Positions 1 to 64,000 of a DNA stretch of 64,000 nt are shown here, in pieces. The translations under genes were made by a program, and so were the position numbers. This DNA is from Oryzias latipes (Eukaryota; Chordata; Actinopteri; Beloniformes; Adrianichthyidae): assembly GCF_002234675.1 (NCBI RefSeq), contig NC_019870.2:1041985-1105984 (forward strand), in the 5' to 3' direction. A model generated the notes under the pieces. That model was given only the letters and a program-made list of their open reading frames with translations. It made no database searches and was not told the origin of the DNA. Within the stretch, counting starts at the first letter, position 1; each line of letters begins with the position of its first letter.

Positions 1-106
1 TGGGTTCGGCCCGGTTCGGGAAGGTTAGCGGCTGTCGTCGGCTTCTTCTGTGCTCCGAGTCCCAGACTCTGCAGAGCCGAGTCCGTGCGGAGTTCGGGTT
101 TCGTCG
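1..106 (+). other. fgfr1: Possible non-coding exon 1 of the FGFR1-type gene
   Basis: The GC-rich first hundred bases end at a strong splice donor (G/GTAAGT, intron starting at 107). The next good acceptor in gene context is the CAG ending at 2716, just 14 bases before the receptor start codon, so this is a plausible 5' untranslated exon. No promoter element can be identified because the window begins here. The link to the receptor is inferred only from splice signals. Confidence 0.35.
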
Positions 107-821
107 GTAAGTCTGCGGTCCGGTTCCGGTCCATTCAGAGCTGTTCTGCAGAGAAGCATCAGTCAGTCTGCAGAAGAACAGAGATCCTGATGGGGGGGCG
201 ACGACAGAGGAGCAGGTTCTGTCCGGCTGCTCTCTTGAAGGTTCTGTTCTGGTTCTGGTCCAGATTGGATCTCCACAGGTTGCTGGTTCCTCACCGGGTT
301 CTTTTCTGAAGTGTTTGAGTGGAATTCATCTTTACTGGGTTTGCTGCTGGGACAGCACCCCCCCCCCCCCAGTAGAAAAACAAGGGGGGGGGGGCTCAGA
401 ACTACCTTTCTGACTTTACATGTGTTCTATATAGTGTGGTCATGTCATACATTCGGATAGGGCCCCCCTCCCTCCCCCCAGAGTTGTTATTGGATCAAAT
501 CATGTGTGTGTGTGTGGGGGGGCATGAGCCACCTGCAGGTTCCTCCATGAACTTACTTTTCTCTCAGCTTCAAACAGGAAGTCATGTTTGCAGCTGGAAA
601 TGTTTTTCTGGTGTTTGGATCTCAAGCTTCTGAATCCATGAGGAACTTTGGAGCTTGACTTTAGAGTCGGCTCACTGGCTCACAGAGGATGTCATCACTA
701 TTATCATCTTTATAAACGTGTTTAGGCTCATAGAGTCAACAATTCCATAAACACCAAACCACCTTTTTTACAGACATTTAAATCAAACAAACTGTTCAAA
801 TCAGGGGCCTCTGTCATCAAG

Positions 822-850
822 CCCCCCCCCCCCCCCCCCCCCCCCCCCCC
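822..850. repeat. Poly-C tract, 29 bases
   Basis: Uninterrupted run of C on the + strand. Similar long C or G runs recur at 16421-16445 and 58644-58668, a feature of this genome. Length is likely polymorphic or assembly-sensitive. Confidence 0.9.
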
Positions 851-1534
851 GTTTGAGGGTCCGTGGGAGGCAGCGAGCGTCTGGAGCTGAATACTGAAAA
901 GCCTTTTTCTCCGGTTCAGTCCAAACGGAAAAACAAACGGCTGGACGTCCGAGCGAAGCTTTGCAGGGCTCTTATTCTGAAAGGATGTCTGTGTCAGGGC
1001 CTTCCTGAATAACAGGCAGGTACCCACTGAGCGCGCTCTGAAGCCACACAGTAAAATCGAAGAAGTTCCTCTGAAATGATCTTTAAGGACACAAAGAGTT
1101 GAATTCAAGTAAAAACTCTGACTTTAGGTTCAGTTTTTATAATCGGTTGTTCACAAAACAACAACAGACAGAAATGAAGATTTAGAGACTTTATGAGCTT
1201 CTGGATCGTCAAATGAACTCTGGTCTAGACTTTTCCGTTGGTGTGAAAATGCCCTTAAACTCCGGGGCAAACCGCCTCCAGTCCTTCTGTTTGTGAAGAC
1301 TGGAGTCTTGGCGGTCTGGACTTGTCAGGTTTCAGGGTTTTGTGGTTTTGTCTGCAGTTTAAATGTCCTCCCAAAGATGTAGAGTCTGAAAAGCAGAACC
1401 TGCAGGACCTTTGGGACTTTTGCGTTTGTGGTCCTGAAATCTCCTAAAAAAACTCGCATCATTGATCTATTGGGACCTTTAATTATCAAAGTCTTATTTT
1501 CAAAACAGGAAGTACTTTTTTGAGATCGGTGATA

Positions 1535-1690
1535 GTTCCTGGCTCTGGTGTCCCGCAGGGATTCATCCTGGGACTTCTGCTGTTAAATCTTTAGATGCTT
1601 TCTTTAGGCCGGTTTATATGCAGCAACCATAAATCCTACCACAAATACGCAGATGACACTCTGATGTATTTATGCTCTGAGCTCAGGGTG
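1535..1690 (+). mobile_element. Decayed LINE reverse transcriptase fragment
   Basis: Translating across frames gives the hallmark order of a LINE reverse transcriptase. A GVPQG-(F/S)ILG-like block at about 1548-1575 is followed by a KYADDTLMY-like catalytic block at about 1637-1668. The spacing is shorter than in an intact enzyme and the frame is broken, so this is a fossil fragment inside the probable first intron of the receptor gene. Clade (L2, Rex1 or CR1 type) cannot be decided. Confidence 0.55.
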
Positions 1691-2730
1691 ACCGGACCAG
1701 GAAGTCTCATATTTTAGCGGGTTAGAGGTTTCGAAAGGACGGTTTCCAGGTTACGCTCAGACTTGAAGACCGTCATGTTGGATCTCAGATAGTCTGAAGA
1801 TCTTTTATGGTAGCGTTCCCAGAGATCGTGGAGGGAGTCCTGAGAAATCCACGAGTCTCAAACTGACGGATGAAACCTAAAGGTGGCTTTAGTTCTTCCA
1901 GATAATAAGACGGTGGCGTTTCCCGCTGGCGGCGAACACCTAAGTGACCTTCCACCAACTTTAGCTTCATCTTCTTCTGAGCGTTGACTTTTTTCCCCAA
2001 ACGTTTCCCCTCTCAGATTCGATTTGAAATCCTTTCTCAGCCGTAACTATGTGGGTGTTCCCAGGTCTGGAACCCGGTTCTGGTGGTTTCCAGCAGCAGC
2101 TCTGGCGCTGGAGGCTGTGAGGTCATGATGATGATGATGATGATGGTGCCATCCTGGAGGCAGAAATATGTCGAGCCCTCCTGACGAGTCCGTCTCGCGT
2201 CTCTGTGTCGGATTCCCACCTCCTCCTGCTGAACAAACCGGCTCTCCTCTCTGTGAGGCTCCTCCCCCTTGCGCTCCTCCTCCATGCTGGCTGGGTCTGA
2301 CGTTGGAGGACAGGAGGAGAAATGCTGATCCCGCAGAAACCGGATCGCCTCTTTAGTGGAGGAAATGCAGATTCTGCTTCTGTGGAACTTCATGTTGTGG
2401 ATCAGATCTAGACCAGGATCCTGGAGACAAACGTTTCTTTCTGGATCATTTCTAAGAAGTTCCCGTTCTGAAGCCGTCTGGGCCGCGGCGAGCCGGACAG
2501 CTGATGACGGCAGCGGGACGGCTTTAGCTTAGAGGAACCTGGAAAACGGTCTGAAGCAGGAAGATGAGAAACTGCTCAGGGGGGTTATGGGATGCTGTGG
2601 AGCCGTTTCCAGGCTGGGGTGTTTGGGGGCGGGGCCAGGCCCAGGTGAGGCGGATCCTCCCGCCGCAGCAGTCTCGGTTCTGGCGGGGGTGACCGGTTCT
2701 CCTCCGATCTCTTCAGGTCCCTGCGAGTCC

Positions 2731-7548
<4,818 letters not shown>

Positions 7549-7933
7549 TCGCCGTGGATCTTCGCTCCTCGTGCTGCACCTCCTGGGTTCCCCACAGCCT
7601 GGAGGAGGAGCCGCATGGATGTGAAGAACATCTGGACCTCCTCAGTGAGGGAGACAGGACTCCTGTGAATGTGTGTAAATACTGTAAATATGGCAGAAGA
7701 TCAACTCACGCGGCACAGGGATCAGATGAAAGACATGTAACCATCCTTTATCATAATCCATCACTTATTAACTGATTCATTGATTAACCCCCATCTTCTG
7801 CTGCTTAGAACACGACCAGCTTCCAGCTGAGCGTTTCATTTAACGGATGTTAAAACGACTTGACCGTTTGGGACCGCGTCACGCTGGATTCTTTTGACTC
7901 CTGATGTCCGTGTGCTCGGTCGCTTTTTATGAC

Positions 7934-7985
7934 ATTAAACTTTACAAACAACTTTTGGAGCAGAGGGCTTTTTGTTTCAAATAAA
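7934..7985 (+). terminator. Polyadenylation signals of the FGFR1-type gene
   Basis: ATTAAA at 7934-7939 and AATAAA at 7980-7985 lie about 390-440 bases downstream of the receptor stop codon and give a 3' UTR of ordinary length. Which is used cannot be told from sequence. Confidence 0.55.
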
Positions 7986-8078
7986 AAAAACATTTTTTTC
8001 CCAAAAATGTAAATGTCAACGAGAAGCTGCTCCTCCCCACACCAGCCTCTAGTGGCCTTCTGAGGAACTGCAGACTGT

Positions 8079-8142
8079 AGGTGCTCCCCGTGCACGAGCT
8101 TCACCTGCCGTAACAGGTGCTCCCCGTGCATGAGCTTCACCT
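8079..8142. repeat. Short tandem duplication, unit about 36 bp
   Basis: Two nearly identical copies of a unit beginning AGGTGCTCCCCGTGCA, at 8079 and 8115, between the convergent receptor and stanniocalcin genes. No function is apparent. Confidence 0.8.
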
Positions 8143-8692
8143 TCTGCAGTGCCCGGAAATGCTCTCCTCACATCGAAGCTCAGCCTCTTCTCATGGTCGT
8201 CCCAAAGGTTTTTTTAAAAATGGAACCGGGGTTGTCAGTTTGCTTAACTCCATTAGAACCAATGAGAGAAGGTTGATGGTTTGATGCCAGTTTGCTCCGT
8301 CATTTGTAGGAGGCAGGTGACTCAGGACAAACGTGAGGCAGCAGCAGATCCACCTCATGATCTAGAACAGAAACCTGATGATGAATTCCCTGATCTCAGA
8401 GGGAAGCTGCAGACTGCAGCTCAGGAGGAGGGAAGCGGGATTCTGGAGGACTGTAACGGGGAACGTGCTCCCCCGCGTGGAGACTGATGGTACTGCAATG
8501 AGCGCCACAGTTGTTGGCAGCAAAAAAAATGTTTGTGGAGTAAAAACCTGTTGATGGTCTTCAGGAACAGACCAGCATGAAAACAGACTTTTTTTTAAAA
8601 AGATAAGCTTCACAATTCAGAGAATTTCTGTTTTTCCTGTTTATTGATGAGCAATAATTCCTGACAGCAACGTTTTTGACCGTATTACAAGA

Positions 8693-8698
8693 TTTATT
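8693..8698 (-). terminator. Candidate polyadenylation signal of stc1
   Basis: TTTATT on the + strand reads AATAAA on the minus strand, about 250 bases beyond the stc1 stop codon. It faces the receptor's 3' end, so the two genes are convergent. Confidence 0.45.
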
Positions 8699-8950
8699 TC
8701 TGAAACAAACGGCACATTTTCATCTCCTTCTCCACATTTTTGGGCCGTAGTAGTGGAGAGAGCTTCACGTCCAGCGTGGAGCTCCTGACCCCCACGGCCC
8801 TCCCCCTGAACTAACCCCCCCCCTCATAAGTCAGGTTAATAAATATCCATTAGAATAAGTGTTCAGAAAGTCTGTGGATGGACTAAGAGACCGTCGTCTT
8901 AAATCTACAGTTTTCTTCTGTGGGGGGTGTCAGCGTGCTGATGAAGACGT

Positions 8951-11900
8951 CTAGTCTTCGGCATGGACCGCCCCCTGCCTGTCCTGGTCCTCCACGGACC
9001 TCCTGGCGAACAGGTGGGTGGGGTCCCGGTCGGTGAAGCTGGGCTGGATGTTGAACACCGGCATGTTCCTCCAGCTGGACGGGTTGCTGTAGGCGGGGCG
9101 CGTGGAGCCGGGGGGGCAGGGCTTGTTCTGGACCAGCTGGAGGAAGGTCTCCATGTCGGGACCCACCCGGGCGATGACCCCGGCCCGGACCGCCTCCACC
9201 GTCTGCTCGTCGCAGGCCTGCAGCGTCTGCAGCAGCGTGCTGTAGTACCTGCAGTCACAGCAGAGTCTGCCATCCTGCAGCCGGACAGGGATCTGCCTGC
9301 GCAGGTGCAGCACTCACCTGTTGGGGAAGTGAGAGGGGACCTGCACCACCTCTACAATGGCGTTGGGGTTGGTGCGGGCCACGGTGCAGATGTCCAGACT
9401 GGTGTAGCACTCCTCCTGAACCTGAGAGACAATTAGATTCACACTGGAGGAACAGAAGGTTCCAGAGAGAGCTCCAGCAAACGCACTGCAGACGCCGCCG
9501 CCGCCGCGGCTCAGACCGGAACGCAGGAGACAAAGACCAACAGAAAAGCACATCAATGGATCTTCAAATGGATCCTGAAGCTGTTCTGGTTAAGAATGTC
9601 AGTCTGCTGCCTCTAAATAAAGCCACGGACACCCATGATCAACGGTAAAGTGTCTAAAACTTCATAACTAAACACCAAACATGTTAAATAAGGATATTGA
9701 CTGAAAGTACGACGGAGTATCAGAGCCACCGCAAGAGAAGGAAAATATTACAAGATAAAAAGTGGAAATCTTAGGAGAATTGAGTCAAAAACCTCAAAAG
9801 TTAAATGCTCCAAAGTATTCAATCATTGTTTTCCTGTTTCTCTGTCTTTATTCTTGCATCTTCCTGTTTTTTTGCCGCTTATCTCCTACAACGTTTCTTC
9901 TATTTCAACCGTTTAACTTTTCAAATGTTCAGCTCTATCCGTATTTTCCAGCTGTGACTTTTGCTCCTTCAAATCCTTGAACTTTTCCAGATATTCCAGG
10001 ATTTCTGCCTCCATTGAAACACATGGAGAATCCTTGGTGCATGAGGTCGCTGGTTCGATACCAGAAAAATATCTTTTTGGTTATTGTGCTGTTCTCCCTT
10101 TATTCATGGTCATCTTTGATCATTTCTTTCTTTTTTATTATTGTTATTCCCTTTAAGTTTCATTTCCATCAGTAATGTAGCATCAAGCCTGCATGTTTTC
10201 AGCTCCTTCTAGTTTCTTTAAATGTTTAAAGTCGCCTGAACTTTTCAGGAAACAAACAGGATCGACGTCACACCTCAAGAATCGAACACGGGTCATCGTT
10301 TTGTTAATGTACCACTCCAGTTTTCCAAAATAAAAAATATGACCTTTAAAATTACAACTTTTTAAATCTTAAATTTATGTTTTGATTCTAGTAGAAGAGA
10401 TTTTTTTATAATAGTTGTACAATTTTATTCGTATTTCCTCTCATGAAGACATTTTTGATCATAATATAAATTTTTGGATGAGTTTGGTGGTCGGGTGCGG
10501 CTAAACATGACCCCCCCCCATATTTGAACCTCAGCAACCCCTCCCCAGAGCTCAGACCCCCACAGAATCCATCCGTCTAGATCTGCCGTTCAGGTGGCCT
10601 CTGAAAAACGCTCAAAGGTGGTCAGGATGAATCCGAACCGCTGCTTCCTCCAGCAGAACCTTTGAGGTTCTGGTAACCATGGTGACGGTCCGGACGGAAA
10701 CGGGCGAACGCTTAAAGAGCAAACCTCAGCGATCATCCTCTGGAAGATGTTGCAGCGCCGGATGGCCTGGAAGACTTTGTTGGAGATCCCCTGCGAGATG
10801 CACTGCAGACTCCTCTTCACGAAGGTCTTTCCCTGGGGGGCAGGGGCAGAGGTCAGGGGGAGGGGCCGGCGCAGAAGGCGGAGCGGCGGCGGGTGGAGCG
10901 CTCACCTCCGTGTTGAAGCTGGCGGCGGACTGCAGGAAGAGCTCGCAGATCTCGTGCATGCCGTCGGTGTCGCAGGTGGAGTTCTCCAGGCAGGAGAAGA
11001 AGCCGCAGCCCACGGCCACGGCGCTGTTCAGGCATCGAGTCACCTCACCTGCACAGGTGAGAGAGAGAGAGAGGGTTTCTGCATCAGACCGACACCTTCC
11101 CTCAGGTTTGGTCCACAAACTACTGATGCAAAAGCTGGCAGTTTTACAGGTAAAAGTGGAAGAAAGTCTCATAAAACAAGAGACGCGTTTAAATAAACGT
11201 ACTTCCATGAAACTTTAAAAATGTTGAGACTTTTCCTACATTTTGCCTGAAAACAATATTTATGTCCTACAGCTGGACAACCAGAACGAGAAAACACAAT
11301 TTAGAAATCTGAGGCTTCAGGATCAGAGATTCTTTCATTCAAACTGGTTTATCTGATGCCCCCCCCCCAGCGAGCCTTCAGGCCCTCAGGTCTGCTGGGG
11401 GTCTCCGGGTCAGAACAAAAACCTTTCCAGCACCGTGGAGCGACCCGTCTGAGGAGGTGAGGCCTTCATGGACACCGTGGAAGGTTAAAAAACTCGGCTT
11501 TTCTGCAGGTTTGACACGTTTACATGATGTGGTAGGAATATTACTATTCATTCTACTAGTTTAATAAAAGTTCTGAGCTCAGAATTCTGATGAAACCATT
11601 TCATTTCAGTTTCTTCTGTCCAGTTCTGGTTCAGCAAATCAGAGCCTGCAGAAGGAAAATGTGGGTCATTTCTAACCCTGCAGAAACACAAAACCGTATT
11701 TTCTGGGCTTTTAAAGTTATTTTGACATTTTTTTATTGGATTTTGTTTTAGGAAGCATTAATTAACCAAAAAAATCTGATCAACACACAAATAAACTTTA
11801 AAGGAGAACAACTAGAAACAGAAGAGAAAAACAAATGTATTGGTTCCATTTGACCCGTTTGTTCTTCAGGATTCAGAACTTTCGTCCCGTCCCGGTTCCT

Positions 11901-12222
11901 GCAGACCTCAGGATGTTGTAGATCGTTGGATGAGTTTAAAGAGGATAAAAACAGATTTGAAAACTGGACAAAACTAAGACTGAAAATACTAAACCAGCAG
12001 CTGATCTAAAGACATTAACAGGTTTGAGGCTCCAATTGTGTTTCTTCACATTTAAAAGACATTTTTAAACTGACCCTGATGGGACCCCGTAGGCAGGGAC
12101 TCACCGGGGGTGTTGGCGGAGAAGCGCGCCCGGCGGGGGGCGGCCTCCTCCGGCGGCAGCTGGAAGGCGGCGGCGGCGGCGCAGAGGCCGAGGAGCAGCA
12201 GCAGGGGGGAGGCGCACAGCAT
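8951..12222 (-). CDS. stc1: Stanniocalcin-1 (hypocalcaemic glycoprotein hormone)
   Basis: Secreted homodimeric hormone, made in fish by the corpuscles of Stannius, that lowers calcium uptake at the gill. Exons in transcription order: 12222-12105, 11048-10906, 10832-10725, 9421-9318, 9248-8951; all phases join to 256 aa. Residues 1-20 are a leucine- and alanine-rich signal peptide, followed by a [13 protein letters not shown] propeptide-like stretch. The mature part has exactly eleven cysteines (five in exon 2, two each in exons 3, 4 and 5), the family pattern of five disulfides plus one inter-chain cysteine. The single N-glycosylation sequon sits in [16 protein letters not shown]. The C-terminus keeps the fish-type [12 protein letters not shown] segment. 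It matches fish STC1 rather than STC2, which has a longer His/Cys-rich tail. The open frame ends at TAG. Confidence 0.95.
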
Positions 12223-12294
12223 CTTCTCTCTGAGGTGGAGCAGGTGGAGGAGGGAGGTGTTCAAGGATTTGGAGTCTGCAGCTCCCGACGCCCC

Positions 12295-12302
12295 TTTTTA
12301 TA
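12295..12302 (-). promoter_or_regulatory. TATA box of stc1
   Basis: TATAAAAA on the minus strand in a GC-rich setting, 73 bases upstream of the stc1 start codon. The position implies a very short 5' UTR. TATA-driven promoters suit a strongly tissue-restricted hormone gene. Confidence 0.7.
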
Positions 12303-12570
12303 AGAACCCCCCTGTGCACGGACCAATCAGCGCACGCGGGCCCGTGGGCCGTTTCCACGCGTCAACCGGCGGGAATTTCCGAGCTTTTTGCATGATTTGA
12401 ATTTTACCCACAGAAAGTAAGCCTCCAGCTGAGGTTCCGGTTCTGGACGGATCCAAGTGTTTTAGCCAAATAAAAGTCTCTTTAGTTCATTTAATTCTCC
12501 AAATGTTAAACTGAAGCTCAACAGTTGATGTTCCAAATGTGGACCTTCGCTCACGCACGACGCCGCTTCC

Positions 12571-13199
12571 TGAGGAACATTCCACTGCCTTTTCCACAGT
12601 AAGACCACCTAAGACCAGGTCCTGTTCAAAAACCACGGGACCTGGTCTGATCAAACCTGGATTAAAGTAGGATTTAAACTGTAAAGAATACATCAAACAG
12701 TTTCTGATCGGAGAAACCTTGATCTGATTTCTGAAAATGAGGAAGGGAGAGAAGGAGATCCGATTGAGAGAGAGGTGAAACTAAAAAAGGAAGAGATGAA
12801 AATTCAAATGTCAGAGAGAAAAGTGGACAGAGTTTAAACTAGAATGGATAGACCTTCTTTCCTTTTTGTTGAATCATTTTAAAGTCTTTGTGGCTTTCCT
12901 GCTTTGTGTTTAAAAGTAGATATTTGTCTTTGGAATTCTGTTGCCTCCTGTTTTGTGACTTTGTGTCGTCTGCCTACAATATAGCTCAGCCCACAACAAA
13001 AAAAAGACATTTTAAATGAGTCAACTACATAAAATCCTTTTATTTGTAATTTTCTCAAATCAGAAACTGTGTTTGATGTATACTTTACAGTTTAAATCCT
13101 ACTTTAATCCAGGTTTGATCAGACCAGGTCCTGTGGTTTTTGAACAGGACCTGGTCCTAAGTGGTCTTACTGTGGAAAAGGCAGTGGAATGTTCCTCAG
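12571..13199. mobile_element. Foldback element with about 140-bp inverted arms
   Basis: The arm at 12571-12711 reappears in reverse complement at 13056-13199 with only scattered mismatches and small indels, separated by about 340 bp of unrelated A/T-rich sequence. Each arm itself contains a small inverted pair (AAGACCAGGTCCTG / GGGACCTGGTCT). The outer flanks share a weaker ACGCACGACGC motif near 12555 and 13230. No coding capacity is present, so this is probably a non-autonomous foldback DNA transposon. Target-site duplication not resolved. Confidence 0.75.
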
Positions 13200-13359
13200 A
13201 GCTTCCCTAATAGGAAGCCAACTCCAGCGTCGTGCGTCCACACCTTTTGGATCCGGAAATGTCCGGTTTGAGATTCCAGTCACGTTCACCAGTCAGGTCA
13301 GGAGGGGTCGCCGCGCGGCACCTGAGGGCAGCAGTGCACGCGCCTGCATTCCTGCACAC

Positions 13360-14485
13360 CAGGGGTGGGCAAACTGCGGCCCGCGGGCTGGATCCGGCCC
13401 GCCTCCAGTGTTTGGTCCGGCCCACTGAACAATATCACAGATCCATGGTTTTATTTTTAATCTGGCCACACGATCAAAACGCGACATTTTACTACACCCC
13501 CCCCCCCCCCCCCGCAGTCTGTGCTCCAACCTGAAAGCCTCTAAAATCTGTCAAACAGAACTGAAGACAGTCTTTCCTCTCTACGCTGCAGTTCATCTTT
13601 CCCGGTTTAAATCATTATTTCTGAGCGATCATGCTGCCTTTTTTAAACAGCTCCCTGTTCTGTGTCCTGATTGGCTGTCAGACCCTGTCAATCAATCTTC
13701 TCCGTGTCTCCTGTACAGATCGATCAGATCTTTGTTTTCATTCTAAGATTCTGGATGTAATTTCTATGAAGGTTTGAGAATTTAAACAGAAAGTGTGAAA
13801 CTGTTCATGTCTGTGTGAGAAAAGTGTTTTTATGCAGTGAGGAGTTTTCCTGCCATAAACGTCTGGAATCATTCTCTGTGGATTTCACTGATTATATTTA
13901 GAACGTAACTCCTGCAATAGACGAGGAACTCTGTTCTGGTGAAAAGGTAACAGAAATATGATTAGCTGCAGCAGAAGACACAGAAATGAGCTTTTTCAGT
14001 GTCAGTGGATGAGAAACAGACGTGCAGAACACAGAACAGCTGCACAAACAGACGTGAGGAGCTCAAAGTCTCTGCAAAATTATGACAGCAGAGGATCCAC
14101 TATTTATTGGTTTTTATGTATCAGTTTATTTTCCTGAATTTTTGTCAATCATAGTGTTATCATAATCATAGTTTTATTTCATAAATAATGTTATTTATTT
14201 CATTAAAAGGATCATGAATGAATGAAACTTTATTCATATATCACTTTATAACTCCTTGAAGGAACCAAAGGGCTTCACAATAAAAAATGATCTCAAATGG
14301 GAACAAAAGTTTTAAACTCAAAACTCCAGAATATTCTGTTTTGGAATATCATTTTCAATATAAATGTTTTCATCTACACTCCATGTTGTATCATTCTCAC
14401 TCCATGCATCTGCTCCTGGTCCGGCCCTTCTATCCAATTTTAAAACCCAATGTGGCCCCGACTTAAAATAATTGCCCCCCCGCTG
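13360..14485. mobile_element. hAT-type non-autonomous DNA transposon (degenerate)
   Basis: The left end CAGGGGTGGGCAAACTGCGG is the classic hAT/Charlie terminal sequence, followed by GGCCCGCGGGC. The right end near 14471-14485 is a decayed complement of it. The interior is A/T rich, lacks a transposase frame, and carries a C tract near 13497. Eight-base flanks no longer match exactly, so age is substantial and the right boundary is approximate. Confidence 0.65.
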
Positions 14486-15347
14486 GACACGAACAGATTT
14501 TTAGGACAAAAAAAGTTAAAGCAGGCAAATATGACCACTGCTGCAGTGGCTGCTGGGTAAACGTTCAGGTGGAAGTTTGAGGCTCAGGTGTTGACTGAAA
14601 ACTTTCATTCAGAATTTGTTTGTTTTTTGGACTTTTTATAAAATTGTTGATCTCTCATCATTGGCCTTTACGGTAAATGTTTGTTTTCATAAATACAAAT
14701 GTTTTCATCCCAACTTAAAGTCCCGCTCCGATCATTTTTGATCCGTTTCCAAAGCGTTCCCGGTCGTCTTTTCATGATGATGCCGTTTAGCTAAAATCCA
14801 GAAACCTGTGTCGTCTTCTAGGACATAAACTCCTGCCGCTCTGCAGAAACTATCAGAAATTCACCTCTGAGTTGTGGGCAGAACTGTTGGCGTGGAAGTA
14901 AGCTGTCACTCATTTCCCATCATGCCTTTATTTACATGCTCTCCTGCTAGCTTACAGCCCCTCACACCCCCACCTAACATTAGCGGTGTAACAAACAGCA
15001 GCAGCATCAGATCCATCCATCCGTCCAGTTCTGATCCAGATTCCAGCTCAGACCAGGAAAACAAAGACCTTCATGGATCTATTGGTCTGCAGGTGGATGA
15101 TCAAAAAGGGGCGGAGCATGGAGTTCATGGCCCCGCCCACCGTATTTTCTATGTCACAAATATCTTTTTTCAAATGGCATATGGAAATTGTCTGCTTCAC
15201 AATGATTTTAATAAAGAAATAATCAGAAATGCAATTTATTCTTCATTTTATTTATCCTCCATGAAAAAAATACCCCAAGAACACGTTAACACTAAAACCA
15301 GCACTTTCATCTTTAAAGAAATAGAATCTTGTTGATATTCTCTAGAA

Positions 15348-15981
15348 CTGTTTTGTTTTTCAACCTTTTTTGAGGCACGGCACACTGTTTTTCTAAAAGA
15401 TGTAATAAAGGTTAAGTTAGTAGATTTATAAACTTATTGATGTGTTCGTTGTGGTTTAAGACGTTTAACAGGGAAGACTCATTGTCTGAGATGCTGTCAC
15501 TTTAACCCAATGCATCATGGGAGATGTAGTGATGTCAGACAGACTCTCTTCTCTGAGCTTCATTGTTAGCTACACCGCTAAAGACGAGCTTTAGCTGGTA
15601 TTTCTGCTGGAACTGAGAGACTTTATGAGCAGAATCAGAACAAGAAAGTGAAGACTTGAACCACTTCTGATTGGTCAGACTGATGACATGTGATTAAGAA
15701 TCCAAGAATGATTGGTGGAGACAGTTAAAGGGGCGGGACTTTTCAGAAAACAGCTGACGCTACGGCTAAATCGCGGTACCGTCATTATGATCAACATGTC
15801 TTCAATAGAATCAAATAAACACAAAGTAAAAAGTATTTTAATCTTTCATATTCCTGACTACTCAGTGTTTTATCATGTTTGGATGAACACAGAGCTGAGA
15901 TGCTGGAGATGGAAATGTTAGATCAGTGAATGAGGGCAATTTTCCACAGCTCACCTGACCATCTCTGGTTGAAAAACACTG
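15348..15981. mobile_element. hAT-type non-autonomous transposon with intact target duplication
   Basis: The element is flanked by a perfect 8-bp direct repeat CTCTAGAA (15340-15347 and 15982-15989), the target length of hAT transposases. The right end reads, in complement, CAGTGTTTTTCAACC, and the left end is a slightly altered version followed by the typical TTTTTTGAGGCACGGCACAC. No coding frame of significance lies inside. Confidence 0.85.
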
Positions 15982-16406
15982 CTCTAGAAAACCATGAAAG
16001 TTATAAATACGTGTTAAAGTCGTCTTTGAATGTTGATTACAATTAAAATAACATGATCCATTTTTCAAAAACCCTCAGCTGAGCGGCTTCCTGCCTGTGT
16101 CTGAAAATGACACGTTAGCTGTTTTTACGTCGTTTCTTATTTCTTCTAATCTGTCTCATCATTTTTAATCTTAATGTCCTCTTAATCAACTCGAGAACAA
16201 ATTTCTTCTTGGCTTTTAAAGCAAATGGTTAAAACTTAAAATGTAAAAAAAAAAAAAAGTAAAGTAAAATGACTTTTTTAAAATAACAGCCGTTTGGTCT
16301 CCAGGGTAAAAGCAGTTTTCATTTTATTTTGAAAACTGCTTTCTTTTAATGTCTGTGGCCGTTTTTGGAGAAATCCTCCATGACTTTAAAGCTGTACGGT
16401 GTCGTC

Positions 16407-16410
16407 TTTT

Positions 16411-16441
<31 letters not shown>

Positions 16442-16445
16442 GGGG
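16407..16445. repeat. T14-G25 homopolymer tract
   Basis: Fourteen T followed by twenty-five G. Such a run can form a G-quadruplex and is likely variable. Confidence 0.9.
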
Positions 16446-16769
16446 CTGTGGAAAGCAGTGTGTGTCTTATCTGTTCTCAGTGGACCGTGGGACCCGTTTC
16501 CATGGCGGACCACTGAGCCACAGGAAGCTGAACCTTCAGTGCCTGGAGGTCAGCAGGAGCTGATAGCATCTCCCACCCGTCACGCTTTCATTCACCCCCC
16601 CCCACACACACACACACACACACCAGACTAACATGGAAAAAAACACTAAAGAGTCACAGAACTTTCCCACAACTTCTTTAGTCTTTAAGTCTTTTTTTTG
16701 ATATTAAGCAACCTTTTAATCCAGAATTTATTTTCCAAAGAAGAACCAGAAATATTTAAAGCAGATTAG

Positions 16770-19012
16770 GATTATATAACATCAATTATTACGTCCTCCA
16801 AATCCTCAACGTGTCTGTTAGACCCAATTCCCACTAGACTTTTTAAAGAAACTTTTCCCCTAATTAATGATCCCATATTAACAATGATAAATGCCTCTCT
16901 GGAAACGGGTTACGTGCCACAGTCTTTTAAATATGCAGTTGTTAAACCTCTTCTGAAAAAGCCCAGTTTGGATCCTAGCATCTTGGCCAACTATAGACCG
17001 ATATCAAACCTGCCCTTTATTTCTAAAATCCTAGAAAGAGTTGTAGTTAAGCAGCTTTACTGCCACCTACAGGACAACAGCCACTTTGAAGACTTTCAGT
17101 CGGGGTTTAGACCTCACCACAGTACGGAAACTGCACTAGTTAGAGTCTCTAATGACTTGTTATTGGCCTCAGAAAAGGGACTACTTTCTATTCTGGTCCT
17201 GTTGGACCTCAGTGCAGCCTTTGACACTATCGACCACGGTAATTTACTCCATAGATTAGAGCAGGACATAGGGATCAGAGGATCTGCTCTCCAGTGGTTT
17301 AAATCCTATCTGTCTGATAGGTATCAGTTCGTTAATGTAAATGGCCATTCCTCTCAGTGCACTCGAGTCAACTATGGAGTCCCACAGGGCTCAGTCTTGG
17401 GACCGATCCTGTTTACGCTTTATATGCTACCCCTAGGAAACATAATCAGGAAACACAGCATTAATTTTCATTGTTATGCCGACGATACGCAGTTGTATTT
17501 ATCCATGAAGCCTGACCAGAATGACCAGATAGAGAAACTGAACGCCTGCATCAGTGACATCAAGACCTGGATGACAATTAATTACCTCCTCTTGAACCCA
17601 GAAAAAACTGAGGTCATTATACTAGGTCCTAAAAACCTCAGAGATACTCTGTCTGCTCAGATAGTCTCCCTGGATGGTATAAGTATAGCCCCCAATTCCA
17701 CAGTTAGAAACCTTGGGGTTTTACTTGACCAGGATTTATCATTTAAGGCTCACATATCTCAGGCATGTAGAACTGCCTTTTTTCACCTGTGGAATATTGC
17801 TAAGATCAGAAATATACTTTCTAAGAGTGATGCTGAAAAACTCATCCATGCATTTGTTACGTCGAGGCTGGATTACTGTAACTCCTTGTTAGCAGCGTGT
17901 CCTAAGAGTTCCTTAAGAAGTCTCCAGCTTGTTCAGAACGCAGCTGCTAGATTGTTAGCTGGAACCAGCAGAAGAGATCACATCACTCCTGTGTTGGTTT
18001 CACTTCACTGGATCCCAGTTGATTCTAGAATCAAGTTCAAGATCCTCCTGTTAACCTATAAGGCCTTACATGGAATGGCCCCGTCCTATATTAAGGACCT
18101 CATAGTCCCTTACCAACCAATCAGAACACTTCGCTCGCAAAATGCAGGACTGCTTGTGGTTCCTAGAATTAGTAAAAGTACGGTTGGAGGTAGAGCGTTT
18201 AGCCACCAAGCCCCTGTCTTATGGAATAAACTCCCAGCTCATGTAAGAGAGGCCGACTCAGTTTCTACATTCAAAGCTAGACTGAAAACATTCCTCTTTG
18301 GACAGGCTTATTGTCAGACTAGCTGCTAGAAGTTGAAGCTGGGGTAACTATGGTGCACTGGGGTTCTGTCCTCTTTCCTTTTTTACTTCTACCCTTCCTC
18401 TCCTCTATTCTTGATCATAATTTATCATTTAGTTCTCCATGCCTCTGTTTGGTGCAGTGATTCATGTATTGTCCCTCTTTTCCTCTCCCCTCCTGGGGAG
18501 TGGGAGTGCTTCCAGACTCCAGTTGGCTCATCCGTGCTCCAGTTCCTGACCGTTTACCTCGCCTTTGCTCCTGCTCCTACACCTGGCTGTGGTTCCTGTC
18601 TCCGGCTCGACTCGCGCCTTTGACTGTCCCCCCAACCACGGCTGGATGAAGCTCGTCTGCTGGACTTTTATATATGTAGTTGTAGATTTAGATAAGTTAA
18701 TTCTTCTCTAAGATTTCTGGTAAATCGCCTGTCCGTCCTGGGGGAGGATCCCTCCTTCATGTGGGCACCCCTGAGGTTTCTTCGTTTTTTCCGGAATCCG
18801 GTTTTTTTGGGAATTTTTCCTTACCGCGAAGGGGGGTCTAAGGGCAGGGATGCCAGTATAGCTTAGTCAGTTTGTTAGTTCATTTTAGTATTTTTCTATT
18901 GAACTCTTTGTATTCGTGATCCTTTTGATTTCTTGTTTTACTTCGAAGCCCATCGAGACGACTGTTGTTGTGATTTTGGGCTATACAAATAAAATTGAAT
19001 TGAATTGAATTA
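16770..19012 (+). mobile_element. L2/Maui-type LINE, 5'-truncated, with 3' tail repeats
   Basis: The body begins inside the second open reading frame; an in-frame stop at 16767-16769 marks the end of homology. It continues through the reverse transcriptase frame and about 680 bases of 3' UTR. It ends in tandem ATTGA(ATTG) units after GGCTATACAAATAAAATTG, the characteristic short-repeat tail of fish L2 elements that primes their insertion without a poly-A tail. A 60-bp copy of the same tail occurs at 50163 on the minus strand. Confidence 0.88.
16884..18329 (+). CDS. L2-type LINE reverse transcriptase (partial ORF2)
   Basis: Non-LTR reverse transcriptase lacking the amino-terminal endonuclease because the element is 5'-truncated. 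From the first methionine 481 residues are open, and the same frame is open back to 16770. Visible blocks: [11 protein letters not shown] and [17 protein letters not shown] (fingers), [12 protein letters not shown] (motif A with the first catalytic Asp), [10 protein letters not shown] (motif B), CYADDTQLY (catalytic YADD, motif C), the thumb, and an [12 protein letters not shown] region near the C-terminus. There are no frameshifts or stops in this stretch, which suggests recent insertion or relaxed ageing. It cannot mobilise by itself without the missing part. Confidence 0.9.
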
Positions 19013-22000
19013 TGACAGATCTGAGGAGTTTTCCATTTTCTTCAGTAAAAAAAAAAAAGTTAAAATAAGTGACCCCGCTTACTGTTCAAAATAAAAGCTT
19101 TTTCTACTAATTCACACTACAGGACAGTTGAAATCAAACTCCTGAGGGTCACAGTCTTTACATTTCTGTCCATCTGTCAAAAATGGTTTTTGTATTTCCT
19201 GCATCATAGAGAGCATTGGATTTTAAGACATGCGTCAAATTAGGTCTATTTTTAACTTCGGTCACTTATAAAGACGCACTGCAATTTCAAAAGTCTGTAT
19301 GTTTTCAGACTAAACTGTATCCATATAAATGATAATATATTATCGTTGGAAGACTAAAGAAGGATTTTTTATTTGGTTATTTTCACACTTCATTTTCCTG
19401 CTAGAAAGTAAGACGACCAGATCTGAGGCTCCGCCTTTCTCATTGTGGGTGCCGCCCATTTCATGACATCATCCTAGAGCCGGTCTCTGCGTTTTGTCCA
19501 TAGAAAACGAACATCTGAACTTCTGCAAAGATGAATGTACATATTGCTCATATTAAGGGAAAGCGTTTATCCGATCACCGCTAGCTCCACGGAGAAAGTG
19601 GGCGTGGTGCTGTGGCCGAGACCCCGCCCTAATCCCAAACTACAAGAGAACTATATAAAGACTATGTAGTGCCCTGGAAAAGCAATTCCGTCACCATGCT
19701 CACTACTTTTTTAACTCAATATGATGTCGATTTCACGAAGATGAAAACGTTTTATTAAAAAAAAAAAATGTATTTAAATACACCCCCCCCCCCAAAAATG
19801 TGTTCAAACGCAATGCATTGTGGTCCATATTCGCCAATCTAGTGAGCATCGATGCACACTGGGTTTTTTTTTGCAGAGACTTCTGGGAAATTTCTAGATA
19901 TGATTTTGGTATCGTAGAATAGGACAGCACTACAACACTGTGAACGCCCTATATAGAGAACTCGTAACATACTACAACATTAGCATATTCAAAATAAAGA
20001 AATAAAATAAGATGCTTTTAAACACAGTCATTTTTTTTTTTAATAAACAGACGCTGGTGTTCTCTAAGCCTCTAAACCTCGGATGCCGTTAAAAGTTCTG
20101 ACATTGCAGCAGCTGCTATCAGGGACCGCTGCGGTCAGTTACCATTTCTGAAGGCTACGTTTCATTCGGTTCATGTTTTACATCGGACACTCAACCGACA
20201 ACCCTCTGCATTTGCCCGGACTTGGGACCGGCACATGAAAGCACTGAATAGCGCCCCCTTGTGGTTGCATTACCTAAACAAACCTACATTGTTAAAGTCT
20301 CTGATTATTCATCTATTTAAGGCAAAGTGGCTCATGTTGGTTAGCGCTTAAGGCACCTAAAACATTTACATTTTATTCTAGCAGTATTTAGAAGTATTAC
20401 TACATACACTAAACGTTTGACTTTTGATTAAAATTATAAAACTAGTTTAGTTCAAGGAGTCGTTTTCTTTAACAAGCACGTTTTTCTGCTGTCAAAGACT
20501 AAAGAGTCATTTTTAATCACACGTAAACTTTTAGGTTATTTTTAATAAATGTATTTTCTTGGTTTGATAAATGTAGTCAAATTTAGTAAATTACTTCACT
20601 CCAGTGATTCCTTTGGCCATTTTAAACTGTAGGTTACTTTCCAGCACATTAGGGAACCGCCTCCTACAGTTCTGCTTGTTTTAAGGTTTTTCTGGAGAAG
20701 ACGTTCTCCTGGTGATGCTTCAAAATTTCTCTTCACAAGAAAATGCCGTTTGGCACCGACAGACATTTGCAGTCAATGTTTCCATGGATGAGCAGTGGTT
20801 TGTGATCACTGCCACAGGTAGGATCCATCTTTGCTCAGAGTTTCCAAGAAGACCAACTCTGGAGAATCCTCATTTTTCCAAAGTGCGTTCAGGATTTTAT
20901 GCCGCAATAGTACTTTTTAAATGAGCTTCAGTTCTCCGGATGGAGAGAAGCAGCCTACAGGTCCAGTTCACTTTGAATCCATGGCTCCAAAGCTGCAGCT
21001 CAAACTCCTGCAAACACGTCAGAACTTCATGCAGATGCAGAACGGACCAAGTTCACCTCATCCATTACTTTGTTCCACTTTCCAGCCCTGACCCCGAATC
21101 CAACTGAAAGACAATTTAGGAACATCCATTTGTTTCTCTTCCTATCCCGTCCATCACTAATTTGCTTTCCAGCTTCCTCAGTTTTCCCATTTGTCCGTTG
21201 GAACAGTTCGTCCATGCATGCCAGTAGACTTTGTACAAATGTCCCCACTGACAGAAGAATAGAGTTTCTTTGAGCTGAACAGTCAAGAACGTCCACTTTA
21301 GATGTTGATGTCCAAGTTTTCCCTACAGTTCAAGAAGATCAAAGTTCAAACATCCTTTCTGGTAGATGTTTTTCCAGGAAGAGTCCATAAAAACCCACCG
21401 ATACCATCTTCATCTCATTCAAGATGTTCATTTTATAGAAACACATCTGAGAAATCTAGAAAAACAAGAAAAACTTTAATACCAAAACATTGATGTTCTG
21501 CCTCAATGGGACAGTTTAACACGTTGCTGACAAGTGGGTCGTTTTAAAGAAACCATGTGTGCGACAGCAGGAATTTAACTTTGGACTGCTCCTTACCAAA
21601 CACAAGCTTAGTACTTTGGAAGAACAATAAAGAATGATAAAAGTATATAGTGTTAAAGTAAACCCTTTAAGGCAACAGCTGCAACCGTTGCAGAGTTTTG
21701 GTTCTGCAACAGCAGGATGTCCCTTCACACAAACAGAACCTCCTGTTCAAATGATGAGATGTAGACGTTTTACAGTTTAGATGGAACCCCTGAAAACTGT
21801 TCTGACAAATGTGCCAAACGTAGACCAAACCGAGGTTGTGGGTGAGAATTCCTAAGAAAGATCAGAGGCGGTTTATTCTGCCACCAGAAAGACAGAAGAG
21901 ACCTTTTGCTGTGAAGCAAGGAGCAGAAATGTCTGATCATCAGGAGAACCCAAACACTGGAACCTTCTTATGCAAACGGGTGTGAACATCAGTGGTGCTT

Positions 22001-22817
22001 TTGAGGGTGGAGTATTGTTAGAAACCTTCATGTTGAAGCAGGTACATGATCCTCATGACCCACCATCCACTCAATCTGAATAAAATACAGCCAGTGGATA
22101 AGGAACAGCAATGACCCACCAACCATCAGAGGGATTGATGGAACCAATCAGATGCTTTAGGATCCACCTGAAAATGAGATCCACGCTGGAGTTTGGAGAA
22201 GAAAAATAAATAAAGGGTTTTGTGTCATTATCACAATCACTGTATAGAGAGGGTTAGGGTTAGTAAAGACAGAACACACTTGCAAACAGGCAAGTGATCA
22301 AACCCCAGGAATGAGATGTACCAACACCACCTGAACATCTCATTATGGTGGAGCTTTAGGCTAAAATGGTTTGACATCAAAGTCAGTTTAAAACCTTGCT
22401 TTCCTGTGAACAAACCACTTCAGTCCAAGAAGGATACGGTCCTTTCAGATCAGCTGGACCCTCCAGGTCCAGTTTTAAAGAACTGACCCATATGAACCAT
22501 TGAGGCTGAGCAGTTTGTTAAATGAGGAAATCTCCGCACACACGCAAACACGGTGGTGGACGTTACCAACCAAACGCAGGGTTTCCCTGCAAAGTCATGT
22601 TAGGTAAAGTAATACAGGTACCATATTCTGAAAAGAAACAGATTTAGGGATTCACCAGGTGTAAACCATGCAGGCTGTTCATGTACACTCAGACCAACAG
22701 CACAGGTTACAGCCGGCTTCAAGGGCAGGAGGCAATCGTCAATAGGAATTATGTCAGTGAAGAATACACACATCATCACTCATTACAAATCAAACAAAGT
22801 CAGGCAAAAAAATAAGC

Positions 22818-22908
22818 AATGCTGACCCATCAAGACAAGCGTGTCAGTTCATTCTGAACTTCCTCAGTTTGGATTTAACCCATCCAGAATCCAATAGAGT
22901 CCAGAGAA
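22818..22908. repeat. Direct repeat, copy 1
   Basis: About 85 bases starting TGCTGACCCATCAAGACAAG are repeated in the same orientation at 23193-23285 with a handful of substitutions. The copies are some 375 bp apart, indicating a local duplication. Confidence 0.8.
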
Positions 22909-23192
22909 CCATGAATGCATCATAAGGTGCAGTTTGGTCAGAATCTAAAGGCTTTTGTTTTGAAGAATTACTACATTCAACCTGAAAACAAAACCCACCT
23001 CTTAAGTGACCTTCATGTACCATTTTAGAGACATCCCATAATGAGCACCTACTACCCCATGTACATTCAACCATTTCAAAATAAAATGTTTAGCCCTGTT
23101 TGATTTGACAGGACAAGCCACCTGAAATCAAACCTGCACGGTCTGTAGTCCGAGTACAAGTTCTAAAATATTTACCCAGAACCTGAAAACCA

Positions 23193-23285
23193 TGTGGTGC
23201 TGACCCATCAAGACAAGCGTGTCAGTTCATTCTGAAACTCCCCAGTTTGGATTTAACCCATCCATAATAATAATAGAGAACAGAG
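23193..23285. repeat. Direct repeat, copy 2
   Basis: Second copy of the unit at 22818, ending in a short (ATA)n expansion that the first copy lacks. Confidence 0.8.
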
Positions 23286-26200
23286 ACCTGTGGTCCCCTC
23301 TCCACTGTTCTTCAACCTCCAAACAGTGTTTACAGTTCAGTACTTACCATTTTTCAATCCAGCGTTTGTCATAACCTGTGCAGTGCATCAGTTTGCTGAA
23401 ACGTTGAGACTTTAAGTTTGACATCCATTGAAGTCTTTCACAAAGGTCACTGTTGAGCTTTAGGCCAAACCGTCCCGGTTCTGCTTCGGTTTAGTGGTGT
23501 AGATCCTTCTGCCGGTAGAAACGGGCTCAACATCACAAATTCTAGATACTGAGTATATTGAGAACAGAAACAGAATTTGAACCTTTCCTTGGACCAAACC
23601 TCTGGAGTTTGAAATGGCACTTGCTGCAGCTGTGGTTGAACTTTCATGCTCTGATGTCCAGTTTATTCACCAGTTAGCTTTTAATCAAGTTTCAAGCTTT
23701 AGTTCAAACTGTTCCATTGACTTGACGGTACAGTCCACTGATCCAGTTCCACATAGTGACCAAATTCCCTTCTGGGTCTCAGTTCCAAAGACTTTCAAAG
23801 ACTTTCTGCCCACATTTCCTGCTTTGAAAGATGTTCGGTTTACATTGATTCCCTCTTTGTTTGAAGGTTTGGTTCCGCGTGTTCTACATTCAGTGTTCTG
23901 AAATCTTGGCTTTTGTCTCCTCACAGTTCATCATCCAGCCGTCTGCCTCAGAGCAGCTTTGAGTTCTTTCTCTCTAAAGTCTGAGCGTTCTGGAGGAACC
24001 AGAGAACTCTTCACAGCATCCATTAAAGTCTGCTCATCCGTCCAGGATCAGTGAGTCTGCAGACCACAGAAGCTGCTCTTCCTGGTTTCAGTTTCAGACC
24101 ACAAATCTGAGGTTCTCAGGAAGGAAACGTGTTAGTTTACAGACCATCGTCCTAAAGTTACTCTAAGTTCAACCGTTAAAACACTAAAGTTAGAGGGAGG
24201 CGTCTTCCCATAATGTTACTTTAAACACTAAAGTTTATAAATCTGCGTCAAAATTAAACATTTATGGAGAAGAGGAAATCTGCTGGAGCATGACATTTTT
24301 ATTATAACTTAATCATTTCTGCAGGTTTAGATTTTTTACTGTTAAAGTCCTGTTTTGAGTTTTAGCTCCACACTAAGCTCAAGCTTCATTTACATCTAGT
24401 TAATTCATAAGATTATGTTTTTTCTTTTATTGTTTTAGACCAAGAGGTTTAGGAAAAGAAAGGAGAATTCTAGAAAAGGAGAGAATAGAAAAGATGGAAC
24501 GATTTAGAGGAACATCTGAGAAAAATGATCCAAAACGAGGAAGGCTGGATACCTGGACAAAGGTGAACCAGAACCAGAGATGTCTGCAGAACGTCAAGAA
24601 CAGGTTCTAGAAAGATCCAGACGGACAAACCCAGAAGAGAAAAGACGACATGGAGACCAGAGGAACCAGACGGACAGAAAGGATCCACGCAGAAGAACTC
24701 CTGGACAGAATTTAGAACAGAGGAACCAAAGAAAACCCAGAACAACGAGGAACAGCACCTGGACCAGTCCAACACCAGAGAAGAACCAGACCCATCCAAG
24801 GAGGGATGAAAGCTGGAAGAACAAACAGAAAAAGAGGGGGTTAGGTGTAAACAGAAGAAGTGGACCCAGAAAGACAAACCAGAGGAGAACCGATCCAGAT
24901 TAACGGTTCTGTGACAGAACAACCCAGACCTGCATCCATGCAGCACCAACACAGGTGGACGTGACGGGCGGAGCATGCAGCCCTCCCTGATCTACAGCTC
25001 CCTGGTTGTGGGCTGGGCTTTCACAATCACGGACACGACCGCACCAACAGAACCACAAGAACCAAACCTTCAAAGCAGCATTTGGAACAAGTCAGTGTCT
25101 AAACACTCGCCAAAAACCAGAACCATCAATCAGTCCCCATCACAGACTTTGGATGTTCTGAAGCAGCACAGCAAAAAAGCACAGCGGGAAGGCCGGGCGC
25201 ACAAATGCAATGAAGAAATAAAAAAAGGGTCTTACCTTTCGTAGCACCACCTGAAAAATAAAACACTGCACCAACTGATCCAACAGAGGACAAAGAAGGA
25301 AAGGACAGAGTCTCTGACGGCCCTCCAGACCAGAACTTCACCGATTCAGCTCCAGCCCAACAACCACAACCTCTGCAGGTTCAAACTACAGACCTGCAGG
25401 AACACAACCTTCCTGAGTCTGATCCCAACCAGACTGGACTCCAAAAACTAAAACCTGACGCTGAACCTGGACTTTAACCTGACAGGAAACGGCATTGAAG
25501 GTGACTTCACCACAGATGAGGAGGAGCTTAGAGGACCAGGACCCAGAGAAAAAAAAAAAAAAAAAAAAAAAGACAAATCATAAAACAGCAATCATTTACA
25601 AAAAAAATACTCTTCGTGATCATCGCCACGAGCGCAATGACAAATTAAAACCATGAAACAGAAAATAAAGAAGGGCACGGCGGCCATGAAAGAAAAGCTA
25701 AAGTGGCGGCACGGCGCCAGAAGGTGGTACAGCGGCGGCACGGCGGCCTGGAAGGAGAGAAGCAGCAGGACAGAGTGATGGACATACCTTCAGAGGACTC
25801 CAGGTGATGACATGTGGGCGTGTGCATTAAAACCAGAGTCTTGAAAATGAAAAATCCAAAATCACAGAAAATTCAAAATGGCGCAAGCGAGCGTGAATCG
25901 CTGAGGCAGGTCCACGTCCACGCTGAAGAAAATTCTGGAACTTTTAAATGCAAACCTACGGATTGTTGTAATAAAGCCTGGAGGCGTGTTCTACGATCTA
26001 GAACTGGTTCTATTTTATATGACGGCGGGGAAACGCGATTTTTATTCATGAAAGGAGGTCAGAGGAACTAGAAGTTTCAGCAACATAAAGACCTGCAGCT
26101 CCCAAATACATTTCAACACATACAAAACTATAAGCTCCATCCTCATTGTGACCAAAAAACTCCCTCTGCTCTGAATGCAAATGGAAGTGAAGTCACCTTC

Positions 26201-27086
26201 AATGCAAGCTTAGAGACGGAGGAAGAGAGCGGCGCGGCGGCCAAACCCGGAAACGGAGGACTTACGGGCTGAAGATCTATCTGAGGAGAAAACAAATCAA
26301 AAAAAAAAAAAAAAAAAAAATCAGAATTGTCTGAATAAACAGAAATGTGATGATTGAGACTAAAGAAAAATTAAAGGTCAAAGTGCTTATGGCGCCACCA
26401 TGAGGCCTCTGGGAGAAAAACCTTTCCTCAAACCCAGAACTGGTCGGCCATCTTTAGGTGGTTTGACTGAACGTGGTGTTGGAATAGTTACCTTTTTGTT
26501 TTGGGCCGTGTGCACCTGACCTCCACTTGTCTTCATAGACAGTCGCTGTTCTACCAGCAAGGAATTCTGGGAAAGAGATCAGAACAGTTACGCTCTCCTT
26601 CAGACAGAAACTCTGCTGCATTTCCACGTCTGGAGGAGTTGGGTTCAACTTAAGCAACTTTATTTTTGCCAAATAGACATTTTTTCCTCATTTTCTAAAT
26701 CAAACTAAAGCACTTTGCTACTCACGTAACACAAAATGCTTTACATTGTAAAAACATTTATTCAGAAAACGCAACATAAAAATGACATGAAAACATAAAA
26801 CAAAAATGTTTTCCGTCTCAGAAAAAGCCTTTTTTGGGAATCGAACCATCGCTTGTGTCTCATGTTCTCCTCGGAGGAACCTCTAAGGTTCTCCCAGCAG
26901 GAGAACAGCTCCAGAACAATTTCCCCTTTGGCCCAAAAGGACAGAACCACTGACCTGAACCACAGAACTCCGTCCCGCTCTGAGGCACCTGGACCCAATC
27001 ACCTTAATGAGCGCTCAGCAGGTAGGATGAACACGTGACCACCCGCCTTTTCGGGAGAACGACCAATCTCTTTACAGCTCACACAG

Positions 27087-27094
27087 TGACGTCA
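27087..27094. promoter_or_regulatory. Palindromic CRE, possible promoter
   Basis: TGACGTCA, the full cAMP response element, lies beside a G-rich run and a CCCGCCAAA E2F-like site within 40 bases, in otherwise A/T-rich DNA. It sits upstream (minus-strand sense) of the splice-site series at 23.3-26.5 kb. Promoter function is a guess. Confidence 0.3.
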
Positions 27095-28218
27095 TAACGC
27101 GGGGGGGAAAGCCCGCCAAAACAGAAGGTCCGGTGTTCTGCCGAAAACAGCGCCCCCCCGTGAGGAGCGCGGGAAAGACTGTAGCCTGTAGTTAGTATGA
27201 CAGACAATTAAACTGCCAAACGTGATCCGTAGATGGCATTTTAGTCCTTTGACTGTACACCCAAACGCAATGCACGCTGGGAAACTAGGACAGGTGCAAC
27301 GTGATCAACGTTTGTATGACGACTTAAAAACGACCTGCTCTTCCAGAATGTTCTGGACTCTCGCTCTTTTCTGCACAACATCGGTCCACCGAACTCTGGT
27401 CCTTTAAAAAATAAAAAAAATAACACTTTGGTCCGTTTCCGGGTTTGAAGCCCCGCCTCTCCAGTCAAGCGCAGCTTGGTGGGCGGGGTTCGTCGCAGCC
27501 TTTCGGCAATGTGAGGTTTTTTTACTTGCCCCCCCCCCACTTTATTAACAAATGTTTCACAAACATTATATCAAACACTGACGTTCCACACTTTGCGCAA
27601 AACAAAACATGAACACAATTAAAAATTAAAACATTAAAATAAGACAAAAATAATAAAGGTAAAGGAATCTGTTAAAGTTTTAAAAGTGACCATGTTTCAA
27701 CCGTTCTTTGTTAGTGCATGATTCTATACTATTTACATACAAAATCATTTCTTTCTGAAAAACATAAATACTGTTTTTGTTAGAATATTTACACTTGTGT
27801 TTTCCTGATACACATCCAGAACAACAAAGTGACAAATCACTCATTAACACCTGAGTATATAATGTATAAACAACAATTATGGGAGTATATTGCATTTAAT
27901 AAAAATAAAATTCTAGTGTTTTTCTTTTAGATAATTGTGCTTTTTGAATTTATAATTTTTCATAATTTTTGGTTTTGGAAATATTTAGTTCTAGTGTTTT
28001 TCAGATTATTTCAGTGAGTTTTTATGTAAAAACTTTTGTGCATGTTTTTAACAAAATAATGTTATTCTTGCATTTCCAAGATTATTTTTTGATTTTTAAT
28101 TAAGAACTACAAACCCACGAAAACTACTAAAACTTTGAGAGAAAACTTTTAACAATCTGTTAAAACTGACCAATAGCCTCACTAATTTCTGTGTCCAGGA
28201 TTAACATCACAACCAGGC

Positions 28219-28728
28219 GGGTATTCCAGAAAGCAGGTTATGCTAGCTCCCACGATAAGTTTGAGGCTAAGGAAGTTGATAACCTCAGCTTTCGGTTCCA
28301 GAAATGGAGGTATGTTTCAGGATATGTCAAGTTGCCATGGCAACTCATGCTCTGAACATAACCTGGTCTGGAGCAGGTTTAGTTGAAGGTTAGTTTGTTT
28401 TCAGAGAGGTGAAGCAGCATGGCGTGTCCATTTGAAGATGATTTAGTGGATGAAGAAGCTCAGATAATACTTTTTCCACCATGAGAGGCTGATAAGACCA
28501 CATATGGATGTTGGAAAAATAAACTTTATACTTTGATCTAACTTAATTATTTGCTTCAGTTAAGATAAATCATTTTTTGTTAAGTCAGTTTAAAAATAAC
28601 ACGTAGTTTTCAGACAGTTATTTTACTTTCATTCAAATTAATTCAATTAAGTAGGTGTAACTTTGGTGCTGCTGTTAGATCGGCACCGCAAGGGATTGTG
28701 GGATACCATTCCCTTTCCTGGAACACCC
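28219..28728 (+). mobile_element. PIF/Harbinger-type transposon remnant
   Basis: Imperfect terminal inverted repeats GGGTATTCCAGAAAG (left) and the complement of GGGTGTTCCAGGAAAG (right) bound about 510 bases. Inside, from 28419, the frame reads MACPFEDDLVDEEAQI, which matches the start of fish Harbinger transposases (MACPF..D.VDE.A) before a stop interrupts it. The catalytic region is gone, so it is an internally deleted derivative. Confidence 0.65.
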
Positions 28729-29170
28729 CCTTTAGTTCTTAGTCAAATAGGCTCCGCCCACTGCAGGTAAAACTATGGGGACAGGTGGGTACCGTCAACA
28801 AATGACACAGAAACATCCCAGACAAACAATTTTATCATTTTATTAACAACTCACCATGAATAATCTAAACTACATCACAGACATTTGTTGCTGTTAGCAC
28901 AGATTTAAAATTAGTGATAAATTATTTAAAATACCTTCATTTTTTCTGTCACAGTAAACCACAGCTCCCCTTTTTTTTGCTTTTGGCTGTATTCCTTTCA
29001 ACTATAAACTTTGTGATATCTTGAAAACATGCTGTTTTTAATAAAATAATGCTTAACTATGTGAAATGCAGAGTTTTTTATTTAAATCAGTTGTGACACT
29101 TAGATTACAGCATGTAATCTGTAATCTGCTTGGATGTGTGGAAACTGAGCGTCTGTCAAACTGATCCGGT

Positions 29171-29176
29171 TTTATT
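29171..29176 (-). terminator. Polyadenylation signal overlapping the prkg1-like stop codon
   Basis: The minus strand reads TTTTAATAAAACC, so the AATAAA hexamer overlaps the TAA stop. If used, the 3' UTR would be only some 20 bases long; other hexamers further on may be used instead. Confidence 0.4.
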
Positions 29177-32100
29177 AAAACTCTGCGTCCCATCCAGACC
29201 CGTCGTCCGGAGGGGGCTCATCCGTGTCTTCTGTAAAACTGTCAAAGTCGCTGTGGACCAGCGGACCATCCGCCTGTAGAACAGACAGCAGAGGTTAAAG
29301 TCCCCAACAGACGGCCCTGAACCAGCAACTCCCCAGAAGACACCCACCGGGGGGGCGAATGGTGGTCTGATGCTCCCCTGCTGCAGGCCGTCCCAGTCAA
29401 AGCCGTCAAACCACCTGATGAGGAAACACACGTTTCCATGACAACCGCCTTGTCAGCATCAGTAAAGCAGTGACTGACGTCTTTGCCGGCTCACTTGTGT
29501 TTCTGGACGTCCCTCAACCCGTTCTTCTGGTTCCCCAAGCGTTCTGACGGACGGTCCCTGAAAAAGAAAAGGGAGTCAGTCGACGCAGAGGTCCATCCCA
29601 CAGAACCAGAGCTGCTCACAGAACCGGAGCTGCTCACAGAACCAGAGCTGCTCACAGAACTGGAGCTTCTTACAGAACTGGTACCGCTCACAGAACCTGC
29701 AGAGTCCTTTGATGAGGTTGGCTGCACTCTTGGTGATCTTCCTGGGAAACTGGATCATGTCGATGCCTCTCAGGATGATGTTGTAGATGTCCAGCGGATC
29801 AGAAGCTAAAAACGGAGGACTGCAGAGACCAGACAGCTTTAGCAGACAGGTTCTCAAACTGACAGACTTTCTGCTTTCTGATTGGCTCTTTATCAGCTAC
29901 CTTTACCTGTACAGTGGTTCTCTCAGCCTGAGGATGAATTTAGAGGAATAACTTGTTTTACAAACATAAACAAACATCTGAAATGTTCATAATTAGAGAA
30001 ACGACAGATTGAGGTAAATGTCTAAAGTGGTGGTGGATCTTTTCATGCAGACATTTGAACAAGGTTTCAGTTATTTTTAAGCAGAAGTTTGGTTTAGATC
30101 AGGGGTCGGGAACCTTTTTGGCCGAGAGAGCCATAAACGCCACATATTTTTAAATGTAATTTCCAAAGAGCCATACAATAATGTTGTGTCTCTTTCCCAC
30201 ACTGAGGCACGGAGACTTAACCTCTTTTAAGGTTCTCTATTCTGGTTACTGCAGACTGCAACGAACACCATACAATTAATTCAGCAACTCCTGAATCTCT
30301 CCTGCTGAAACGAGAGCGCTTCTACCAACTTCATATTCACCTGCTCCCGCTGCAGTCCTCCCATTACCCTTATTCGGCCCATGGCTGAACCCCATTGGCC
30401 CAAATTACCTAACAACAGGCTGAGCGACAGAACTGAGGGCCAATCAGCTCTCTGCTTGATGCGTTTAATGAACTCCAGAACTTTTAAAGCGGCCCAACAG
30501 CCAAGTTAAACTCAGTCCGCGACAATATGTTTAAAACTAAATATACAAGTGAATGTGTGCATTTGATGTAATTTCAACATTTTTAAAGTACAATAAGTCT
30601 GTGGATTCTTTTTAATAACATCGTTATGCTGTTGCTGATAAATGATGAGTATTTCTCGTGGTAGTTTTTTTTTTTTTTTTTTTTTTTTTTTATCTTGTCC
30701 TGTCCAACAGCTGGGCAGACAGATGAGAGCTGAGGGCCTCTTGTCCATCCATCCATCCATCCATCTTCCTCCGCTTATCCGGGACCGGGTCGCGGGGGCA
30801 GCAGACTGAGCAGAGATGCCCAGACTTCCCTCACCCCAGCCACTTCCTCCAGCTCCTCTGGGGGGACCCCGAGACGTTCCCAGGCCAGCCGAGAGACGTA
30901 GTCTCTCCAGCGTGTCCTGGGTCTTCCCCGGGGCCTCCGCCCAGTGGGACATGCCCGGAACACCTCTCCAGGGAGGCGTCCAGGGGGCATCCGGACTAGA
31001 TGCCCGAGCCACCTCAACTGGCTCCTTTCGATGTGGAGGAGAAGCGGTTCTACTCCGAGCTCTCCGCGGGTGACCTAGCTTCTCACCACATCTCTAAGGG
31101 AGCGCCCAGCCACCCTGCGGAGGAAGCTCATGTCAGCCGCTTGTATTCGGAACCTTGTTCTTTCGGTCATGACCCATAGCTCATGACCATAGGTGAGTAC
31201 TGGAACGTAGATCGACCGGTAAATTGAGAGCTTTGCTTTTCGGCTCAGCTCTCTCTTCACCACGACGGACCGATAGAGCGACCGCATAACTACGGACGCT
31301 GCTCCGATCCGCCTGTCAATCTCACGCTCCGATCTTCCCTCACTCGTGAACAAGACCCCAAGGTATTTAAACTCCTCCACCTGGGGCAGGGACACTCCAC
31401 CGACCGAGAGATGGCAAACTACCTTTCTCCGGTCAGGGCCTCTTGTGTTGGACATATTTTACTTTAACAAGAGGGGTTATTCATCTTCAGACAAACCAAA
31501 GGTATGTCTGAATAAACCCCTTTTGTAATTGAGGCCAAACTTTATTAATTTCAATCATGTCTGAAAATCTTTGGTGTTGGACCGGACGGAAAAGGAAAGG
31601 GGGGAAGAAGAGAGAGGGACGTTAGAGAGAGGGGGGGTAGGGGGTGATAATAGGAGGGGAAGGGGGATAATACCATGAAGCAGCATAAAGCAACAAGTTT
31701 ACTGGTTGTTAATCATTATGGTAAGGTTCAAATGCAGAAAGAAAAAAAAAGAAAAAAGGGGCGGAGCCTGTCCACACACACACTCAAATGTTATAAACAC
31801 ACCTGCTAGCTGCAAAAATGTCCACCTGTCGACATGTACACAAAACAGATAGTGTTCACACACGCATACTTATGCCTTAAAACCAAAAAGTGTGAAATAT
31901 TTCAGTCATTCAGTCATGCAAACTGTTAGTGCAAAGGTGAGCTAACACCTGTGCTCAGGTGAGTGTTTATGTTCTTCTAAAATGGATGGTGGAACGTGAA
32001 AAGAAGGAGGGAGAGTGCCCAGCCATCCCCACCCCAAGACCCCCACCGCAGCAGCAGCGGCAGCCGGAATCCCCCCAACGCCACACGGGAACCGGCAGGG

Positions 32101-35100
32101 AACAACCGCCGCCCGGGCGACTAAGCCCGCCACCCAGGCCAGGGCCAGCAGGGCCGCCGCAAGGCCCCCAGAGCCAGAGGCCAGGGACGCACGGAGGGAA
32201 AGAGAGCGCCGCCCCAGCCCAACCAGGAGAGCAGCCCCCCCGCCGCGCCGGGAGAACCCAACGCAGGGCCCCACCGGAGAAGGACGCCCACAGCCCCAAA
32301 CGAGCACCCCACCACCACCCAAGAGTTCCGGGCATCCCCCCGCCCCAACCCCAGGTACGAGCCAGGACCCCCCAAGGGAGACCCGCTCCGCACTCCAGGC
32401 AGCCACCCGCCCGGCCCACGGTTGGTCCAGGGAGGAGCGAGGCAGGGGCCCGCCGCCCCCGCCCAGGAGGGGGGAACCCCGGGGAAAAAAAAGAGGGCCC
32501 ACAAGGGGTGTTGTAAATATGACCCGACCAGGCTCGGCCACAGTTGGAAATTTGGCGGGGCCCAGCACTCAGGAGCAAGGACCAGAACCCACCCCCCAGG
32601 GACCAGACACCCCTGGCTCAGATGTAATGTGAACCCCCCCACCGCGCGGAGAGAGCACCGCCGGGCCCAGGAAGCCGGCACCCCGGGGACACGGCCGCCG
32701 CTGCAAAGGGGCCCGTACCCCCCACCAGGGAAGAGGCAGGGGACAGACGGACCCAGGTCCCACCTTCCTTGCAAAATGTGTGTGCGTGTATGTGTGTTTG
32801 AAAGGGTGTGTGTGTGCATGTGTGTGTGTTTATGTTGGGATGTATATATTGAGGGGGGAGGGGTGTGTGTACTAAGGGGGGTGCAGTTAAAATTGGCGAG
32901 TAGGGCACTAAGGGGACATCTCCTGATTACTCACAGTGACGTCCCCTCACCCTCCCCACCAAGGGGCCCTAAATAAAAAAGGTGAACCCCTTAGTGTTTG
33001 GATGACATGAGCGCCACGCATCGCAGAGACCCAGATCATTCATGTACTGCTTTAGAATACTTGCAGACTGCCATGTACGCTGGTTTGCTGCTGTGCTGAG
33101 TCTGTCAAGTTCAGGGTCCAAAACAAGGTTGACGTCTCCTCCTATAATGATTGTGGAGTCAGAGTGAACTGAGAGTGAGGTGAAGAATCTGTGAAAGAAG
33201 GAAGAGTCGTCAACATTAGGACCATAGATGCTGGCTATGCAAAAGTCCTTGTTCTGAATGGATATATTAATGATTACAAATCTGCCTTCTGGGTCAGTAA
33301 CTGTATCCTTATGAGTAAATGTAACATTTTTATTAATCAAAACTGCAACCCCTCTTTGTTTGGAGTTGAAACTGGCAGAATACATAGCTGGATACTGGGA
33401 ACAGCACAGGAGATGACCAGCTGATAATGATAAATGGGTCTCCTGCAGCAGAGCTATATCTGCTTTAAGATCATTCAGGTGATTTAACACTTTCAATCTC
33501 TTTGGCCCAGAACCAAGTCCACGCACATTCCAGCTAACGATGTTAAGACTGTTCATAGCTGTTCTAACTGGGAGAGTGCAAGGCTAAATAGTGCGTGTGC
33601 CCGTCCGTGTGCGCGTGCCCGCTGTGCGTTCCTGCTACACTGAAGCTCTGTGCGTTGTGGGTGAACGTGTCTTAGCTGTCAGCTGCATGTTGCGTGCGTC
33701 CTGTGTGAGCCTAAGTGAGGTTTTTGCAGTTTATCAACGTGTGTGTGCGGGATCGCGTGTGCATGCTCTTATGCGCGCTAGTATGCGCGCGCGCCCGTTC
33801 CGTGCATAAATAAATACTCACCGTGGTTGCGTTGACTTTACCTGATTCACATATGAGAACATGGGAAGGGGGGGGGACAAGAGAAAAGAGAGAGGGAAAG
33901 AGAAAGAACAAAAAACAAAAACAACGAAACAACAACAGAAACATGAATGTGAGAGAAAGAAAAAACACTTTTCCTGAGAGGTGTTGATGATCCGATTATT
34001 TCCTATTCAATTAAATAAGTTTGCTGGTTTCTTCTGGGCGGCGCAGATGTCAGTGCGCCTCTGAAAGCCTTCAGCACAGCCAGGGTGTTACCTCTGGGTC
34101 CCGGAACAGCTTGCCATTCACAAAAAGTTTATCAACAGCAACCACCGCACGAGCTCCAGCAGACAGGTGCTTCCTCCTCAGCGGGAAGAGGATTTTCCGC
34201 CGGCGGAGGATCTCGCCTGGAAACTGATCATTCACGCTATAATGTGTGTCTTTCAGCTCTCGCCCTCTGCTTTTTACCTGCTCCTTTTGTTTATAATGTT
34301 CAAATTTAGCAACAATAGGACGGGGACGCTGATTGTCCGGCCTCTTTCCTCCGAGCCGGTGAACCCTGTGGAAGGAGATCTTCTGGACTTCTTCCTTGGG
34401 GAGTTTCAGGTGGACCTCTATAAAGGACTTAACAATGTTCTCCGGGACTTCTCCTGCCTCTTCTGGAATCCCTGCGAACACTAGATTGTCCCTCATGCTC
34501 CTCGCCTGAAGATCCAGGAGGGTTTCTTTGATGGATCGGTTTTCCTCAGAAAGACGGGCGGTGTCGTGGCCCAAGATCTTCACGGTCTCTCTGAGGGCCT
34601 GGTTCTCCGCTGCGAGCTCCTGCACCTGCTGTTGGCTGAACTCCAGAGACTCTCGCAGACCTTGGAATTCCTTATGGAGGATCTCCAGCAGATTTAAACG
34701 GCAATCAAGGCTGGAGAGCCTTTTATCAATTGAATCCAGGATATCACTCATGTTGCTGCCTGGGGAGGAGGCAGCCCCCGGGGAGTCTTCGGGACGGTTG
34801 CGTTTGGTGGACGGAGTGGCGGTGTTGGATTTCTTCATGAGGCAGGTATTGAAACACTCGTCGATGTAATTCTCCAGATCCTCCAGGTCCTCCAGGTCAT
34901 CCAGGCTGGCAAATGCTTGACAAACTTTTTCAGATTTTTATTTTTTAAACTTTCTGGATTATTTAAATATGGCGGTGTAATTAAATAAATCAAAAATGTT
35001 TGTTCACAACTTACGCGCCGCCAAGTAAACTCACCACACTCCTCTCGTCGGCTTTCGCGATACTACAGCATCACGTAATCTCTACCTCACCTCTCGTGGT

Positions 35101-38100
35101 AGTTTTGCTGATGGTCTAGTCTGGTTGATACGTGGTGAGTTTCTGCTTCATGCAGGCGTTGAGACTTTAAACGTGATTTTAGGTTAGTATCAATGTTCTG
35201 TAGATGTGAGACAGATTGATCACATGCAGACGGGGAGCCAAACACACACTCACACGCCGCAGTGAGTGACGGGCAGCGGATTTTACGTTTTTACAATACC
35301 TGCGCGATTCACCTGCTGCCGCCCCCCCCCCCGCTTTCTTCCTCACACATCCCGTCCCCGCATCTGCGCGCTCTTTCTCAGAGACGGGAGCGCGTAGTTT
35401 TAGGCACGGCAATTCACAGGTTTCCAGGTGGTACAAACTCTGTGAAATAATAGATAATTGTAAAGTGATAATGCTGGCGCAGATTTTGTTCTCCAAGCAC
35501 GGCTACTACTGTGCGCCTCTGGCATCGCATCGCGCCCGAGAAGGACTGGTCTAATGAAAAAAAAAATTATAATCAAAGATTTGTCTGCGAGCCACATGTG
35601 ACCATCAAAAGAGCCATAGATGGCTCGCGAGCCATAGGTTCCCGACCCCTGGTTTAGATGGAGACGTGTGGTTCCAGGTGGAAACAGAAGATCTACGGTT
35701 GGCCTCTAGAGGCGCTGTTGCGTCTCAACAGTCGTACCTGCCACAGAGCAGCTCAAACAGCAGGACCCCCAGCGCCCAGCAGTCCACCGAGCCGTCATGG
35801 CCTTTGTTCAGGAGGATCTCGGGGGCGACATACTCAGGCGTCCCGCAGAACGTCCACGTCTTCTTTCCCACACCGACATACTTGGCGAAGCCAAAGTCCA
35901 CCTGCCAGCAGGGGAAACGTCAGACGGTTCTAGTTTGAGTAATTCTACCAGGCAAACAATTGAAAAAAGCCTAAAAACCAGCTTAGCGTATCCTCTGAGG
36001 TCCAGCAGGATGGTCTCTGGTTTGAGGTTCCTGTAGATGATTCCTTTGTGGTGAAGATAGACCAGAGCTTCAGTGACACAACCGGCATAGAAGCGAGTGG
36101 CGCCGTCATCAAAAGGCCCCCTTTGGACAGGAAGAAAAACCATTTGATTTCAGGTTGGATGCTGAGTGTCGGAGGAGACAAAGATCCAGTGACGCACCTG
36201 TCCTGCAGCAGAGACCACAGGTCGCCCCCCAGGCAGGCCTCCAGCAGCATGTAGAGACGTCTGGAGTCTCTGAACGTCCGATACAACCTGCAGAAAAACA
36301 GTCAAAAGACCTCAATGCTGGCAGCACAGTCTGGACCTGCCGCACATCCCATAATAAAAGCGTATAAAACACATTAGATGAAGGGAGAAGTGCTGAGCTA
36401 AATCCTTGATTTAAAATCAAAATCATGAAAAGATGTGTATAAGGCAATGAATAGAATGATTGAAGGGTGGATTGAGTGTCTTCCTGATTCTAGACGATCT
36501 CCATACACGCCCCCCCAATCCATACATCAAAGCCTCAGCCAACTCTGTGGTGACACCATGCATTCTGTGACCTAAATAGATACAAATCTATATTTTTCTC
36601 AGGACTGGAATCGACCCGACCTGAAAGAAGCGAGCCTGTGATTGGACGTCTCTTTGTTTGCGTCACATGAACACGAAAAGGTAAAGACAGTAGAGACACA
36701 ACAGGAAGAGAAACAGATCAAGTTTGACAGAAACTGATTATTTGATTTCGGATTCCTATTTTATACGTTATTATCGACATAATCCTGTTTGCATCTGTGG
36801 TTTTTAAGCGATGCTGCCGTTTCTCTCAGTACAAGAACAGTTTTTTTGTTTCACATCCTTTACATCCTGAATGATAATAGAGAGTGAACTTTGAGGCCAC
36901 CGAAAGGTCATAATTATTCCCTCTTTTTTGTTTATTAAGACAGTGGTTTTTCATGTTTTTATTCATATACAAATCAAGTTAGGATGAGCAAACATTTGAA
37001 ATGCACACACAAAAAAAACCCAACAAAATAAAAATAGGTCACGACAAGGCAACAATCTAAAATTACAACAGTTTTGATATATTTTGATCAATTACTGCAG
37101 TTTTCTTGTTTTTGTTTGAAATGCGTTTAAAACACTTAAAAGAATCAGAAGATCCTAAACAAAGGGCATGTGTTTTCCATTTATATAAATGAAAAAGGGT
37201 TTGCACAAAAGAAGTTGGATGACATCAGAAACTTCCGGGTTCAGGTTTTCCATAAAGAAGAGAACATCCGGTAAAGAAAAAGAGGGAATATTATAAACTT
37301 TGAGTGACAGCCAATTATGGATGTCAGTGCAGAATATTTTTTATCTGGTTGCAACTATCAAAGAAATGTTCTAAAGGTTCGGTTTCAGATGAACAGAAAA
37401 CACACGGTTCAGATTGAAACTTAAAGCTTTGATGTAAAAATCTCCAACCGGGTAAATTCCTAAGGTTCAGATGAGAGAATACATCACACTTCCTCTTCCG
37501 GGCTGACTTTCAAAATAAGAGACACGCTTTGGTGTAGTTCTGCTCCACCTTCTGTCATTGTAGCAGTTACTAACTGCTATGTCTTGTTTTCTAGCAGATG
37601 CTCTGGTGTTTCTGTCCGTTTTTCTTCTTCAGTTAATTAATTTTTTCCCCTTTTTTCTCTTAACTGACTTCTCAGTCAGAAAGCCCCCCCCCCCCGGGTC
37701 TGGTTCTGGTGTAGGTTTCGTCTCCATCTTCCAATCTAGAAAGTCCTTAGTCGATTCAGATTAAATGATGATGAAACGGTTCAAGATTGTTCCGGACCTG
37801 ACGATGAACGGGTTGTGAGCCTCCATCAGGATGCGCCGTTCGGACCGGACGCGGTTCTGCTGGCCCGTCTGCAGGATCCGGCTTCTCTGCAGCACTTTCA
37901 AGGCGAACGAGCGATTTGGATACTTCTCCAACTGGACCTGCAGACAGAAGCCCTGAAGCTCCACATGGACGCCAACCTCACACAGTCTGACCTGAACGTG
38001 CGCACGCCCCACCAGGTCCACGCGACTGCAGCCCCCCCGTCCCAGAGTGGAGATGATTCGGAAATGACCGAGGGACAAACCGGAGATGAAGTCCGACTCC

Positions 38101-41100
38101 ACCCGCTGTCTGAAAAAACAGAGCAGAGAAGCTGCTGAGAAGAGTGGGAAAATGTTTCCTTTAATCCTCCCTGTGTGGCTGAACGTCTTAATCTGAGACG
38201 ATTTTTTTTTAAAGGAAGGATCTGACAACAAACTCTGGATCCAGCATGTGGAGGTCTGTGAAGGTCAAAGCTTCTCTGACAGAACTGATGTTGGATATAA
38301 AGACTTTCTTCACACAATAAAAGTACAAATGCTGGAGCAGCCGACCTTCAGCTTCTGCAAACAAACAGCTCTTCAGTCAGAAAAGAGAAGCTCCGCCCCC
38401 AGCAGCAGTTACATAGCACTCTGACTGAAGCACCAATCCTTTTGTCACCTGAACTCGACCTCAGCGCCGCCATCGCTCCCGACATCGCCTCCGTCCGGTG
38501 CTCCGTCCGGTCCTCCGTCCGGCCCTCCAACCACCCGCTTGAAAGACCTGAGACACACAGAGCCCTCAGTAGCCCCACCCCACAAAAGAAAAACTAATTT
38601 AAACTGAGCTTGGGGCTGAAGGAAGATCCAGACTCACTCCCTGTCGATGACCAGGCACGTTGCCCCCCCAACAGCCATGACACTGGCGGCGCGCACATCT
38701 TCCCTGCAGGAGAAACAAAGTGTTCAGAAAAGCAATAAAAAGTTATTTAAAAATGTCTACAAAGAAAAACTAGCTCCAATTTTTACATCACTTGAACGTT
38801 GTTACCATGGACCCCCTCCCCTACACATACTGAGAAGTAACCCTGAAAACCTCACGTCGTCATGGTTACAGATGCTGTTTAGCGTCGTCTCTGGAACAAA
38901 AAGGTGTGTAAAGATGAAGAAGACCCAGCCGGACGAGTTGAAGAGTCTCCTCTGAATGGCGGCTATTGTGACCAGCGTTTCCATGGTAACCCGTCAGGGT
39001 TGTTACGGACGATACATGATCACATGAAAGCCCCCTAAACCCCTCCATAAAGCATCCCTGTGAGTGGAGCCCCCCCATGGGGGAGAAGGAGCCTCACGAC
39101 AGCAGAATCTTCTCAGCTGTTGACTTGTGTTGATCTGTGTGTATGTTGTGTGTTTGTAGTTGTGTGTGTGTTCGTGTGTGGTGGTGGTGGGGGGGTCACC
39201 CTTTCAGGGCGTGCTCTCCAAACCAGTCCCCCTCAGAAAGAGTCCACTCCGTCTCCCGCTCGCCGTCTGCTGAGGCCTGCTGGGACGCCTTCACCTGTGG
39301 GGGGGGGCGATGAACCATGAAGCGGGGCGACAGGAAACACGTCACAGGTGTGCAGACTTCCTGCTCTGCAGCAGAAAACAGCGTCATCTCAGACTCCACA
39401 GGCCTCATGTGTGCTGGGTGGGGTGGGGCCCCAGCCTCATCTGGACCGGTTGGGGCTGTTGGTGGCGTTGCAGCAGCGGCTGCTGCAGGTGGAGGAGCGT
39501 GAGCTCCACCTCTCAGGTGAAGTCTGCACAGGAGTTTGGAGTGCAGTGAAAACAGGATTTGATCGTCTGAAGCATTGCCAGAGTCGCCCGTTCCTCTCTT
39601 GCAGCACAGAGATCCTGGTGCTTTTCATTTTAGTCGTTTAAATTTTTGTAATGGCCTTCTCTCTGGTTTACGCAAAAAGTCACGAGTTCTGACGAGGTCC
39701 AGGGGGCGGGAACGCATTACACCCATTTTAAAGTCGCTCCCTGTGTTTCAGGATAGATTTAAGATTCTCTGAACGGTTTAAACGTTTTAACGGTCTTCTT
39801 ATTGATCCGATCTACTTCTAAAGCATGAGACCTCTGAGGTCCTCCGGTGCTGGCACCGAACCGAACCAGACCTTTTCTTTAAGCTGCAGTTCCTCGTTTT
39901 TGTTCCCTCCGTCCCTCTGCAGACCTCGGACTAAAGGTGATGGTCGGATCAATGACCCTCAACACAAACTCTTCCTGCTCACCTGTCCTTCACTGACGAT
40001 GAAGAAGGTGTCCCCGGGTGCCCCCTGACGGATGATGAAGTCTCCGTCACTGTAAACAGTCTGAGAGTGAAAGGCGATGGACAGGTTTGTCAGCTGCCAT
40101 TGCTTCCTGATATGCGTCCAGAGGAGCTCAGCTCACCTCCTCCAGAGCCTCAGCCAGTCTGCAGAGAACGCCGTCGGGCAGCGACTGAAACCAGGGAACC
40201 CTGCAGAGACAGAACACCTGAGCCGTCTCTCTACGGCAGAGCGGGAGGAGCTTCACCGGAGCTGCCGCTACCTGCGCAGGAGGTCCGTGTGCCGGGAGCG
40301 CCTGAGGAGGCCGGCCCTCATCGTAACGGTCTGGAAACCCTGACGGTCCATCGCCCAAAGCCGGACGTTGGTCAGAGCTGAAGACCAACAAGCAGAGGGA
40401 AGGTCAGCGCCGCTGCTGAGACCTGAACCATTTCAGGATCTGCCCCAAAGGTCAGAGGTTAAGGTGATAAATCTGCCCCATCAGGTAAAGGCCAACATCA
40501 TTTTATACGTTTGGATGTTTGTGTTCTGCTGTCCCTCAACCCTCATTCATGTCCTCATGGTTTTGTCCGACAGAAACCCGTTGATCCTTTAATCTGAGGT
40601 TCAGCAGATGAATCATCAGAACAGATGAGTTTCCTTCAAACAAACATCCATGTTTGGAGAAAGCTGCATCTCTGAAATCTCTCTGGTTTCTGTTCTGTCC
40701 GCTTCGCCACAGCGCCGCGCGCCCACATCCATTCAGTGTATTTACAGCCCTCATTGACCCCCCTCCCTCCCACGCAGAATCAGCTGTACTCATCACAGCT
40801 CGCTGGAGGACGAAGCTCAAGCCTCCAGCGTGGAGAGCTTCGTTTTTCAAGGTCGGTTTGGAACTTCCTCAGGCGCCGCGGCGCTCACGAGCACGGCTTT
40901 AATACACAGCCTTCCTGACAAAAACTGCATCCCAACGATGAGAAATGAGCTTTTGTCAAGCAAAAATAAAAAACTAAAGCGTTTCAGTTTAAATGCATCG
41001 TTTTTATGAGGCTCCAAACCACTACAGGTCCACCACTGTGCTTCATAATAGAGCTTGATCATAAGAATCTGGTTTATAGTCCATAACCCAAACAAAAGTG

Positions 41101-44100
41101 CAGAACAGGACCAGAACCTACAAACTCCTCCTCCTGTGACGCCGTGAAAACCTGCACGAACGCCGCTGTTGTCAGGAGGTCGAGTACGGATGTGTGGAGG
41201 TTCTCTGGGGTCATCAAGACCATAAACTCTGTCTGTTCAGCTCTGCAGAACGAACACAGAACCATCATTCCTGCAGAATCATCTGCATTCATTTCCATCT
41301 CGTTAACCACCTTTTCTCTGCAGATGGATTTTTAATGGAGCTTCTGTGATTCTTTTTCAAGTGCTCAGAGAGCTTCCTGTTCCCCTTCAGCCTCTTTAAA
41401 GACAGAACGCTGAAGGTCGGGAAATAAAAGCAGCCGCTGGAGAGCAGAGAGGGTCAGTGGGGGCTGACCGATGCCAGCAAACGATCCAGAGAGTTTTCAG
41501 ACTGGAGAGGCGAAGCTTCTGCAGAGACGAAAACTGGACCAGAAGAGATTTGACCATTGAGCTTCATCTACCTGAGCTCTGTTCCCATAACCATCTCAGT
41601 TTTCTAAGACTGGGTGGTTAGCCCTGTGCCAACCCCCCAACCTGGAGGGCCAGTGGACTGCTCTTATTCTGGCCTCTACCCTGGATCTGTCTGGCATGGG
41701 AGACCCAACCAGGAGCACAAAGCTCCAGCCAGCATAGCTATCCAGGTCATCCAGACACGCAACCCCCCCAACCACAACAGGGTGGCAGTCCATGGGCACC
41801 CATTACAGGTGGTCTCATGGAGACTACGTACGACGAATACTACGTCACAGCCCCCCACCACGGTCGATGACCAGAATTGACCATTTACCGAAAGCTTTGC
41901 TTACCTGTAGCCCCCTCACATCAGGAGGTGGAAGTGAGAAGGACGCTCAGAACAGGAGTAACAAAGCAAGGGTTACATTCATCGGCATGATCCATACTTG
42001 GAAGTCATCACAGTGCAGCACCAAGACCAAACTGAAACTCTACAACAGCTGTGATCGCTCAGTGGGGAACCGTCTACACCTTGGCCTGCAACCGTCAGAA
42101 ATGGATGGAAAGATTTCATTGCTGCCCCAAGCGTCTCAAGACGTAAAAGGGCAGTGAGGAGAAGAAGCTAAGCTCTGAAAAAACGACCCAAAGAAGAAAT
42201 CTTCCTGAGATGCTAAAGAAAACCTGAAAGTTGGGAGAAAGTCAGAGAAAGAAGGTTTTGCTGTGATCTGCTAGATCACAGATCATTAGAACCTCAGCAG
42301 TTCTGCCTCCAGAGTTCAAACACAAGCTGATGTCATTTCCTGTTTCCTTCAAACGCCTCCATCTGCTTCCACCCAGACTCCACCACAGTCGTCTAGAACA
42401 GAAGTTTTTTCAAACTCTGAGTCATGTTTGGATCTGTAGCTTTCTGCTGTAGATCAAAATGACTCAATAACAAGAAAGACCAGGTCAAAGCGAGTTCATT
42501 TTTACTGAATCGGCTGATGGAGAACCAGATTCATCTGAGGAGCCGAACAGAGGAACAGTTGATGAAACTGTCCTCACATCTGCAGGGGTTTGATGGTTTT
42601 ACAGAACAAAGAGACTGCATGTTTTTGGCACCAAAACAGTAAAAATCCCAAATGTTAAATTCTAATCTTTTCATTTGTCCAAATAATTTGGGTGAAATTG
42701 TTCTTTTCCTTTTAGAAACCCGTCGTTCAGACAGAATGAATGGACTGTGAAGGTCCAAACGTGTCTGCTGGTGTGAACATGGACGACGTCTCTGATGTCC
42801 AAAAGCAGAGACGCCTTCAGTGATGTCAGGAGCAGGTGGAGGCGGGACTTTACCTGTGACGGTGGCTGTGCAGGCGCATCGCTGCAGGACAGCCAGCTCT
42901 CCAAACACCTTCCCGCCGCTGATGTTGCTCCGTTTCCTCCCCTGTTTGGTCACTTCCACCCTCCCCTCTGCAGACACGCACCGATTCGTCAGACGGCTGT
43001 CCGCTTCGAGAACCGCCGCACTCAAACGCCAGGAAAAAGAAAAACACCCAATGATGAAATCATGAGACAAAACTATGAAGATTTTACTCTTAAATATCTG
43101 CACCAATAAGAAAACGTCTTATTTTGACAGTTCTACACGTTTCAGCTTTTAACTTGAAATGTGTCTCAAACTAAACCAACAAGAAAATTCTAAACTCTAA
43201 CAAAAATACAGACACTTAAATAATGAAGCTGTGCCATAAATTCATGCCAAATTATTGTTAAGTTAGAGCAAGAAAATGTTACAGAAACTGAAAGTGCTAA
43301 ATGATGTGCAGAATGTAAACGTTATGAGCAGAAACTTTGACCTAAATACTACTAAATGCAGAGAACATCCAGAATGCTGACAAAAGCTAAAGTACATGCT
43401 TTATGATCACATCACAAAAATACGTTTAAATTAAAGACAAATTCATAAAAATCCATTTCTGGAGTCTTTTCAGTTGGTTTTATCTCCATAGCAACTATTT
43501 CATGTTTTCGTCCCCTGGGAGTGACGACCAGCTATGAAAACTTTAGTAGAATGATCAAAAGCAAACATTTGTTGACCACACCCCCACATTCCTAATATGG
43601 TCATATCGTGTGTTATATTGTTTCGTTCAGCTTGAGCCAAAGATTCATGTATTAAATTTTCAGGAGAGGATTGAAAGTGCATGCTGACCCTCCAGAACGT
43701 AGAGCGTTGAACCCACATCCCCCTCCTGGGTCACGCAGCTGCCCTTGTCCAGGCTGGTGGGGTACATGCTGTCCACAATGGAGGCGATCTGCACACGAGG
43801 CCACGAGTGACTGAACGTTTCTGGTGGGAAGCATCCTTCACCAGCACAGACTCGGGTGGGCCGTACCTGCTCCCGCTCTAGATGCTTCATGTAGTCGTTG
43901 TCCAGCAGAGCTTTCTGGATCAGATCTCTGGATCTGCACACACAACAGCAATGACCTTCCAGCTGTCTGTCAAACATGTTTCAGCGGCAGGAACTGTTAC
44001 TCTGGGTGGTTCTGTCCATTATCACATTATGATGCATGTCAGGTCTTTTTTCTGACAGCTAAACCTTCAAAACCTCCACAGCGGGAGTCTGTCTTTCCAC

Positions 44101-47100
44101 TGCTTCTATGCGGTTTTTCTGCCAAAAATGCTTCCAACAAATATCCACCGATATGCAGATGACGCTTTTATATTTACCTCCCAAACCTCACCAAATAACA
44201 CAACATGTCTTCTTATTTTCTATGAATAAAAGATCACTCCAGGAAACAATCACAGGGGATTCTTAACATGCAGCTCTGGTGCAGTTTCATTAGGGAAGAT
44301 CGTCCTCTGGCTTGTTCCTTCACTCGACACGTCATTCATCAGGTCTTCACTCTGAACCAATAGTCACATGGTTATCTCTCTGCACTCCAGACACTTTCTC
44401 CGGCCTTCCTCCACCCAGTTCTCCACCTGGAGTGGCGCTTTGTCGTGGTCTGGGCCTCAACCACCATCAGCGTCTACACTCTGGGGTTTCTTTATCTTTG
44501 GTCTGACTTGAAGTTCATTCATCTTCCAATCTATTTTGTCCCTTTCGGGGTCACGGGGCTGCCGGAGTCCATCCCGGCCACCTGTGGGCGGGGGCAGGTA
44601 GGTACACCCTAGACAAGTTGCCAGTCTGTTACAGGGCCTGACTTGAAGTTGTGTTCTGGAATCTGGACCTGAAATCTCCCTCCTGGCAACGTTTCACATT
44701 CATCCAAGTGGCTTAATCAGTCTGGAGGATACTGTGGGGTTTGTTTTTTAGACAAACGCCCAAAAATGATGGTGAATGCAGAATCAGTGAGAGCGGCCAA
44801 CATCCATCCCAGCACACAAACACCACCCTGTCTGCTTTTTTATGGCAGTTGTTACGGCGATTCTCACTCTTTGCTCTTTCTGTAGCTGGTAATGCTGACG
44901 GCGGCGAGCTGGGCAGAGTCCAGGGGCGGGGCCTCAGCAGAGAAGGCGTGTCTCTTTGTGCGACGAGTCTCTGGAACACACAGCTGTGAGTTCACACACA
45001 CACTCTGACACTGATTGATGAAAGAAAACATGAATATTCATGCAGCTGCTGCTGTGATTGGTCAGTGTACTGATGTGATTTTGTTTGTGGTGCAGACAAA
45101 CAAACAAACAAGAAAAAACATTTTGTGTCTTTTTGGACTCTCTTCTTTATCTATCACTTTGCTTCTGAACGTTTACTGTTCCTTTATTATTGATTTTTCT
45201 TAAATTTGTTTCAAAGGTTTTTGCTCTCTTGATGGTCTTTAACTTTTTCACATTTTTGCCTTTTTTTGGATTTCTTAAGAAGAAAAATGCGAATCAGAAA
45301 CTAAAGTTTCTCCAAGGAAGAAGAATCTTTTATTTTGACACTGTATTTCAAAGTGTTTCAGTGCTTTTATTTTGTACTCTGACTTTATTAAACAAAGAGT
45401 TTTTAAAAAACATTCAAATCGTTCTGTGAATGCTTTCCTTCTTTATGGTAAAAGAGAGAAAAATATAATATGTGGGCTTTAACTTTGAAATAACATTCTT
45501 AAGGATAGATATCTTCCTGAATGCCTGTAAAGGTGGAACGTCTGAGTGTGTGTGTGTGTGTGTGGGGGGGGGGGGTACCAGGACCTCCTAAACCTTTGCA
45601 GTCACCACTGCTCATTACTTATTAATAATTCATAATCAAACTGACAGGTGAGCTTAGACAGAAACCTCATCATGTTTGCAGATGATGCTGTGATCTATTT
45701 GAGAGTAAGGAGCAGGTGGAGGAACATTTAGAAAGCTGGAGAAACACCTGGAAAGGAGAGGAATTAAGGTCAGCTTAAGGTGAGGGGTGAGGTTATGGGG
45801 AGCATGGGTGAAGGAAGCGGAGGAGGCATGTTCAAGCAGGCTGGAACGGACGGAGGAAGGTTTCAGGAGTGATATGTCTACAAAGAGGATGAAGAGAAAG
45901 AGATTTTTCAAATCCAGTTCTCAAATCTAATTTTGTCTTCCTGAATAAAGAACAGAGCTGCTGGACCGTTCCTCTCGTGGTCCTGGAGCTCTTCTGGGGC
46001 CTCATTTATAAAACTTTGCGTAGGATTTGCGTCAGAAATGGCGTACGGATGAAACATAGGACGTGCGTACGCACAGAAATATTCGGAGTTATAAAACCGT
46101 GCGCACGCACATCCTACGCATCTTTCCCTTAATAAATCACAACCGATTCTAAATGCTGCACAGCTTTTGCGGCTACATGACACGCCCATAGTTGCCCATA
46201 AATAGTCCGTGAAACGCCCACAAATTAATATTCATGGCTTGCTAAATCATGGCAAACACAGAGGGGAAATCAAAAAAACGTAACTTCACTCAATGTGAAG
46301 TAGAAGTTATCGTTGGCGAGGTGGAAAAGAGGAGAAAACGTTGTTTGGAGGGCACAGTGTGGGCATTACTAATGCCATAAAGGCACTTGAGTGGCAAACG
46401 GTGGTAGACGCTGTAAATGCTGTAGCCTCACAACCTCGGACCGTGGCCGAAATAAAAAAGAAATGAAAGAAATGATCGGACATCAAAGTCGAGGCAAAAA
46501 AACGTCTAGCGCTGCATCGGCAGAGTGTGTCCGCCACGTGGGGGGAGGGGGGGGGCCGGAGCTGACCCCTCTTGATGAGAAACTGGCCGCTATTATTGGG
46601 GAATCCCTATTAAGTCCCCCTTATCGGCGTCCTCCTCCGCCTCAGTCACCTGACTGAGACGGAGGAGGACGCCGACGCGCCAGGGTCAGGGTGACACAGG
46701 TAAGAGAAATAATTCAAATGAATGCAGTCAAGTCACATGTATGCAGGCTACACAATTACAGATTATTAATATAGAACAATTTTATTTTAGTTGCTGGGTG
46801 TTCCAGCGGGGCCAGTGGTTACGATGCTGCAGCTGAGCAGCCGTCTGGCCCCAGCGTCTCCACGGCACGCGGCTCTCAACCCTCCAGCAGTGGGCGTGTC
46901 CTCACCGATGCAGTCCTTGAAATGCAGAGGGAAGTCAGTAGTTCAATCAGAGAGGTGGTCAAGGAGTTGGGCGAAATCAAGACTGACTGAAATAAACTGC
47001 ACGATGAGGGAATTCTAAAAATAAATAATATTTTCCACACCCCTTTTTCTTTACAAGCGACGCATCACTTCCAAACGCTGGCGCACAGCAGCAGCAAATG

Positions 47101-47699
47101 GCTCAAATGCGTGGGGATGGGGTTCAGGGTCGGGGCCAACACAGCAATCAGCGCCAGGGGGTAGAGGCACGTTTTTAAGCTGTGCCACATTGTGTAGCAC
47201 AGCACATGCCGGCACGATTTGGCACACACTGTCACTTTCACGTGTTTCTTCCATCTGCCGACGGTGTCGCCGTTTCTCATTTCACCCGTTTTTGTGCGTA
47301 CGCCTGGGTCAGAGCTTGCGTGGAGGACCGCACATTTTCCCGTCAAGTTTGCTTTTTATAAATCTCAACTATTGCGTAGAGAGTGGCGTACGCCTTCTTT
47401 TGTGCGTACGCAACCTTTAGAAATGAGGCCCCAGATCTCCAGCTTCTCTAAATCTGCCTCTGTGGCTGCTCAGAGCTGTGACAGGTGAGTGGGATGGTAC
47501 CTGCATCCTGTCCTCCCCGCCGTGCTGTACTGCGGTACCTGTCCAGCTCCACCTGCAGCTGGCGGATCAGGTCGTCCTTGGAGTCCAGCTCCAGCTCCAG
47601 CTCATCGATGAGAGCGTCTCTCTGACGGAGCTCCTCCACCTTCAGCTGCAGAGCCAGCTGGAGGTCCCGCAGGCTCCCGGGGGCCCTGGACACAGCCAT
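29175..47699 (-). CDS. prkg1l: cGMP-dependent protein kinase 1 (beta-type N-terminus) paralogue, predicted pseudokinase
   Basis: Exons in order: 47699-47539, 43933-43867, 43788-43689, 42967-42854, 40377-40272, 40200-40137, 40060-39983, 39294-39200, 38703-38638, 38547-38449, 38109-38013, 37937-37798, 36287-36198, 36120-35979, 35901-35738, 29819-29697, 29557-29495, 29414-29348, 29273-29175. Phases agree throughout: 644 aa against 686 in human PRKG1 beta. Domains: leucine zipper ([25 protein letters not shown]), cyclic-nucleotide pockets A and B, switch, kinase, and AGC tail ([12 protein letters not shown]). Kept: ATP lysine (FALKVL), alpha-C Glu, [17 protein letters not shown]. Changed: catalytic loop YRNLKPET, Gly loop GRGGCS, pocket A Arg to Cys, pocket B Thr to Ala. 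The zipper exon joins in frame directly to pocket A, leaving out the pseudosubstrate linker. The absence of frameshifts argues for a maintained protein. PRKG1 family membership is certain; the 'l' paralogue symbol is inferred. Confidence 0.88.
30745..31434 (-). mobile_element. Rex3-like RTE LINE, 5'-truncated, innermost insertion
   Basis: Flanked by a 12-bp target duplication AGGGCCTCTTGT (30733-30744 and 31435-31446). Its 3' end is a run of ATGG/GGAT units (30745-30764), the typical tandem tail of Rex3/RTE elements. Only the last part of the reverse transcriptase frame is present. Confidence 0.92.
30775..31434 (-). pseudogene. C-terminal part of RTE (Rex3-like) reverse transcriptase
   Basis: The frame carries [59 protein letters not shown] and [21 protein letters not shown], all hallmarks of the Rex3 C-terminus. 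One in-frame TAG (31077-31075) replaces what is usually a Ser codon; otherwise the frame is continuous to the natural stop. 5' truncation removes the catalytic YADD. Confidence 0.88.
31447..32968 (-). repeat. GC-rich L1 3' region with long accidental open frames
   Basis: The stretch 32000-32760 is C-rich on the + strand and poor in stop codons, so all frames look open for 180-230 codons on both strands. Composition is proline/glycine/arginine-biased in every frame and no domain is visible. Position between the broken ORF2 and the poly-A tail, plus (CA)n/(TG)n near 32777-32830, identify it as LINE untranslated sequence. Confidence 0.6.
32969..33556 (-). pseudogene. L1/Tx1-type ORF2, endonuclease domain only
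   Basis: 195 residues of an apurinic/apyrimidinic-type endonuclease: [13 protein letters not shown] at the start, LLQETHLS (catalytic Glu), [27 protein letters not shown] (catalytic Asp and Asn), then NTKGFTFF and a stop. In complete L1 proteins the next residues contain the SRIDY block and the final catalytic His, followed by the reverse transcriptase. Here sequence switches abruptly to the 3' region, a deletion rather than gradual decay. The remaining part has no frameshift. Confidence 0.88.
34071..34838 (-). CDS. L1-type ORF1 protein (nucleic-acid chaperone)
   Basis: 255 residues with intact start and stop. Residues 30-100 form a coiled coil (heptads such as [18 protein letters not shown] and [13 protein letters not shown]) for trimerisation. 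Next comes an RRM-like part ([16 protein letters not shown]) and a C-terminal domain ([26 protein letters not shown]...[14 protein letters not shown]). This is the Transposase_22 arrangement of L1 ORF1, which packages LINE RNA. It is the only complete protein left in this L1 copy. Confidence 0.9.
   Translation of the reverse strand: MKKSNTATPSTKRNRPEDSPGAASSPGSNMSDILDSIDKRLSSLDCRLNLLEILHKEFQGLRESLEFSQQQVQELAAENQALRETVKILGHDTARLSEENRSIKETLLDLQARSMRDNLVFAGIPEEAGEVPENIVKSFIEVHLKLPKEEVQKISFHRVHRLGGKRPDNQRPRPIVAKFEHYKQKEQVKSRGRELKDTHYSVNDQFPGEILRRRKILFPLRRKHLSAGARAVVAVDKLFVNGKLFRDPEVTPWLC
36890..37500 (-). mobile_element. Decayed L1/Tx1 ORF2 C-terminal fragment
   Basis: Reading the minus strand from about 37500 across frames gives a zinc-knuckle-like [18 protein letters not shown] block. 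Further on comes [19 protein letters not shown], resembling the (I/H)HKCK region that closes L1 ORF2 proteins. Multiple stops are present. It lies in the intron between the exons at 37798 and 36287 of the prkg1-like gene. Confidence 0.5.
37938..38012 (-). other. 75-bp intron within the kinase Gly-loop region
   Basis: Splicing CTG/gtgggg to ctgcag/GTC joins RVDLV to [13 protein letters not shown] and restores the family alignment. The intron is a multiple of three and free of stops, so retention would insert 25 residues between kinase strands without breaking the frame. Confidence 0.65.
39625..39785 (+). mobile_element. Decayed L2-type LINE C-terminal fragment
   Basis: The frame reads [34 protein letters not shown] (shown here only to indicate order: [11 protein letters not shown], then [11 protein letters not shown], then QDRFKIL), matching the thumb/C-terminal segment LDYCNSLL...ITPVL.SLHW.P...R..FK of L2-type reverse transcriptases. 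Short fossil in a prkg1-like intron. Confidence 0.6.
41600..42160 (+). mobile_element. Decayed LINE fragment, clade uncertain
   Basis: Near 41960-42080 the frame gives [20 protein letters not shown], then LYNSC, resembling the segment (NIWKS..YS.KTK.KLYNSCVL) that follows the YADD domain of several non-LTR reverse transcriptases. The part before it (41600-41880) also looks repeat-derived but could not be assigned. Several stops. Confidence 0.4.
44070..44205 (+). mobile_element. Decayed LINE reverse transcriptase fragment
   Basis: [15 protein letters not shown] block (from [11 protein letters not shown]-like) is followed after about 20 residues by [10 protein letters not shown] in another frame. 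Same type of fossil as at 1540 and 6140. Confidence 0.5.
44530..44640. repeat. Fish interspersed repeat fragment
   Basis: GGGTCACGGGGCTGCCGGAG, then TACACCCTAGACAAGTTGCC and CAGTCTGTTACAGGGCC, are recognisable from a dispersed repeat common in teleost genomes. I cannot assign its class. A fragment from the other end of what seems to be the same repeat lies at 52585-52712. Confidence 0.5.
45650..45800 (+). mobile_element. RTE-type LINE fragment
   Basis: The frame gives [10 protein letters not shown], then across a small frame change [12 protein letters not shown] and LERRGIKVS-like sequence. This matches the same region of the RTE element at the right end of the window (MMFADDIVICSESREQVEEQ). 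A short fragment, in the large first intron of the prkg1-like gene. Confidence 0.65.
46249..46660 (+). pseudogene. Harbinger Myb/SANT-like DNA-binding protein, broken
   Basis: Starts [30 protein letters not shown] in pieces: [20 protein letters not shown] is the first helix pair of the Myb/SANT-like domain. A frameshift near 46350 is followed by [32 protein letters not shown] and then a stop where Trp is expected. Further on [12 protein letters not shown] resembles the C-terminal part. Two or more lesions make it non-functional. Confidence 0.75.
47051..47300 (-). pseudogene. Harbinger DDE transposase C-terminal remnant
   Basis: The minus strand has [19 protein letters not shown], matching the ACAVLHN(I/V)A motif just downstream of the last catalytic acidic residue in PIF/Harbinger transposases. 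Upstream sequence in another frame fits poorly and the catalytic DDE part is missing. Confidence 0.7.
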
Positions 47700-48702
47700 G
47701 GCCCCAGCTTCGAGTGTACTTCAGGTGTACTGAGGCAAGCAGGTTTTCAGAGAACGGATCCGGATCCGGAACACTTCAGAGGAAACATCTCCATGAGGAC
47801 TCGGAAATGTTTGAACATGAAGGTTTTTGTGGAGGAAATGACTTTACGGAGGTCAGTCTGACTTCAAATGTTCTCCTGTTCGGGTCTGGAAAGGTTCTAC
47901 TCACTGAAAGCTGAAAGCTGCGCGAACAAGTCCGGTACGGTAAGCAGGTCTGGTTCTGATCCCGGTTCTGTTCGGATCCAGGCGTCAAATACAGAAGTGA
48001 ACGAATGGAGATCGAACCGCGCGACGGTCCGCCGCAGCTCAGAAACAAGCACGAGCGCGAGCGGCGCGCACATCTGAGACCGACAGCGGTGACAAACTAA
48101 AAGACCCGCAAGCTTTTATTTTGAAAAATAAACAAAGAAAAGCTAGAAAAACAAAAGTAGCAGAATACTACATCAACAAATGTAGTTTTAATAAAGGGAT
48201 AGAGATTAGAATTTTAAAACAAAATTAATTGTATTTTTTCCGTTTTCATTTGATAGAAAATACTGTTTTATATCAGCTTATTTTGTATGTTATAAATGTA
48301 ATAGTTATGTATTAATTGTATTATTGCATTTATATTTTCTAAGCTTCATTTTTAATTTTTGAGTGTTTTTCCTTACTAAGAGCTTCCTACTGAACAACCT
48401 AAAGAAATGATTTTAAAAAGTACAAACATGATATTTCATACTTCTATTAACTACATCAAAAATGCTTAATTTAAAGATATTCACGTCGAAACTTTGTGTT
48501 ATTTAAGAAATCCGATTACTTTTAAATTATAATGTGGTTTTTCTCTTGGTTATTTATCGAATACTATTTGATCATTTTATTTATTGATAAAGAATAAATT
48601 ATACGACAAAAATATTTAGCCAAAGGTTTTTCGCAAAAACAGAATGTAACATGAATTTAAAGTAATTCAGCTCTCGGCCGCTGGGAGCAGCAGAGACGCC
48701 TA

Positions 48703-48754
48703 CTACCGGAAGTAGAAACAAGCTATTTCCGGTTGAAAGCAGCAACATGGCGGC
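48703..48754 (+). promoter_or_regulatory. ETS/YY1-type core promoter of lage3
   Basis: Two ETS/GABP-type sites in opposite orientation (ACCGGAAGT at about 48705 and TTTCCGGT at about 48726) precede CAACATGGCGGC, a YY1-type element overlapping the start codon. This TATA-less set is typical of housekeeping genes and fits a gene for tRNA modification. Confidence 0.6.
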
Positions 48755-49608
48755 AAACGGAGAAGAGAACTCTGAGCCTGGAAAACTGGGGTTGTATCCT
48801 TAAATCTGAGACACAGAAACATCAGAGAAGATCAGAAGAACGTTGAGATTCTTCATTTTCATCGAAAAAAGCCTTTATACTGTGAAAGTAGCGCTCGGCT
48901 CGTGAAATGTTCCGCTAATATGCAGCTCAGTGAGTTCACGGACAAAATAAGACAACAAAAACACGAGGAGAACCGTTTAAAACCCCCGTTAAATAATAAT
49001 AAACCGTAGTTTAAATAAATTAAGTAATTCAGGAATAATACATTAACCAAAGAAATGAACTAGAAATATTCCGGGATGCTTTTAAAAACAGGAAGTACAT
49101 TTTAGCTAACTTTGATAATTTAAGGTGGATTTACTGGTTTGAAGGTGTTTGTGCTTCTAGATTGGAGCTTCTAATGGAATCTAGATTGTTTCACTGTGAG
49201 CTGGTTCTGTGACATCACGGAGCCCTGCTGCTCTGTTGAGGATAAATACACTTCTGAAGTGTTGGGTTTCTGCTCCGTTTCTCCTTGACCTCCCTGCAGC
49301 TCCCTGGACGTCCCGTTCCCGTCGCCTCGCGAGGCCACCATCGCCCTGAGCTCCCTGTCTCCAGACAGAGAGCCGAGGAGAGGCGGGATCAGCAAACACC
49401 TGAGTGTGAGCGGCAGCACCTTGTCCGTGTGAGACTCCGCCCTCCTGCTTCCCTCTTCCTGCCTCCCCTGCAGGTTCTTACATGTTTCTGTTTCAGGAGG
49501 TGGAGCGCAGACGAAGCTCGGATCCTGCGAGTGTCCGTCTGCTCCTTCCTGGACCACCTGCAGCTGGTTGTGGAGACCATGGAGAAGTTTGGCGCCCCGA
49601 TTCCCTGA
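48747..49608 (+). CDS. lage3: LAGE3/Pcc1-family subunit of the KEOPS (EKC) complex
   Basis: Small dimerisation subunit of KEOPS, which makes the threonylcarbamoyl-adenosine modification at position 37 of ANN-decoding tRNAs. Exons 48747-48793, 49300-49428 and 49497-49608 join in frame to 95 residues. After a short acidic head (MAANGEENSEPGKLG) comes the Pcc1 fold: FSLDVPFPSPREATIALSSL, HLSVSGSTLSVRW, DEARILRVSVCSFLDHLQLV, ETMEKFGAP, closely matching human LAGE3. The first intron has U12-type splice signals (see findings); choosing that donor restores the conserved Phe before SLDVPFP. A canonical AATAAA lies at 50059. Convergent with wdr45. Confidence 0.92.
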
Positions 49609-50058
49609 GAGGGAACGGACTGAAACCTGACACCCCGTCACCAAAGTTTTGTGGGAGAATCCTGAAGGAGGAGCGCCGCGGCTGGGACAGGAGTCCAGCA
49701 GGACCGGCCTTTCTGATGGAAAACATTCATCTGACTTAAACAAACAGACGTATGGACAGATTGTCCCGTCAGAGCTTCCCCTTGGAAAAATTGACCTGTT
49801 CTGGCAGAGGTTCTGACGTCCTGTGGTGATCCGGTCCGCCTCTGATGACTGAATAATGATAAATGTGGTTTGTGTCACATCGACTTTATTGGTTTTTCTT
49901 TCAGAAATATATAAAATGTGTTAATATTGAATATTTTAGAAAGCGCTGTGCTGAACTTTTGTGTTTTTGAAGCCTCTGAAGCTTCAGTTTGAGGAAAAAT
50001 GCTTCAGTTTTTTCAGGTTTGATGGAACTACGAAGACCATGAAACCTGTTTGAAAGCC

Positions 50059-50064
50059 AATAAA
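50059..50064 (+). terminator. lage3 polyadenylation signal
   Basis: AATAAA about 450 bases downstream of the lage3 stop codon, in the right orientation, before the L2 tail fragment. Confidence 0.55.
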
Positions 50065-50162
50065 CTGATGAGTTTATCAGATTTTACATTCACGTCTTGA
50101 ACTGAAAAATAGAATGAACATTTAAAAACATTTATTCCACATGTAATTATGGAGTAAGATTC

Positions 50163-50225
50163 CATTCAATTTTATTTGTATAGCCCAAATTCACAACAGT
50201 TGTCTCAATGGGCTTTCGTATAGGT
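50163..50225 (-). mobile_element. L2/Maui LINE 3' tail fragment
   Basis: In reverse complement about 60 bases match the end of the L2 element at 18940-19005 (AGCCCAT.GAGAC.ACTGTTG, then GGGCTATACAAATAAAATTG). An extreme 5' truncation containing only the tail. Confidence 0.88.
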
Positions 50226-50979
50226 AATTGAAAAAGTTAAACATAAAATCAAACAAAAGATGTTTGTTTAGGGTCCTCTCTAGCTGTTATCTCTTTGTTG
50301 TTGAATCTTTTATGTGTACATTTTTTTGTGGGAATCAAACCATCAACTTTTAGTCCAGTTTGTTGAAGCTGCCAAAAACATTTACAGATGCTGCTCCGGG
50401 CAGCGGCCAGCAGAGGGCGCTGTCCTCGGTAAAATCTGTTGGAAATCAAGAACATCTGCAGTGAAGTTTGCTGTTTTTCTAAACTTTACTGCAGCATTTT
50501 TAAACCTGGATAAGAGAAGAATATCTCAAGCAGTTATTTATGGAGTTTATTTCCAGCCATAATTGAACATTTAAATTCACTCTACAATCAAAAAATTATC
50601 TTAATATTTTCATATGAAATAAAAAACATTTATATGTATTTTTATATATTTTTTAAATAAAAATCATTTAATTTAAATCATTTATTGTATTAACTTTTGT
50701 TTTTTATTTCAATGAAATGGTATTTTCCTGAATTTAGTGCAAAAAATTACATTTCAATTCCTTTTCAGTTTAAACTGCATTTTAAAGCAACTTCAAATCA
50801 GTTTCCTTCATCCTGTCGTGTTTTTCTGTTTTACTCCTCGTCTGTGTCGACATCAGTCATTTGTTTTTCATTTCCAGGAGTTTCATCTGATTATAAGACA
50901 AAAGAAAACCACATTGATCAGGATTTGAAGAAGAAATGTAAAGACAATTGAACAACAGGATGATAGTTTATAAAATCAG

Positions 50980-50985
50980 TTTAAT
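50980..50985 (-). terminator. Candidate wdr45 polyadenylation signal
   Basis: ATTAAA on the minus strand, about 75 bases beyond the wdr45 stop codon. Lage3 and wdr45 3' ends are roughly 0.9 kb apart. Confidence 0.4.
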
Positions 50986-51060
50986 GTTTCTGCTCATAAA
51001 TTGTCCAGTTTCATGATAAACAAACACAAACAGCTGATCAGAGGATCCTGCCCCCCTCCC

Positions 51061-55355
<4,295 letters not shown>

Positions 55356-55634
55356 GGCTGCTATCCTCCGGGAACAAACCAGTTCAGCAGCAGCCGGGGA
55401 CAACCTGCGAGGCAGACGGAAGATGATGATGAGCCACAAACACAGCAGCCGCCGCGCGCGCGGACACACAGCTAAGCTAGCATTAGCACGAGCCACGCAA
55501 CGGCGGGAAACAAAAAAACCCTTTTATCTGCGAAACAGCCACACAGAACCTCACCATCAGAGGACGAAGAGTCCAAATATTACAAACAACAACGGAGACA
55601 AACAACAACGGTGACGCAAGTTTGTTTTGGTTTC

Positions 55635-55690
55635 TAGACTGACTACGTCACTCTTACGTGTTTCCGGTTTTGTTCCGCTTCCTGCTTCGT
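55635..55690 (-). promoter_or_regulatory. Candidate wdr45 promoter motifs
   Basis: TACGTCAC (CRE-like) at about 55644 and TTTCCGG (ETS-like) at about 55661 lie some 300 bases upstream of the wdr45 start codon in a local GC-rich island with no TATA box. Function is inferred from position. Confidence 0.35.
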
Positions 55691-55699
55691 CCGGTCCTT

Positions 55700-55850
55700 T
55701 CCCCAATAGTATTAATATTAATCATAATAATAATGATGATAATAATAATTATAATGACAATAATAATAATAAAACAATAATAAAAATAAATAATAGTAAC
55801 ATAATAATAACAATGATTATTATGTTATTATCACATTAACACACATTAAC
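55700..55850. repeat. AAT-rich low-complexity tract
   Basis: Imperfect (AAT)n, with runs of ATAATAATA interrupted by ATG and AAC. It bounds the wdr45 5' region. Confidence 0.8.
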
Positions 55851-58800
55851 ATGCTAAAAAAAAGGAGGAAAAGTCCACTGGCTGTGTCTTGGTTTGTTGC
55901 ACAGATGACACATAAGATGGTAACAATCGAAAGCAAGGGTTTCATTATAAAAAAACACAACGAAAGCGGGAAACAAGAAAAACACGGGGCCCCTTTGCAC
56001 TAAACCAAAAACCCCACCTGAAACAGGTGTCACACAACAATGGTACATTGCTTTTTCATGATTTGCTTTAAGGTGGTCAAACGAGCCTGGAGGGAACTAA
56101 AAGACACACCTGTGCTCACCTCAAGAGGCTCCCCAACATTGATATTATTAATGTTATTCCGCACTGCTTCCTTTCCTTTCAGCTCATAATTTGTAGTCTG
56201 TAATTTGTGGCGTTTTCCATGTTCTTCTGAATTGGGTTCAGACAGAAGGACACAGGAAGTCTGAAGAAGGCAGCTTCAGGAGAAACCAGTTGAAAGCGGC
56301 TGAAAGAGACACAAAGAAAAAACACAGAAAGTTTCATTTAATAAGTTTCTTCTTGGAGATAAAACGTCTGTTTGCTGGCATTGTGTCAGGAGAACCGAAG
56401 GAAGGACAAAAATAGAAATTCTTCCAGCTAGTTAAGACTGAAAGAACCAACAAACACACCAGAAGACTTCAGATGAAGAAACCCTAATGAAAGCATCATT
56501 TCAAAGTACACCCCGTAAACTCATTACCTTCTCCATCCTCCAGCTCAGCCGTAATTAGAAGCTGGGTTTCCATGAAGCTTTTGGGCGGGAAACAGTGACC
56601 CATTTGTGCGACATAAATTATTGCAGAAAGCCAGACTTGCTGAGTTTCTCCTCCTCCTCCTCAGTTTAATGAGTGAAGGTCTCCCTGGTTTCCGGCTGTC
56701 GGCCCCACCCTCTCTGGAGCACACGAGGAGTCCTGGCAGGCAGTGGAGGAGATCATTTAGCATTGATGAGGCGGCCGGCTCGGCTCCATCATTCCACCGC
56801 CGCCAAGCGAGGTCACGTCACGGGATTTAATGAACCGCAGTTTGGGCGGCGAACAGATTCTATCATCTCCTTAACAGAGGCAGCGGAGAAGCCCCGGGGT
56901 CAGCACAGCACCTCTCTAACTGACATCTGTGACAAATGTCCAGACGTTTCCTGCAGCGGCGGGCTGCGAGCGGCCTTTTTCACTCAGTTATTAATAAGGA
57001 CTTTTTCTCACGAGCCCTTGGCCCAATTCCAGACTATAAACACTATATTTAATCAGAGGGGACCAGAAAAAAGTAAATTACAGTCACAGTGATCTCTGAG
57101 GCACACTGAGAAGTTTAGAAAGGGTTGGAATCCCTCATTTGGACGCATGTTTGTGCTAAACTGACGTGTAAAGTTTGAAATGTCTTTAAAATCGGATCAG
57201 AAACTCAATAATTTGACAGATTGATGTCTAAACCGGTTTGGATTTTTAAATGTTTTTGATGACTTTCATGACCAATTTCGACCTTTATCAGCAGACATTT
57301 CCAAACTATAATGTTACATTTTTTCTGTGAATAAATGCATCACTGAAGAGTTCAGAAATTTTATTTTTTGCTCCTGCAGCTTCTTCATGTCAGGAAAAAT
57401 AGTTTGTGAGGCTCAAACGTAGCAGAAAAGATTGACGTCTTCGGTAAACAAACATTAAAGCCGTCAAAAGTAAAGCACAAAGTGTTTTCTGAAGCATAAG
57501 TGATCTGATTGGATCTGATCACGACAGGAAACCAAGAACTCAAACCCAGGGAGGGGGGATGAACCCAAACAGCTGTGATTCTTAACGCTGCTGCGGCTGA
57601 AGGGAAGGAAACGGATCTAAAAATAGAGTCAATCTCAACATAAAGCATGACTTCAGAAACAATGAGAGGCTTCAGTTTTTGTTTTCCTGATGAGGAGAAC
57701 ATCTCTTGAACAAAAAGATACTCAGAATTAATCCCCCCCCCTAAATTTTCTCTAGAAATGTCCTTCGTCATGAGAAAAATGTCTCAAGAATGTGTTAAAA
57801 ACACCAAAAACATAATCTTTGGCCTTTAAGATCACATTTGCGCCACTGCCTGTTTTTTTAAATCTGGATTTGTTTTGTTTTTTTATCCTTTTCCAGTTAC
57901 TTCCATGTCTCATGCAGTGTTGTTTACTTTGGGAAAACTACAACCTATGAATGAGGTTTTTAAAAGCCCCCTGAGTCTGTGCACCGGGGCCCCCGGGGTT
58001 TTTCATCGTGTCTTTGGGGGACAGCTGGGAAACAACCAAAGTGAGTATGAGCTTAAAACTGAGCAAATACCCGTCTAACCGACAAAAAGCAAAGGTACAG
58101 AGAGGCGGCTCTGGTTCGACTCCGTGGTCGCGTGGTGATCATCGGGGAGGAGAGTCATCAGATTTGGCTTTCAGAGGCGCAGCTGCAACCGGACAAGGAG
58201 CCACAATCAACGCCCCACCTGACTTCCTGTCTGCCACTGACCTCCTGACCCCACTAATGTGGTTTTAGAGCTGCAGGAGATCTGGAGGCTCAGATGAAGA
58301 AAAAGAAGAGCGGATCCATTTGCGCTCAGTTCTTATCATCGCCACAAATCAGAGTTTTTCAAATTCTGCCGGAGACATGCAGGAGCGGAGCAGCTGGTTG
58401 AGCGGCTGCCCTCTGCCACCCAGACGTGTGACGCCGCTCCCGGAGGCGCTCGCCGCCTTAATCACCTTCACGACGGCGCCGGGGCTCAGCGGGAAAAACG
58501 CTGCAGCTCCTCTTCAGCCGTGACGTGACAGGAGAGCGATGGAGTGTCCTCCCACTCACTCCATCACCAGGAGACGGGTCCTCTTCCTCCACGGGAAGCT
58601 GATGCTGCACGACTCACCCCCCCATAACAATGGAGCACCTAGAGGGGGGGGGGGGGGGGGGGGGGGGGCTTCAGAAGGCCATTGATGAAAACAGCAAATG
58701 CTGTTGTGACCTGGTGGGCCTGCATGGAGATGTGCAGGCGCAGAGGATGATGGGAATGTTGTCGACCTGCCCTGTCAAGCTTGATGATAATTTTGTAAAA

Positions 58801-59785
58801 GTCACCAAAGGTTTTTTTTTTTCAAATTCAAGGTGGAGCATGAGGTCCAAGGTCAACAAAACAAAACAAAGCTGTTGGCCTATGTGAAATGTCCTGGAGA
58901 ACAGAATAAACAACTGCATCGCTGGTCTGAGAGCGCCCTGATGCTCCGCCCCCTGACGCCTCCTGAGGGTCGTTCAGCTGCTCCTCATCCTCAGACCTGC
59001 TGCGTCTTCGCTCCCGCCTCCATCATCTGCTTCATCAAAGCGGCGTGTGAACGTTTGCAGGTTCATTTCTTGTTAACAGGGATAATTAGGAAGAGCATCA
59101 CAGCCGACCACAGGCTGCGGCTTATGGAGACACACACGCATGAAAGCAAGCGCCGCACGCCTTTAGAGATCTGAAGGATTCCCGTCCTCCACCCCCTCTA
59201 ACGTTACGCTATATGATCACAGCAGAAGAAGATGCTGCATCTTTGCAGATGCATCTTTGATCTTCTCATTGGAATTTAACAGCCAACTTCATGGTCATTG
59301 CATTCCTTGTTTTCAGGTTTTTAGTTCATCTCTAAATGAAGAGAACAACAAGACTGGAAACTGTTTTTCCAACTAATTTCGGCCACGCCCACATCAACGA
59401 AAAGTAAAAATATAAACAAAAGCGAAACGTTTAAATTCATTCAGGAGATGAATCTGCAGGTAAAGCCAGAATCCAACAGAGTTGTTTTCCTGCTCATTTA
59501 ACAGAAGATGAGGAAATGTTAGTAAGTTTTAAAGTTAAAGGAAAATCCTCGTCAAACTGGATTTTAAGTTCTAGCAGGACTTCAAAACTGGGCCGTCTGG
59601 AGAGAGAACTTCTCCAGACTTGCTCTGTGATGTGAAGCCTGCAGAGCTGCAGGTAGAAAACCTGCTTCTGGATGACTTCTGCGTCATGACCAAACCATGT
59701 GAAGAACACAGCAGACAACGCCTTTTCCTCTGTTCCTCATACAGTTCCTGATGTTCACATTCACCACAACCAGCTGCTCCAAACC
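55851..59785. other. Gene-free stretch with possible conserved non-coding blocks
   Basis: No coding exon recognised. Three parts (about 56545-57060, 58100-58520 and 58930-59170) have balanced composition, no simple repeats, no transposon signatures and many homeodomain-like TAAT cores. They look like candidates for regulatory elements. A G tract sits at 58644-58668. Confidence 0.3.
58644..58668. repeat. Poly-G tract, 25 bases
   Basis: Uninterrupted G run on the + strand, potential G-quadruplex. Confidence 0.9.
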
Positions 59786-60723
59786 AGCTCCTCTCTGCTC
59801 CTCACTGCTCCTCACTGCTCCTCACTGCTCCTCACTGCTCCTCACAGCTCCTCACTGCTCCTCACTGCTCCTCACTGCTCCTCATTGCTCCTCACTGCTC
59901 CTCATTGCTCCTCACTGCTCCTCACTGCTCCTCACTGCTCCTCACAGCTCCTCACTGCTCCTCACTGCTCCTCACTGCTCCTCTCAGCTCCTCACAGCTC
60001 CTCATTGCTCCTCACTGCTCCTCTCAGCTCCTCACTGCTCCTCTCAGCTCCTCACTGCTCCTCACTGCTCCTCACTGCTCCTCACTGCTCCTCTCAGCTC
60101 CTCACTGCTCCTCTCAGCTCCTCACTGCTCCTCACTGCTCCTCTCAGCTCCTCACAGCTCCTCACTGCTCCTCACTGCTCCTCTCAGCTCCTCACAGCTC
60201 CTCACTGCTCCTCACTGCTCCTCTCAGCTCCTCACTGCTCCTCACTGCTCCTCACTGCTCCTCACTGCTCCTCTCAGCTCCTCACAGCTCCTCACTGCTC
60301 CTCACTGCTCCTCTCAGCTCCTCACTGCTCCTCACTGCTCCTCACTGCTCCTCACTGCTCCTCTCAGCTCCTCACTGCTCCTCACTGCTCCTCACTGCTC
60401 CTCACTGCTCCTCTCAGCTCCTCACAGCTCCTCATTGCTCCTCATAGCTCTTCACTGCTCCTCACTGCTCCTCATAGCTCCTCACTGCTCCTCACTGCTC
60501 CTCTCAGCTCCTCACAGCTCCTCATTGCTCCTCATAGCTCTTCACTGCTCCTCACTGCTCCTCACAGCTCCTCATTGCTCCTCATAGCTCTTCACTGCTC
60601 CTCACTGCTCCTCATAGCTCCTCACTGCTCCTCACAGCTCCTCACTGCTCCTCACTGCTCCTCACAGCTCCTCACTGCTCCTCACTGCTCCTCTCAGCTC
60701 CTCACAGCTCCTCACTGCTCCTC
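59786..60723. repeat. 10-bp minisatellite, about 94 units
   Basis: Near-perfect head-to-tail array of CTGCTCCTCA, phased exactly at 10 bases throughout. Variant units (CAGCTCCTCA, CTGCTCCTCT, TTGCTCCTCA, TAGCTCCTCA) occur in recurrent combinations, pointing to higher-order duplication. Because 10 is not a multiple of 3, all three forward frames are open and encode a 10-residue periodic peptide, which is an artefact rather than a gene. Confidence 0.97.
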
Positions 60724-61606
60724 CTCCTTTCCAAACGTCTTCTTCGCGGTTCTTTCTTCTTCAGATTCACACTGTTGTGGGGGACCACTGATGACCACAT
60801 GTGACCTAATGTGATTTAGGAACGTGAAGCAAAGATGTTAGGTATCAGGCAGTTTTGGACAGCTAAAGGGTCCTGAAATGAGCTCCTGAGATGTTTTTAT
60901 GTGGGAGAGTGAGGGGCAGTAGAGTGAGGGCAATAGAAAATGCACACCTGTGATGGCAAAAGGCGTGAGGTCCAGAAAGAAAGAGGGATTAAAGAAACTT
61001 CTGAAAACTTGCATGCGCCTGAGTTCTCATCATTCAGGAGTGTGCAACACTGTGACTGTTTATTCTTCCTCCAAACACAGGGAGCTTCCAGCCCCCCCTC
61101 CCTTTGGTTCTGGTGCTGCCGGTCTTCCTGGGCCATCAGGAGGAGGCAGAACATGAACGCCGGCATGCAGATCCTTCCATGGTCATCTGTGCAGCAGCTC
61201 ACTAAAATCTTAGAATTTAAACAGAAAGAATGAAAAAACTGCACACGACTGCCCCTCAGTTTAACCGGGGGGGGGGAGGGGCCTGGAGCCACCCCTCACC
61301 CCCCAGCAGAGAGGCAGCAGGTCACCACGAACCTGTAATCAGGTCACCTCTTGGACTCAGAAAAGCAGCAAAGTCGTACGTTTGGATTCAGATGCTCAGG
61401 AACGCTCACACTGACACATTAAAGCAGTTCATCAGAATGAAAGGGGGGCAGAGAGACGAGGACAGAAGATAAAGGAAGGAGGGAGAAAAGGAATGAAGAT
61501 TGAATCTGCTCCACTTCACGCCTCCGTCAGTTACTGTAGGTCACCAGTCTCAGCCATTAATGGACGTTTCTGATGGTTTTTCCTCCTGCATTTGCACATT
61601 TCCCAC

Positions 61607-61833
61607 GCGCAGCAGCTGCAGCAGCAGCAGCAGCAGCAGCTGCAGCAGCTACAGCAGCAGCAGCTGCAGCAGCAGCAGCAGCAGCAGCAGCAGCTACAGC
61701 AGCAGCTACAGCAGCAGCAGCAGCAGCAGCAGCTGCAGCTGCAGCTGCAGCAGCAGCAGCAGCAGCTGCAGCAGCTGCAGCAGCAGCAGCTACAGCAGCA
61801 GCTACAGCAGCAGCAGCTGCAGCAGCAGCAGCT

Positions 61834-61865
<32 letters not shown>

Positions 61866-61913
61866 TGCAGCAGCTGCTGCTGCAGCTGCAGCAGCAGCAG
61901 CTGCAGCAGCAGC
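61607..61913. repeat. CAG/CTG trinucleotide array, about 300 bp
   Basis: Mostly CAG with regularly interspersed CTG (giving many CTGCAG sites) and a few CTA units; the longest pure CAG run is about ten units near 61834-61864. The sequence is close to self-complementary and should form hairpins. Open frames on both strands encode runs of Gln, Ala, Ser, Leu or Cys depending on frame. No initiating exon or conserved flank supports a real protein. Confidence 0.95.
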
Positions 61914-61919
61914 ACTGGC

Positions 61920-62520
61920 GTCCTCCTGCAGCGCCTCTGTGGCACAGACACATTCAGAGTCGCCTTCTGGCTTTCCAGCATGTTTCCCGTGTCTGCAGAG
62001 ATGGTTGAAGCTACAAAATACGACTTCTTTGTCGTGTTTTTGGGCTGCGTTTGAGCAACTTCTGGGGGCATTCACACTGAAGTGAACCGCAGCAGAGTTC
62101 ACCTGCACGTGAACGGAGAAGCTCACTCAAGAAAATCAAACTGGTCCAAATTAGAGCTCAGGTGAGCTTTCACACCTGTGGGAACCAGGAGGATCATCAG
62201 AGAAACCCCTTTGTCCATCATCAGAAAGGATGGTGCAGAGGCGTGGCCATCCTGTCTGATGATGGACACCTCAGCAAGCTTCATCCTTTCTCACGGTTCT
62301 GTATCTGTAGAATCTGAGATGCAGGTTTGTGGGGAAAATGGACCAAAAGTTTTTTTTTTTCCGTTGATGGCTGAAAAAGAGGAATTTATGCTGAATTCGT
62401 TGCGCTGTGATTTGTTGAGGGTCTACAGCGCAGCAGCTGAGGTAGAGATGTGTTGGAGGCCCGTGGGTGGTAGGAGGTGGTGGGGGCTTAATCTAATACC
62501 ACGGCGGCCGCTTGGCGCGC
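61920..62520. other. Gene-free spacer between the CAG array and the RTE element
   Basis: I see nothing recognisable apart from a short imperfect inverted pair near 62205-62275 (TTTGTCCATCATCAGAAAGG / CCTGTCTGATGATGGACA). Confidence 0.4.
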
Positions 62521-64000
62521 TCTTCTTCTTCTTTCTCTTTCGGCTTTTCCCATCAGGGGTTGCCACAGCGAATCATCCTTTTCCACCTCACTCTATCATG
62601 AACATCTTCTACCCTAACATTAGCCAACTTCATGTCCTCTGTTAAGACATTCATATATCTCCTCTTTGGCCGTCCTCTTGCCCTCCGGCCAGGCAGCTCC
62701 ATCTCCAACATCCTTCTACCAATATATCCACTATCCCTCCTCTGAACATGTCCAAACCATCTCAGTCTGGCTTCTCTGACTTTGTCCCTAACACAGGCAA
62801 CATGAGCCGTCCCTCTGATGTACTCGTTCCTTATCCTGTCTAACCTGGTCACTCCTAAGGAGAACCTCAACATCTTCATCTCCGCTACCTCCATCTCAGC
62901 CTCTTGTCTCTGTCTCACTGCTACCGTCTCTAACCCATAGAGCAGAGCTGGTCTCACCACTGTCTTGTACACCTTTCCTTTGAGTCTTGCTGGCACTCTT
63001 CTGTCACACAACACTCCTGACACTTTCCTCCAACCGCTCCAACCTGCCTGCACTCGCCTCTTCACCTCTTTTCCACAATCCCCATCACACTGAACTGTTG
63101 ACCCCAAGTACTTAAACTCCTGCACCTTCTTCACCTCAGTCCCCTGTAACCTAACGCTTCTACCTTGATCCCTCTCGTTCAGACACATGTATTCTGTCTT
63201 ACTACGACTGACCTTCATACCTCTTCTTTCCAGAGCAAACCTCCACCTCTCTAGCTGTTCCTCCACCTGCTCTCTACTCTCACTGCAAATTACAATGTCA
63301 TCCGCAAACATCATTGTCCAGGGAGATTCCTGTCTTACCTCGTCTTTCAGCCTGTCCATCAGCATAGCAAACAAAAAAGGACTCAAAGCTGATCCTTGGT
63401 GTAGTCCCACCTCCACCTTGAACTCCTCTGTCTGACCTACAGCACATCTCACCACCGTCATACTTCTCTCATACATGTCCTGAACTACTCTGACATACTT
63501 CTCTGCCACTCCAGACGACCTCATACAGTACCACAGCTCCTCCCTCGGCACCCTGTCATACGCCTTCTCTAAATCTACGAACACACAATGCAGCTCCTTC
63601 TGACCTTCTCTGTACTTTTCCATCAACATTCTCAAAGCAAAAATGGCATCAGTGGTGCTCTTACGGGGCATGAAACCATACTGCTGCTCACAAATCTCCA
63701 CCTTCTTCCTAAGCCTGGCTTCCACTACTCTTTCCCACAGCTTCATTGTGTGGCTCATCAACTTTATTCCTCTATAGTTGCTGCAGTTCTGCGTGTCACC
63801 CTTGTTCTTAAAGATCGGGACCAGGACGCTTCTCCTCCATTCCTCAGGCATCTTCTCACTCTCTAAAATCCTATTGAACAACCTTGTTAGAAATTCCACT
63901 GCTGTCTCTCCTAAGCACTTCCATACCTCCACAGGTACGTCATCAGGACCAACGGCCTTTCCGCTCTTCATCCTTTTCAGAGCCTTCCTAACCTCATCCT
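62521..64000 (-). mobile_element. RTE-clade LINE, extending beyond the window
   Basis: Reverse transcriptase frame followed by a very short 3' end with (GAA)n-rich sequence (about 62521-62545), typical of RTE elements. The 5' part lies beyond the window edge. The 45650 fragment belongs to the same family. Confidence 0.88.
62553..64000 (-). CDS. RTE-type reverse transcriptase (partial, 5' end outside window)
   Basis: Open without interruption from the window edge; 472 residues from the first internal methionine at 63971. Blocks in order: SGKAVGPDDVPVEVWKCLGE, FKNKGDTQNCSNYRGI (fingers), KSTTDAIFALR, VFVDLEKAYDRVPR (motif A), GLHQGSALSPFLFA (motif B), TMMFADDIVICSES (catalytic FADD), FKYLGSTVQCDG, RPALLYGLETVA, RLRWFGHVQRR and RARGRPKRRY at the end. 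All are RTE hallmarks; the amino-terminal endonuclease would lie to the right. The intact frame suggests a young or functional copy. Confidence 0.92.
   Translation of the reverse strand, partial: DEVRKALKRMKSGKAVGPDDVPVEVWKCLGETAVEFLTRLFNRILESEKMPEEWRRSVLVPIFKNKGDTQNCSNYRGIKLMSHTMKLWERVVEARLRKKVEICEQQYGFMPRKSTTDAIFALRMLMEKYREGQKELHCVFVDLEKAYDRVPREELWYCMRSSGVAEKYVRVVQDMYERSMTVVRCAVGQTEEFKVEVGLHQGSALSPFLFAMLMDRLKDEVRQESPWTMMFADDIVICSESREQVEEQLERWRFALERRGMKVSRSKTEYMCLNERDQGRSVRLQGTEVKKVQEFKYLGSTVQCDGDCGKEVKRRVQAGWSGWRKVSGVLCDRRVPARLKGKVYKTVVRPALLYGLETVAVRQRQEAEMEVAEMKMLRFSLGVTRLDRIRNEYIRGTAHVACVRDKVREARLRWFGHVQRRDSGYIGRRMLEMELPGRRARGRPKRRYMNVLTEDMKLANVRVEDVHDRVRWKRMIRCGNP

Follow-up and report, generated by a model that had tools for sequence, protein, structure and literature searches.

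A 64,000-nucleotide stretch of the Oryzias latipes genome, hereafter the window, carries a complete PRKG1-beta-type gene that, on balance, appears to encode a full-length PKG1-beta-like pseudokinase that purifying selection has maintained through most of its past. The gene runs from 47699 to 29175 on the minus strand, where spliced alignment and checks by hand define 20 coding exons and 691 codons with no internal stop and no frameshift. Two residues of its catalytic loop and several contacts of its cyclic-nucleotide sites have been replaced, and the leucine zipper at its amino terminus is preserved.

The exons were placed between 47.7 and 29.2 kb by tblastn with human PRKG1 beta, a query sequence whose displayed parts agree with PDB 7lv3. 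Micro-exons proposed by the spliced alignment in poorly conserved linkers were rejected, and the neighbouring exons were either joined directly in frame or replaced there by a full exon. In the resulting model, translation begins at an ATG at 47699 in the context GCCATGG and ends at a TAA at 29177-29175, and all 19 introns are GT-AG. The initial annotation had described 19 exons splicing in frame; the in-frame splicing stands, but the coding exons number 20. The predicted protein has the domain order of PKG I beta, consisting of zipper, autoinhibitory region, two cyclic-nucleotide domains, AGC kinase domain and C-tail (Table 1), and its kinase domain is identical to that of human PRKG1 at 178 of 264 positions. 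Pfam matches it with cNMP_binding over two stretches (E 1.9e-35) and with Pkinase over the whole domain (205 bits), while the PKcGMP_CC match to the zipper, at 33.1 bits, falls slightly below the cut-off of 35; against PDB, 3nmd is the sole match to the zipper at E<=0.001 (E 2.7e-20). An alpha-isoform first exon was not convincingly found in the window or in the related contig-9 locus described below, and the best match in the window, at 11083-11193 with E 4e-4, appears fortuitous.

Table 1. Features of the PRKG1-beta-type gene (positions are those of the window; residue equivalences refer to human PKG I beta or to PKA)
Feature	Position	Strand	Remark
Exon 1, leucine zipper	47529..47678	-	relative to human, residue type conserved at 13/14 acidic and 14/14 Leu/Ile positions
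Exon 2, autoinhibitory pseudosubstrate-like segment retained	44868..44970	-	preceded by a phase-1 intron
Exon 5, site A phosphate-binding cassette	42854..42967	-	human beta R192 -> Cys, codon 42872-42870
Exon 9, site B base-binding region	39200..39294	-	Arg297-equivalent -> Trp, 39246-39244
Exon 10, site B phosphate-binding cassette	38638..38703	-	Arg316 kept; Thr317 -> Ala, 38690-38688
Exon 12, glycine-rich loop GRGGCSRV (PKG1: GVGGFGRV)	38013..38109	-	G55-equivalent -> Ser, 38027-38025
Exon 13, ATP lysine (37898-37896) and alpha-C Glu (37841-37839) retained	37798..37937	-	
Exon 15, catalytic loop YRNLKPET	35979..36120	-	weak donor CTG|gttttt
Exon 16, DFG, activation-loop Thr and APE retained	35738..35901	-	
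Exon 17	29697..29819	-	weak donor CAG|gttctg
Exon 20, C-tail then TAA	29175..29273	-	

Intron 3 (43866-43789) is a 78-base phase-0 intron that splits the site A exon; it is absent from the contig-9 gene and from the canonical prkg1 exon and was apparently gained in the window gene. Intron 16 (29820-35737, 5.9 kb) contains LINE-like frames, among them an endonuclease-type frame at 33583-32972 (Pfam Exo_endo_phos) and two further frames recognized by eye that have no Pfam match (34937-34074 and 31458-31078). Elsewhere in the window there are two long reverse-transcriptase frames (Pfam RVT_1; 16770-18326 on the plus strand and 62556-63998 on the minus strand), a 0.9-kb tandem array at 59787-60723 with a unit based on GCTCCTCACT, and a 0.3-kb GCA repeat at 61609-61914. 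FGFR-like exons at about 2.7-7 kb (plus strand) and WDR45 (PROPPIN)-like exons at 51-55 kb (minus strand) were each named by eye with a Pfam match on one frame, and a stanniocalcin-like frame lies at 8954-9313 (minus strand, Pfam).

The catalytic loop reads YRNLKPET; canonical prkg1 in this genome has YRDLKPEN, encoded by TAC AGA GAC CTG AAA CCA GAG AAC. The codon equivalent to PKA Asp166 is AAC (36029-36027, minus strand) in place of GAC, giving Asn, and that equivalent to Asn171 is ACC (36014-36012, minus strand) in place of AAC, giving Thr, so that the initial annotation was right in reading the loss of both residues as two single-base changes. Its further statement that the ATP lysine, DFG, activation-loop and APE motifs persist is likewise borne out, and the alpha-C Glu can be added to them. 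Thus, of the active-site set Lys72/Glu91/Asp166/Asn171/Asp184, Lys72, Glu91 and Asp184 are kept and Asp166 and Asn171 are lost; Gly50, Gly52, Lys168, the activation-loop Thr, the APE Glu, Asp220, Arg280 and the C-tail are also retained, and the remaining changes at such positions, absent from the initial annotation, are Gly55 to Ser and Glu127, which contacts substrate and ribose, to Asp. If a pseudokinase is defined by loss of the VAIK Lys, the HRD Asp or the DFG Asp from a preserved kinase fold, the predicted protein would be one, its HRD Asp being Asn.

Both cyclic-nucleotide sites have lost features of PKG I, a point on which the initial annotation is silent. The base-binding Arg of site B is taken here to be Arg297, and Thr317 is presumed to serve the same site. 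In the window gene the phosphate-binding Arg of site A is Cys, and the cGMP-selective site B fails at Arg297, at Thr317 and at the Tyr351 cap, for which no Tyr exists in the aligned linker; Arg316 is kept. According to PMC9417419, site B is served by a base-binding Arg and Tyr351, and the aortic-disease mutation R177Q, numbered R192Q in beta, replaces the site A Arg and activates the kinase. The window gene thus shares with that mutant the replacement of the same arginine and differs from it in that the mutant is constitutively active, whereas here the replacement is Cys and the catalytic residues are lost as well.

A genome search for PKG loci returned 71 matches, and 65 of 557 candidates were scored. 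The canonical prkg1 lies on contig 15 and is identical to human PRKG1 at 255 of 264 kinase positions and, over the part read, which stops short of site B, at 93 of 95 positions of site A. PRKG2-like genes lie at 32.3 Mb on contig 9 and at 4.14 Mb on contig 15, and contig 24 carries a PKG of greater divergence; counting canonical prkg1, all four loci keep YRDLKPEN. For comparison, the zebrafish genes named in PMC12498267 are prkg1a, prkg1b, prkg1l and prkg2. An animal gene should have no close counterpart in prokaryotes or viruses, and the prokaryote genomes and viral contigs scanned with a 144-amino-acid kinase stretch yielded no relatives.

Of the candidates scored, three genes contain a match to the PKG I beta zipper exon. 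A second PRKG1-beta-type gene, also degenerate, is located on the minus strand of contig 9 at 16.99 Mb (locus L033, 16987000-16995999), and its model of 19 exons has no stop and no frameshift, the last exon being unreliable in that the final ~30 residues align poorly to the PKG tail and no stop follows directly. This gene has kept the HRD Asp and has instead changed Lys72 to Arg, Asn171 to Arg, DFG to GSR and Glu127 to Asn, and its site A and site B arginines have become Phe and Trp, respectively. Both genes have therefore lost Asn171 and the site A Arg, with different replacements in each, and the other lost catalytic residues differ between them.

The window and contig-9 genes may be an old duplicate pair. 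They group at 96/97 in a five-row full-length tree and at 83/84 in a nine-row kinase tree, each of the two genes being a long branch, and in the latter tree the window gene, whose letter make-up was flagged by the tree tool, joins PRKG1 rather than PRKG2 at 90/92, which is under the tool's star level of 95/80. The two genes share 54 residues absent from human PRKG1 (and from canonical fish prkg1 where read), 12 of which are also present in human PRKG2, and in both of them the zipper is followed by an additional phase-1 intron that is absent from canonical fish prkg1. Tblastn of window frames of at least 30 amino acids against 54 kb of contig-9 flank revealed no neighbour in common, the matches at E<=1e-4 being repeat-like in appearance. 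Genome duplication may have paired contigs 9 and 12, but local synteny gave this pairing no support. Passages of PMC2446394 hold no statement on it.

The distribution of differences between the two genes indicates where constraint has acted. They are identical at 41 of 49 zipper positions but at 136 of 264 in the kinase domain, a pronounced contrast (Fisher p = 1.8e-5); the figures for sites A and B are 47/125 and 49/112, and those for the autoinhibitory linker and the tail 13/44 and 12/40. The contig-9 gene shows the same contrast against human (41/49 versus 141/264, p = 6e-5), the window gene a contrast that is not significant (39/49 versus 178/264, p = 0.09), and canonical prkg1 none (48/49 versus 255/264, p = 1.0). 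In each degenerate gene all 14 Leu/Ile positions of the zipper are kept in kind, as are 13 of its 14 acidic ones, and the single acidic loss, E13L, is common to both. PMC10298018 names acidic residues in the PKG I beta zipper as contacts of IRAG1.

Within the kinase domain of the window gene, only 8 of 78 non-catalytic columns that are invariant in six active PKG and PKA rows have changed, as against 73 of 171 variable columns (p = 1.8e-7), and therefore the fold has remained under constraint; with invariance defined from three rows (human PKG1, PKG2 and PKA) the corresponding figures are 21/110 and 64/153. Compared with canonical prkg1, 43 of 264 second positions in the kinase region have changed and 49 of 67 fourfold sites. 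The catalytic invariants have changed more often than the other invariants (4/14 versus 8/78), a difference that is not significant (p = 0.08), and the same holds for the contig-9 gene (6/14 versus 21/78, p = 0.34). Had each of the 271 residue differences from human been a neutral missense change, a calculation that counts differences on the human side too, about 12.5 stops would be expected in the window gene, where none is seen; for the 356 differences of the contig-9 gene the expectation is 16.4, and that gene is open in a model whose last exon is unreliable.

These figures also set the bounds on a rival reading in which the gene was a fast-evolving, working PKG until lately and is now beginning to decay, as its substitutions and weak splice donors would indicate. 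The donors of exon 15, which carries the catalytic loop, and exon 17 score -4.8 and -4.1 on a generic score matrix, below all 18 donors of the contig-9 gene (lowest -2.3) and all eight kinase-exon donors of canonical prkg1 (lowest -0.9), so recent decay is conceivable, and at the 5% level the lack of stops would still allow as much as about 24% of the divergence to be neutral. Synonymous sites, moreover, are saturated in most parts by the NG86 method (in the zipper, dN is 0.111 and dS 1.94 between the window and contig-9 genes), with the consequence that the recent branch yields no measure of selection and a recent relaxation could have gone unseen. Recent inactivation nevertheless seems unlikely given 691 codons without internal stop or frameshift, the preservation of C-tail, activation loop and zipper, and a contig-9 paralogue that is more degenerate and whose model is likewise open. 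The proposal in the initial annotation of a maintained pseudokinase rather than a dying gene thus gains from the open frame, the constrained second positions and a second degenerate gene with a kept zipper, and is qualified by the weak donors.

A different reading is that the protein is a weakly active or nucleotide-regulated kinase, either because Asn in place of the catalytic Asp allows slow transfer or because ATP binding is itself the function. Pseudokinases occur in many kinase families; among those used here for comparison, HER3 and JAK2 keep the loop Asn, PSKH2 has neither a zipper nor cyclic-nucleotide-binding domains, and two rows of a motif table that has no column heads are taken to be PSKH1 and PSKH2. 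PSKH2, a primate HRN pseudokinase, resembles the window protein in the change of HRD to HRN with the ATP-coordinating residues kept (PMC9988210) and in a glycine loop that ends in Ser, GTGSFS beside HRNLKPEN (table in PMC7586955), and differs from it in belonging to the CAMK family and in keeping the loop Asn where the window gene has Thr. Since Ser at the last glycine-loop position appears beside both HRDLKPEN and HRNLKPEN in the table of PMC7586955, the change of Gly55 to Ser need not inactivate by itself. Asn also replaces the catalytic Asp in the pseudokinase domains of HER3 and JAK2 (PMC9988210 and PMC7586955), which belong to tyrosine-kinase families and dimerise by other means. The very low activity of HRN pseudokinases cited in those same papers, that of HER3 and JAK2 being given in PMC9988210, lends some weight to a residual activity of the window protein, as does its retention of Lys72, Glu91, Lys168, DFG and the activation-loop Thr, but the second metal ligand Asn171 is gone, the glycine loop now reads GRGGCS and Glu127 has become Asp, all of which makes this reading quite improbable.

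An error of sequence or assembly at the Asp166 and Asn171 codons is very improbable, as the two substitutions lie 15 bases apart, unusual residues also occur in exons 5, 9, 10, 12 and 14, the frame is open, and the 21-base catalytic-loop word has a single exact match in the 734-Mb, 25-contig assembly. That A-to-I RNA editing restores the catalytic Asp and an active protein is scarcely credible, for although AAC is one A-to-G step from GAC, the edited codon is preceded by G, a 5' neighbour that ADAR disfavours, and editing could neither turn ACC into an Asn codon nor undo the losses in the cyclic-nucleotide sites.

Under the favoured reading of a maintained pseudokinase, the sequence pattern of the two genes fits proteins in which constraint has shifted to the zipper. 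The window protein probably acts as a partner or decoy and not as a kinase, because its frame and zipper are kept and two catalytic residues and several cGMP contacts are lost. Judged from its residues, it would not phosphorylate efficiently and would no longer switch normally on cGMP, although the retained Lys72, Glu91 and DFG may still permit ATP binding. Its zipper would allow homodimers as well as pairing with the contig-9 paralogue or active PKG1-beta, and docking of zipper partners of PKG1-beta such as IRAG may persist, in which case the protein would serve as a decoy or anchor or would dampen cGMP signalling.

A broader and more tentative proposal, to be regarded as possible and not as probable, is that two PKG1-beta-derived proteins gave up catalysis and normal cGMP sensing through largely different substitutions while their zippers stayed near-intact, and so constitute a pseudokinase subfamily, driven by the zipper, that would titrate partners of the IRAG type or poison dimers of active PKG1-beta. 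On this proposal, the site A arginine, whose loss renders human PRKG1 constitutively active, may have been dispensable only once catalysis was lost with it. Among the titles listed by searches of open-licence PMC papers, none concerned a PKG pseudokinase. If the two proteins are expressed, they would form a natural experiment on the role of the PKG1-beta zipper apart from the enzyme, and studies of NO/cGMP signalling in fish should then not treat every prkg1-like gene as a kinase.
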